The notes under the pieces were generated by a model, which was not told where the DNA came from, made no database searches, and saw only the letters and a program-made list of their open reading frames with translations. This document shows, in pieces, positions 1-64,000 of a stretch of 64,000 nucleotides of DNA (positions are counted from its first letter, which is position 1; each line of letters begins with the position of its first letter). This DNA is from Ectocarpus siliculosus (taxonomy: Eukaryota > Sar > Phaeophyceae > Ectocarpales > Ectocarpaceae). The stretch spans positions 4,402,774 through 4,466,773 of the forward strand of contig FN649743.1 of the NCBI GenBank assembly GCA_000310025.1, written 5' to 3'. The position numbers and the translations under genes are program-made.

Positions 1-387
1 CGCTTGCCGTTTCGACGGTTACTGTCAACGGTCCCGTAGCGCCCCCGGCCCCTACCGGGGGGAAGGTGACCCGTTTTACCTGGTCGCGGTAGCACCGGGA
101 GAGAGAGGGGGGGGGGGGCGAGCAAACAACGGGGCGGTGGGGATGGCGTAAGCGGTGGAACAACGCGTAGCGAGTGACTGTTGGTCTGGTGCGAGTAAGA
201 GCGGAATGATCTTGGAGCTGGCCGGGGTTCGTAGATAGTAGCTTGGTTTTGCGCTTGGGTATCAAACGCTTGGTTAACAAGCGCGCACTCAAATCCCACT
301 TGTGTGTTGGTTGTGTCTCTGCCTGCATGCCTGCCCGTCTGCCTGTCTGTCTGCCTCTGTTTGTGTGTCTGCCTGTATCTCCGTCTG

Positions 388-432
<45 letters not shown>

Positions 433-1834
433 GCATCTCTCCCTGCCCCCTTGCGTGAGACGTACACATCCTTGGTTGCTCATTTCGTGACAACTAAAAA
501 CACTGCATTACTTCCTCTCGCCTGGGCAGGACACGTCAGCTCCGCCAACCCGTCAGCCTCGAGCTCCCGCACGCGCTCGAAGAGGGACGAGTGGATAACG
601 CCGTGCTCCGATATGAAACCCAGAGCGGTCGTCTTTCCCCCTTTCCCCTCCCCGTCGAACCGCAGGTGCCCAGCTCCTCGGTCGTCCCAAACCTTTGCCG
701 TTTCGGGTGCCGTTTCGGGTGCCGTTACAGGTGTCAAAGAGTCTCAGGGTTGGGATGGAGATGTACCAGGAGTTGTTGGAAGGAAAAACAGAGTTGTGCG
801 AGAATCGTTGCGATGCGTTTCGACGTCTCATCTCCAAGCTAATCGAATGAAACAGACTCTCACTTGCATAGAAGAGTTCAACACGTTGTTCGATTGGTGT
901 ATCACCTCGGATTATTGACGCTACAATTACATTCCTGTAAATGTGTGAATGCTGTCGAAAAGCATATGGCACGCTAAACACACAAAACGCAAATATAACA
1001 GTGTGTGTATCTCGAAAAGGTTTCGTAGAGAGGTAGGTCAACGTTGCCTTTCTGGGGCGTCGCACATTCCTCTGAAATCCCCCCCTCGCCTTTTACGCAC
1101 GGACGCTGACGTCGTTCTATTGGTCAACCGGTTACACAGCGCTGTCGATGTCGACAAACTAAACACTTTAGCGACACACCCCTGAATTTTCGTCACAGAA
1201 TTATGCACACACACACAAGGATATTCATTTGGTCCGCCGGATTCCTAGAGCGCGCTCAACGCACTACAAACGAAAACCACACACACGGGTGGTCCATGCG
1301 CGTGTTTGTTTGGCGTGCTTCTCGCCAAGGGCTAGAGACGCTTGCTGGGCGACGTCCACTTCCCGGAGCTTGGCCCCACACCGCCTTTTACGCGCTGATG
1401 CCGACGAACTTGCATACAGCTCAGACAGACGATGCTAACCAACACACACGCACAGACACGCACACACCTGCATACCCCCGAACGGCTGCGAGCGGCCCTT
1501 TAGCACCCCCCCTCCCTCGTCCCAAACCCCAAGCTTCCCAAGAATCTCCACGGACGAGGGCGCGAGAGAATAAACCCGGGGGTCCGGGGCACCCCTGGCC
1601 AAGGCGGCCTCCAGGGACGGCGGGGGCCGAGCCTCGATCAGTCCCACCGCTGGCCGCCGCCGCCTTCGCCGCCGGCCGACGTCATTGCCACCACCGTCAT
1701 CCTTGCCCGTGCTGAGGGGAGGCAAACCGATCGTCGAGGGGGTGGTAGACGAGAGGTCTTTGGCGAGGCGACACGCCAGGGTGCAGCCTACGATGCCCCC
1801 GCCGACCACGAGCACGTCGTGGTCGTACTCCCAC
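1..1834 (-). CDS. COQ6: COQ6-like FAD monooxygenase, N-terminal part (three exons, runs off left edge)
   Basis: Flavin-dependent ring hydroxylase of ubiquinone biosynthesis (UbiH/COQ6 family), normally mitochondrial. Exon 1834-1468 encodes the FAD-binding start: DVLVVGGGIVGCTLACRLAK (Rossmann GxGxxG), then VGLIEARPPP and DPRVYSLAPSSVEILGKLG, ending GGMQ. Exon 692-522 continues with VWDD, matching the MQVWDA junction of animal COQ6, and runs to ELEADG. Exon 79-1 begins VKRVTFPPVG and stays open to the window edge. Phases agree at both introns (0/0). The first intron is GT-AG (donor at 1467). The second appears to be GC-AG (donor at 521, acceptor before 79). The exon at 1834 is internal: it is preceded by a CAG acceptor, so the start codon and transit peptide lie further right and were not found. 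An arginine- and glycine-rich insert of about 25 residues after the FAD motif is unusual. Family call is solid; exon ends are less so. Confidence 0.8.
389..433. repeat. (CTGT)n microsatellite in COQ6 intron
   Basis: About eleven near-perfect tetranucleotide units, preceded by degenerate CTG/CTGT sequence from about 320. It lies in the intron between the second and third visible COQ6 exons. All frames are open through it, which explains the spurious long frames here. Confidence 0.9.
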
Positions 1835-3755
1835 CTGGAGGATGCCAAGCAGGAGGCCGAAAGGGAGAGGAGTAAATCTCAACCTCATGGAACGATGGGT
1901 TTAACGCAACGCTACAGATTCATTACGGAGCACCACAACCCGCGCGAGCCTTGAGCTGAGCTGAGCTGAGCTGACAATGATAATCGTGCTTGCCTACATA
2001 GTTAGCGTCTAGCCTAGCCGGGCGTGTTCTATTTATAGGCAGTTTCACCGCCATGTTGGTCGAGACAGGGCCTAGGTACGGTAGCGATCCGGCCGATTTC
2101 ACTGACACTATAGCGGGCAACCCGCATTATTCAGAACATGAAACAACCGAATATTTCATTTGTGCCAGATTATTTCGATGGCATTACACAGGGGAACCGG
2201 CGTTATTCGACCGGCGTTATAGCGGAACCATTCCACTGTATTCTAAGGAGGCGTAGGTTGCGGGTGATGCGCATCGCTCTCTTTCGTCTGCATGGTTTCG
2301 TCGGCGTTTTCGACTCACGGACGATGTGTTGTAGGATGCTACTACATGTAGTCCATAGTTTTGAGCATGTGTCATGCGCCGTTAGACTCGGCGTAAAGAC
2401 CGACCAATCGCAATGCCCTCACTGATTTCACATATATGCTGCCGAATGAACAGTTCCGTTTTGACTTTGAAACGACGGGTTCCATGTAAGGAAAAACAAA
2501 CACACGCGCAGAAAGACTACCCATTCGAGATACAAAATACAAAATACCCACCGCAGTCGAACGCGATGTGTTGGAGTCTCTTCTCTTCAGTGAGTGGAGG
2601 AAAACCTGGACTTATTTCTAGTCTTTTCCGTGTTCTTGGAGACTTACCTCGATTGTTCGCAGAGCAGCGACTATAAACGACTCAAGCACCGCCATATCCA
2701 CGGCTGGTGCACATGCCAACCTGTCTGCTCTTGTGTACCTTGGTATTTTGTACTACTGTACTGTACCACACGCATGTACAGCAGTCTGCAGCAGTGCATA
2801 GCAAGCAAAGCTCTGGTGGGCCAACAGCAATCCATGCTGCCGCGCCGGTGATACTTCAACTATTCAAAAGGCACTCGGCCGTTGCATTGCAGTGCTCTCG
2901 AATTCCATCATGCATGCTTACCTCTGTCGCGGACAGCATACAGCAGTAAAACTACATACTCGTAGGAGTAGGAGTGCAAGCAGTGACTACCGACGTACAG
3001 CGGTTGACCGTACAGCAGTGGATTTGGGATGAGACGATGGAGATGGCACACACTGAATGCTGTACCTGTAGACAAAATTGCTATGCATATATATAGAAAT
3101 ATGTCAACCCGGATCTCCAGGCAGTGGGCGTGGGTGCGCTATCCAGTCACCTCAACTACTGCTGTGCACGACAGTAAATGCGGACTCTCACCCGGCCGCC
3201 TTATCTCCCAGTCCTGCGGGAGCACTGGAAAATGCTCTGTGACTCCGGAGCCTCGTCATGTTCCTAGAAGCTGCAACCCGGGAATGCCTCCATGCCATAC
3301 CGGAGCCCAGCATCTCTCCCTGGACGTCTAATCCTGTCGAAAATCTGTGTGGTCCTGTGTCTAATGTCCTGTGTCTACTACTGTACGACTCTCGGTTGTG
3401 CAGCAGGTGTTCAGGTTGTGCAGTGTGTGCTGCGCCCTGCCCACAGCAACAACATGTGAGCCCCCGGGCAGAGCCCAGTTGCGTCACCCCCATGTTCCGA
3501 TTTATTGTCATCCTGTTCCTCCCTCTCGCGCATTTGTGTGCGATCTTTTGTCTACTGCTACCTCCCGACACCTTGCTCCAGCTTGGAGCTCCGCCACGCA
3601 CGAGCCTCCAGCTATCGGTGAGGTACGATTTCACGCATGGTGGTTGCGTAGATGCGAGGCGTTTGGGTGTGAGGCAACTGCAGCTTGCTGCAGAAGTGCA
3701 GTAAGCATGTGGTGCCTGTGAAAGGAAAAGGGAGATGGTTGAAGAATACTTTCAA

Positions 3756-3756
<1 letters not shown>

Positions 3757-3814
<58 letters not shown>

Positions 3815-3830
3815 GCTGCTGCTTCTTCTG
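3757..3830. repeat. (TGC)n/(CAG)n trinucleotide repeat
   Basis: Nineteen uninterrupted TGC units (3757-3813), then an interrupted run to about 3830. It would read polyGln, polySer or polyAla on the minus strand and polyCys or polyLeu on the plus strand. No flanking frame looks like a real protein, so it is best called a non-coding microsatellite. Confidence 0.9.
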
Positions 3831-5356
3831 TATGGCCACACGCGAAGAGTCCAATGGTAGGCGGCGTGCGTACTTGTCACCCAGGCTTGTGTCCTGCCTC
3901 TGCCAGCAGGAGTAGATGCACGATACGGCCCTTCGAGCAACAGGAAGGAAAACCAGTCGCCCAGAAAGAATCTTATAGAGGCACGCGGCGGAATAGCCCT
4001 CACACACGAGTTCTCTTGTGCGGCCTACATAGACTATGATATTGTTGTAGCTGAACTTCCTTATTGTTCGCTGTCGAGGTTGTACTCATCTATGCATGCA
4101 TCTGATGGTTTTTCCCTGCTGGCTGTGAGCCCCGCGTCGCTGAACGAGGCGTCTAGGTGATGCCAGGCGCTGCACAGCTCTTCCGTTCCCCGGGGATCGG
4201 AACATGATCGGACCATGACATCTTGCTGTTTAGAAAATCTCTCTCTCTGTGACGTACGAAGAGAAACCACAGCAGAACAGGAACGAAAGGACGGCAAACT
4301 CGCAAATTCAATTTGAGCTTCTCTCGCTCCATCTTTCTCTCGGAGCGGAGCTGGAGGCAATGGTTTGTGTCGTCCCCCCCCCCCCCAGAGTTCACACCGG
4401 TAGGCAAAGAATGTATCAGCGGTTCCTCTGCGGTGCTTTACCTGCAGAGTTGTGGAGGCATCTTGTATATCCAGCGTTGCATGTGCGGCGTGGGATACAC
4501 TCGACTCCCGTTTCCTGCCCGAGAGACTTCGATCGACACTCGTCCGTGTGTGGTCTGCTAATTCGCGTTTTGGTTCAACGTAATATCGGCTTTTGCTCCT
4601 CTGCTGATGCTGTTTTCTTACTCGAGTTCGTTCCGCCTTGTGACGGATGTACTTGCTGGCATTTAGCACATATTTCTCATGTTATTCAATAATTCAAGGT
4701 AGTTGTGGTTTTGCTTTCAGAATGAAGTTGGAGTACGTCGTACCCCGAGCCGTGCCTCTGTTCACTCGATGAACGTTTTCTCCGATGTCTCTGATGGAGT
4801 ATGCCCACATTTTCTTGTCGGGGGCATGCACGCTACAGCAGCATTCATTCATGCAAGCGGGGGAAACAGGGGTTCGGCGGTCCCTCTAAGTCCTTTCGTA
4901 GATGCACGACCTCGCTGCGGCGATGGACGCGCCTGTGCACGTATTGCTGCCGGCCACCTCATTTATTGGTGACGCTGAATACGCACGATATCTTGCAACC
5001 ATGAACGGCCCGAGAGCTGCGGCAAATGTGGCATTGGCATGTTTCCAGAAATACTATCTGCATGTTTCCATATGGAGAGTGAGCATAATTTTTGCCGCTC
5101 GCCACCAAGCGGTATACTGCATGCCGTAGATCGAGGTCATGGAACCGCACGGGCGAGGGAATAACAATCTAAGAGCACACGATGTGCACCGGACGACTCC
5201 CGCACCGGCCCTTTCTCAAAATAACAGCACGTGAACCAGGCAACTGACACCTGCCCCCCCCCCCGGTGTTTGCCATCGGGATTGGGTTTTCGTCGCTTGG
5301 CAACGACGTTGTAAAACAAGCCAATTCACTTCGTGAACTCGGCAACCAGGTTACCG

Positions 5357-5795
5357 TTTTTTTTTTTTCCCTCGTTTTTTTTTTGGCGGTAGCCATAATG
5401 GTGGTCGAGTAGATCATGTTGTGCGGGGTCGAGAAACCTCACTCCGCGCAACGGGGGATGATCGCACCACGTTGTGTTAAAATGGTCAAGCATCCTCGAG
5501 GCAGCTACACAGTGCTTACAACTGTCTCTGGAAGTGAAAGCACCAGAAAATAAATTAAGTCATACGTAGCTGTCATCCGTACGCAAGGAAGTAAGCACAA
5601 GATGCCGAACACCCTTAGCAGGATGCAGCTCACCCTTCATGCGACTCGCCAAATACCTCACGGCGCTTCGCGCTTGGTGATGTGAGAGCCTGGTCCGGTG
5701 AGAACCCGGCGTGCTCCGTCCCGGCTTTGTAGGGATGCGAGGTCAATGGCCAAACGACTACGGCATGCACGACTATGAGTACACCCCCCCTACCC
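5357..5795 (-). mobile_element. tRNA-derived SINE, full-length copy 1
   Basis: Read on the minus strand the element starts near 5795 with a G-run. It continues with a tRNA-like head holding a box A-like segment (GTAGTCGTTTGGCC) and a box B-like segment (GGGTTCTCACC), then a body of about 300 bp, and ends in two A-runs seen as T-runs at 5357-5388 on the plus strand. A second full-length copy at 12288-12705 is collinear over its whole length, including the A-tail, and a head-only fragment lies at 9935-10065. Pol III-type head, A-tail and dispersed copies fit a SINE. Confidence 0.75.
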
Positions 5796-5947
5796 CCCCC
5801 CTCGAATTACCTGACGTGGAAATCGGTAGGGCCCCAGACAGCCCCCCCACCAGCATTGGTGAGTGAGCGTGCGCGCTAAACGCACGCGCAGGCGGGGGCT
5901 TTGAAGATGATGTACCTTGTGTTCCTTGCGTTCCTCTACAAGTTGCA

Positions 5948-6047
5948 NNNNNNNNNNNNNNNNNNNNNNNNNNNNNNNNNNNNNNNNNNNNNNNNNNNNN
6001 NNNNNNNNNNNNNNNNNNNNNNNNNNNNNNNNNNNNNNNNNNNNNNN
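5948..6047. other. Assembly gap (100 N)
   Basis: Exactly 100 unknown bases, a conventional placeholder length, so the real distance is unknown. No reading frame across it should be trusted. Confidence 0.99.
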
Positions 6048-6837
6048 TAACCTGGTTGCCGAGTTCACGAAGTGAATTGGCTTGTTTTACAACGTCGTTG
6101 CCAAGCGACGAAAACCCAACCCCGATGGCAAACACCGAGGGGGGGGCGGGGGGGGCACTGCTTAAAAGATCCTTGCGAAGCTTTCGGCAGCATCGGCAAA
6201 AATGGAAGACGCGAAGCCATATGAAATGAAATGGGACAGGGCATGCCTTACTTTTCCCATTATCTCCGAGAGTAGACCTACCTGTGCGCTTCGTCTCTAC
6301 CGCGGTGCATTAGGTCTGACATAGCCAAGTGGGTTGCCGTTTTTCCGCACGTTTGCTGACTCTTCATTAACGGCGTTGCCAATTTGCCGTCCACATTGGT
6401 TGGTTTGTTTTCTTCGGGGGGGAGGGCTGGGAGGCTAGACACGACCTTGTATCCTAGCGATGTTTCACAGCACTCGTCTAACCAAATTGGCTTGGCCGAG
6501 ATCGGTCAGACTTGCCCCTTTGTTCCAGTCAAACATTTCCACTATACGCGCCTTCTTGTGCATCACGTTCCAAATATTAATGTTTTCCCCTGTGTCCTCC
6601 TTTTCCCCCATATGCGTGTCCTAGTCTCTCTACATTGCCTCACTCCCTCCAATGGCGGCGTCTCATCCTTTTCGACAACAAATGACCTCGACCTCCCAGC
6701 TCCGAAGCTGTCTTTCTCCCATTTCCCCGCCCAGCGATCACCCCCCCCCCCCCCCCCACCGCCTTTCTCCGCTGCTTGAAACGACCATGGTGGTTTCACA
6801 CTACGCTGTGCCGCTGTCTTGTCCTAACCCGTAAAGC

Positions 6838-8068
6838 ATGCGGTGGCGGGGTACGTCAGCGACGGTGCCGCTAGCGACGTTTCAGCTCCCGGGGAGCCCG
6901 CGGCCGCCGCCCCCGGGCGACAAGTCCAGGGCTCTCGCCGGCCTAGGCCTGTCCGCGTCCAAGGGCGGGGGAACTTTCTCCGGATCCTACCAACGGCTGC
7001 CGTCGTGGGGGGGCGACGACGAAGAGGTTGGCGGTGGCGGCGGCGGCGGCGGCGGCGGGAGCGATGGTGGCGACGTTCCTCGTTCGTTGTCCATCAACAG
7101 CGACGGCGGCGGGTTCGGGGCCGGTACTAGGTCGCTCTCGGTCAACAGCGATGCCGCGGCTACAGCTCGTTCGACGGAGCGTGAGTATGTATAGATCGGA
7201 CGTTTACAGGGTAATTATCCGAGCATATCGGTATGTATGGATGTATGGATGAGAGAAAAAACGTGAGTCTATCGAACGTTGAAAAAATCCGAGCGTACGG
7301 GCATATGTGGTGGATGCATGGGCGTATGGGCGAAAGAGAAAATTGTGAGTCTGTCGAATGTTTCCAAATATATCCAAGCGTAAAAGTACGTATTGGCGTG
7401 TGGGTGTATGGACGAAAGAGAAGAACGTGAGTCTATCGAACTTTACCAATAGAATCTAAGCTTACCGGTACGTATGGACGTATGTTGGATACATGTGAAG
7501 ACGAAAGAGAAGGAGGCAAGACGGACAGGCGGATTGATCTTGGTTCGCGTACACGCTCACGCCACCCCCTGCCGGCCGCAATACGGTGGCGATGTCGCGA
7601 CCTACCGTATTTTCTACTTCGCAGCAGCAGACCAACATCACGACGAAAATACCGGGCGCTGGCCCCTGACAGTCCGCAAATCGTACCCCCTTGGCTGGTA
7701 TCAGAACCTACTCAGAACGTGAGCAGCAACCCCGGCGCCTTAGGGCGACGCAGGCCTTTCCATGACGTCGTTTTCCTTTTCGTTTGTTTCGCCTGATGGC
7801 GGCAAGCAGTGGGTCCCGCCATCAAGCGCCGTGCCCCGGGGAAAACGAGCCGAGGCCTGGGAGCATCGGGGGGGAGGGGTTCCGGGGGGCACAGCTGGTT
7901 CCTCTCGGCCAAAGACCGGCAGGTCTTGAAGCGGCGGACTATCCTTTCCAGGATCACCCCGATCGTTCTCCTGTCGAGCTTCGTCGGAGACCTCGACCTC
8001 ATCACCGACTGGACGTTCCTGAAGTATGGTTTGGCCGGGCAGGGGTAAGTGGCAGCAGCAGCAGCAAT

Positions 8069-8107
<39 letters not shown>

Positions 8108-11100
8108 AACGACGATGACCACAACTTGCAAGTGGGGGGGGTTACTCCTACTGTGTACTGCAATGTCCTGTACCATTTACGTCTGCAGTTTTTTTTTGTT
8201 TTTTTTGGCGCACGAAGAAATTTTCGGTGCAAATGTCTCGGAACACTATCGCCTGGAAAGTTGTCATGACGGGGCGATCCGATCCGCCTTCGATGTCAGC
8301 TACCCAAAGCACCTTGAACACACGGGTGCCCCATGGCTTCACCCACGAGTGTGCAAGGCGCTACAGAACGACCCCGCGCTCAAGAACCCAGGAGTTAAGA
8401 CATTGAGCGAAAAAAAAGAAAACAAAATTTTGAACTTGAGCTGCACCATTTGTGAGCTCGGTTAAGAACTGGCGACCATTCGTAGCATGCCCCGTAGGAA
8501 CCAAGAACCCCTACACTTAAAACCTATATTGCGGCCATTCGTAGCATGACCCTAGGAAAACAGTAAGAACCCACCCCAGCCTCAGCCAACACTATTAATA
8601 GCGAGTCTTAACTGCGGGCGCGTTCTGTTATTTCAGCGGAGGAGAGGCCATCCTTGGGCGGACGTTTGGTGCTCTCTGAGAAAACTTGCGGGGAGAATAC
8701 AATGGTTGAAGGACGCCTGCAAAGGTGTGGTGCTTGGAAGCGTCGAGAAGAGTGGGGGGCGGGATTTTTTGTCGCTACATGCGCCTCGCGTTTTTTGGTT
8801 GTTTGGTGCAGGTTCTTGATCCGCAAGCTGGCGCTGTTCTTCGCGATCGTCGGGACTGTCATGTGGGCCCTATCCACGACCGAGTTCTCGCTCATGAGCA
8901 AGCTCAAGAACATGTGGAAGGTGCGGCACAATTTGTTTCTCAATGTTTTTTTCCAACATCCAAAATCAAGTACCAGTATGATGAAATCTATGCTTGCGCC
9001 AGTTGCACATCAAGTTGGGCAATATTTTTACCCAGGCTGGAGGCATTGGTGTTCCCTCTCCAAAGTTCGCGAACCAAAGGGGCTGTCGTGCGAAAGGTTA
9101 CAAGCAACCGCACGCACTTGCGTATGCTGCGCAAGGTTGTCCTCAAAATAGCGTTTTTCGGAGCCGTCTTGGACGACCGGCTTGCCACAGTGTCGTCGTC
9201 CCTCTTTGTTGTGCCATACTTTTGTCGTCGTGACCCCCCCCCCCCCCCTTTCCAATGCCTACATCCACCCAACCCCAGTTCGCTGAAAACCCCCAGCACC
9301 CCCACCTCAGGTACTGTAGCCCGTCTCTGTCCTCGTCCCTCAGCAAGCCCTAATTAAATAAGTACGCCCCCCCCCCCTATGAGCAGGGCAACCCCCTGAG
9401 CAGGCTCCAGCACGTGGGTCTCGGGTGGCAGCTCCTGGCCAACGTGTTCCTCGAGGACGTGCCACAGTTCATCATCACCGTCATCACCCGCCCCACCTCG
9501 GTCACCGGCGTGCTCAACCTCTGCGCTTCCGGCCTCTCCCTGTGCGCCAAGATCGTCCACGGCTACTCCAGCCAGAGGGCCCCCTCCCTGTCTACGCAAT
9601 TCAAGATGATCGACCAGGACCCCGCCGTCACGCGGAACCTGTTCAAGCTCAGGTGAGGGAGGGGGGCGCCGTCGTTTGCGATGCGGGTATGTAACATAGT
9701 GCCCAATGGGATACGCACGCAGCACACCTTTTTATTTGCTGTTGCGGGGGGGGGGACTTCGCGTACCTACGATATCGTGAGTCCCATCGATGCCGTTCTG
9801 TCCTAATTCCATGTCGAACACAGAGCCACACCTCCGTGGGCGAACGGCCCAAAAATGTTTCTCGTGGTTCACGCGTATCCTACGGGGAGAGATGCAAGGT
9901 CCATGTGGTGCCCCGCCCCCCCCAACCTCCCAGCTTGTGGTTCATCCTTGTGCAAAGCAGCCTGGACCAGTGAAAACCCGGCACATCGTTCCGTCCCGGC
10001 ATTGTAGGGATGCGAGGTCAATGGTCTGACGGCTGCGGCATGCGTTTACATAAGTAACCCCCCCCCCCCCATTTTCGCTGGTCTTCCTTTGGTACATGCT
10101 TTTGTATTATGGAGGACACCTCGTCATTCGTCTGTTGACTGTTTTTTTCCCGTCTGAACCCCTCCAGGGATGAGGCTAAGAAGAAGGCCAAGGCAGCGGA
10201 GAAACTGGTCTACCTCGCTTGGGCCAACAGGTGAGTCGCCGGGGGCGGTTTTTTGCCGGACGGGGGGGGAGTTTTTGTTATCTCCGGTGTTTCGGGAGGT
10301 TGACGACGCAGGCACCGTCTCGTTCAAGTTGAGGAGGCGTGAATCTCGGTGGGGGCGACGGGGATGTGGTGAAGAAGCAATCCATGATGGTGTACCGTGG
10401 AGGGCGGGGGTCGTTGGACTCTCAGGCGCATCACAAGGCTGTCACACACGGACGGATGGAGAGAAAGGGCAAGGGCTCGTCAGGGGTCGGTCGATTTGGT
10501 CTTGCCGCGGAGGCACCTATCGCAGTGTGCCATGTGTCTCCTTCTAAGCGAGAGAGAGAGAGAAACACACACAGACAGTCAGACAGACAGACAGACAGGC
10601 AGAAAGACAGGCAGAAAGACAGGCAGACAGACAGGCAGACAGGCAGACAGGCAGACAGACAGACAGGCAGACAGAGATAGAGGTAGAGGAGAGACAGACA
10701 GACAGACAGACCGAGACTCGGATACTGGTTTTCTGGCTTGCGATCCGGGAGCAATCGGACCAACAGATGCTTCGGGAAGAACAACAAGACATGGTAATTG
10801 AGGCTTACAGAGCGGGGGCGGGTACTCGAATGCTCTACGTGCGCGCAATACGGATCCAACCTAGATCTTTGAAGTCGATACCGCGGTGGCATCCGAGTGA
10901 TCCGCCGTTCTTCTCCGGTTGTGTGCGCACGTTTTTGTTTCAAGACAACCCCTTTGAATCCCAGCCCTGGGCACTGGTGGACACGTCGCCTCTTTTGGTC
11001 CTCCCTCCCTCCCCCGTGCCGCACGCGCTTTGGTCGAAATTCTGTCTTGGTTGTCTGGCTTTTCTTGGGGAGAAGACGTTTTTCCTACGGCGTTACGACA

Positions 11101-14100
11101 ATGAAGTTCTATCTCCATGGTATGGGAGTTCTTTGGAAGTTTCCGGGTGTTCAGTGTTAGGACCGCGAATGCATCATCATTATCTCTTCGGGAACAAGCA
11201 TTGCTGGCGGGGTCCGGGCGCCGACCCCGCCAGTAGGATGGTCCCCCTGCACGACACAGGCAGGTTTTCGCTCCACAAAACTAATCGTACAAGTATCGAC
11301 ATCGAAACCTACGACAAGCATCGTTACACCGAACAACACCCGCAGCATCACCACAAGAACCAGATCCTCACTTCGGGACATCCACACGACAACACCCACC
11401 TGACCGATCGTCGTGCTTTTTTTTCGGCGTCCCTTTTTTGGTGTTGCGTTGTGGTTACGTCCTTGTGTCACCCCCTTGCTTCTGGTGTTGGCGTTTTTTT
11501 ACCGTTGCAGGTGCTCGACCGGGGAGCAGAAGGCGGCGGCGGTGTTCCAGGTCCTCCAGATGGACCCCACCTTCGTGGGCGGAGACCTGGAGTACATGAG
11601 GGCCGATCTCTTCTCGGGATCAAGGCTTTACATCACGGCAAGCAGCCTCACTGGTAAGCGGAGGGGGGGGGGAGGTTTAGATCGCCGCATGCTAAAGGGG
11701 CCTTCGCATCACCGCATGCGGCCTCACAGGCAGACGGGGGGGGCTGTTTATCACTGCATGCAGCCTTACAGGTAGAGTGGGCTTTAGATCACCGCATGCG
11801 GCCTCACATGTAGGCCTTCGAATCACTGCATGCGGCCTTACAGGTAGAGGCGGCGGCTTTTGATCACCCCATGCGGCGTCACAGGTAGATTTTTTTTTTA
11901 CATCGGTGCATCGCCTCACAAGCATAGGGGGGGGCTGTATATCACCGCATGCAATCTCACAGGGTAGAGGAGGGTAGAGGAGGGGGGAAACACACATTGA
12001 ACCAAACTTTGTCACTTGAAAAGACATTTCAATTCATGTTGACTGTACCAACATGCTTCCGATATCGTGTTTTCCGACGCGTGGTATGTATGCGTGCCGA
12101 TCAAGTCACCCGGCGTCATCCTGTGTCTTGTAATGCATGAAAACCCTTGAATATTTCCCGGTTCCACGCGATACTTCGGAGGCTGGCGCCATGCCTCGGC
12201 GGCCTGAATAACACTCTTCCGTGCATGCTCTTCGTCGACCCGCTTGAACGCGAGACCACCGTCACTATTGTTCCCCCCGGCCTCCGTTTTTTTTTTTTGC
12301 GGTAACCCTAATGGTAGTCGAGTAGATCATGTTTTGCGGGGTCGAAAACCCTCACTCCGCACAAAGGGGATAATCACACCACGTTGTGTTAAGTTAGTCA
12401 AGCACCCTCGCGGCAGTTACACCGTGCTTGTAACTGTCTCTGGAAGTGAAAGCACCAGAAAATAAATTAAGTCATTCGCAGCTGTCCTCCGTAAGCAAGG
12501 AAGTAAGCACAAGATGCCGAGCACCCTTAGCAGGATTCAGCGCATCCTCCATGCGACTCGCCAAATACCTCACGGTGCTTCGCGCTTGGTGATGTGAGAG
12601 CCTGGTCCGGTGAAAAACCGGCGTGCTCCGTCCCGGCTTTGTGGGGGTGCGAGGTGAATGGTCCAACGACTACAGCTTGCACGGCTATGAGTACACCCCC
12701 CCCCCCATACACACACCTACCTTCGTGACGTCCCCTCCCGGGGCCCCAGATCATGGCCTTTAGAAGAAGTCTCCGTTTTTTAGCCACGCTGAGGCTGTCG
12801 TCATTTCGTTGATCAGCAGAATAGCGCCTTCGGTACTAACGATACAGGCTCACGCAAACAACTGGTCGGCCAAATGTCAGCGTGTTGTTGTCGGCCGAAC
12901 CTTGATATTCTGGTTCTAGCCCAACATCCCCTCGCTCCCATGAACGAACCTTCGTGATCATGCCTCGTTCGTTTGCAAACCCCGTCGCGCTCAGGGCCCA
13001 TTCCGTCGCAGGTCGGCGACATGACCATTCTGCGGGCGGTGGTCTTGTCCGGCAACCAACTGTCAGGTATGCACAACTTGTTTTTTTTATTGCGACCGTA
13101 AGTTGTCGCAGGAACCTCCTCCTTCTCCCGCGCAGCTTTGAAAGATTCGTCCTCCGTGACGCCCACGGGGCCTGTGTGGTGTACGTCCTCCGTTCAACTT
13201 CCCAATAGGGAACTGCTAATGCCATTGAAAACAAGATTTATCGTTTTTTCAGCAGATATGTTCGAAACGGTTCGAAGTGTTCGAGTGCGTTGCGGGGCTG
13301 CACCCGCGTGTGCTAACAAAACTCTGATTCTCCTGTGTCCCTATCTCTGTGTTCCTGCGTCTGTCTATCTGTCTGTCTGTCTGTCTGTCTATCTATGTGC
13401 ATGCTTGTGGCGTTGTGGCCTTCTCTCACCCCCGTATGCTCCAAGGCTGCATCCCCACCGAACTCGGAAAGCTCGTCAACCTCAAGGAGCTAAATTTGAG
13501 TGAGAACACCCTCAGCGGTGAGTGCGTCCATCCCTTCGATCGGATACCGGCACGCTAAGCGTCCGCAAGAGCGTTGGCTGCGAAGCAACGGCTACTCCGA
13601 GCAAGTACTAGTACCGTATCTTGATCGAGCAATACTGATCTCTCCTTGCGACCCTGAACACTCTGTATCAAGTGTGTGTCGTAGGTCCGAAAAAGGAAAT
13701 GCTCTCCAGTCTGCGAACCCCCTTGAGAGGCGACCGGCGGCGTGTCGAGAGCGGGCGGCAGGACCTTCTTGATCTCATATTCGGAGTAATACAAAGACAA
13801 TGTTATCGTTTTGAGACCGTCAGGCTGCGGTCGCCTCGCGAGAAGCATCCTCAAGTGACCCCGAACGAGATGAGATAGATGACAACAAAGCGCCCCACTT
13901 GGTAGGGTAGTTGGGTGTTCACAGAGCCTCTTCGATTTTACGGTTTCTACGCCGTTGGTTCCAGTTTCGTTCAAGGAAAAACGTTTTCGCGGGTACACTT
14001 CGAAACGTCCTTGTCTCCGAGATGTAATGCCTTCTTGTGCGTCTGGTACTGCGAACGGTTTGAGGCTGTAGGGCAGTCGTCATCCCCTGTGAGCCCCGCC

Positions 14101-17100
14101 CCTCTAAATGGCGACGGCGAACAGCGCGACCAAGAGCGACGTAGCCATAACAGAGGGTCAAATCGGGACAAAAACACGCGAGCACGCTTTGTAATCCGCT
14201 GGCTCATCCGACAGGAGGGTTGCGGCATGGATTGGACAACAGGGGTCGAGTCTTGCGAAAGGAGCAGTCACAACAGTACGATCGCGCATCAATCCTGCTG
14301 TCCCGGGACCATTCTTAAAGAAGCCTCTCTCCTTCGTCGCTTTGCTCCATCCGGCTCGTCACTAGCTTTGGCGCACACCTTCGTTCCCTGCAGTTCATTT
14401 TTATTCGTTCTGAACCTTTCACCCCACTTTGCTGCTGCTCTAATGGTTGCATTTTTTCCCGATATGTGCGTGTGTGTGTTGTTGGCGTATATTGCAGGTC
14501 CAATCCCTGTGGAGCTTACGAAACTCGGGGCGCTCATGGTCCTGAATCTGTCTACCAACGCTCTCACCGGTAAGCGAGTATTGTAGTTGCAGGCTTCCCT
14601 TTTTACTTTTGTTTTGGAAGCTGCTCCTGTTGTGTAGTCTTTTGCGGATTGTTCTCTCTGCGGTCGACGAAGGCTGGCCATCAGCCGCGTTGCTTTCGAA
14701 GGCCGACAGTTACGCTTTCCTCGATAAGGTTACCGCGGCCTTGTTTCGCGGGTTTTCCAACGACACGTGTTCGAGCGCACGTGCCCACCACCCAAAACTA
14801 CGTCCTGTGGGAACGATTGCCCCGTCCTCTCGAGGACGGGCTGTCACTGATCTAACCGCGTAGGCACGCAAAACATGAGCACACCACGACCCCGAACTGC
14901 ACAAAGAAATTCTTACTTCCTTCTTCCTTCGCCGCAGGGTCTATCCCGGCGGGACTGTCGGATCTGCAGCTGCTGACCACACTCATGCTCGCGAAGAACC
15001 GGCTTACCGGTGAGTGCAGGTTCCGCGCGGTGATATGGTGCCTGCCGTGGTGGAAAAGTCGTTGTTTGGGAGCGTTCGCTTGGGTGTGGTCGTGGTCGTG
15101 TGAACTTGCACGGGTAGTTAGGGTGTTGTGGAGAACCGGATGGGTGGTCCTTTTTGGTCGTCGGTTCCGGTCGACATCGTGTGGCAGCAGCTGCGCCCTA
15201 CCGCGCGTTCGAGTCGACGCGTGAAGCGTTCACTCCATGGGTGGCAGCGCTTGACGGAGTTGATGCTGATCGACGTTGCCACCAAGGCCGATGTTTTCGC
15301 CTTTCGAAGAACGCGGCCCGGCATGATTGGAACGGACTGAGATGTCGAGGTTGGGGATTGTGTGAAGTGATGCCTACCGCTGCTCGGTGTTTTGGGGGTC
15401 TCGGCTGTGTTCGTTTTTTCCCGCTGGCTCTACGACATGAGCTGCAGAAAATGGGATACAACGCAAGGGACGAGACAGAGAGCGGAAACTACATACTTGT
15501 ACCTCGCAATTCTCTCTCTACAAGGTCGAACATAGCACGATGGCTGAGCGCTCTGACGCGATGCGAGGATGGTGAACTACAGATCCATGCTGCTGATGTG
15601 TTTCTGTTCATTTGTTTTTCCTGCTTCCCCCAAAGGGGAAATCCCTTGCGAGCTGGGCGGTCTCCCGGCCCTTCAGAAACTGGACCTCAGCCAAAACCAG
15701 CTCACCGGTAAGCAGGATGGCGCCTCGCCTTTTTTGTTTTTTCTTTCGCCTGTACAGTAGGAACCTTGGGTGGCCATTGACGGATCCATGAAGACATATG
15801 TTATTTCCCGGTGGAATGTGTAGCCGCCGAAAAGGGTGAAGACGGGAAGTAGACCTGACGCCGGGATAGTGGTGACACAGCCGCACGACAAAACGGAGAG
15901 GTGTGCCTTCCGCTATAACCAACCGCTTGAGGGTCTCAACCGTTACACACTTGCTGCCTTGGGGCACAAAAGACGAGAATATCGTCTTTGTCGCTTGTTC
16001 TGCCGTCATCACACCTCGCCTCGAACCCCGTAGCCAACTCGTGGGCGAGGATAAATGTTTTTTCCCTTCTTTTTTCGTCTGCCTACGGCTACACAACCAC
16101 GCCCGGAGCCCGCGGCTCCGTGGCTTGGTAGTCGATATAATCATTTTGCAGAGGACCCTTGTGGTTGTTGCCGTTGTTGCCGTCGTCGTTGTTGTCCTTG
16201 TCATTGCTGCAAAAAAAATGACAGCTTTTTTTGTGACGTTCGTTACCTTCAACCAACCTTGCGCCGTGGGTGTTGATCAGCCCTCACCTTGGAGACCGTT
16301 CAGAAGCCTTACGGGAAACGTAGACTTTTGTAGGGTGTGAGCCAGCCCCTCGTTGGCCACATAAGTCTCAAAAGAGTTGCCGATACACGACGAAGTCCCG
16401 TCACTGACTTTTTTTTTTCTCGTCTTCCTCCAAGGTCGGGGCGGGTTGTTTTCACCGCTCCTCACAACCTCTCCCGGACCCACCTCCGCCCAGCTACCTT
16501 CCCAGCTTGAACCCCAGCTGCATTCCCAGTGTCACCCTACCCCATGCTCTTGAAGGCTCCACATCCGTGACCCATGGCCGTCGCTGTCTCAAGTTAGCGA
16601 ATTTTTCGACCTCTGCTGCGCTTTTCTTAGTTTACTCCGCATCCGTCATCTCGAACGAAGTCAGCTCCGCCTACCGGTAGGATTCTAACAATATATCGTG
16701 CTGGTGGAACTCCGCGCCTCCCCGCAGAGTTCGGGGTAAAATGTGGGGACAACGGTAGCCCACGACCGAACGATGATGGCATAAACCCTTGCTTGATTAA
16801 CATGAACCGCCTTGCCCAATCTTCGGGGGGGGGGGGAGGGGGGCGCACTCGGACCTCCAACAGCATACCCCTCACAAACACCTATCCCGCTTGTCCCCAA
16901 AGTCTATCCGTAGTTGCTTTGTCGCTTCTAGATTGTCCCGCCCACCCAGTTCCCAACATGTTATTGAGTTCCTCAGTAGGTGGATGAAACACCCACTGCG
17001 TAGTCGCACACGGAGGACAACCTCTCAGGAAGACCGTATTGTAGTAGGCGCTCGGCTATTGGTTGTTGTTGGCGGTCACCTTGGTATGGTGTTGCACCCT

Positions 17101-18736
17101 GGAGAATGGGATGGATGTCTATCGCTCGGTCTTGGAGTGGAAAATGGTGAATTGATTGCTTATCGGAGAAAAAGGGGATGGCTAGTGCGCAGTCTTGCAC
17201 TAAAAAAAGAGTGAAATCATGGCCAATTTTCGGAGAACGTGATGTATGTCTATCGCTCGGTCTTACAGTGGAAAATAGTGAAATGATGATCACATCTCGG
17301 AGAACGGGGTGGATGTCTATCGCTCAGTCTTACAGAAGAAAAAGAGTGAGATGCCCGTGTCTGCCATTTGTCGGATTTATGGTTGGCCAGGCCCCATCCC
17401 GGAAGAGCTTGGGGAGGGGCTCAGCAACCTCCAATCGATGTCCGTCGGGAAGAACAAGCTCACAGGTAGGAGAGACTGTGAGACGGGAAATCTTTGGTGT
17501 CCATTGAAATCAGAGAGAACATCGCTGGGATGGCGTGCGGGGGATACGTAAGTTGTACAAACTCGTCTTTGTCCTCCGTGAGGCTGCTGCTGTAGTCGTG
17601 TGCTCTGGATGTTTTTGGTTGGTTCTTCCGGTGGAGGAACAACAAATTACTGTAGAAGGATTCTTCCTCCGTTCTTTCTTCTCTCCCTTCCGTTTTCTCT
17701 CCCTTCCCTTTTCTCTTCCTCCGTTTTTTTTTTCTCTTTTTTCCTTTTTCCTCCTTCTTTCTGACTGTTTCGTGCATTTCTCTCGCGTACTAACATAAGA
17801 TACCACAGCCCCTGGACTGATTTGCAGCGCTCGATTACTCCTCGACCAAGAGGATGCCGAAGGCAAACGATATGTGTTCGGAAAGCTCTCGAACCGACGG
17901 TTCCAAATGCGCCGTTTTCGGCACCGTTACTGTTTTCGTTGCCGAGTAATCAAGCTTTGAAAATCTGTCCAGGGGTCGTGATATCTTATGCAACTTACTG
18001 CATCGCTTTCAAAATGCTCCTTTCGCTCTCTACATCATTCCTTAATTCTTGTCTATGATCCCCGCCGCCCCCCCTCCATACCCTGCACCGCTTTGTCCTG
18101 TTGGCTTCTCTGTCGATTTCCGCACTTGTGTCTGCACCTGGCTGCCTTGAACCTTGTTTTTTTCGTTTGTTGCTCTGAACTGAACGACGTGTAGGCAGCG
18201 TCCCTGAGTCCCTGCGGAGTCTTTCCCAGCTCAAGTCACTGGTCGTTGCGAGCAACATGCTTACTGGTGAGGGTCACGGGTCATTCTGTCTGTCGCCAAG
18301 ATCGGGCCGGAGCTGTTTGTATCTTTTATCTTGACGAGCCAGAATACGTTGATTGTGGCCACCAAACACTCGGTTGTAGGGGAGTGCGCTGCGGCAGTGT
18401 TTGTTGCTTTCAGCCTGTGCATCGTTTCTTACGCATTTGATGGTGCCTTTGCGGGACGTTGTGGTACGTTGTGTTGCTTCAATGCTGCTAAACGTTTCTC
18501 GAAAGCGATTTGCCAACAGCACAGCACTCCCCACCGGCGGATACCCCCCTTTCTTTCTCGATGCTATCGTCAACGGCAATGCTACATAGTGGCATCACTA
18601 TTGACTCGAGATAAATCCCACGGTGATTTTTGTGAGTTGTACGAATCATTGATGCTCGGAACTAGGTTTGTTTTTGTCTTTTCTCGGTCTTCTCCTGGTG
18701 CAGATCCCCATTCGCACAATGCTAATCTTTGTGGTG

Positions 18737-18796
<60 letters not shown>

Positions 18797-18986
18797 CGTA
18801 CTGGTTTTCGATGGCATGGCAGGCGCGAAAGAGGCCGAGGCGGATCTCAAGCCCGACCTGCACCCCGAGTGCGTCACCGACTTCCTTCCTCAAGAAGAAC
18901 CGGAAGAGGAGGAGGAAGAAGAAGAAGAAGAAGAAGAGCTTCCGGAGGAAGTCGAAGGCGAGCTGGAAACCGATCTCATGGTATAA
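6838..18986 (+). CDS. Multi-pass membrane protein fused to an exon-per-repeat LRR domain (14 exons, 609 aa)
   Basis: Exons: 6838-7180, 7810-8044, 8812-8920, 9387-9652, 10168-10230, 11511-11653, 12995-13066, 13446-13517, 14498-14569, 14938-15009, 15636-15707, 17391-17465, 18195-18266, 18823-18986. They join to 1830 nt, with every intron GT-AG and in phase. The ATG at 6838 follows an in-frame TAA. Residues 1-114 are low complexity (proline- and glycine-rich, with the repeat RSLS(I/V)NSD). Residues 115-317 hold three or four membrane spans. Residues 318-386 are a linker ending in an LRR-like cap (LYITASSLTG). Residues 387-555 are seven plant-type LRRs, and an acidic glutamate-rich tail ends at TAA 18986. 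The likely role is recognition or signalling at a membrane (inferred from LRRs plus membrane spans). No kinase, GTPase or NB-ARC domain is visible. Confidence 0.8.
7195..7500 (+). repeat. Tandem repeat of about 88 bp in intron 1, each unit with a GTGAGT motif
   Basis: Three to four diverged units follow the exon 1 donor. Each has a core of the type gtgagtctatcgaa preceded by aaagagaa, with units centred near 7265, 7350 and 7430. The repeated GTGAGT is a copy of a strong 5' splice site sequence. Confidence 0.7.
8050..8110 (+). repeat. CAG-rich trinucleotide repeat directly behind the exon 2 donor
   Basis: An imperfect (CAG)n/(CAA)n tract begins about five bases after the donor at 8045. It is intronic in the model, since reading through the donor breaks the phase match with exon 3. 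Confidence 0.85.
9935..10065 (-). mobile_element. SINE head fragment
   Basis: Related to the tRNA-like heads of the SINEs at 5357-5795 and 12288-12705 (shared tgtagggatgcgaggtcaat core, followed by a C-run), with no body or A-tail. It lies in intron 4 of the membrane-LRR gene. Confidence 0.55.
10565..10720 (+). repeat. (CAGA)n microsatellite in intron 5 of the LRR gene
   Basis: Imperfect CAGA/CAGG tetranucleotide tract, interrupted near 10675-10690. Confidence 0.9.
11660..11975 (+). repeat. Intronic minisatellite with CAG|GTAG motifs
   Basis: About seven diverged units of 40-48 bp immediately follow the exon 6 donor. Each contains atcaccgcatgcggc and then a cctcacaggtag-like end, so most units carry a CAGGTAG string resembling an acceptor fused to a donor. 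G-runs of 6-9 bases separate several units. Confidence 0.8.
12288..12705 (-). mobile_element. tRNA-derived SINE, full-length copy 2
   Basis: Collinear with copy 1 (5357-5795) across head, body and A-tail (T-run at 12288-12298 on the plus strand). It sits in the intron between the exons ending at 11653 and starting at 12995, in opposite orientation to the host gene. Confidence 0.75.
14790..14880 (-). mobile_element. tRNA-like SINE head
   Basis: The minus strand carries a box A-like GCGGTTAGATCAGTGAC segment, a self-complementary cccgtcctcgaggacggg hairpin and a box B-like GTTCCCACAGGAC. It is the same unit as at 23805-23900 and 24650-24760, including the shared aaaacatgag end. It is intronic in the LRR gene. 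Confidence 0.6.
17095..17350 (+). repeat. Tandem repeat of about 70 bp before LRR exon 6
   Basis: Three to four diverged copies of a unit containing gatgtctatcgctcggtctt, then ggaaaat.gtgaaatgat and tcggagaa. It ends about 45 bp before the acceptor of the 75-nt LRR exon. Confidence 0.75.
17794..17990. mobile_element. MITE, family 2, copy 1
   Basis: Terminal inverted repeats begin CATAAGATA and end TATCTTATG. They continue inward as CCCCTGGACTGATTT on the left and AAATCTGTCCAGGGG on the right. A relative with the same CCCCTGGACCGATTTTCAA arms lies at 60161-60331. At 197 bp with no coding capacity and long inverted ends it fits a MITE. It is inserted in the intron before LRR exon 18195-18266. 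Confidence 0.75.
18737..18796 (+). repeat. (CCTG)15 microsatellite just upstream of the last acceptor
   Basis: Fifteen perfect units end 26 bases before the acceptor of the final exon (18823), so the repeat occupies the polypyrimidine-tract/branch-site zone. Confidence 0.95.
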
Positions 18987-21206
18987 TCCGCATCAAAACG
19001 ACTGAGCTGCATGCGGCCTACGTGAATGGATTCTCCGAGCTGGACGACTTCGAGATGGGCGTAGTACGATAGGTCGCTCCCGTGAACCACGGGCAGAAAG
19101 ATTAGTGGTCACCGCCGAGCCAACGTGTGTGTCGTTGCTGTTAACATCGAAGGCTCAAACCAGCTGACCAAGGAAAATACGTCAGTCTGTGAGTGCGCTT
19201 GAAAACAGGTAAACGGTTCTAAAGGCCATGATCTGGGGCCCCGTGAGGGGCCGTGTGTGTGTGTGCGTGTGTTTTGAGCCCATGCTCGTCTCCGGAATTG
19301 GTGCTTGTCTATTCCGTTTATTTTCAATCCAACAAGCAAGTTCTACGCATTATTTTGGAACTCATGCATAGAGTCGATCGTTGTTGGGCTTGAAATGGAA
19401 GCGAGGAAAGAAAATGGCTTTCTTTGCGAACTAGGTCCTTGTGACGTCAGTTGACGTATTTTATTATGCTCAACAACTGTGGTTTCGAAGGCAGCTGGCA
19501 TCCTTGGAACTGAAGCTGGCCTTTTTCTCGAGTGATGCTGATTCTCAGAAGTTCCGCAAGTGCACCAGAGACTTTAATATTTCGTCGTTGTTGTCGTGCG
19601 GGTCTTTCGGTCTCGTTTATTTTCTTTTGCTGCAGTGTTTGTCGTTTCTGTTTTTGTTGACGCCGTCTCTTTTTGGGCAACCAAGCCGGGCTCAATGGGT
19701 ACTGTAGAATCCTTGAACGGCTTTTGCAATGTTGCCGCTAAGCATCGCCAACGCGGAATTTATACAGCGATCGAAACAGTCCCCACAACGAACCATCAAC
19801 CGCCAGACCATGAATGGTATGGTATGTTTCCATGGGTGGTACAATGGGAATATGGGGTTTTGTGTGGTATACGGTGTATGGGTTTATTTAGGTTGTGCGA
19901 GCCACCCCTGTCAGGCGTGGCGTCGCTCTGGAATGGGGCGGATATATGTGAGATGAGAGCGGGATGGAGGATTTTCGAGGAAGAGATTGGGACATCGTGT
20001 GCTGCAAAGGGTGATGTTGGCAACTATGTAAGCCAGTGTTGTCTCGAAAATGACACCTACCGCAATATCGGTACGTGTGTGTGCGTGCGAGGCCGTGGAT
20101 TGAGTGTTTTCGTCTGTGGATTCGAGGGCGTAGATTGCTGTCCGTCGTACTCTATCCACGTTTGGTCCCTTCGCATGCGGTAGGTGTGGTTGGAAAGCGC
20201 GAAAGGCCCTGCTTTTAGTGATTTGTTGTAGTTGCGCCGTTCTCCCGTTGGCACGCATTGTATCGGGCAGCCGTTGGCGCTGTACGGGATCGCACCAGGG
20301 CGTGCATATTTCTTGCAGTCTGCGGGCAAACTGTGGTACGTAGTTCTTTCCAATCACGCCAGGCAACAGTTATGGTTGTCATTTATGTCTTGAGTTCTCC
20401 TCCGGTACACCTTACCCTACATGTAGATACTGTCCTCCCGCCATCGAGCTGTGTGCTCTTGGTCGTGGTGGTTCGGTTTGTGTTTCCCCTTGGGCATTCG
20501 GCTGGGGGAGATGTTCGTACTTATGCTTGATTTTCACCAAGCAGTTGTGTGAGGTGATCGCATGTACCATCGTGTTTGCGTTGTTTTCCTGATGCACCCG
20601 TTGTGAAATCCCTGGTCGGGGGTCCCGTTCGATGGGCGGGCTGGGAAGAATGGGTCTCCTGGGCTAGGACGGCAAGTAGTTTAGACCCTTCTGCGGAGTA
20701 AGAGAGCTCACACGAGAGAAACCGATTGCTTGCGTGTATCGTTGGAAGGAGTTGGTTTCGAACGATCCGGGTGACATACATCCTGTTTGTTGAGGAACCA
20801 ACAAGGCGTCGTCATCCTCTGCTGTGAAAACCCATCATCATTGGGATTGACGCTGTCATACCCGAATGAATGGTCCTGCAAGTGCAATACGTGCCCATCG
20901 CCGACACTGATGATTCGTTAGATGTCTTGTTCTGCAATTCACAAATTCTCAGCGGCCCACCGATACAAGTGTGAGGGCATGATACAGCACTGTTGTTGCG
21001 TTCTTGACCCCATTTCGTGGAAGTCTCGAGGCGGCGAAAATTGTGTAGACTACCGTAGACTACGACTGTAGAGTGGTCTCTCTACATGCGGCAGGAGCAA
21101 CTTCAGATATTCCATTTTTTGCTGAAGGTGTACCAATATTTACGTAGACTATCTCTGCGCACAAGGGTCCATTCCACTTGATCTCGTTTTTCATCACTGA
21201 ACATAA
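18987..21206. other. Spacer, nothing recognised
   Basis: 3' flank of the membrane-LRR gene and following DNA. A short GT-rich run lies at 19251-19272. No splice-consistent exon with a recognisable protein was seen on either strand. Confidence 0.5.
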
Positions 21207-21290
21207 CCGGTCGCCCCGGTGATCTAGTGGGTACCCTCACAGCCTACTATGGGCCAGGTCGTGGGTTCGAGTCCTGGCAAAGTGAGTTCG
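21207..21290 (+). mobile_element. tRNA-like SINE head
   Basis: Contains a box A-like TGATCTAGTGGG and a perfect box B, GGTTCGAGTCC, spaced like a tRNA. The T-stem and acceptor stem pair poorly, so it is a tRNA-derived repeat and not a functional tRNA gene. The entry sequence ggtcgccccggtg.tctag recurs at 53445-53530 on the minus strand. Confidence 0.55.
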
Positions 21291-22838
21291 TTTTCTCACT
21301 AAATAAATTCCGGTCTAAGTTGGAAGCGCCGTGCTGCAAAGCTCGTTTAGTCTAATGGTTTGATTTCGGCTTCTATACATCAACATCATTTCTGCCGGCT
21401 AGGAGCTTCCGTCCGTGATTCTGTGTACAGGGGTCCTTGGGAAAGTATTTAGTTGTATCGCTGGTGCTCATGTCGTCCAGCACAATTTTCATGGTATGAG
21501 GCTAGACTACTGTACAACTGTGGTCGACGATGTACATACTATTTTGGTCATCTCAACCTGATTGCTCAAAACTCCTTGGCCGCAAAATTTCTTCCAGGCA
21601 TGGCAACGTGGCAGTCGCGCATGAAATCCTTGCCTAAAGCTTCAGTAGTCTACCCTGGTAGTCTGCACTACTCCGTACCTGTGTACAACCCTTTCTCAAC
21701 CCTTTCTCCGAAGAGCTGAAGAGCGGTTCAGGCCCGACGTTTCGCTCAACTCGTCCTTTTCTTTTTGCTCACAGAGAGCGCAACCCATCCTCCTCCACAT
21801 AAGAGTCCGGCGTCGTAGATTAGCGATGATGAGGGGTGTTACACGTAGTGATGATGTGGTGTCCCATACCCAGGAAGCGCAGAAGATATTGTCTTAGCAG
21901 ACTATTTTCGCAGCCCGTGGCTATCAGATCCGCTCATCACACAGAGCAGAGCAGAGAGAAGATGATGAGCACGCGACGAAAGTTCCTCGAATTTTCCCGC
22001 GAGGGAGTAAACTCTGTGTGTGACTGTCACGTGCTGACCAATGAAATCGTCTGAAACTGGCAAGCTCGTGCTCTCTCTTCTTCGCCTCGCGGCCCGCTTG
22101 CTCGCGGGGATGCATAGTATTGTTGCTTGGTGTCCATGTACGGCATCCGTGGGATGGAGGACTGGTTGACAAGAGGATAGCGGCGTACGCAACCTTTGCT
22201 CGCAGTCACGCGCACTGATTCGATACAGCAGACAGAGACGGGGGATCCAGCACAAACAGACGACAAGTTGCCCTCGCCGCCAACCTTCCAAGGTGTGTGT
22301 GTGGGGGATGCGGTTAGCGGCTCGCCTGAAAGGTGAGTGTTCCCTATCTTGCAACACCATCGACAGCCTTTCTTTGCGATGACAAGACATCGCACTTGGC
22401 TCACATGCTTGCACCAGGGAAGCTGAGAAGGAATTCGCGCTCATGCCCGTGCGCAATTCAAGAGCGGGGGTATATGTCACTCGCCTAAAACCAGCAACTA
22501 GCAGCGCGAGTTTTGGCAACGTCCGGATGAACGCAACAAACACAAGCCACTCCCCGGCCAGGCAAACGACGTGTAGTAGGTCGAGCACACCAACACGGCA
22601 GGGCTGTTCTGTCGATGGAGGAGTATCCGCATGTGGCTCATGACCAAAGTCGGCGCGCCGAGCATGAGAATAATCTTGTAGGTCCACGGAAGAGAGAGGC
22701 CAAAAGAGTCAGCTCCTTCCTAGATTTCTGTCAAGTTCGGGATGATTTGGGGACGAAAAATTGTTTCATCACGCAGTATCGCCCCGGAAGTCGATTTCTT
22801 CAGTTGGTATCCTCGAACACCTAACATCAGTCAGTATA
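21291..22838. other. Spacer with an unassigned minus-strand open frame
   Basis: A frame of 261 codons is open on the minus strand (22687-21902). It has a GTG rather than ATG at its head, no recognisable motif and mixed composition. A real but unrecognised exon cannot be excluded; nothing else is visible. Confidence 0.3.
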
Positions 22839-23089
22839 CAGAACGCGCCACCACTTAAGAACCGCTTACTTAGCTTGAGGCTCGACGCTTAGACTATTGG
22901 TTACCTCCAACCGAGCACATGTTCTTATTTTCCAAGTTCTTATTTGGAGCAGGTATCCACCTATGGTAAACGAGGTTCTTGTTCTTATTTCTATACCGAT
23001 TGCCGTATGCAGAGGACACAGACAGGTCTTTCTGCGTGGATTTCATCACGAGACACTACTGCTGTAAGAGTACAATGTAGCCGTAAAAT

Positions 23090-23690
23090 CGCCCCCTAGG
23101 TGGCAGTGCCGCATGTACGGTATGGGAGAGGAGAGGTTGCCGAGAAAGGCTTAGGAGGCGAAGTGGACAAACAAGAAGAATTGGTATACCAACCTACGGA
23201 GTGCGTTAATGTTGTAGATGACGCATGGAAGGGGGTCCAACTTGACAAAGGTGATACACTGGAGAGGGGAGGTCTAGAGAGGTTCAAGGAGAAGATATCT
23301 GTTGTTGCTTTGGCGAGAGAGAAGGACAGGATCAAACCAAAGAAACCAAGGACACGGAGGGTCTCGATGTGTACGGAATATCAAAGAAGGGATATATTTA
23401 AAGAATACCTACATGGAGGGCCAGTGGATGCAGAGACAAAGCTGAAGGTCAAACCTAGGACTGGGGATGTTGGCCTTTGAGAACGTAGACGAAGATTGAG
23501 GAAGGTAGACGATGAAGACGACAAACCCAGGTGTGATTGCGGCTCCGAGGGCGAAGACCATCTTCATGTACTTGCGGAATGTCCGTGGTACAAGAAGGAG
23601 AGGGAAATTAACATGACTGAGCTAGCTGGGAAAAAAATTAGAAGAAAAAGTACAGAAAGAAAGACAATTGACGAATGTAAATAGCCAGGA
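23090..23690 (+). pseudogene. Non-LTR retrotransposon ORF2 C-terminal fragment, copy 1
   Basis: A frame ending at 23480 and a second, shifted frame ending at 23684 together resemble the tail of a LINE-type reverse transcriptase. The second part has CDCGSEGEDHLHVLAECPWY, the CxCG...H..xxC zinc-knuckle-like motif found downstream of many reverse transcriptase domains. The catalytic part is absent and the frame is broken, so it is a dead fragment. It is followed on the same strand by an antisense tRNA-like segment (23805-23900). Confidence 0.6.
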
Positions 23691-23804
23691 GTAGACGGTA
23701 GCTGTACTGGGGCATAGGAAATGGGTTGAAAATAAGGCGGAAAGTGATACCGATGGGAAAACATGTTTGAGCGACCTTTTTGGCAACGTAGGAAGGAACG
23801 ATTG

Positions 23805-23900
23805 GCCATCGGTGATCGAACCTGTGGGAACAATGCTCCGTCCTGTCGAGGACGCGTGGTCAACGGTCTAACCGCTAAGTAAGGCTGCCAAAACATGAGA
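23805..23900 (-). mobile_element. tRNA-like SINE head behind LINE fragment 1
   Basis: Read on the minus strand: box A-like AGCGGTTAGACCGTTGACC, a middle hairpin (cgtcctcgacaggacg) and box B-like GGTTCGATCACC with tRNA-like spacing. Confidence 0.6.
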
Positions 23901-23954
23901 GAGAGTACACCCCCCTTCGGATCCAACTCCTACGATCGGGAAGAGGCGTAAGTA

Positions 23955-24760
23955 GGTTAAAATGGCAGGTAGGCCGTATGTTGTACGATGTGGGAAAGGA
24001 GAGATTGCCGAGAGAAGCCTAGGAGGCGAAGTGGACAAACAAGAAAAATGGAGGTACCAACCCGGAGGGAGTGGATTAAGGTTGTAGACGGCGTAGGAAG
24101 AGTTCAAAATCGATTAGGTTGGTACATTGGAAACGAACGGTAGATCTAGAGGGGTTCGAGAACAAGAAATCAGCTTCTTTCGCCCAGAGAGAACACCATA
24201 TAACAAAAGGATCCAAGGATAAGGAGGGTCTCCATGTGTACGGATGTTGAAAGAAGGTATATACCTACTACATGGACCAATGGATGCAGGGAGAAAGCCC
24301 AAGGTCAAATTTTGGAGTGGGGAAAACGGCCTTCGAGAACATTGACGAAGATTCAGGAAGGTAGACGATGAAGACGAGTTCAATGTGAATGCGACTCCGA
24401 GAGCGAAGACCGGGTTCATGTCGTTGCGAAACGTCCGTGTTGGGCGACAAGGACAGAGAAAGGTACATGACTGAGTTGGACATGTAGAAGAAAAGGTACA
24501 GGGAGGTGTTTGAGGCATGGAATAGCCAGGGAAAACGATGGTAGCTGTACTGGGGCATAGGAAGTGGGTTGAAAAGGCGGGAAGTGATATCGATATCGGG
24601 TAGATCGGCTAGGGAGAACATGGTTTGGCCACGTTTGACAAAGTATTTGGAAGTGGGAAGGAAGGATTGGCATCAGGGATCCTGTTGAAACATGGATGCG
24701 TCCTTTGGAAGACGTTGGTCAATTGTCCTACCGTTAAGGCATGGGAAACATGAGAGAGAG
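23955..24760 (+). pseudogene. Second tandem LINE + tRNA-like unit
   Basis: A decayed repeat of the 23090-23900 unit. It shares gccgagagaagcctaggagg, gcgactccgagagcgaagac and, at the end, the antisense tRNA-like segment (24650-24745) followed by catgagagagagtac. Frameshifts and deletions are more numerous than in copy 1. The roughly 850-bp spacing and same orientation indicate a tandem duplication inside the transposon. Confidence 0.6.
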
Positions 24761-25349
24761 TACGTTTTCCCCCTCCGGGGGTACAAGATTTCTTCAGGGG
24801 GTCCTTTCTCCCCCCCCCCCCCCGCCTCGAATCAGAAACTGACTGCTGTTTGGGTCACCCCCAGCCTCCTGAGTTCTTATCTTGCAGCCGCCGCGTTTGG
24901 GGGCTCCGTTCTTATCTCTATGCGCATTGGTACACCGGGCGGGTTCTTGTTCATAATACAACGTCGGAACTGAGCATATGTTCTTATGGCCAAGTTCTTA
25001 GATTTTGGATTGTTTGAGGCTCAAGTTCTTAACTGCTAAGTTCTTAAGTGGTGGCGCGTTCTGTAATAGTAGTGGCCAGAGTCAGGGGTTCGAATTCCGG
25101 CGTAAAAGGCGAGCTCTTCTTGAGCTCTTCTTGCAAATTGAGTTTTCTCTCGCCTGCGTTAGCGGCCTGGGTGGAAAGCGCTACCGTATACATAGTTCGT
25201 TGTGTACACAGAGAGAAGAGAGTGCTGCATTCTTCTCGCATTAAAAATCGAAGGCAAGGCACCGCAGAAGGCAGCAGTGCTGACGACTTGGTCGAAAACG
25301 GTGGTCTCCATGTCGGGATACCATTTCTTGGAACATTCCTTGGGTAGGT

Positions 25350-25595
25350 GCAGACCTGCACGGCAACCTAGCTTTTCACCGTACGGCAACCTAGCTTTTC
25401 ACCGTACAGCAACCTAGCCCTGACGGTGACAGCAACTTAGCCCTTACCCCCTCCTGCGCCGCGGCTTAGCCTAAACGGGACAGTTGCAACCTAGCTTTTT
25501 CACGGTGCAGCAACCTAGCTTTTTCACCGTGCAGCAACCTAGCGTTGCCGCGGCTTGCCGCGGCCTAGGCTTGCTTGGTACAGTGACCTAGCACT
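25350..25595 (+). repeat. Minisatellite with GCAACCTAGC core
   Basis: About nine units of 22-35 bp, each with (c/a)gcaacctagc, several followed by tttttcaccgt(a/g)c. Two GC-rich interruptions (near 25455 and 25545) contain gccgcggcttagcc-like variants. Confidence 0.8.
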
Positions 25596-25599
25596 TTCC

Positions 25600-26802
25600 A
25601 ATGCCATAGGTTTGGGTCGGGTCGGTTGGGTTGGGGTGAGGGTTATATCCTAGCTTTGAGACGTGGTAAAAATAGCACAGCAGTTTATCCATCGGGGTAC
25701 TGTGGCCCTGGTGGTGTAGCCACGAAGTGTCCCATGGAAAATTCCCGTCAACCGTTGCTTTTGACCAAGTCGTAAGCACCCCTCGCAGGAGGGGTGGATA
25801 GGGGACCTCAGGGAGAGGGACCCTTCTGTGTGACCACGGATAGGAGTAAACGGCACAGGTGCTGTGAGCGCTGATTTGAAGTGAAGACATTTAAATATAA
25901 ATAAATAAATATGTAATGCCTCCCAGAGGGTAACTGCTGTGTGCAGGCAGACGAATATGCGGCCTGTTGATACTGCTGTGTAGTAGTGGTAAGGAAATTG
26001 TGATGCCTGCGTCGTTCACGGGGAACCCATGTGAGGCGGACAAGGTATTTCGACAGAGTTGTCTCAGATTCTATACATATCCTTTTTGGCTACATGCACA
26101 GTTCTCGCGATAGAAATCCGAAGGCAAGCACCGCAGGAGGGATGGGTAGGGGCTTCAGGAGGAAGAAACCCTTCTGTGTGACCGCGGACTGGATCTCCTA
26201 CCTGACAGAAATGCTGTCATGTGGTGATGAAAACAGTAATAATAAGGGTACTGAATAATGTATCGTCAAGGAAGGGAATTGAACACTCGACCACGTATGC
26301 ATTTCCTCCTGAGCAGCAACAATGGGTTTGTCCCTTACCCATGTATGTCCAAGCGATATAGGGTGAGAAACATCGTTTGTTTGCGTACATGACAAAGACG
26401 GTGATGTCGAAGCACATACCAATACTCAGTAGGCAAGGAGACTTGGAGGTCGCCATAAGTAAGAACACCGCGCTTCGGACGCCAGTGTTGTTTTCTCATC
26501 GTGAAAATGATCAGCCGGAATCCTAGAGTCAAAATATTTTGCAAAAGCAACCAGACAAACTGGTCTTGTGTTTTATCCCTGCGAAGAGTCACAGGACTCA
26601 GCAACAACAGCGCAATGCTTTTCTCTCGTACAAACGGAGACCGCCCAACCAAACACGATAGTCTACACAGCGTTCAATGCGCAAGGCACCGACGACCGTG
26701 ATGTACACTCCGACATCCCGCCGAAACGATTGCAAGTTTCGCGAGTGCATACCCTCAGCTTTCAGCATTTTTTGCCTTTTTTTCTTGCTTGCATCAGATG
26801 AT
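25600..26802. other. Spacer with short diverged direct duplications
   Basis: The segment cccttctgtgtgaccacgga and its context near 25790-25850 recurs near 26137-26200. A segment with gaaggcaagcaccgcag near 26110 echoes 25235-25265. No exon was recognised. The region next to 26803 should hold the promoter of the following gene. Confidence 0.5.
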
Positions 26803-29800
26803 ATGATGACGATAATGGGAGATCGCAAGGCGATTACGCCGCCCCCCTGCGTCATGCCGAGAACGGCGAACACGGCAAGTGCTTCGAGGAAAGGCGGTGG
26901 TGTCGTCGTCCGGGTGTCAGCAACCGTCAAGGCCGGGAGCCTCTTTCTTTTGTTGCTGCTTGCTGGGTGGACATTTCCTGGTGAGAGAAAAACACTTCAA
27001 AGGCTGTTGCTGTGATCGGAAGACATGTTTCAGGGATAAATTTCTTGTGTACAAACGCCAGCACCTCACATGTCCTGTTGCGGCATTTTCTTTAACCCTA
27101 GAGTCTAGTGTCCTGTTGCGGCATTTTCTTTAACCCTAGAGTCTAGACACCTAGAGAGAAAACCGATAGATGATCTGTCGATCACAGATAATGTTGTTGT
27201 GTGTCGGGAGGGGTTCGGTCGCCCCGAGATTTCGCGCCCGGCAGAACCACCACAATGGAATGTTTTAATGACGACGACGACGACGACAGACAGACAGGCA
27301 ACAGCGTTAACCCTGAGAAACGGGTAGCCAATCCGCAGAACGTGCTCTTGTTTGATCGGAAACGGGGCGAGAAACGAAGAAGAAGCAGGGAAGTTTGTGC
27401 GCATGAGCCGTATGTGCGCTTTGAACGATGCTGCTGGACGAAGCGAGCTACTATAGTGTCTGTTAACGGGGTTGACCGCGGGCATCCTGTCGCGCCGTCC
27501 TACCGCCCTCGTGACCTAACAGGACCTCTCTGACTTTTTCTTCTCCCCCCTCCGATATTGCGATGCGGCGCATGGCTTGATAGGTTAGACCACATGCCCG
27601 GCGAACCGTGTTCCATTTTTGATAATGTCATGCCCAAGGTCGGAGTCGGTACAACATCCACCCAGCTCATCCCCACGTTGGGACCGCCTTCGGGAGGACA
27701 TTTCATTTATCTCCGAAATAGAGAGGGAATTTCGTATCCCTCACCCTAACCCCAACCCCCAACCCCCAACCCCCTACTAAAAGCAATCTAGTTTTCCTCG
27801 CGAAGAGGCTACTTCAATGTTGACCCCCCCAAAAATGGCATTTGTTCACGCAGCCACAGCTGCGATCCAACCGTACACGTTGGAGGTCAGAACGCGCAAC
27901 GCGACCAACGCCGGATCGCTCGACGAGGTCCACCTGTCCTTCTGCGATGGGGGTGGAGACGACTGCGTCATGGGGCCGGAGAACGTGTACAACTCCATGG
28001 CGGAGCTGGCAGAGATCGGGACACGGGCCACCTTTGAGATACCGCTCGCATACGAACCTACGGCCATGTCAATCAGCATAGTCGGGATTGACGCGTGGTG
28101 AGGGGTGCTTCCTCTGAGCCCAAGATTGTTGTGCCGGTTCGCCTTCGTTGGTTGCGGTTTGTGTGGCGGTGTGTGGGATGGATGTATTGTTTGTTTTTTT
28201 GTTGATTTCGATGAAGGCATCCAGCCGCTTCGCCCGCTGTCGCTCGGGCGTGCTCAGACCTTCATACCGTATCGTATTCCACAATAGATGCCACACCCGC
28301 AAAAGATACCGTCCCACTGACCACACACGCTGACAAACGTTTCACGGCTCAACATGACTTCAAAGCGTTATAGTACTCTCAGATGGTGGGGTCACCGACG
28401 ACACCCCCTTCCCCACAGAAAAACATCCCGACGACAATATGTTCCTGAAACAAACGTCGTGTACGGTACACGGTGGGTCGAAGTAGTACTGTGGGGTAAC
28501 ATCAGCATGACATCGAGCAAACCTGCAGCTTTGATGAGCGGTAATTCGTCAGGGTTGGGGATAATAGTTGGGTGGGGTCGATGTGACTTGTGACACCTCA
28601 CGTCATCTCTGCTTCACTTACACATGGCCTTCGAACTCGGTCGTCTTCGCGTAACAGCTAGATCCAGCTTCGCCGGCGTGGCCCGTCTTTTCCCCTCCTG
28701 ACAGGTGCTTCGACGAGGCCATTTGGAACGGCGGGACAAACCTTCTCGGTAGCGGGGCCAGGGTCTACCTCGATGGAGACTTGGGAGAGAAAGGCTGCAA
28801 TTACGGTGTACACTTTGACACTGGCTGGTGAGTGAATGCTTCCCACGGTGGCAGTAATAACCCGCGTTTAGTCTTTAGTCGTAGGGACAGGGTTACATCG
28901 AGGAACAGACGGGCATTCCCTGTAGCGAGGCTTCTGTGGTGTAGCGTTCTGTTTTTGCTTCGCCAACAAGCTTAGCTCCGCACCGCACTTGTGCAGCGCG
29001 CTGCTGTTGTTGGCATCCCTCAGCATCCTCTCAAGGCCTACCTCTGTCAGCACACACAGCATCCTCTCATGGCCTACCTCTGTCGGTACGCACGATTCTC
29101 AGGTTCTACCCCTGCCAAAGCAGGTGGCGGTTCTTCAACCTGCCAGGGTCAGGTGAGTAGTAGCTAAGAACCCCCAGAGAACGAAGGGGTTGGGCATCAG
29201 AAGAATCAGCGAGAGGAATGTCGCGGGGTGATGCAACGAAAGAGAGCGTTTGGTGGAACATGGAAGTTAAACGGAACGGTTTGAACCCGTGGCATGGACG
29301 GGGACATGAAGAACCGGCAGCGGGGGAGGGGTGGAATCACGATCGGAGGAAACCAGGGGGGGACGGATACAGGTAGGGATGAGGCAAAAGGCATCATCCT
29401 ATCGTTTCTGCGTGTGCAGACTCCTATTCAGCGACTGCTTGTCAAGCACGACCTATGGTTTGGTTGTCTTCTTTCTCCCCTGTTTTCACCTCCTCTCCTC
29501 ACGGGTGACTGCGGTGCCTCTAGACGAAAAGCCCATCGCGCTTCACGCAAGCATGTGCGTCGCGTGTTTTTCCGGCACCCACCCCTTGATCCTCTTCGCA
29601 GACCCTCCGCAAGATGCACGCATGTCGGCGACCATGCATGCAACTACAGCAAAAGCTCTCTATTAACCCTCGACCTCCCCCCGCTGCCGCAGACGACTAC
29701 GAGTACGAGATCAAGGTAAAACCGTGCGATAGCGCAACGCCTAGCGGGTCAGCATCGCTGTCGCAGCAGGAGGAGGAGGCGGCGGCGGTGAGGGAGTCAT

Positions 29801-32800
29801 CGGCATCAACCAAAATCCTGGCCTCGCTCTGCTCGGAGTCCGAGTGCGACGAAACCGCTGGAGAAGTCGTAAATGTCACCCTGGCGGCGGAACCGGCACA
29901 AGGCGGCGGCGGCGGCGGAGGAACATCCGGAGCGGGCGGCGGTGGTGACTGGGCTACCACGCGGACTCCAGCGACGTTCAACCCCGTGGCGATGAGGCTC
30001 ACCAACGTGGGAGATTTGCCGTGGTGAGGGAGGCATTGGAAAAATTTCTCGATTTTAAGCTCGATTCGTATCCTCTCCCGGGAAACAGACTTGTAGTGTC
30101 ACCTTTTTTTTTGGTTCTGCGAGGAGAGGCCACGGATTGCGGTTCTTTGCTCCTTACACTACAAGAACCTCGAGGTCCTCTTTCTTTGCAGATGGCATCG
30201 CCACTCGGAGAATTTGGCGGCTAAACATAACCTTGAGGGTCCAATTTAATCTCCAACAAGAGTTCGCAGGATATCCCACCCTAAAATAAATTAATACAAG
30301 AATTGAGAAGTCCGTGTCGGTTTCCCGATAGTGGAACTACAAACAAAACTCGAACCTCTGCCAAAACAAGCCGTTCTTGATTGGTGACGCCATCGGCACA
30401 ACTGGGGCAGGTGTGCCGAGGAAGTAGCGTTCAACGAATACACGCTGGTCAACCGCTATGCCTCCCCTCACGGGATGAAGCTCGACGTCGGCGACGATCG
30501 ACTCTTCTTCAACGTCCAGTCTCTAGGTGAAGAGAGGGTCTCGACGCTTGATTTCGTGCACAAATTGACTACTGTGTCTTGTGCTCACACGTACGGATGG
30601 ACAAGCGGCTGCAGGCCGCTTCACCCGCTGAGGATATGACATGGGCAGTATTATCCACGCCCTCAACCTAACGGGGCAAGCTTGATTCTGTGTTGCTGAA
30701 AGGCGAGATACGCGTTGCCCCCAAGGAGAAAGAAGGTCGACCCTGAGGCAAAACACGAGGTTCTTGCGTCACGGCAACTTCTGTAGAGTGGGCGAGGCGC
30801 CTTCGAAATCCTCGTATCCTCATTATTCGTCTCGGCGTAAAACTGGCGATGGATGGACAGTTCTGCGAATCAAGAAGCGGAAAGAACTTTTCACACATGC
30901 TGGCGTCGTTGGAAACGGTTCGAGCGCTGGCACGAATCGTTGGTGCATATACCTGTATGGGTTCACTGTTACTGCATCCCGCAAAGTAACAGGCGGTTTC
31001 TCGAGTTCGCCAATGAAAATGCCATGAAACCAACATAAATCAGTACTCTGAAGCCACATTACGAAAACTTCCTCAATTCTTGGTTTAAACGTCCTGACGC
31101 AGGGCTTTTGGCAGGGGATTCTAGCGATGATCCTGGCGGGAGCGACGATGGTACGTGCTCACTGCTTTGGAGGCAAAGACGGTTGGTTCGGAATGCTATC
31201 TAGGAAAACGGCTCCCATACTTTCGAGCTATCGGGAAAATCCTGCAGTTCTACTGTGAGCTTTGGGGCGACGCTCTCATAGCAATCTACATAGCATAGGC
31301 TGCTCTCTTTCGATTTCATCGAGAAGATATTTAGCCTTCACTCGAGCGTGGGTGTTTGGAAACACGCTCGGCAGATATGGTGTTCCCCAAGCTACGCGGT
31401 GACCATGTACGGGGTTGCGAACGTTTTTGTTGTGCCCCAACTTCCCTTCCTTTCTGATGAAGTGCGATGTTTTCTATCAGAATTTCGGGCGTGTGTCCTC
31501 GTAAGTTTGCGTTCGGTGTCTCACTTTTGGATTGCCGGAGTATTGCTGCAAGTATAACCCCTACCGGTCAACACACCTTGAACGAATGTTATAGTGTGGA
31601 CTGGGAAGTCCTCGTTCATTGCCATATGAACATGTAGTCCCCACGGAGACGGGTCGAGCGTGAATGGGACGACTGGTCCGCAATTAGGGTCTCAGCCGCT
31701 GCAGCAATCACTCGACTGTAATTCATTCGCAGTCAGCCTCCTTTCTCCACCCCCCCCACCCCCAAGAAAGCTGGCCGATTTCCCATGCTTTTTGTCTCAC
31801 CCTCCGATCTGGCAGATTATATCAAAGGCGAGGCATGGGAACTTGCTCGCGAGGTGAGCAATTAGCTGTCTGGACATGCTTAGTGAGGAGAAGGCACGAA
31901 ACTTGCAAGCGAAACTATTACCATCACCACGTTGAACGCCAACGGGGCTAGCCCAGCCCGTAATACGTAAAGCACATGGCATCGCGGAAGGTTTTTTGTC
32001 GAATATATTTTTGGGACTACTGCGAGTGGTCTAGATGCCTGGGCTTCCCATCGCTGAAGGCACTAACTATGATCCCAACACACGTCCGTTGGACCAGGAC
32101 CTATGGTTGATTTGAAGGTACCGAACACAGAGGTCGGAGCACACAATTAATGATTTTCTTGCACGACGAATAACACAACAAGAAATGACAGTAACAACGA
32201 CGACAAATTGTACTCGAAATCATCAATTCAAATGGTAAATGGTAGTTGTCTCATTCGGAGGGTGCTTTGATATGACCATGAAGCTTGCGGTATCTAGAGA
32301 TACGGTTGAATGTTGTAGTCAGGCTACGGTCACTTCATATACCTCTTGCCGTGGAGGGTTGATAGATGCCGTGTACCGGTTATTGTCTCGTGTTTGCCTT
32401 TCACAGACCTTGTCTTCGCCGCAGGCCACTCAAGATAGAACCGGTGAATTGAACACCGTGCCGTAACACCTTCCCGCCCTCATCACCCGGCTGTCGCGAC
32501 GCGAGGATCTAACCATCTTCTTCTCCACGCAGTATCCTCCCGTTCGTTTCCGCGGGAAACTCGACTGAAATCCATTGGTCGTGTTATCGCCGACTCTTAC
32601 CTGTAAATAGAGAAGAATCCAATGGAGGTATATGTTTACGTCGTCTTCGGTACGAAAACTTTGTCAAGACTGTCGTCCGATGATGGATGGGTTGATCACC
32701 GTCAGGTCATCACGGCGGTCCTCGTCTTCACGGCGACGGTAGCCGTCACGTCGGTCGTACGGAGGTGTACCCACCGTCCGTCCCCGAACGAAGCGATTCA

Positions 32801-33299
32801 AGGCGGAAACGACGATGATGGCGATGAAAATAGTGACGACGATGACTTCTGCGTCGAGGATGGCGCCGCTATTGCGGCGCCTTTGGTTCGCACGGCGTGC
32901 AGCACGGCACAGACTGGTGGCGGCGATGATGAAGAAAGGCGCACCGCCAGGAGGCATCGAGCCGAGAACAGATGGGAAGGTCTCCTCCCCTCGTTGCGTG
33001 ATGAGCCAGGAGCCGTTCGGGGCGATGGCCTCGAGAGCAACAGCAGCGGTCGTCTAGAAGATAGTACGGCGGTGGGCGTGTCAACCGAGACGGATCGGAA
33101 CCAGTGCGGCGGCCATGACGAGTGGGCGCCACTTTGCTACCAACAGCGCCAACCACGAAGAGCACTTCTGCCGGACCGCGCGAGGATAAATCGGAACGAT
33201 AGGACGAGGGTGCTCGCTCCACCGAGGGCAGAGTCGGCAGAAACGATCGTGGATGTGGACGAGTACCGCTTCTATCCAAAGAAACCGACACCTGTCTGA
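26803..33299 (+). CDS. Type I membrane, receptor-like protein with two W-C ectodomain modules (8 exons, 588 aa)
   Basis: Exons: 26803-26980, 27854-28097, 28705-28827, 29103-29152, 29693-30023, 30411-30526, 31115-31150, 32611-33299. They join in phase to 1767 nt. Exon 1 gives a hydrophobic signal segment, AGSLFLLLLLAGWTFP, after a polar start of about 43 residues (internal Met codons could be the true start). The ectodomain begins IQPYTLEVRTRNATNAGSLD and has several cysteines. Two related modules read (T/S)..(I/L)..VG(I/D)..WC with a Trp split by a phase-2 intron (DAW|CFDEAIW and LPW|CAEEVAF). Exon 5 adds a serine/glutamate and poly-Gly linker. One membrane span (VITAVLVFTATVAVTSVV) precedes an acidic, arginine-rich tail ending PKKPTPV. 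A PLAT/LH2-like beta-sandwich is possible but unproven. The acceptor of the last exon (32610) is the weakest point. Confidence 0.65.
27071..27146 (+). repeat. Perfect 38-bp tandem duplication
   Basis: 27071-27108 and 27109-27146 are identical. It lies in intron 1 of the receptor-like gene. Complete identity points to a very recent duplication or an assembly artefact. Confidence 0.95.
27739..27776 (+). repeat. Telomere-like CCCTAACCCC run
   Basis: A short run of ccctaaccccaacccccaac type, about 37 bp, degenerate relative to (CCCTAA)n. It lies in intron 1 of the receptor-like gene, about 75 bp before the acceptor at 27853. It is too short to call an interstitial telomere with confidence. Confidence 0.4.
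29021..29090 (+). repeat. Short tandem duplication in intron of the receptor-like gene
   Basis: Two units of about 36 bp, each with gcatcctctca(a/t)ggcctacctctgtc, end close to the acceptor at 29102. Confidence 0.8.
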
Positions 33300-33503
33300 C
33301 TAGCAGATATTCTAGGGTATTGTAGCACTGGGTTTCTCTTCTTCGAAGCGCTGCCTTCCGGGGAGATGAAATTTTGAGTCAGATCCCCCCACCAAACGGA
33401 AAAATACGACTTTTCGGGCATTTACTGTAGACTATATCCAAGCTCTCTGGGACATACCCCCCTCTCGCCAAGTGCGCCTGATTCTACTGGATACTGACGG
33501 ACG

Positions 33504-33595
33504 ATGACTGAGTGGTTTAAGAGATAGGCACATTTTGTGCTAGCACGATAGGAGGTATGGCTTCATGGAGAGACGGGTTCGATCTGGGCTCTTCT
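33504..33595 (+). mobile_element. tRNA-Leu/Ser-like SINE head or tRNA pseudogene
   Basis: Box A-like TGACTGAGTGGTTTAAG and box B GGGTTCGATCTGG sit at the spacing of a long-variable-arm (class II) tRNA, with a partial anticodon stem (GGCACATTTTGTGCT). The acceptor stem does not pair well. It lies just downstream of the receptor-like gene. Confidence 0.5.
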
Positions 33596-33840
33596 CCTTG
33601 TACTTCTGTTGACCTTGAATTTGGAGGCTTTCATCGCGAGGTGTTGTTGTACGTCCCAGTCTTTGTCCGCCGCGTCGTGGGCATCAAGGGTCTGTTTTTT
33701 TAGGATAGGAAAAACTAGGGAGCGCAACCACAGGCTATGGAGGGGCTAATCGAAAAGAGGTCGTTGATCAATATCACCTCTGCTCCCATCCTACCATGCC
33801 TCGGCCCCTCCTTGCTATCTCTCTTGTTACCTTAGCAATA

Positions 33841-34042
33841 CAGGGCGCCCCACCACTTATGAATATTGCAGTTAAGTTTTTTATCCTCAATATATCAGAA
33901 ATAAAAACAAATCTTGGCCATACAGGAGGAGGTGTTCAGTCAAGAATCCTCCAGTAGAACCTAAATGGTCACAACCCGATTGAAACAAAAAGAAACGGGG
34001 CTCGGCAAAATCATAAATTCTCATTGTTGGTGGGGCGTTCTG
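33841..34042. mobile_element. MITE of TIR family 1 (202 bp)
   Basis: The left end CAGGGCGCCCCACCACTTA and the right end (reverse complement CAGAACGCCCCACCAACAA) are terminal inverted repeats, both bordered by TA. The ends match the 2.2-kb element at 22839-25063. The interior is AT-rich and non-coding. Confidence 0.8.
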
Positions 34043-34429
34043 TAGCAGCCGGGCGTTCTATTTCCCACGGTCCGGTGTGGAGATTAATCCCACTGCCGTA
34101 CAGTAGTACATGCCATCTCATCCCATCATTCTCATCACAAAAGTGTATCCAACTCCAATCAATCCTTCCAAAGTCACACCCATCCCATCTGCGCACCAGC
34201 CTCGAGGCATTTCGCCGGCTACATGGCCGTGACCTTTCTTCCCCCTTGTGACCCCGGCTGGAAAGCCAAGTACAACAGAGAGGGTGCCTTGGAGCCACAA
34301 CATATATCTACGGGGCGATTAGGCACAAAACACACTGATTTTCGTTGATCAGTCGAATAGCGCCGTCTATGCAACAAAAAATCAACACACAGCTCACCAT
34401 CTTAGGGGGCTCACCTCACTGACGGTGCT

Positions 34430-35115
34430 CAGTCCTCCCATTCTTCCTTGACCCTCAGTATCACACGGCTGTTGTCATACTCAGCATCAAATCAACTATG
34501 TTTACGGAGTACCCCCCCTCCCGCCCTGGCACGTAGCATTACTGCTGTAGCATTCTACTCTCATCGCACAATACAGGCCTGATACTCCGTATCGTTTGGC
34601 TCCATACTCAGTGTCAATCCAATCCTACCATGTCCTCTCGAATGATACCTCATAATTAAACCATCACGTGATGCGCACGGAGCCAAGTGATACTGAGAGT
34701 GAAGTCTCTCTGAAATGAGTATCCATTATGCTGAGCATGAGGTCATGTGGTATTGGTTATTCAAGCCACGGTCACAGTACCACAGATGCTCAGTATCACC
34801 GTGGCTTCATACTCATTGTCAGTTTGATATTCAGTATCACACGGTAGGCTTCATTGGTGCTGAGTGTACTTACTGTTGACTGGCTCGCTACGCAGATTCA
34901 CATGATTTCATACTCAGCATCATCGACACTTATTTCACAGAGGCTTCAGTTGCACTCAAGTATATCACTTGGCCTCATCCTCAGTATCACGTGTCAGGCT
35001 CGGTTGATACTTAGTATTCTAACTGGTTTGATACCATAGTTCACACGGGAGCATATCGATACTCATTTTCACAAAGTCTTCTGTGATAATGTGTTAATGA
35101 GTATCTCGCCTACGT
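34430..35115. repeat. Degenerate satellite-like tract with TACTCAGTATCAC motif
   Basis: At least fifteen diverged occurrences, on both strands, of (a/t)ctcag(t/c)atcac or gatactcagt, spaced irregularly at 20-60 bp. Examples are near 34455, 34480, 34605, 34790, 34835, 34910 and 34980. The tract is AT-rich compared with its surroundings, and no exon is visible. Confidence 0.6.
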
Positions 35116-35869
35116 CACGCTCTCGACGGCAGTCCAACTCATTCATTCCCACGGAAATGTCCACTGTTGGTACATTGTACCCTGAAACAAATGTAAATAG
35201 ATGTGTTGATGATACTTTGTAGGTTGATGATGTAGATAGATAAAGTAGTTTTGCGAGGCGCTGATTATCGGGTATAATTAAACCCGCAAAAAAAACGCCG
35301 TCGAATACTCGTCGCGTTGTTTATCACAAATATTTGATGTGGAAACGATTAGTTGGTGAGTACATGGAGATTACACACTTCGACTTCACGGTCGCCGAGG
35401 GAAAGGAGGGGCCGAACGTTTTTTTTCTCCAGGATCTTACAATACACCCGGTACCGGAAATAGACGATTTCCGACCCCCGTTGCAAACAAACATACAGTA
35501 GTTGGCGCCCCTCCGCCCCTTCCGGCTCTCTCTGTGTGCAAGCCAAAAATGGCGGCGACACTAGAAGCGATGCCAATGATGGACTTTCTACATCAGATCA
35601 GTCTACAGCTCAGGTTCCTCGGGGGAGGGCACGTTGTCATTTTGAAGTTGTGTGCGAATCTTTGTTAAGTAACGGGGAAGGCAACCGAGCAAGAGGTAAG
35701 AAAGTAACAGCCCGTCGAGTACACGGTTTTTGTGTTCTTTTGGCAGAATAACGTGGAGTTTTGGAGGAGGTGTGTGCCGTATGAACTATCCTCGCCATGA
35801 ACAAGAACGGCGGCAAACCTTGACACATCAAACCATCATCATCGTCACCAGGTGAAGACCTCATACTCT

Positions 35870-36190
35870 CGTGGACGCAACCATCCCATCCCATGGAAAC
35901 ATCTGGCGGTTCCCATCCCATCCCAGGAACAAGGATTCACCAATACCTCCCCATCAGCGTAGCACACAATCCCTCTCCCATCTCATTCCATTACCATCCG
36001 AGCAATGTAGATTCCATTTCGCATCCAAGCTGATGGTATGCCTCAATACGTTTATCGCCTGGGGCGGGATTTTCCTTCCATTCCCATCCCACGGGGGGGC
36101 GTTCCTACTACCATCCCACGGGCGGGATTTTCCTACCACTACTATCCCACGGGCGGGACTTCCTGCCATTGCCATCCCACCGGGCGGTTG
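35870..36190 (+). repeat. Degenerate CCATCCCA(C)GGGCGGGA tandem repeat
   Basis: Loose repetition of catcccatccca in 35880-35930, then four units of about 30 bp at 36060-36190, each with ccatcccacgggcggga(t/c)tt. Confidence 0.7.
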
Positions 36191-36354
36191 TGTCGCCACT
36201 AAAAGACCCGCTAACAAACTGCCTACTAAGGCAAGCACTGTACGAGCACAGTTACGGGAAAGGACAAGCATCGCAGGAGGAAAGGCGGGAAAAAACAAAC
36301 TCAAAGTAAAACCTCTTTTTTTCGTGATCCAGGCTCTTAAATCAGAAAACCCTT

Positions 36355-36650
36355 ACACATACCTTCTTTCGATGTGGTACGACTGGATCCAGAACAAACT
36401 GGGACACAACACACATTCAACAAGGTAACATGGTCAACATTCTTTCGATGTGGTACGACTGGCGCCAAAATAAACTGGGACACAACACACATTCAACAAG
36501 AGAACGTGGTAAACCTTCTTTCGATGTGGTTTGACTAGCGCCAGAATAAACTGGGACACATGCATACAATAAGGGGACATGGTAAACCTTCTTTCGATGT
36601 GGTATGACAGGCACCAGAAAAACTGGGACACAATACGGACACATACAAGT
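36355..36650 (+). repeat. Tandem repeat of about 74 bp, four units
   Basis: Units start near 36361, 36433, 36507 and 36585. Each contains ccttctttcgatgtggta(c/t)ga(c/t) and ctgggacacaacacacattc. Identity is high between the first three and lower in the fourth. No coding role is evident. Confidence 0.85.
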
Positions 36651-38049
36651 GTGTACAACACGGAAAATGACGCATCCCGTGCTTTGGAAGGGAGACTACT
36701 CTGCATCCATCCATCCCTCAGTCAGCTATGCCCTCGGGTTCACACGAACCATTCTCGACATACACACGGCACGCTTGATACAGCACGACCTTTGTAGATA
36801 AACAAGTCAATCACCACCAAACGTAGCACCGGACGAATGGTAAGCCCGTCTGGGGGAGGTTTTGTACGCCTGTTACACCCAACACGGAAATCAGCTCTAA
36901 CGTGCTCAACAGTTCCAGCAGGTGGTTACGATCGATCTGGGAACCGTTCCAAATACTCCCAGCTCTGCATCACACCGGAGTGGCACACCACGGTGCCCAC
37001 AGAACAACCTAAGCTATGACATGGACGATTGTCCGACAAAACATCTCACAAGACCAAGAGAAACTCCATGTAATTCGTGACCAGAAGAATTGCACTGAGC
37101 ACAACAACTTCAACACTCCCGACAATCGAGCCTCATCTCTGACAGGCGCGACTGAATCCTCAACTGCAAGCACTGCACCGCGCCCCACCTGGGCGCTGCA
37201 CGAGGGGCGTGGCCCATTGAGGCTACGGCACGACCCGCCGAGGCAATGTTCTCTGTGAGTTCCTAGTGCACGGTTGCCCGTCGGGTCCAAGCAGCGTCTG
37301 AACGCGTTTGTTCATGATCGAACAAAAAACCTAACAACGCGAAAACGTCAGAGAAAATGATGCAGCGCCCCCCCCACTCCCTAGCAAAAATCGCTGGAGT
37401 TGAAAGCCAAGAGAGGTTGATCCCAACACTCAATCTGGATAGGTTTGACACGAATTTTGGAGTTTGCGTTCTCATCGGCGAACGAGACAAAAGTACAAGT
37501 ACAAAAACACAAACAGACGACGGGGCAAGCACAACCACGCGGAGGCGTCGTACGAGTGACTTCCCCCCTATCAAACACACGAACTAACTATACGTGCCAC
37601 ACGTCTATAGTTGGTAGGTTTCCTCTGCTCAATAACCGTACATCTCCAAGCACCACCACTGTGCCGAGGAGAGATCCTCTTTGCCGGGAGGTGTCCGCGT
37701 AAAACCAATCACCCACGTACGCCAGGTGTGGAGTTGGTCAGACAACACTATACCACATCCCGTGTTTCTGTTGAACTACTATTTAGTCCCCGGTCAAGAA
37801 TGAACGTTTTTCTTCCCCGCAACAAGATTCGCTACGCTCAAAGCCATGCTCCAACGTCAGCACCTTTCTGCAGGGTATGTGCGCTTCGAACCATGCACAA
37901 GCTCCCGCAGCACCGTAACTACCGTTTCAGACTCCCATAGATAGTACTTCTGACGTTTCGTGGAAGTGGGACCCAAGTTCCCACCGCACCGCAACAACCG
38001 TTCTAGGCGATACACGTAGATTTCAAATCTGACGGTACGGGAGTGAGAC
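36650..38049. other. Spacer, nothing recognised
   Basis: No exon or repeat family recognised. It forms the 3' flank of the minus-strand protease gene. Near-duplicate phrases ctcccgcagcaccgtaac(t)acc and cccaccgcaccgcaacaacc occur around 37905 and 37980. Confidence 0.4.
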
Positions 38050-41000
38050 CTAGGAATCTGGCACCCGGCGGTACAAGACCGCCACGGCGTTCCGAGCGAC
38101 ACAAGCGGACGAGACCGAGAGGATGTCCTCGTCGTTACACAGCCACCACTCGGACCCTGCATTCGAGTCCTTCCGCACGAGGGTCACGTTGTGGCCGCTG
38201 GTGCAGTGGGGACCCCAGTGCTGCATGACGGCGACCGCCATGTAGTGCGTCGTTGTTGCTGGCGAGTTGGTGTTGCGTTTCAAGCAAAAAATTACAGAGA
38301 ACACGGCGAAGGGAAAGGGGAATAGTCGTCAGTTCACGCTGCAGGACGAGGCTGAAACCAACAGGCTTCGACTTCGGGAAGAGCTGGAAAATCGGGGAGC
38401 GCTACGTGTAGCGCTGGTCGGTCGCGTCCACCCCTGGGGAAAGTGTACTCCTACAGCAGTAGTAGCGGGATGCGGACCAGTCAGGCAAGTTGAAGGGTAA
38501 CCCCCGCATCCCCGCCCGCCCATACGGTGGAAGTCACCGGGGGTTCGCACGGCCCTTCGCGGGATGTAACTGCGGACGTATGTGTGATTTCGATCGTCGG
38601 CCATAAAACACGAAGTTGGAGGTGTGTAGGGGCGTCACTCACGCGTGCCGTGGGCTTCGGTTGTGATCAGCTCCAAGTCGTCCAGGGGGAATGTCACGTC
38701 CCTGGTGATCTTGGACCTGGCGAAACACGTTCCGAACGTGAAAGCGAAGCAATGGCGACATGCTCGACGAAGATAGTGGTAACGACAATAGCGCCGGGAA
38801 CCGACCATCATCATCACTATCAGCAACGACAGCAGCAGCAACGACAACAACAACATGAGAGTCACAATAAACGAACTTGCTATTTGCCTGTGTGAGGAAT
38901 ACCAACCAGAGGGTAAAAGGTCAGTCGTGAGTCAGCCAAGGGGCATCACCCAATATTTGCATGGCTCCTTTCGTGAATCTCAAACCAGTGTGCATCACTA
39001 CGGCGCTTGCCTCAAAGATCCTGCCTGTCTGTGAGCATGCATGCACAGAATGCCAAGACGGACAGTCACCCTTGGTGACAATCTCTATTTTGGGGTTGTC
39101 TGGCGTGCAGCATCAGCGAGAGTGCGGAAGAAAGCATGCAAGAACACTAATTGAAGCATCACCACAGAAACACAAACCCTGAGTATCTCAAGCTCCATCA
39201 CGGTAGTCGGGCTGAAGCTAGGCTATTCGATGAATTTCCGGCAAGCTCGTCGCTAGGTGGTAGATACTGATAGCCTATTAACTCAATATTCTCGACTTCC
39301 AACAAATGGAACCTTCTTTTGAGGCGACGTTCATCCAAGCATGTCGGTGCAGGTGTATGATTGGTGGCAAGATTGTGCAACGAACTGCTGAATGCACACT
39401 ACGCCGTGCACCGCATGGGAGGTTGAAGTCTCACCCAGTCACGTTCCGAAATATCGGGACCAAGAGCGACTGCGGCGAAGTCCCGAGCTGGAGCGTCTTC
39501 TTCTCCTGTGGTATGCAAGATGTGCGAATGTTAAGTAGCGCGTCACGCCTACAAAGATTTGAGAACATCTCTCGCGCAGCGAGGTTCAAACGCCTCTCAT
39601 CGCCACAGACTTCGCTGGCGTACCATGAGACACCCCCAACATAAGGATCCTCAGGGTGCGTCGCGCCTGCAGAATGCCTAGGAACGTTGGGGGAGACCTT
39701 CGATGTTTCATACAACCAATAGATCGGCCATGTACCAACAATCCGACCGATGGCAGCGGGGAAGCTCTCTACTTTCCCTCCACCACCGAGGAGGCCCGAG
39801 CGAAAATCAGGGAAGGCCATGGTGTCACCAACCTCCGTGTGGTAGAACGCAGGGCAGGCGTGGCTAGCGCAACCTTCCCAGTCCTCGATCTGGGGAAGAC
39901 ATATAACACGTGCCAAGCAGAGCGAAACGCAGGCCATGCGCATGATAATCCGTGGAAATGGTTCAGATGAATTGTTTCATCGAAGTGTCATGTAGCCCCT
40001 TGTCTATCATCTTTGCGTAGTAACATGTACCAGTAGTATTTTCTCTGGGTAGTATTCTCAATTTTACCGCACACCGTCCGTCATGGACGAACGGACGCAC
40101 CCGCTCGGGGTATACCGAACATGGTTTCCGCGAAAAGCGACCCTGGTCCTTGTTAGCACGCCCCCTGTGACAAAAACACCGGTACACTTCACGGCACCAT
40201 TTGCGAAGGTTTCAGGACGTTCTTCCCCCTCTTAACACGGGGCTACAGGGTAGATGAATGCGTCTCTCTGGAAGAAGAGATTGGCATGTGCAAGGACGAT
40301 GTGGAGTGTTGCTTGCGATTTCTACGCCTTTCTGTGAAGCGGGTGGGGTTGGGAGTCAGGTTACGTACGTCGTCGAGCAGAGGGAAAGTAAACGCACGTT
40401 GTTCAGCAGGAAGGAGAGCTCGGTCTTGCCGCTGTCCTTCACCCCCTGCATAAGCTCCCCGAAGTCTTCCTCCAGCTCTGCGACATCTCTCGCGCTGGTG
40501 TAGTCCACCTTCAAGGGCTCCACGGGCAGAACCCCTGGGAATCGCAGCTGGACGATCTGCAGCGACACACAGGGATACAGGCACCGAGGAACCACTTGAG
40601 TTTAGTTTCCGGGCATCACACCGGGTCGAGATCCAACTCCCTTGTTCGCACGCAGGTCATTTATCGGCCCGGGCTAACCAAGAGGTCGCTGGCCGCAGGT
40701 ACTATCCCCGGACCTCGGAACTATTGTATGATCGGTCACGAAACAGTCGCGAAACGAACCTTGGGATAAAGCACAAACTACTTCGTTCGGTCGCATGCTT
40801 ATCCCGCCATTTTGTGTACCCACGCGCCGTTTCTGACCTCGAGCGGTGACATTTAGACGAGAACAAATGCGGCTGGCATTGCCACCCTTGGGAGAGACAT
40901 CTCTAAGGATGGTCAATCTGAGACATGCAGTCATTACCGAGAGAGTGACGATCCTGCTACGTTCACCGATTCATTTTGAGGGCGCGTGCTGCAAGGGTCT

Positions 41001-41239
41001 GAACATGCCGAAGGCACCCTACCTCGACTGTTGCTGTACAGAATTACGGGTATTTTGGTACTTGTGGTCACCACGTTCCGCGCCCGACTTGTTCGTCGCA
41101 GTGGTGACACTTATCGGAACGAAAAGAGGATAAAGACAATATGGCAACACCACTTCCAACGGTAACCACTCACGGGGTTGCAGCCGTCGTTGTGGCAGCC
41201 GGCGTGGACGAAGTCACCACAGTCCATGAAGGAGATCTC
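38050..41239 (-). CDS. Diverged ubiquitin-specific protease (USP, peptidase C19), C-terminal half
   Basis: USPs remove ubiquitin through a Cys-His-Asp triad. Visible exons (5' to 3'): 41239-41174, 40556-40398, 39889-39833, 38762-38643, 38258-38050 (stop TAG). The fourth has RHCFAFTFG...SKITRDVTFPLDDLEL, matching the LHLKRF...KI...V.FP..L block of the family. The fifth has YMAVAVMQHWG then SGHNVTLVRK (His box, usually GHY), WWLCNDED (Asp box) and AVAVLYRRV (usual ending AY.L.Y.R). The phase fails between the third and fourth exons (0 against 1), so an exon near 39.0 kb is probably missing from this model. The Cys box was not found, and repeat DNA begins at about 41.45 kb, so the gene may be truncated. 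The first three exons are weaker and rest on phase and cysteine pattern. Confidence 0.55.
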
Positions 41240-41449
41240 CTGAAAACAACAGGCAACATTTGCTCTTGTTCGTGGCACCAATTACAGTCAGTCGTGCCTC
41301 GCATAAGGACACCAATATTAAGGAAACTCCCTTCTTCACAGGCATGGTGGCCCGCATAATGTACAACATAAGGAGGGGTATCAAACGTATGGACATTTCC
41401 CCGGCTTAGGGAAATTATTTTTTTAGCAATGAAACAGTTGTGTACCCGA

Positions 41450-44130
41450 AGTTCGACTGTGCCTACATGCAAGCCGTGTGAAGCAATGGGTACCTTGCAA
41501 CTGCAGCATTCTACCGTTTAACCGGTGGTGCTGCGTGTTTCGCTGCACTCGCCGCACTCAAGTGTCTGGAGTAATTCTCAATGTCGAGGAGCGTCCTCAT
41601 TCACACAAGGCGACAACACTTCGATTATCCGCTCGAAAAAGCAAGGATGGCGAATCCTTTCCGATCAGTGCCGTTGCAATCTTCTGCAGGAACGGTCGAA
41701 GAGCTACTGAATCTGCTGTACTCTGTTGCCATCATCACGGCGGGCTTTGTTACCTCCGGCTCGAAGACGGAGAATATCGCCTCGACGAACACCTGGAGTG
41801 TCTCGACGGCATCCTCTTGTCGCCTCAATTTGACTCCCTGTTGGTCACAAAAAACGCGTAGCGGTATGCGCAGAAGGCGAGGCTGGGAGTGAAAATCACG
41901 CAGAATCAGACCGGGGGGAGCAGGCTGATAGTGGCCTCTAGTAGTACTATGGTTCGAGGAAAATGCCGTGAAGTCGAGTCAAGGTTGCGGGGCGGACTTT
42001 TATAATTGCTCGTGACAAGAGTAGAGTTCCAGTCGAAAGCACCGACCCACTACGTGGAAACGTTTAGGAAAGTTGGGAGACCTCCAGGAGAATCGTTCGA
42101 CAGTACCCTGCGATTACCCCAAGTCGGATATTCGTTCGGTGGCGAAGGTAAGACGCGAAGAAGTTATCACTGGCTTCACAACGACCCTACCGTTACGACA
42201 ACGCTCGGGCGCTATCATGCCATACGGCAGACCTAAATACTCGCCCTGTCTCTCCCCGCAAGAAGCGTCCGCGTCGCGAGATCGAGCTTGTTCATGGCAG
42301 TGGGCTCGGTCCCTCCCACCTCCATGGACTGTTCGTATTCAGGGCAGCCGTTCGTTCGGGCGATAGGTGGGGGTGGGAGGACAGCCGCTGGTTACATTCC
42401 TAACTTCCGATGCTGTCTATTATAGTGATCGCCTCGACTGCAACAGAGGCACCACCACACTCATGTGCTTGCGGTGCGAATCGATGAAAGTGCGTAGGAC
42501 ATGCATGCAGGCCCTTGGCCTTCGATGATCGATGACAGGGGATGGGTTGCTCGTGGAAGCAACTGCCAGCCCGCAATGCCGTTACGGCCACCGAGCGGGA
42601 ACCATGTAGAACGAAACATGACGTGAACGTGAACGTGAGGTGTCTCATGTATGGATTGGGCGCCGGTTAGATACATGCTGTGGGTGGCGGAGCAATGTTG
42701 CCAGGGGCTTCCAAGTACGTGGGAACTGAAAATAGAGGCGGTCTTACAATTTACAACACCGAGAACATTTTCGGTCGTTCACGGGACAAAACCGCGCCAA
42801 AACGTCACGCTACGAAGGCACGGCAAGGACAACGAGCAGAGGGAACCGCCGGAGGTAGGCAAAAACTTCGTTGTTCCAGCTTTTAACGGTTCTGCATCGA
42901 GGAAAATTTTCATGCTGGCTCTCCTATCTCAAGAACTCGCTCCGCCGTCCCCACCCAAGCCCGCATACCATTGACGTTAGGAACCACGCTATCTGGCGAT
43001 CCCTCATAGCCCAACAACATCTTCAAGCATCTAGTAGATCACATATTACCTCGTACCACGCGACTACCCGCCTTGGGCCCACCTTCAGAACCATTGCCAG
43101 CTGGTAGAGGAGGTCGTTTTGGAGCTCCTCCAACGTTCGAGGGGCGGGGTCGCTCCACAAGCGTCCTCCCTCCAGCAGTCGTGCTGGATCACGGTTCATT
43201 GCAACAACGAGGGGATTCGATCAATGTTTACTAATCAACCATCGCGAGAACGGAAATTAACTATTCCCTCGCTCGCCGTATTGTTCAAGCTGCTATCCGG
43301 GCCATCGACAACATGGGTTTCAACACGACCAATTTAAAAGCCCAAGTGAAGCAGGCAACTTGTGCAGGCTGCACGGCAAAGAAGCTCGACGACGAGGTGT
43401 TGCGGGAAACCGAGTGCAACGATGACGACGACGGCCACAACACCAACAGTACCTAGAACGTAAGAGAGAAGATGACGTCCTGGGTAAACTTCCTGTGACG
43501 GGTCACGCCCAGGTGTGCCTCCACGCTCGCTGGACGCGAAGCATGGACATTTACTTCTTGTGCGGTTCAATGGTTTCCAAATGATCGTCTGGGCTATTGT
43601 TCCACATCAGTCGGGGACAACGTGCACGAATACGTCAATCATCAAAAGTGGGCGCACACAGGGGAAGGCACGTACCGGCAGGCCCAACCTTCGCCTCTCG
43701 CAGCAGCAGGCTCACGAGGCGGGGGGAGGCCCTCAGCAGTTGTACAACCGAGTTTAAGAAGCACCGGTTGTAGCAAACGGTCTCGCTGCCGTTGGTGATT
43801 CCCCTGACGTAAAGAGACGAGTTCCAGCGATGAATCGACCAAGTTCGAATCCGGGGGGGAGAGGTTAAGAGGAAGCGAAGAGGAGTCAGTACAACCCTCT
43901 AAGGAAGACCTGATCGTTCATTGTACGCCACGGAAACTCCCAAATGGCGCATCCCGCATAATCCTTTTTTCGCTGAACCCATGGCACAAACAGGGTACCG
44001 GAAGAGCCCGAGCAATACCAGATTGCAATCAAAAGAGAGCCCTAAATATTTTCCGTGTCAACGGAATGATTTCATCACGGGACATGATTCGCCACAGACC
44101 TCGTGCACTATGTATCCTGTTAAACGCCTT
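41450..44130 (+). mobile_element. Inverted segmental duplication / repeat element, copy A
   Basis: Reads collinearly with the reverse complement of 60.84-63.92 kb, for example gcaatgggtacc...gcagcattcta at 41.48 kb against 63.88 kb, the tcgaggagcg...ttcacacaaggcgac segment, and the block at 43.56-43.75 kb. No long open frame or domain is recognisable, and no exon of a neighbouring gene falls inside. It could be a long non-autonomous element or a passively duplicated block. Confidence 0.7.
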
Positions 44131-44182
44131 CCGTCAGATATTTTCTTGGGCATGAACGAGATCGATCATGGAGAACAACCAG

Positions 44183-46105
44183 TCAGACGTACACGTTTTC
44201 AGACCTGGGCACGCGAGCCGATACCCAGGGAGCGGTTGGTGTCTGCGTGCTACTGGCGGCGAGGCTCCACTGCGGCTTGGAGATCGGCTGTGCGACCACA
44301 TCCAGGCAGACGCACACATTCGGGGCAGTCTGGGTGCTGCTGGTTTTCACCCTCCCCTGCGGCTTGACGCTCGGTTGTGGGGCCGATGGGGGCGCACATT
44401 GCAGGAGAGGAGGGGGCGAATTCTCGGCGAGGAAGGCGCTTCCAGGGCCTGGCAGAGCTGAGCCACTGGCCGGTGCTCCACTCCCGTCCACCTTTCCCTT
44501 CAGCAGACAGGCGTTGGTGTCGCTTGCCGCACTCCCGTCCACCTTTCCCATCGGCACACAGGCGTTGGTGGCGTCGCTTGCCGCGCTCCCGTCCACCTCT
44601 CCCATCGGCACACAGGCGTTGGTGGCGTCGCTTGCCGCACTCCCGTCCACCTTTCCCTTCAGCAGACAGGCGTTGGTGATGTCGCTTGACGCACTCCCGT
44701 CCACCTTTCCCTTCAGCAGACAGGCGTTGGTGTCGCTTGCCGCACTCCCGTCCACCTTTCCCTTCGGCACACAGGCGTCAGTGGCGTCGCTTGCCGCACT
44801 CCCGTCCACCTCTCCCATCGGCACACAGGCGTTGGTGATGTTGCTTGCCGCACGCCCGTCCACCTTTCCCTTAGGCACACAGGCGTTGGTGATGTCGCTT
44901 GCCGCACTCCCGTCCACCTTTCCCATCGGCACATAGGCGTTGGTGAGGTCGCTTGACGCACTCCCGTCCACCTTTTCCATCCGCACACAGGCGTTGGTGA
45001 TGTCGCTTGACGCACTCCCGTCCACCTTTTCCATCGGCACACAGGCGTGGGTGATGTCGCTTGCCGCACTCCCGTCCACCTTTCCCATCGGCACACAGGC
45101 GTTGGTGATGTCGCTTGCCGCACTCCCGTCCACCTTTCCCTTCGGCACACAGGCGTCGGTGATGTCGCTTGCCGCACTCCCGTCCACCTTTCCCATCGGC
45201 ACACAGGCGTCGGTGGCGTCGCTTGCCGCACTCCCGTCCACCTTTCCCTTCGGCACACAGGCGTCGGTGGCGTCGCTTGCCGCACTCCCGTCCACCTTTT
45301 CCTTCGGCACACAGGCGTTGGTGGCGTTGGTGGCGTCGCTTGCCGCCCGGGGAGAAGCTACAGCCAAGGTCGCTGTGGCCGGTGTCGAAAGTATCTGCTC
45401 TTGCCGCCCCAGGATCCACAGCAGTCTGCCGGCCATGGTGGTGATGGCCAGCTCCGACCACAGGCTGACGACGATCCTCAGCAACCCCACGAGGCCACAG
45501 GCACAGACGGACAGCCCACGGATCACGGTGGCAGTGGCTGGAACAACCACGGCGGACAGCGCTTGGGACAGGATCACCACCACCTCCGCCGTCGCCGCCG
45601 CGAGACCGCCGGCGTAAGGGGAAAGCACCCGGATGATAGTCATCACGTGAATGACCACGGCAGACAGCCCACACCAAAGGGTGGCAAAGAGCCCCGCCGT
45701 TGCCGCCGGGAGGCCGCCAACGAAGGAGGAGAACACCCGGATGACGGTCGACGGATGAACAAGCGAGGTAAACAGCCCACGCAGAAGGTTGCCCACGAGC
45801 CCCACGGTCGCCGCCAGGAGACCGGCAGTGAAGGAGGGAAGCGCCAGGATGATGGTCGTCGCGTGGACGAGCAAGGCAGACAGCCCACACAAAAGGGTGG
45901 CGACGAGCCCCGCCGTCGACACCGTGACGCGACCGAGTGCAGCGAAGAGTTCCCAGAGGAAGGCGGTGGCGGAGGAGGTGAAGGAAGGGAAGGCCAGGGG
46001 CAGCACCCAGTATCCTGCGTAGCAGAGAGCCGTGAAGGCCCACACTGAGAAGAGGGCCCTCGCTGACGAGTAGCGTTCCTCTTGGAGCTGGTCAGCGAAG
46101 AGCAC
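44183..46105 (-). CDS. Hydrophobic protein with 16 tandem Cys-containing 17-18-residue repeats
   Basis: Open for about 640 codons; no family recognised. The N-terminal third is very hydrophobic and made of about four tandem 40-45-residue units of the type GL.AAT.GL...L..GLSA.V.H..TIIRVLS...G, giving perhaps eight membrane spans. Then come 16 repeats of consensus ASDATDACVPKGKVDGSA, nearly all with one Cys, followed by a Pro/Ser/Thr-rich end with two related SSTQTP/SSTQTA motifs. The open frame starts without ATG (GTG at 46105). A CAG acceptor before 46087 suggests a separate 5' exon that was not resolved. A possible ATG at 46199 does not splice in phase. Confidence 0.55.
   Translation of the reverse strand: MLFADQLQEERYSSARALFSVWAFTALCYAGYWVLPLAFPSFTSSATAFLWELFAALGRVTVSTAGLVATLLCGLSALLVHATTIILALPSFTAGLLAATVGLVGNLLRGLFTSLVHPSTVIRVFSSFVGGLPAATAGLFATLWCGLSAVVIHVMTIIRVLSPYAGGLAAATAEVVVILSQALSAVVVPATATVIRGLSVCACGLVGLLRIVVSLWSELAITTMAGRLLWILGRQEQILSTPATATLAVASPRAASDATNATNACVPKEKVDGSAASDATDACVPKGKVDGSAASDATDACVPMGKVDGSAASDITDACVPKGKVDGSAASDITNACVPMGKVDGSAASDITHACVPMEKVDGSASSDITNACVRMEKVDGSASSDLTNAYVPMGKVDGSAASDITNACVPKGKVDGRAASNITNACVPMGEVDGSAASDATDACVPKGKVDGSAASDTNACLLKGKVDGSASSDITNACLLKGKVDGSAASDATNACVPMGEVDGSAASDATNACVPMGKVDGSAASDTNACLLKGKVDGSGAPASGSALPGPGSAFLAENSPPPLLQCAPPSAPQPSVKPQGRVKTSSTQTAPNVCVCLDVVAQPISKPQWSLAASSTQTPTAPWVSARVPRSENVYV
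44490..45345 (-). repeat. Coding minisatellite of 51-54 bp, 16 units
   Basis: Each unit carries ccgtccacctttccc(a/t)tc (plus strand) and a gtcgcttg(c/a)cgcactc junction. Unit length is a multiple of three, so all frames stay open, and the array generates long false frames on both strands. Units vary at a few positions only (V/L, P/L, M/K, N/D). Confidence 0.9.
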
Positions 46106-47718
46106 ACACGAAATTTGCAGAGGTTTGTTTGGAGGGGGTAATGATCCAACAGCAATATACCTTTCTTGCTCACAAAGCTGTGATACTTTCCCGACTCATG
46201 ATTCCTGACGATGTGGTGCCAAGGCAACGCAACAGTGTAACCCAGGGTGGTTTGGAACGCCTACGCTAGGCGTAACGCGTACTCGAAACATTGATGCGTA
46301 CCGCACGTTCAAACGATGAGGTACATGTCGAGGCTGCGTACCAATTCTGGTTAGGCGTTCGCCGTTGTTTACGTTGTTTGCAGCTAGACCCACATATTGA
46401 AAGACGTGGTTGTTGCAGGAGAATGGAGCATTGAGCCGACAAACTGCATGAGTACGAACCCTATCCGTTGCATCGGCTTCAGGGTGACGGGACCTACCGG
46501 CCTGGCGTTGAGGTTGAGGGTTCGAAACACGCTAGGTGAGGGCGCGAGTCCGGTCGCAAAGTGGTTGACCCCCCTGCCGGGATGCCAAGGACGAGTGTAG
46601 ACGATGTCAGAGGCATGACGGTGAACCGGCACGGGAACGGAAGAGCGGGTAAGAAGGGGGCCAATCGCTGCCGTATGCTAAGCCGGCTAGACCAAGGCTT
46701 GTGGGCTGTCCATCATTGCCCATAATCAAGATCGATGGGATGGCACAAACGGGGGGATGCAGTGTCTTCCACTCGAAGGAGGCTGGAAACGCGAGAAACT
46801 TGCCAGAAATACGAATATCGACAAGTTCGTGTGATTACATTTGGTGTGACCGCCAACCTCCACCCCAAAGGCGGCTATCGTGGTCACACTGTCAAGAGTA
46901 CTTCGTCATGGGAACTTGAACATCGAAGGGCAACCCGAATCGCAAGCGATGCGTACACTCTCAACGTCGCGCGCGGTGACAAGCTGTCACGGTAGCGTTC
47001 CATCTTCCTCAAACCTGTAATAGCCGCCAGCAAATACCATTGACTGACACGTTCCAGGCAGCATGCGCTTGATGGACAGGCAGGGTTCTTCGATGATCGC
47101 CATGTGCTTCTTCTGGCAGAACTAGGATAGAGGGGTCGGGTAGGGCACGGCAGCATGCACGCATGCGTTGCGCGATTTTTTCAACTGCCGATGTTGCGTT
47201 AACTCGTCTCCCGACAACTTCGTCAGCTGGTCGGTGGGACACCGTCAAGCTGTTCAACTGCGCTTGCTGCTTACGTTATGATCAGCGGGGCTGGGAATTG
47301 CTCGTGATGTAGAATGCTCTCTCGAAGGCTAACGTATTTCCGTGTCACGCGAATCATAAACAGAGACAGGTGCCACACACGTACCGAGAGAGAAAGGGAC
47401 CATCTAAAGGGCCGAGGATGTCCCCTCAACAACTGATCAACCCTTTCTCCCCCCAAAACGTGGTAGAAGGTAGGGAAAACGCTGCGTTGACCACGCGATA
47501 AGTCCCGTACGTCGTGGAAATACGAGACTTGTGCCCCCTACGTCATGTAAGCCCCGGAACGGCGTTTGTAAGTTCCCCTTTACCGCCTATCCATCGGTGC
47601 AAACACACAGCAACCCGCGACTTTCGTACTGACAGTCATCAAGATTGGTGCCGTAGCTGTTGTTCCTGTGCTGTGACACTGCTCGATTCCTAGCCTTCGG
47701 GGCGAAAGCGGTTCTGGC
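46106..47718. other. Spacer; 46.1-46.46 kb duplicated at 60.33-60.67 kb
   Basis: 46460-46106 read on the minus strand matches 60330-60675 plus strand (acgcgtactcg, gcctacgctaggcg, ggatcattaccccctccaaac segments). It is the 5' flank of the repeat protein gene. Nothing was recognised from 46.5 to 47.7 kb. Confidence 0.55.
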
Positions 47719-48946
47719 CTAGTTGCAGCCGGGGGGGTGGGGGGCGTGGTGTATCCTGCATATATTCTGTTGGTGCCCGAAATGTCTCTCTGCTTGCAAC
47801 AACTCGCCGGCTCCCACCGGGATGATTTCGTAGTTTCGCAGAACGCAAGCATTCCTCTTGGTTCCGCCTGGTGGGTTCTTTCCAGCAAAGAAAATTCTCT
47901 GTGAGCCAGGTACGTTCACAGAAAGCACGTCGGTGCAACCCGAGAGTACCGAACAACCTACGCCTGCCTGAGTATTGCAGCTCTTCCCCATGCCCCCGCG
48001 GCCCCGAAAGCATGCCACAAAATACAAAAAATGCCAAACAACGCATGGTTATTGGTCTCGGCCCTGATGCTGCTGTAGAACTCTTACCGACGAGTCGTCA
48101 TTGCCGAGGTCAACCGCAAAAGCTGTCACGTTGGACGGGTCGAGGACGCCTCTGTCCAGAAGGATGGACAGGGTCGAGGCAGTGCCGATGACCACCTGCG
48201 CTCGCACCTCTTCTTGCCAGTCGGAATGGAGCGCCATGGAAACCTGTCACCGTGTCCACCGCACGTGATTATTGTCGGGGGGGTAAGAACAGCTGCGTTT
48301 CTTCCGGCGACGAAGTGCTACCCACGCCCACAGACAAAATATACAACCAACGTGACCATGTCAAAGCGCTTGGAATCATGAGGAAGCGCCGAGCCGTTCC
48401 CGTGACCTACTTTCTGCACTCACAATAGGTTAGTCGCGAACTACGAATCCATCCTTTGTGGTAGTGCCAACAATTTGAGACACTCACCGTCATGGGTGTG
48501 TCGGTAAGCGCGGCGAACTTGTGGAAAAGCACAGAGAGATCACACTCGTCTTGAAAACTCCGCGCGACGACCAAAACCTGGCACACAAGAAAGGACAGGG
48601 CTCCGGATGGGTGCGCGCGGTTGTTGGGGGGCACTTGAGCGAAAGGACGTAGCCAGCCAGGACAGCGGGAGTGGCGGGGGTATCTCCTCTGGGAAACTGC
48701 CGTGAAAGTTGCGCTTGGGTACAACGTTGTTCTCCTTGAATGTGCTACCGTGTTCGGCCCGTGAGGAAACGCAATTCGCCGATTGGTCAACACACCTGCG
48801 TGTAGTTGTCGCCAGGTTCAAGTCGAGAGAGTACCGAGAAGAGCGCGGCCTTCAGGCTTGCGTCGGTACCGTGCGCATGGCACAGCACGTTGCGGTGCAA
48901 CCCCACGCGAAGAGCCAGCTTGATGTTCCCGCAAAGATGGTCCAAG
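47719..48946 (-). CDS. DEAD-box helicase-like protein (Dbp5/DDX19-related) with altered catalytic motifs, partial
   Basis: Four exons: 48946-48796, 48577-48488, 48243-48088, 47898-47719 (TAG). The three junctions are phase 0. The order of helicase blocks is preserved. The region of motif I reads NVLCHAHGTDASLKAALFSV where the family has A.SGTGKT. LSRLEPGDNYTQ matches the VEPANKYPQ stretch of DDX19. The motif Ia region is VLVVARSFQDE (normally PTRELA). QVVIGTASTLSILLDRGVLD equals the Q.V.GTPG block. Motif II is VDLGN instead of DEAD, and motif III is FFAGK instead of SAT. About 35 residues between motifs II and III and the second RecA domain are missing. Frames are open and introns are clean. 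It could be an expressed pseudoenzyme or an old pseudogene. The 5' end is not found. Confidence 0.55.
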
Positions 48947-48949
48947 CTT

Positions 48950-50084
48950 CATAGAGGCAGTTGACGGAGGCGGGAGAAAAGTAGCGCAACAGGAGGGCGT
49001 CGGATCATAGTTGTAGTATTTGACGTGCGTCTTTGTGAATAATCTAAAGACAACACCAACTTTGTCGAGAGTAGCCGGCATGTTGGTTTGACTAGAATAC
49101 GCCCGAGTTCGAACAGCTCCCGGCGCGATCTAGCTCATCTCTTTGTTCTTGCATGGTTTTGGTGGAAGTACCATTGAGGCGTTTGGATTTTGGCTATTCA
49201 AGCGGGTGAGGCATGTACGTGGACAAGGCGAAGTATTGGGGCCATGCACAACCGTGGCACCAGTCAGCAGCAACCAAAGCGACGACGACAACGCAATAGA
49301 CATCCACCAGACCGACGGCATGAACGAGCAACAATGACATCGACATCGATACCAACATCGACATTGACAACGACACCAACACCAACACCAACACCAGCAA
49401 CGACGACGGGAACAACGACAACATTATCGACCGTAATGGCGACCACCCAAACGAGGAGGCTAACCCAAAGGAACGTAGACGTCGGGGGAGGACGAGCATG
49501 AGGTATATCCTGTCGACCAAGTCGTCGCGGAGCTGCCAAACAAACAGGTGGCACGAGGGGAGTGGGAAAATTCGGTGTTTAGTGTAGCCCCGACGATGGT
49601 TGGAACGAGAGTGACTGGGGATCACCATCGTAGAACACACGTCCCTTTTTGTGCTCGGAGTCAGCGCTTCCCAGAACTCGAGTCTTTACGAACCACACGT
49701 GGGTTCGCGCAAGATCCTTGGAGCGCAAGACAACAAATTTGCTCATGGTATAACAATAGCCCAAATGTTTGGTAAGGTACATCAGCGATAGACAGTGTAC
49801 CACACGGGTCCAGGTGATTGCCCATGCTCGATGGGGGGGGCGAACGAAGGCATTGGGCCTCGATCGACGCTTCACGTTTCACGAGAGCGATCCCAATATA
49901 TTCTAGTAAGGTTGACACAGACACGGAATACCACCGACTGTTGATTGTGGGAGTGAGTGATAGAATTCTGTCGTGCGAATCATCCTTGTCTGGAACGTAC
50001 ACGTCTCTACAGCGAACTGTAGCCGATCCGTTAATGTTTCTCGTCTCGAACGTGGAGACGCAACAAACACCGGTGATTTTGATT
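48950..50084. other. Spacer with ACC/ATC-type simple repeats
   Basis: 49338-49425 is a degenerate tract of gacatcga and acaccaacacca units. Otherwise nothing was recognised. The 5' exons of the DEAD-box-like gene would lie here or further right. Confidence 0.4.
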
Positions 50085-51647
50085 TTAGGGCCTATTGGTG
50101 ATCGGACGTGGTCCAACGACACGTCGCCACTTGCGCACCTGAACGGTGTTGGGTTCTCCCCACTTGTCGTAGAGCTCGAAGATCCAGACAAGAATTCGAA
50201 TCGGAAATGTCATGCGGTTGGTGCATACGAAGAAAAGCCCAGCTGCCGCCACGTACACCACCATCACCCAGGCCATCAATGCCGCTGCAGTCGCAGCAAC
50301 CCCCAAGGTCTTCCACGAGACTGATACCAGCTGAAACGTGAGTGGCAGACGACTCCGAAACACGGTGACCCCGCGTGACGCCCACACCACTGATGCGCTC
50401 CATCCACCCGTCTCAGCGATACGGTCAACGACCATCGCAACCAACCCTGCAGTGAACATGGCCGTCGCCGCGCGGAAGGGGTGCCAACGCGGTGACTCCG
50501 CCCCGCGCCCAGGCGACCTCTGGTGGAAAACGGTCGAGTATACCCACGTACCCACGGCAACCATTCCGTTCGTGATGCTGCTTATGACGTCAAGAGTATA
50601 CGAGCGCATGTAGGCCCCGGAACCCAGCACGACCGACCAGCATAAGACCTCCCTCCAGCCAGACACAAAGTTCGCCGCAACTTGCTCTGACACCCACCAC
50701 ACCAGCCCCCCCAGGCCATCGACTACAACGATCTTCGCCACAACTGCCACCACCGCCGGGCGGAGGGTGTGCCAGTGATACGGCGTCGCCGCGCGTCCTT
50801 GCGGCAACCGACCCCGAACTCGGCACATCGCCAGCATCGTCATAGAAATGATGTCGTTCGTGACCATCCTCATGACGCCGAGAAAGAGCGGCATCAACAT
50901 GCCCACAACCACCCAGCGGTAGTCGTACCACCAAGCATTCCACTTAGCCATATCAGATTTTGACATCACTTTCATGTACGGGCTGGACTCATCTATCGGC
51001 GTGATCTTCGACGTGGCCGCCAGGATCACCACCGAAAGAGACATCCACGTCTCCTCGACGATAGAGAGCCAGGTCAGTAAGTCCACCGCCCGTGCTCGTG
51101 ACACTTGGTTCCGAACAACCGAGAACCCCCCGGTAAGCACCGAAGCCACCCAGTTCTTGATCCTGCTTGTGACGTCTGACCGCAACATTCCGAACGCCGC
51201 CAATGCGACGTACGTGCAGATGCCCCCCGTCCAAGAGGAAGTTGACCTCACCCAATCACGATCTGACACCCACGACACCAACGCCCTCGGGCCATCCACC
51301 ATGGCGATCTTCACCACAAGCACCACTCGCCCCACGCGGGAGGGGTGCCGGCGCCTTGGCTCCGCCGCGCGCCCGTGCGGCACCCGACCACGAGCCAGCG
51401 ACATCGCCAGCATGGCCACAGCAACCACCTTCATCTCGACCATGCTCTTGACGGTAAGAACCAACAGCAACAACCCGACCACAGCAATGCCAAGGTGCTT
51501 GTATTCCACCCAGGACAACATGTCCGAGGCAGCCGAAGCGGGTGCTCCAGGCGCTGAATCGCCACAAATCTGAGGCTCGTCATGGGTTGCAACATGGCGC
51601 GCTCCGATCCGGCTTGAGGAGGACGGGCGAGAGAGTCCGTTCGTCAT
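50085..51647 (-). CDS. Intronless multi-pass membrane protein with internal duplication
   Basis: 520 codons from the ATG at 51647; the frame is open back to at least 51782 but without an earlier ATG. No family recognised. The N-terminal 40 or so residues are polar (TNGLSRPSSSS). About ten hydrophobic segments follow. A module of about 160-170 residues occurs twice and then again in part: each begins (A/T)MLAM...RGR(V/L)P(H/Q)GRAA(E/T)P, continues to K(I/V)..VDG...LV.WVS and contains Y..DV(I/T)S.I.N. The third, partial unit reads SPGRGAESPRWHPFRAA. The C-terminus is hydrophobic and then basic. With the repeat protein at 44.2-46.1 kb it shares only the theme of tandem membrane modules. Confidence 0.55.
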   Translation of the reverse strand: MTNGLSRPSSSSRIGARHVATHDEPQICGDSAPGAPASAASDMLSWVEYKHLGIAVVGLLLLVLTVKSMVEMKVVAVAMLAMSLARGRVPHGRAAEPRRRHPSRVGRVVLVVKIAMVDGPRALVSWVSDRDWVRSTSSWTGGICTYVALAAFGMLRSDVTSRIKNWVASVLTGGFSVVRNQVSRARAVDLLTWLSIVEETWMSLSVVILAATSKITPIDESSPYMKVMSKSDMAKWNAWWYDYRWVVVGMLMPLFLGVMRMVTNDIISMTMLAMCRVRGRLPQGRAATPYHWHTLRPAVVAVVAKIVVVDGLGGLVWWVSEQVAANFVSGWREVLCWSVVLGSGAYMRSYTLDVISSITNGMVAVGTWVYSTVFHQRSPGRGAESPRWHPFRAATAMFTAGLVAMVVDRIAETGGWSASVVWASRGVTVFRSRLPLTFQLVSVSWKTLGVAATAAALMAWVMVVYVAAAGLFFVCTNRMTFPIRILVWIFELYDKWGEPNTVQVRKWRRVVGPRPITNRP

Positions 51648-53605
51648 GGCCTCTTCTTCGGGATGATCTCCCTCGGTAGATGATTCGTCCTGGTTGGGGA
51701 GGCGCTGTGACTCCACTTCTGTGCCTTCTGGCCCGTCGTCTTGTTCAGGGCCCTTCTCAGCGGCCGCGTGTGGTGGTAGCACGACCGGTAGGTTCGGGCT
51801 GCTTCCACCGAGAGAGGGGGAGTGGGAGGGTGGTTGGTTTACTATCGACGGGACCTCGGCTTAGGTTGGACCAGAATCCGATTCAGATTTCATTCACACA
51901 GCATCAACCAGGAGCAAAGTCCCAGACACGTTTCTGTTTGCGCAGGCTGAAATACTACTTGCCGCCACAGATATTTCCGAGACTTTGTATCTAACATCAG
52001 GACCACTCCCAGAGTTCAGGTTCCGTGTCACCTGTCGCCGTTGCCATCGACAAACGGGGCGGTCTGTGCGGAAGCGGCCGCCAGCACGTCACGTTGATCG
52101 CTGCCAGGAGACTTCACGACGAGCAAGTCACTGACGTCCTGGCCATCATCCTCGGAGCACAAGGTAGTCGATCCACCGAGCCTGGTCCAAAAGTGCAACA
52201 ATTGGGGTGGGGCAATTTGGGTAAGAATCAATGTTTCCTGAGGCGGACATCTTTTTCGCGAGCACCGACGCGTTCAAAAGTAATTTATGCCTGAGCGCCA
52301 CGTTAACCAGACCGGACAAAAAACAACAGGGCACCAGGGCTCCGATGCTCAACTCCAACCGACGGCTGGCTGAGTGCATTACTACCCACACCGACTGAAG
52401 CTCACCTCCGTTTCGACTAAACTAGTCCGTGTTGTTGGGGGTCAAAGGCCGACTTACCCGGGAAGGGCAGGGCGGGGGGACTCGTTGGATTCTTCCCTTA
52501 ACTGCCGGACCATTGCCATCGCATGCGGTTCAATCGCCAGTTGAGAAACTACCATCAGTCAGACTCTCCACACCTTTTTCCGCAAACAGAAACACATGTT
52601 TTTTCTTGTCCCTTTCCTTGGTGGTTTAGTATGGCCATATGTTTGAGCTTCGAGGCATATGCGGTCGGTCCCTTTCTATCGTTTTCAACGCATACCAGCG
52701 GGGGTAGAGGCTGGGGGCAACCTGCAGAGAGGGCACGGAAAGTAGAACCACACGCCTACGGCCATCGATACTTTGTACTGAGAATCCGATCACCTCTGTT
52801 GTCACTAACTGTCAAGGTTGTCGATGTTCGGGAGGTTGGGTGATGACTGATACAGCATTTTCGCCTACTGGTTCGGTATCTAGAGTCGGTCGGAGGCGCA
52901 GCACAGAATAATGGCGGCCACAATACCGGTGGATCGGCCCGCGGTACCCTCTTTGCAGTTCACGCGCAGCCCAAAGGGGGGCAGGGGCTGCATGAAGGCG
53001 GTATGAGTCTTCTTCCTAGTCACCGGGAGCGGAAACAACGTGTGACAAATGCGAGACAAAACACTCGTTGCAGTTCTGTGTATATGTGTGTGTGTTTTCG
53101 TCTTATTCTTATGGCGACAGTCTCCCCATTTTTCGCGGCGAGATGTGTACTGCACTTTCAGTGTATGTAGAATACTACAGTACACTTTTTTCAGTGTTTT
53201 TTTTCCTACAGTAAATGTACAACCATCCAGGGTCACACGGGAGGGGGTAAACACCGGGGCTTTTTGTTTTTTTTCAGACGCCCCACCTTCCTCCTGCGGT
53301 GCGTACTGAATTTTTGTTTTTCATAGCGAGGAGGGTCCAACCGTCCTTGTCCCTCGTCAACGGTGCTAACGTCGAAGTTTGGTACTCACAAGAGTTTTTC
53401 AGCTTTTATTTTTGTCTTTCTCCGGCACAGTTGACATTTACACCCCATGGTGATTCGAACTCACGACTCTGTCACTAGCGGTTTCGAGGTTACCGCTAGA
53501 CCACCGGGGCGACCGGTTGCGGGGCGTTATTGGTTTTCTTGTACACAGGCAGCACCGTCTAGCGTGCAATATCATCGACACTTGAACTCATATGCAGCAT
53601 CTCAC
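51648..53605. other. Spacer and 3' flank of the duplicated gene
   Basis: 52870-53300 corresponds to 56085-56300 (segmental duplication). A T-run and a tacagtacac/gtgtactgca-rich stretch lie at 53140-53210. No exon recognised. Confidence 0.4.
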
Positions 53606-54570
53606 CTCGGGAAGTCCACACTCCAAGGGGCGTCGTATTTCGCGCTGTGGTGGTTTTCGGCCGTTGCCATTCTGCCCTCGTCAAGCCCTTCACCAGGGTC
53701 GCCGTTGGTAGCAGCACCAGCGGCAGTAACGGGCACCTGGTCCACCAGATTACGTACATCTTGGACCTGTTGTGCGTGCAGGGGTTGTTGAAAATATCGA
53801 TGTTGGTAGATAGCACAAGAACTTGGTTGGTAGGTGTTTGACACATCCATTCATAGAGGGATTTGTGCGGCACCCGGAAAATTGCAACACACCGCAATTG
53901 TCACGATATTTCGTCCAGGCATTGTCATCTGTTTATCTCTCTTGTTTTCTTTCACCCTCTTTGCCTCTCTGTCGGTCTGTCTCTCTTCCATTCTTTCCCA
54001 TTCTGGCCGCTCTCGGTGTTCTACTGTCAATCTTTGAAAATACACCCTTCCCTTTCGAGCCAAAGTTCACCCACCAGCGGGCGTCGTGCTGACGCGGCAG
54101 CGTCTTCAGCTGCAGCCAAGGCGTCCAGAAACGCAACTGGTGGTGATGCGAGCGCGGGCGCCAGGTCCCCCGAAATGCCATCGAGGTCACGGATCTGTTG
54201 TGCGTGCAGAGGGTTTTCAAGACATGGATGTTGGGACACGAAATGAGTCAACACCAATCACTGGCGAACGTTGTTCCGAACCCCCTTGCTCAGAGGGCGG
54301 GGTCGATCGCGCTTGCAAAGGTTTTTATGAACGAACGAACGAACGAACATCTGTCCGATTCGACACGGGAGGGAAGTTGGTGGAAATGCACGCGTGCGTG
54401 CGGAACGACTGGAGGTAATGGAACGCTGTGCACACCGGCGTAGCGAAGCAAGGGTGAAGAGCGTGATCATTCACCTTCGGGTGCCTCTGCAATATAATAG
54501 TTTCCACGAGAAGGTGATAACATCTTCACGGCTGCTCAACTGCACTGGCGTGAACGGCGCGCTTCATTTT
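52870..54570. repeat. Segmental duplication, distal copy
   Basis: Blocks at 52.88-53.10, 53.57-53.78 and 54.20-54.57 kb correspond in order to 56.09-56.30, 56.35-56.56 and 56.58-57.01 kb (for example cgttgccat..tgcc, tcaccagggtcgccgttggtag and ctcttcacggctgct segments). About 3 kb separates the copies. The distal copy carries an extra insertion with the tRNA-like element and exon 54194-54075. Confidence 0.7.
53445..53530 (-). mobile_element. tRNA-like SINE head
   Basis: Minus strand: ggtcgccccggtggtctagc, a box A-like GGTCTAGCGGTAACC, then GTGAGTTCGAATCACC, in which box B is embedded in a 4-5 bp stem. It shares its start with 21207-21290. The acceptor stem is imperfect, so it is a repeat and not a tRNA gene. 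Confidence 0.6.
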
Positions 54571-57500
54571 CTCTCATAGTGACCTTGTTGTGGCCTCCAT
54601 CTAGGAGATCTGTCGGTGAGTGCAAATCATCATGATCTGTCCCGACAGAGGTAGAACCGGCTACTCAGGCCAAAACGGATCGCGTTCAAGCACGGGTGCG
54701 CGTTCTCTAAGCATCATATGCCGAGGCGGAATAGCGATCAAACGCTCTGGTATGAGGATGGCGTGATGTTTGCCGTGCCGGAATGCAGCGCCGTATTCGA
54801 CTCGACGCCATTCGCATGGTGCGGGTGAGTGGGTAAGGCAGGTATGCCACTAGTTAAAGAGGAGCTACCAAGGGCTTCGGCGCCGGGACAATGGCAGTAC
54901 GGTAAGACACTTTGAGAGCGGGGTGGAGAAGCTCTTATCTGAAGAACTAACAAGTCGGTCCTTTGCCTTGTTCCGTTGAGTCCAGGCATTGTCTAGCTAC
55001 ATACGTAGGTGGTCGTGTGGAGGGGGTCAGTACTTGATTCTCGAACACTTTTGTCTTCATTCTCCATTAAGTAGTTGTTTGATCGAGCGCATTCGGTTCT
55101 GAGGTCCATGAAGAAGCCGCAGGCCAACGTTCGGTCACGGGGAACACTCAGCATCCCGACTCGAAGCAAGCCAAGGTACAGCGACAGTTCAGGGGTAAGC
55201 CTCCAATCCTGCTGCGATCAACCCAGTACTTAACCAAGGTAGAGAGGAGGAAACCATGTTTTTCTAGCGCATTGCCGTTTGAGACCATAAACGGCACCTA
55301 TTCCCGTCGGTTGTTGATCGCTCTACAACGTTGTTTGCGCGAACATGTCCTTCGTATCTTTCGAATCGGGTCTCTGGTCTGTGCCGAATCCAAGAACAAC
55401 TCTCGTTAGGTAGCGTTACACACGATCCAGGTCGAGGCAACATGGTGTATACCAATGGTGGTTCATGTTTGTCTGCTTCTCACCTTCTCGGTTTCGACAC
55501 CCGTAGGCGCGCTTGGTGCGGGCGCCTGGACGATGGGCTCGTCTCGGACAGTGTTCTCTGGCGTGACGCTGTCGCATGCAACTGAAGATGCCGGTAAGAC
55601 CTCTCCCGGGACAGGTGGCGTGTCATCCAAGAGGGTCCTGAACGCGGTCGGCGGTGACGTGCGAGCGCGAGGGTGAGGGCGAGGGGGGCGTCCAGAAGAG
55701 GTCAAGGCATGTTGCCACATTGGTTATTCAGAGGCAGCGTTGGATGCTGCTGAGAGAAAATGTGCGATATAGCTCCTTCACGAACGGACGCAATCCTATC
55801 AGCTTTCGACGCTTGGTGCTTGCAAGCACGGGCACCGGCGATCCCAAGTGTACAGGCTATGAGCACTCTTACAAGATGTGGTCCTAACCGCGTGCAATCG
55901 CCAGCCTTCGAGTTTGTCCAGGCAGGATACGTCAAAACGGAACGCTGCGATTACATGCTGGATGAATTGGCACGTACTGTATGTACGGGCTGACACGTGC
56001 TATCGTACATCAGGGAAGGTGCTCTGCACTCCTGCTGCACTAAGGCGGGGCTCACCGCTAAACCCATCGATCCGCATCGTTCAGAAAAGGGTTGGTCGGA
56101 GGTTCAGCACGGAATACTGGTGGCCACACTGCGGGTGGAGCAGCATTCTGTGCTCTCTCTGCAGTTTGCCCGAAGCCCAAAAGAGGGGAAGGGCCTGCAT
56201 GGAGGTGGAATGGATATTGTTCCTAGCCACTGGGAGTATAAAGTAAGCCCGAAAAATGCGAGACGAAACACTGCATATTGTAGTTTCTGCGTGTAGAGGA
56301 TGTTGTTTGGTGCACGGGCAGAACCGCCGAGCATGCAAAATCATCGGAACTCGAACTCAAACGCAGCATCTCACCCCGCGACGTCCACGCTTCTGGGGGC
56401 GTCATATTTCGCGGTGCCGCTGCCATCGGCCGTTGCCATCTTGCCGTCGTGGAGTCCTTCACCAGGGTCGCCGTTGGTAGCAGCTTCAGAGGCAGTAACG
56501 GGTACCTGATACGCCGACGTGCCTACGGGGCGGTCGACGTGTCCCGCTCGGGCCTGTTGTGCGTGCATGGGGTTTTGAAGGCATCGTTGTTGGAACAGGA
56601 ACGGAGTCAAAATCAATCACTTTGGCGAACACTGTTCGAAATTACCCTCCTCGGAGGGAGGGGTCGATCGCGCTTGAAAATATTTTCTGAACGAGGAAAT
56701 CTCCGAATGCGAAATTACACACAACGGTTGAACAGCGGGCACGCCGCGCGTATAGTCTACACAAAAAAACACGGGGCAGGGAGTTTATGGAAAGGGACGC
56801 GTGTCTGAGAGCTGTTTCGAGGGAGAAAGTGTGCTATGCACACCGGGTTAGCGAAGCAAGGGGGAAGAGTGTGATCAATCACCTTCGGGTGGAACCTTTA
56901 TACAAAGCAAGGATTTGCACATCACCTTGTTCTACAAGTAGAATAACCGCTCGGAGGTTTTCGCCTCTTCACGGCTGCTTGGCTACGCTGTGGTGTGAAG
57001 AATAGTGACCTAGTTGTAGCCTCCATCTGGCAAATCAACCTACAGATTGACCTGCTGCTGTGTCCTCTACAGCATGTAAGTATTCCATAGGCAACAATGT
57101 AGTCTGCTGCTGCCGTCTGTAGTGCTGTAGAGGCTGCGCCAAGAAGGGATGTTCGGGGTATGCATGAAAATCTTCCCAAAGACACGCCTTGGGGTCGCGG
57201 GGTGATGCCTGCCACCTCTCGGGGGTCTCTAAGCCCAGACAACATTCGCACACACAGAGCAACAGCAGCAGCGGCAGCCTCATTAGCGAAAATGCCAAGT
57301 ATCATCCGGGGATCCCCGGAGCATTATTTCCATGTCCCGGCCTACGCCTCATCGTACAACCTGTTGATCTCTTTGTAAATTTCCCCACACACTCCCCGCC
57401 CACTGCTGCAATAGCAACAACTCCCCCTCCCTCCCTACGGGCCCCGATTTTCGATTAGTGGGCTTATGCATGATGCGTGTGCGCTGGATGTTTCTCCGCA

Positions 57501-57825
57501 CGAAATGGACGATTAGAGGATTAGTCTGTACAACACTCCTAACCCGTTCGCGATCTTGTGTAGGTGCCTTTCTAGACTATATCTATCTCCCTCTCTGCCT
57601 CGCTTCCCCTTCCACCGGTCTGTCTGCATCGACAGCAGCCTACTTGTCTGTTCGCCTCCCTTTTTCACCCACCCGTGCGGCTCGCATTGCTGACGCCACA
57701 GCTTCCTCAGCGGCATCCAGCGAGGCCTCAAAGGCAGAGGAATCTAGCGCTTGAGCCAGGTTGTTGGTGACCATGAACAGCAGCAGGGCGATGATCGCGG
57801 AGAAGAAGTAACCGGCACGAGCCAT
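53606..57825 (-). CDS. Secreted alanine-rich protein, tandemly duplicated exon pairs
   Basis: Exon 57825-57673 starts at ATG and encodes a signal peptide (YFFSAIIALLLFMVTNNLAQ), then an Ala-rich helix (FEASLDAAEEAVASAMRAAR), donor gtgggtga. Exon 56553-56375 (QVPVTASEAATNGDPGEGLH, phase 0 to 2) can follow it. A related pair lies further on: 54194-54075 (FLDALAAAEDAAASARRPL, same phase and same donor string as exon 1) and 53766-53606 (VPVTAAGAATNGDPGEGLDE, phase 0 to 2). An exon at 55581-55484 (CDSVTPENTVRDEPIVQAP) has clear splice sites but an incompatible phase. So this is either one gene with missing exons or two tandem genes. No family recognised. Confidence 0.45.
56085..57015. repeat. Segmental duplication, proximal copy
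   Basis: Compact partner of 52870-54570. It contains exon 56553-56375 and the flanking gtgagatgctg donor context. Confidence 0.7.
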
Positions 57826-58485
57826 GTTGCCTATGTGCAAAGAGATTCGCTGCTCGATCTCGCCAACTGGGTTTGGTGATGCACGAGCTGGATTCTTAGA
57901 GTGGATCAGGCGTTAGCGTGATGACACCAAGAAGGGAGGATCACCGGTGTTGTGTGGGCGCTGTTGCCAAATATGCGGCGGAATCGGCCGTTTCGCCTTT
58001 TTTTTTTTACCAGACAGAAAACGCCTTGTGTCCCTTGCACAAATTGCCCTGGTGCACAAGCAAGCAGCCAGCAGCCCCCTTCCCCTGTGTCCCGCATGCT
58101 TTGGAACGCCCTGATTGGTCGGTCGCTCTATTGCTATATTGTACACTCCGCCCACTTTGTGTGTCGTCGTGCTGCTCTGCACCCGCGTGCTTGATGAGAC
58201 GTAGCCACAGGAGGCCGCTGCCGCTGGCGTAGCGCCTCCGCTTTCGTCCCAGTCGAGGTGGGCGATGCCTTCGACCTTTCCTCCCGGGTGCTGCGGCAGT
58301 GCTGCTGCTGGTGTGGATCGACCTGCCGAGCCTTGCCGTTGCCGCCCTTCACCACGCGGTTGCTGCTTCTTCAACGAAATCATGCGGCCATCTATTCCTC
58401 GTTCGAGATGGTGAGCCAGCTGCTCCGGACAGCGCGGCAGCGGAAGGGCTGCTGCTGTCTCGAGGGAGAGGGTTCATGGGCGCCA

Positions 58486-58679
58486 TCATGGTCGACCGAT
58501 CCAGCGGTGATCTTGTTCGCAGCCGGCATCGGCAGGGAGGAATGGTTGTCGATTCAAATTGTTGGTGTTTTCGCGGTGCCGCTGGACGTTGATGAAGATG
58601 ATGACGATGCCGACGACAACGCCACTGGTGGTGCTGTCGGGGGTGGAGGCGAAGAAGCACTGGTGGACAGGGACGTCCT
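58486..58679 (-). CDS. Terminal exon with a single membrane span
   Basis: Read on the minus strand from an AG acceptor at 58681-58680: CFFASTPDSTTSGVVVGIVI opens a hydrophobic span of about 17 residues. It is followed by the basic FINVQRHRENTNNLN and a tail of about 30 residues ending IGRP at TGA (58488-58486). This is the layout of the last exon of a type I membrane protein. The rest of the gene would lie to the right (59-60 kb), where no convincing exon was found. The plus strand is also open here, so the call is tentative. Confidence 0.35.
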
Positions 58680-58699
58680 CTCGTGAGTGTCTCGCGTGG

Positions 58700-60160
58700 G
58701 CTTCTTAAGAAGTGAATAGCGATCACCTGCATTCATGATTTTGGTCTGCCGAAAGATACATGTACGCCGTTTGCTGCCGTTTGCTGATGTTCGCTGCTGT
58801 AGTTTGCTCAGCATGCTTCGAATGTATCGGGTTTTCCGCCACAAACTGAAAAGACCCCACCACATCCCGTTCGACTACTGCGGGTATATCTCGAATGGGT
58901 AGTCTTTCTGCGCTTGTATTTATTTTTCCTTAATCGGGCCTGTGGTTTACGGCTGGTGTGCTCACGAAATAATGCACACCCGCCAGTGCGCGACACCTCA
59001 AGCGGGCGGAGTGTGGCGACCGACCAAAGCAGGGCTTTGAAATTCCAACCATGGGAGTCGGGCTTGTGTTCAGGAATTTCTTCAACTCCGTCGTTGACCA
59101 ATACCACGTTACAACATTTCGCGGCGCGTCTCGGCATCGCCGCAACCCGCTGCAGCAAGCAGTCGGTAGCGGCCGGTGTCCTTCGTGTCATTTACATTTA
59201 CCACCAACGAATGACAGAGACGTGGAGTGCTAAATAAACAGCAGAGCTGGTACTGAAAAGAGCCGTGCTGTTCAAGCCAAACTGATTTCGCCCCCATCAC
59301 GTGCTGGGCGCTCCAAACAAAGCTCAGTGCGCCGCGTAATGTGGGTGCTCTGCTGGCATGTACGTGTTGGTTGTTCCCGCCGAGCTCAAAGGGGTACAGT
59401 CAGTAGACAACTACTGCTCTACTACTGCTGTACTGTGAGGTAGATACTGAATACTGATGAAGCGTTGAAGTTGCAGGGCGTACAGTCTACATTGTACCAC
59501 TACAGTACATGTAGATACCTGTGAAGTAGAATACAGACTACAGACTGAACCTTTTCGCCGACAAGAGACGAGATGCAACACGGTTCATCGCACCTCCCCC
59601 CCCCCACCACCACCACGACCAAACCCTCGTTCAAAACGTGTCCATGTGTCCATACACACCGGAATGGATTTTTTTTTTTAAGTCTGGGGGGAAGTTCCTC
59701 CATGGAAAGGTCACCACGACAAGCGGGTTGAAAGGTTAACGTAACAACGGTTACCGTAGCAAAACCTTCAGACCAGACTCTACAAGTACAACCAGGTAGA
59801 GCAGAGTACAAGTGCTTCGGTGTATTTGTGTCTTGTGTCTTCCCTCAACGTATTTTCATGATACATGACGACGACACCAAGCAAGCACGATACCAATCTT
59901 TAAGGAGGTGTGCCCCTTTAGGGCCGTGCTGCAGGACCCTTGTTGGACCCTTGTTCCTACTGACCCTTGTTCCTACTGACCCTTGTTCCTGAGGCTGTAA
60001 GACTGTCTAGTTTCCAGGACCTACACTGCACACGTTACCTCTTGTGCCCTGGGCGCAGATACCTCCGGAGTCAGTCGCGGTTTTTGAAGGAAATACCGAC
60101 AAGTCGTAGACCCTACAGGTATGCATGGTGAGTTCCAAGGAAGGTATCGTAGGTGACAAT
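58700..60160. other. Spacer with short tandem repeats
   Basis: 59936-59993 repeats gacccttgttcctact about three times. 59390-59540 is rich in tacagtac/gtactgt motifs. A minus-strand frame around 59150-59005 has splice-like ends but no recognisable protein. Confidence 0.4.
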
Positions 60161-60331
60161 GGATACCATACCCCCTGGACCGATTTTCAACTCTCGATTG
60201 CCCCACGCGTTTTCGGAGAGCTCTCGACGAGACGGTTCCAACGCCGCCATTTTTCTGCGCCTTTGGTTGTGTGCATGTTCGCTGCAGAGTTGTCGAGCTT
60301 TGAAAATCGGTCCAGGGGGTGTGGTATATGG
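60161..60331. mobile_element. MITE, family 2, copy 2
   Basis: Inverted ends ATACCATACCCCCTGGACCG (from 60163) and its near-complement ending near 60330, with GATTTTCAA/TTGAAAATC continuing inward. Same family as 17794-17990. It is adjacent to the start of the inverted duplication copy B. Confidence 0.75.
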
Positions 60332-61204
60332 TCCATTCTCCTGCAACAACCCCACATTCCAATACGTGGGTCTAGGTGCAAACGACAACAACGGCGAGCG
60401 CCTAACCATAATTGGTAGGTGGCCCTCGCCATGTACTCATCGTTTGAACGTGCGGTACGCATGAAACCTCCAAAGGCACACGCTTGTTCGGACGCACAAC
60501 GGGTGTTCCGAGTACGCGCTACGCCTAGCGTAGGTGTTCCAAACCAGCCTGGGCTACACTTTTGCCTTGCCTTGGCGCCAATTCGTCGGGAATCAAGGGT
60601 CGGGAAAGGTAACATAGCTTTATCAGCAACAAAGGTATTGTTAATGGAGCATTACCCCCTTCGAAACAAACCTTTTCAGACCTGGGTACAAGAGCAGATA
60701 CCGAAGAAGCGGTGGGAGTCTGGGTGGGTGCTGGTAGTCTTGAGGCTCAGCTGCGGCTTGTGGCTCGGCCGTGCGACCATATATCCAGGCAGGCGTACGC
60801 ATTCTCAGGCCTGGGCACAAGAGCAGTCTAGGTGCTGCTGATGAAAGGCATTTAACAGGATGTATCGCGTAGACTCCTGAGATTGCGGCAGGACGCAAAA
60901 CTCGGCGTGCACGAGGTCTGTGGCGAATTTTATCCGTGAATAATTCATTCCGTACGTAAAAGACTTGAGGCTCTTTTGATTGCCCCCAATCTGGGGTGGC
61001 TCGGGCTCTTCCGTTACCCCGCTTGTACCAAGGGTTTAGAAATAGTATGAGGTCAACGGGATGCCCTATTTGGGAGACTGCGTGGCGTACTATGAACGAT
61101 CAGGACTTCCGTAGAGGATACTGACTTTTTCGTTCCCTCTTCCCCCTCCCCGCCGGGTTCGAACTTGGTCGATTCATGGCTGGAACTCGTATCTCTACGT
61201 CAGC

Positions 61205-61650
61205 GTCTCCGAATGATCGTCTGGGCTATTGTTCCACATCAGTTGGGGAAAACGTACATGAAATCATCATCACACGTAGGCGCACACGGGGGAAGACACG
61301 GACCGGCAGTCCCACCTTCGACTCTCGCAGCAGCAGACTCACGAGGCCGGGGGAGGCCCGCAGAAGTTGAACCGTCGCGATCAGGAAACACCGGTTCAGG
61401 CAACCGGTCTCGCTGCGGTTTGTGATTCACCGAAACGCCGTTCGAACGGCCTGATCGCGACGGTTCAACTTCTGCGGGCCTCCCCCGGCCTCGTGAGCCT
61501 GCTGCTGCGAGAGTCGAAGGTGGGACTGCCGGTACGTGTCTTCCCCCGTGTGCGCCTACGCGTGATGATGATTTCATGTATGTTTTCCCCAACTGATGCG
61601 GAACAATGGCCCAGACGATAATTTGGAAACCATTGCGCCGCACAGTAAGT
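61205..61650. repeat. Inverted repeat (foldback) with arms of about 180 bp
   Basis: Arms 61205-61385 and 61462-61650 are reverse complements (cgtctgggc(t/c)attgttcc...gcagaagttgaaccgtcgcgatcagg) around a spacer of about 76 bp. The corresponding place in copy A (43.57-43.76 kb) has one arm only. Confidence 0.85.
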
Positions 61651-61752
61651 AAGTGTCCATGCTTCGGGTCCAACGAACGTCGTGGTGCACAAGGGCATGA
61701 CCAGTCACCGGAAGTTTACCCACGATGCGACTCTCTCTCATGCGTTCTAGAT

Positions 61753-61753
<1 letters not shown>

Positions 61754-61790
<37 letters not shown>
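61754..61790 (+). repeat. (TTG)n trinucleotide repeat
   Basis: About twelve perfect units inside copy B of the inverted duplication. Confidence 0.95.
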
Positions 61791-63289
61791 CACCATCATC
61801 GCCGTCATCGTTGCAGTCGGTTGCGCGCAACTCCACGTCGCCGAGCTTCTTTGCCGTGCAGCCTGCACAAGTTGCCTACTTCAGTTGGGCTGATAGATTG
61901 GTCGTCTTGAAACCCATGTTATCGATGGCCCGGACAACAGCTTGAACAATACGGCGAGCGAGGGAATAGCTACTTGCCATTTCTCCCGTGGTTGGTTTTC
62001 CTTTCCATTTCTCCGACGGTTGGTTGTTGAATACTGATCGAATCATCTCTGTGTTGCAATGAATCGTGATGCAGCACGGCTGCTGGAGGGAGGACGCTTG
62101 TGGAGTGACCCCGCCCCTCGGACGTTGGAGGAGCTCCAAAACGACCTCCTCCTCCAGCTGGCGATGGTTCTCAAGGTGGGCCCAAGGCTGGTATTCGCGT
62201 GGTACGAGATAATATGTAATCTAGATGCTTGAAGATGTTGTTGTACCAGACTGCGTTCTAACGCCAGGTATGCTGGCTTGGGTAGTGGCGGCGGAGCAAG
62301 TCCCTTGCGATCGTAGAGCCAGGATGGAGATTTCCGACACGTTGCAGAACCGTTCAAAGCTGGAACAACGAATTTTTTGCCTACGTCCGTCGGTTGCGTG
62401 TGCTCGTTGTCCTTGCCGCGCAACCACTGCAGGTCTAACGATACGCATGTAGGTCATTTCGACGAACTCCTCGACATGTGTCATCGTAAACAGCGCCTCC
62501 GCCTCTATTTTCAGCCTGCTTGTCAGCCCATACAATGCTCCGCCATCTACAGCATGTATCTAACCGGCGCCCATTCCGTACATGAGATACCTCGTGTTCA
62601 CGTCATGTTTCGTTCTACATGGTTCCCGCTCGGTGGCCGCAACGGCACTGCGGGCTGGTAGCTGCTTCCCGGAGCAACCCATCCTCCGTCATCGATCATC
62701 GGAGGCAAAGTGCCTGCATGCATGTCCTACGCACATTGCGTCGATTGGTACTGCAAGCACATGAGTGTGGGGATGGATGCCTCTGTTGCAGTCGAGGCGA
62801 TCATCAGACGGCATCGGAAGTTTGGAATGTAGCCGGCGGCTGTCCTCTCACCCCCACCTACCGCCTGAACGAACGGCTGCCCCGAATACCCCGAAGACGA
62901 ACAGGGTGAATGTTGAGGCCTGCCGTATGGCGTGATACCGCCCGAGCGTTGTGGCATCGGTAGGGTCGTGTGTGAAGCCGGTGATAACTTCTTCGCGTCT
63001 GAGCTTCCCCGCCGAACGAACATCCGATTTGGGTATTCGCAAGGTACAGCTGTAGAACGATTCTCCTGGAGGTCTCCCAACTTTCCTAAACGTTTTCACG
63101 GAATGGGTCTGTGCTCTCGGCTGGTACTCTTGTCACGAGCTATTTTATTTGCCCTTACCGTAACCTTGACTCGAGTTCTCAGCCTTTCCTCGAACAACAG
63201 TACTACTAGAGGCAACTGTCAGCCGGCTCCTCCGGTCGCATTCAGCATGATTTTCGCTCCGGGCCTCGCCTTGTGCGCATGCTTCTCTC

Positions 63290-63712
63290 ATTCACGCAAG
63301 GCGACAGCACTTTAGACCGTCCGCTCGAAAAAGCAGGGATGGCGAATCCTTCCCGATCAGTGCTGTTGCAATCTTCTGTAGCAAGGATCGAAGGGTTACT
63401 GTATCTGCAGAGCCCTTTTGTTGCCATCACCCTGGGCATTGTTACCTCCGGGTCGAGAACGGAGAATATCGCCTCGATGAACACCTGAAGGGTCTCAACC
63501 GCGTCCTCCTGTCGTCTCGTTTTGACTTGCTGTTGTTCGCAAAAACGCAATGCCCAAGGTGATGATGGCAAGAGGGTACTGCAGATACAGTAGCCCTTCG
63601 ATCCTTGCTGCAGAAGATTGCAACAGCACTGATCGGAAAGGATTCGCCGCCCTTGCTTTTTCGAGCGGATAGTCCAAGTGTTGTCGCCTTGTGTGAATGA
63701 GGGCGCTCCTCG
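63290..63712. repeat. Inverted duplication with arms of about 155 bp
   Basis: Arms 63290-63445 and 63550-63712 are diverged reverse complements (ttcac(g/a)caaggcgaca...atcttct(g/a)(t/c)agcaaggatcgaag). It lies at the far end of copy B. Copy A has a single arm at 41.60-41.76 kb. Confidence 0.8.
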
Positions 63713-64000
63713 ACATTGAGAATTACTCCAAACACTTGAGTGCGGCGAGTGCAACGAAACACGCAGCACCACCGGCTAAACGTAGAATTTTGCAGTGAAA
63801 AGGTGCCCATTTTCTTCTCAGGCTTATATGTACGTACTTGGCGTCACGAACAAGAGTTATATCTGTAGAATGCTGCAGTTGGACGGTACCCATTGCTTCA
63901 CACGGCTTGTACAGTCTGTACTTGGTGTCACGAACAAAAACAAATGTTGACTCTTGTTTTCAGTAGATCTACTTCACGGACTGTGGTGCCTTCGTCTACG

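Follow-up and report, generated by a model that had tools for sequence, protein, structure and literature searches.

A brown-algal gene joining a predicted four-span membrane module, with motif-level likeness to XK-related proteins, to an exon-per-repeat LRR array

In a 64-kb stretch of the Ectocarpus siliculosus genome (C18:4402774-4466773, hereafter the window), a membrane module is followed by an array of LRRs, each on an exon of its own, in what is very probably one gene. Searches of the 189-Mb genome (492 contigs) revealed two paralogues with the same organization. The product may be a membrane-anchored cytosolic LRR sensor built on a half-XKR-like four-span scaffold, a reading on which we consider the evidence to be evenly balanced.

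The initial annotation had proposed a 609-residue frame spread over 14 exons of the forward strand, at 6838-18986. This model was confirmed after manual placement of the splice sites and a check with a script: all of them have AG acceptors and GT donors, and the 609 codons contain no stop or frameshift. Direct reading revealed an in-frame TAA two codons upstream of the ATG. Exon 1 (6838-7180) encodes a glycine-rich, probably disordered N-terminus without a signal peptide-like stretch. Exon 2 (7810-8044), which is conserved in both paralogues, encodes a basic stretch and TM1 with DxDxxxDW; its acceptor at 7810 yields the 609-residue protein, while an alternative tandem acceptor at 7807 would yield 610 residues. 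TM2 is encoded by exon 3 (8812-8920), and exon 4 (9387-9652) encodes TM3 with LEDVPQF, TM4, and the start of a predicted cytosolic linker. The linker continues through a helix encoded by exon 5 (10168-10230; 63 nt, symmetric, phase 2-2) into exon 6 (11511-11653), which holds its remaining part and an LRR N-cap (SRLYITASSLTG) and can be aligned with paralogue A. LRRs 1 to 7 then occupy exons 7 (12995-13066), 8 (13446-13517), 9 (14498-14569), 10 (14938-15009), 11 (15636-15707), 12 (17391-17465), and 13 (18195-18266), and exon 14 (18823-18986) encodes a C-terminal LxPxC stretch and a poly-Glu tail, followed by the stop codon.

The two ends of the predicted model, glycine-rich exon 1 and poly-Glu exon 14, are its least secure parts. 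For the N-terminal sequence shared by the paralogues, MLRLxYLAxLY, no counterpart was found on the forward strand between positions 1 and 9 kb of the window, and the likeness of exon 14 to the terminal exon of paralogue A does not exceed chance (919 of 2000 shuffles scored as high). An assembly gap of 100 N lies at 5948-6047, ca. 0.8 kb upstream of exon 1, and could hide an alternative upstream first exon. In the intron just before exon 12, a 67-bp tandem repeat (3.7 copies) is found at 17101-17342; the acceptor of exon 12 has a weak pyrimidine tract.

A tblastn search of the genome with the membrane module returned nine matches: five to exons of the window gene, two with E >1, and two to new loci. 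The latter, paralogue A (C13:3080181-3080891, reverse strand; 44% identity over the matched stretch, E 4.5e-50) and paralogue B (C13:3044093-3044638, reverse strand; 31% identity over the matched stretch, E 2.0e-13), lie 36 kb apart on contig C13. Paralogue A has 8 exons coding for 536 residues; its 1096-nt first exon holds the module and is followed by six 72-nt LRR exons, all in phase 1-1, and a short terminal exon. Paralogue B, as far as it was followed, consists of an 811-nt first exon with the module, eight 72-nt LRR exons, and one 81-nt LRR exon. Genome queries with each of the paralogues gave no further member (a single match apiece, at E 0.21 and at E 8), and searches of the viral_contigs and genome_contigs sets gave no relatives. 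The module-LRR genes are thus a small family of three members. Introns inside the module are present in the window gene only, while the introns between LRRs are alike in kind in all three genes. In the window gene, introns split the module over 7810-11653; each paralogue has it on one exon, and at three other loci of the genome (C477, C476, and C8) the XKR domain is likewise in one open frame. Either gain of introns in the window gene or their loss in the others would explain the difference. The first intron of paralogue A has an apparent GC donor (AAAG/gcaagg, C13:3080159).

The relationship of the module to XK-related (XKR) scramblases was evaluated at the level of motifs and profiles. One structural paper (PMC8298096) describes XKR9 as two repeats of four spans (eight in all), with a hydrophilic TM3 kinked at PQL and short outside loops. 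According to another (PMC8500837), scrambling is markedly reduced in alanine mutants of Xkr8 residues D26, D30, E137, and E141, and also K134 and R183. Matching residues to Xkr8 by motif, we found that the counterparts of D26 and D30 form a DxxxD motif in TM1 of the window gene and paralogues A and B (DLITD, DLFAD, and DVVTD, respectively), and that the counterparts of E141 and the PQL kink form ExxPQ[LF] in TM3 (EDVPQF, EDIPQL, and EDLPQL), with PQF instead of PQL in the window gene. The places of E137 and R134 of Xkr8, matched by eye, are occupied in the modules by Asn and by Leu, Leu, and Pro, respectively; these two features are absent. From end to end, the motif pair covers 80-82 residues in the three modules and 90-96 in the algal XKRs, and is present in three of four of the latter, the exception being the XKR on contig C16.

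The motif pair, which like the XKR blocks described below was chosen after the likeness had been noticed, appeared in 2, 93, and 24 of 200,000 hydropathy-preserving shuffles of the three modules, and in 3, 21, and 22 of 200,000 full shuffles. Of the 1186 open frames in the DNA examined that were 100 aa or longer, 8 contained the pair; each was a module or an XKR frame, and once overlapping loci are merged, they correspond to five distinct genes. Ungapped XKR blocks gave z values of 3.5, 2.8, and 1.7 relative to shuffles (1, 3, and 19 of 400 shuffles were as good), with seven control stretches at z −1.0 to 1.4. The TM1 and TM3 blocks fell on homologous columns in all three modules; the third block did so in the window gene and paralogue B, and was two columns off in paralogue A.

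No confirmation was obtained from profile methods (hmmscan, hhalign, hmmsearch with decoys, and a PDB profile search), by each of which XKR homology failed. The Pfam XK-related family (PF09815) had no match up to E 10 to the window, A, or B modules or to their consensus, and none up to E 1 to the whole window protein; the module alone matched no Pfam family and no PDB sequence. Alignment of the module with algal XKR profiles by hhalign had a probability of 0.4%, and column-shuffled decoys scored as high in 40 of 200 (local) and 112 of 200 (global) cases. An XKR HMM run on the window, A, and B modules was equalled by 43, 1264, and 996 of 2000 decoys, and a module HMM run on the four XKRs by 66, 542, 597, and 580 of 2000; the scores thus lie mostly within those of the decoys. 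The PDB profile search with the module returned seven sequences, none of them an XKR; they included parvalbumins, a virion polymerase, and bicaudal D, and were taken as chance. The algal XKRs are themselves far from solved structures: one had no PDB match at E 1, and it took a profile of three sequences to reach XKR9, at no better than E 0.091.

The XK-related hint given by the initial annotation thus stands at the level of motifs (DxxxD and ExxPQ[LF]) and falls at the level of profiles, no Pfam family, XK-related included, having matched the module. The module and XK-related proteins such as XKR8 and XKR9 share DxxxD in TM1, E and PQ[LF] in TM3, the order of four spans, and, as predicted here, cytosolic ends. 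In contrast to XKRs, the module has only four hydrophobic spans, one half of the eight-span, two-repeat fold, lacks a counterpart of E137 and a Pfam or profile match, and has an LRR array attached. On balance, we consider the module probably kin to the N-terminal half of XKRs; since profile searches do not confirm homology, we do not claim the window gene as an XK-related member.

LRRC8 volume-regulated anion channels have four TMs followed by cytosolic LRRs. The lack of a profile-level XKR match, the shared gross order of four TMs and then LRRs, and the predicted topology with both ends inside are all consistent with a module that is a four-span domain unrelated to XKR, serving as an anchor or as an oligomeric channel that cytosolic LRRs regulate in the manner of LRRC8. 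This is a serious alternative, though in our judgement it falls short of an even prospect. Neither the window protein nor the paralogue modules match Pannexin_like (PF12534), and the Pannexin_like search of the genome was empty, although the controls were silent too; in addition, all three modules contain the XKR motif pair. The window gene also differs from LRRC8 in having its LRRs on separate exons.

As to topology, the initial annotation had left the choice between three and four spans open. Four hydrophobic stretches align across the window protein and both paralogues, and four spans could be read in each of the three. When four spans with both ends inside are assumed, the K+R counts inside and outside are 12/4, 10/0, and 8/1 for the window protein, A, and B, respectively. 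TM1 and TM3 are weakly hydrophobic (KD 0.87-1.36) and contain conserved acids, and a three-span reading is therefore possible. The module is best read as four spans with cytosolic N- and C-termini, and with both ends inside, the LRRs are predicted to be cytosolic. Both the topology and the XKR kinship are supported, short of proof. The term "receptor", used in the initial annotation, would accordingly have to mean an intracellular sensor.

Repeats of the type GxIPxELGxLxxL resemble plant extracellular LRRs, and this likeness, along with the three-span reading that weakly hydrophobic TM1 and TM3 allow, would fit LRRs placed outside the cell, as in plant LRR receptors, with the module as an anchor. 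We consider such an arrangement unlikely. By hydropathy, none of the three proteins starts with a strongly hydrophobic, signal-like stretch (the largest 19-residue mean is 0.94), the positive-inside counts favour both ends inside, and the C-terminal tail is acidic. Plant RLKs and RLPs, moreover, begin with a signal peptide and carry their LRRs on the N-terminal side of a single span, whereas in the window gene the LRRs are C-terminal of the module and no signal-like N-terminus precedes it.

That the window locus is one gene is best supported by the paralogues: module and LRRs share a strand at each of the three loci, with the module first and a phase-1 junction between the two. The proposal that a membrane module and an exon-per-repeat LRR array are joined in one gene is thereby borne out. 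Direct observation covers the open gene structure, the existence of three family members, the junction that they share, and the exon phase. A model joined by hand and predicted from DNA alone, with a 1.3-kb intron between exons 6 and 7, might in principle fuse a membrane gene with an adjoining LRR gene; the recurrence of order, strand, and phase-1 junction at two other loci, the termination of exon 6 in an LRR cap in phase 1, and the frame open across all 14 exons make this very improbable. Least probable of all is a decaying copy without function, for although the gene is known here only from its DNA, its 609 codons are uninterrupted, its splice sites are all AG/GT, and its module residues are conserved with the paralogues.

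The seven LRRs had each been assigned to a 72- or 75-nt exon in phase 1-1, and exons 7-13 were found to agree in full: each encodes one LRR, all are symmetric, six are 72 nt long, and exon 12 is 75 nt long. When all 64 kb of the window were scanned for phase-1 LRR exons, 12 matches emerged: the seven known exons, which scored 9-10 out of 10, and five more, each of which reached the minimum of 7. After base shuffling, three versions of the window yielded 0, 2, and 1 matches at a score of at least 7. In Pfam, the matches of the window protein up to E 1 belong to LRR families only (LRR_1 at 2.2e-21, LRR_8 at 2.2e-20).

Because the exons are symmetric, repeats could be removed or added without a frameshift, and this part of the array claim holds. 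The six 72-nt LRR exons of the window (the 75-nt exon being left out) have a mean nucleotide identity of 49% and a maximum of 56%, and thus bear no sign of recent exon duplication. The number of repeats differs between the genes, at 7 in the window gene, 6 in paralogue A, and 9 in paralogue B, which suggests gain and loss of LRR exons over long times, and exon shuffling is a plausible route to diversification of the LRRs. The 20 exons of the module family did not show variation to be concentrated on the concave LRR face; the LRR-XKR set described below gives a hint of it, but its 14 exons, which include one from the other strand of C477, are too few for a claim. An LRR search of the same genome gave 42 matches, and nine 10-kb stretches on other contigs contained 8 exon candidates with a score of at least 8. 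With at most two candidates per stretch, none of these nine stretches holds an array like that of the window.

The exon design itself is known from the brown-algal LRR-ROC-COR (ROCO) genes. As Teng et al. 2024 (PMC11378527) describe them, these have 72-bp LRR exons, one per repeat, in a register of the first 2 nt, 69 nt for 23 aa, and 1 nt, with the consensus LxxLxxLxLxxNxL and a varying number of repeats; the same paper lists a further 15 sequences of Saccharina japonica that are not ROCO, the majority of which have nothing but LRRs. Alternative splicing and diversifying selection of the LRR exons are further marks of the ROCO type. The window gene shares with ROCO genes the 72-nt exon design, the register, the consensus, and the varying repeat number, and differs in that ROC-COR is absent (Pfam up to E 1) and a membrane module is present instead, with the LRRs C-terminal of it. 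A COR-A search of the genome gave one weak match. The scaffold is, as the initial annotation had it, other than LRR-GTPase or NB-ARC-TPR. In the open-access literature, among the matches listed (titles and abstract openings; subscription papers lie outside this scope), no brown-algal XKR-LRR gene and no such module was described. The gene sets a known exon design on a membrane scaffold that we did not see described among those matches.

The same genome contains candidate genes in which LRR exons are coupled with full-size XKR domains. Searched with PF09815, the genome yielded 17 matches up to E 10, the strongest of them at E 4.8e-10; five loci (C477, C476, C8, C16, and C30) exceeded the cut-off, and in direct Pfam scans, the open frames on C477 and C8 scored 57.9 and 55.3 bits (cut-off 24.8). 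The XKR exon starts with an LRR tail (xIPxx[LV]xxxxxF), directly after AG and in phase 1 on C477, C476, and C8, and one codon further on C16. The upstream scan covered C477, C8, and C16, with C476 and two C30 loci outside it, and at all three loci read it found same-strand candidates for 72-nt LRR exons upstream of the XKR (5, 4, and 4, respectively); two of those on C477 are 88% identical. Thus, the genome appears to couple LRR exons with XKR domains, LRRs first. These candidate genes resemble the window gene in having 72-nt phase-1 LRR exons and a scramblase-family membrane part in one gene region, and differ from it in their order, with a full-size XKR domain after the LRRs; this domain is open in a single frame on C477, C476, and C8, and split on C16. 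The start of the LRR-XKR gene on C8 was not found in the DNA read there. LRR-exon candidates are also present on the strand opposite to the LRR-XKR genes, one on C477 (L052, 979-1050, +) and two on C8 (L051, 1240-1311 and 3633-3704, +); these could represent inverted copies or belong to a second LRR gene.

How such a protein would work can be outlined as follows, sensing, pairing, and output being what we infer. A four-span module like TM1-TM4 of XKR would anchor the protein, with its N- and C-termini in the cytosol, and the LRR horseshoe would hang from TM4 through a linker of ~100 residues. Binding of a ligand or a partner to the LRRs would probably alter the state of the module through the linker. 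A lipid path would require a partner, either a second copy of the same protein or a full-length XKR, since half an XKR is without the second repeat. The output, as the XKR likeness would suggest, could be lipid scrambling or a changed membrane leak. Since LRR exons are frame-neutral, the binding face could change by evolution or splicing without harm to the module.

A broader proposal, which we regard as doubtful though worth stating, is that brown algae set exon-per-repeat LRR arrays on scramblase-type domains in both orders (half-XKR-LRR and LRR-full XKR), that the products would be intracellular, possibly immune, sensors whose output is lipid scrambling rather than kinase, GTPase, or NB-ARC activity, and that a half-XKR dimer would restore the two-repeat fold. 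Brown algae became multicellular independently of plants and animals, and little is known about their recognition systems. If LRR exons did join scramblase-like domains, these genes would be candidate sensors beyond the two published scaffolds, and it could be asked directly whether LRR engagement moves phosphatidylserine. A free-standing half-XKR would also bear on the origin of the two-repeat XKR fold.

Several other features were noted in the window. Promoter and Rfam scans yielded nothing of use. Two similar broken stretches lie at 23100-24700, one of which looks by eye like the Cys/His tail of a LINE-type reverse transcriptase. Forward-strand exons at ~26800-28830 have the look of a secreted protein, with a hydrophobic start followed by a Cys-containing domain (...HLSFCDGGG...); the 124 residues scanned had no Pfam match at E 0.1. 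A 640-residue open frame on the reverse strand (44183-46105), with hydrophobic N-terminal stretches, runs over a 54-bp tandem repeat (44479-45323, ~16 copies); several other frames are open there, and its only Pfam match, to the tape-measure family TMP_2, is below the cut-off and likely repeat-driven. Another reverse-strand open frame, of 565 residues (50085-51782), has several hydrophobic stretches and no Pfam match above the cut-off. In the genome at large, the EsV-1-7 cysteine motif family, which is linked to brown algae, is strongly expanded: 14 control genomes gave 0 candidates and this genome 880, the best 150 of which were scored and all lay over the cut-off.
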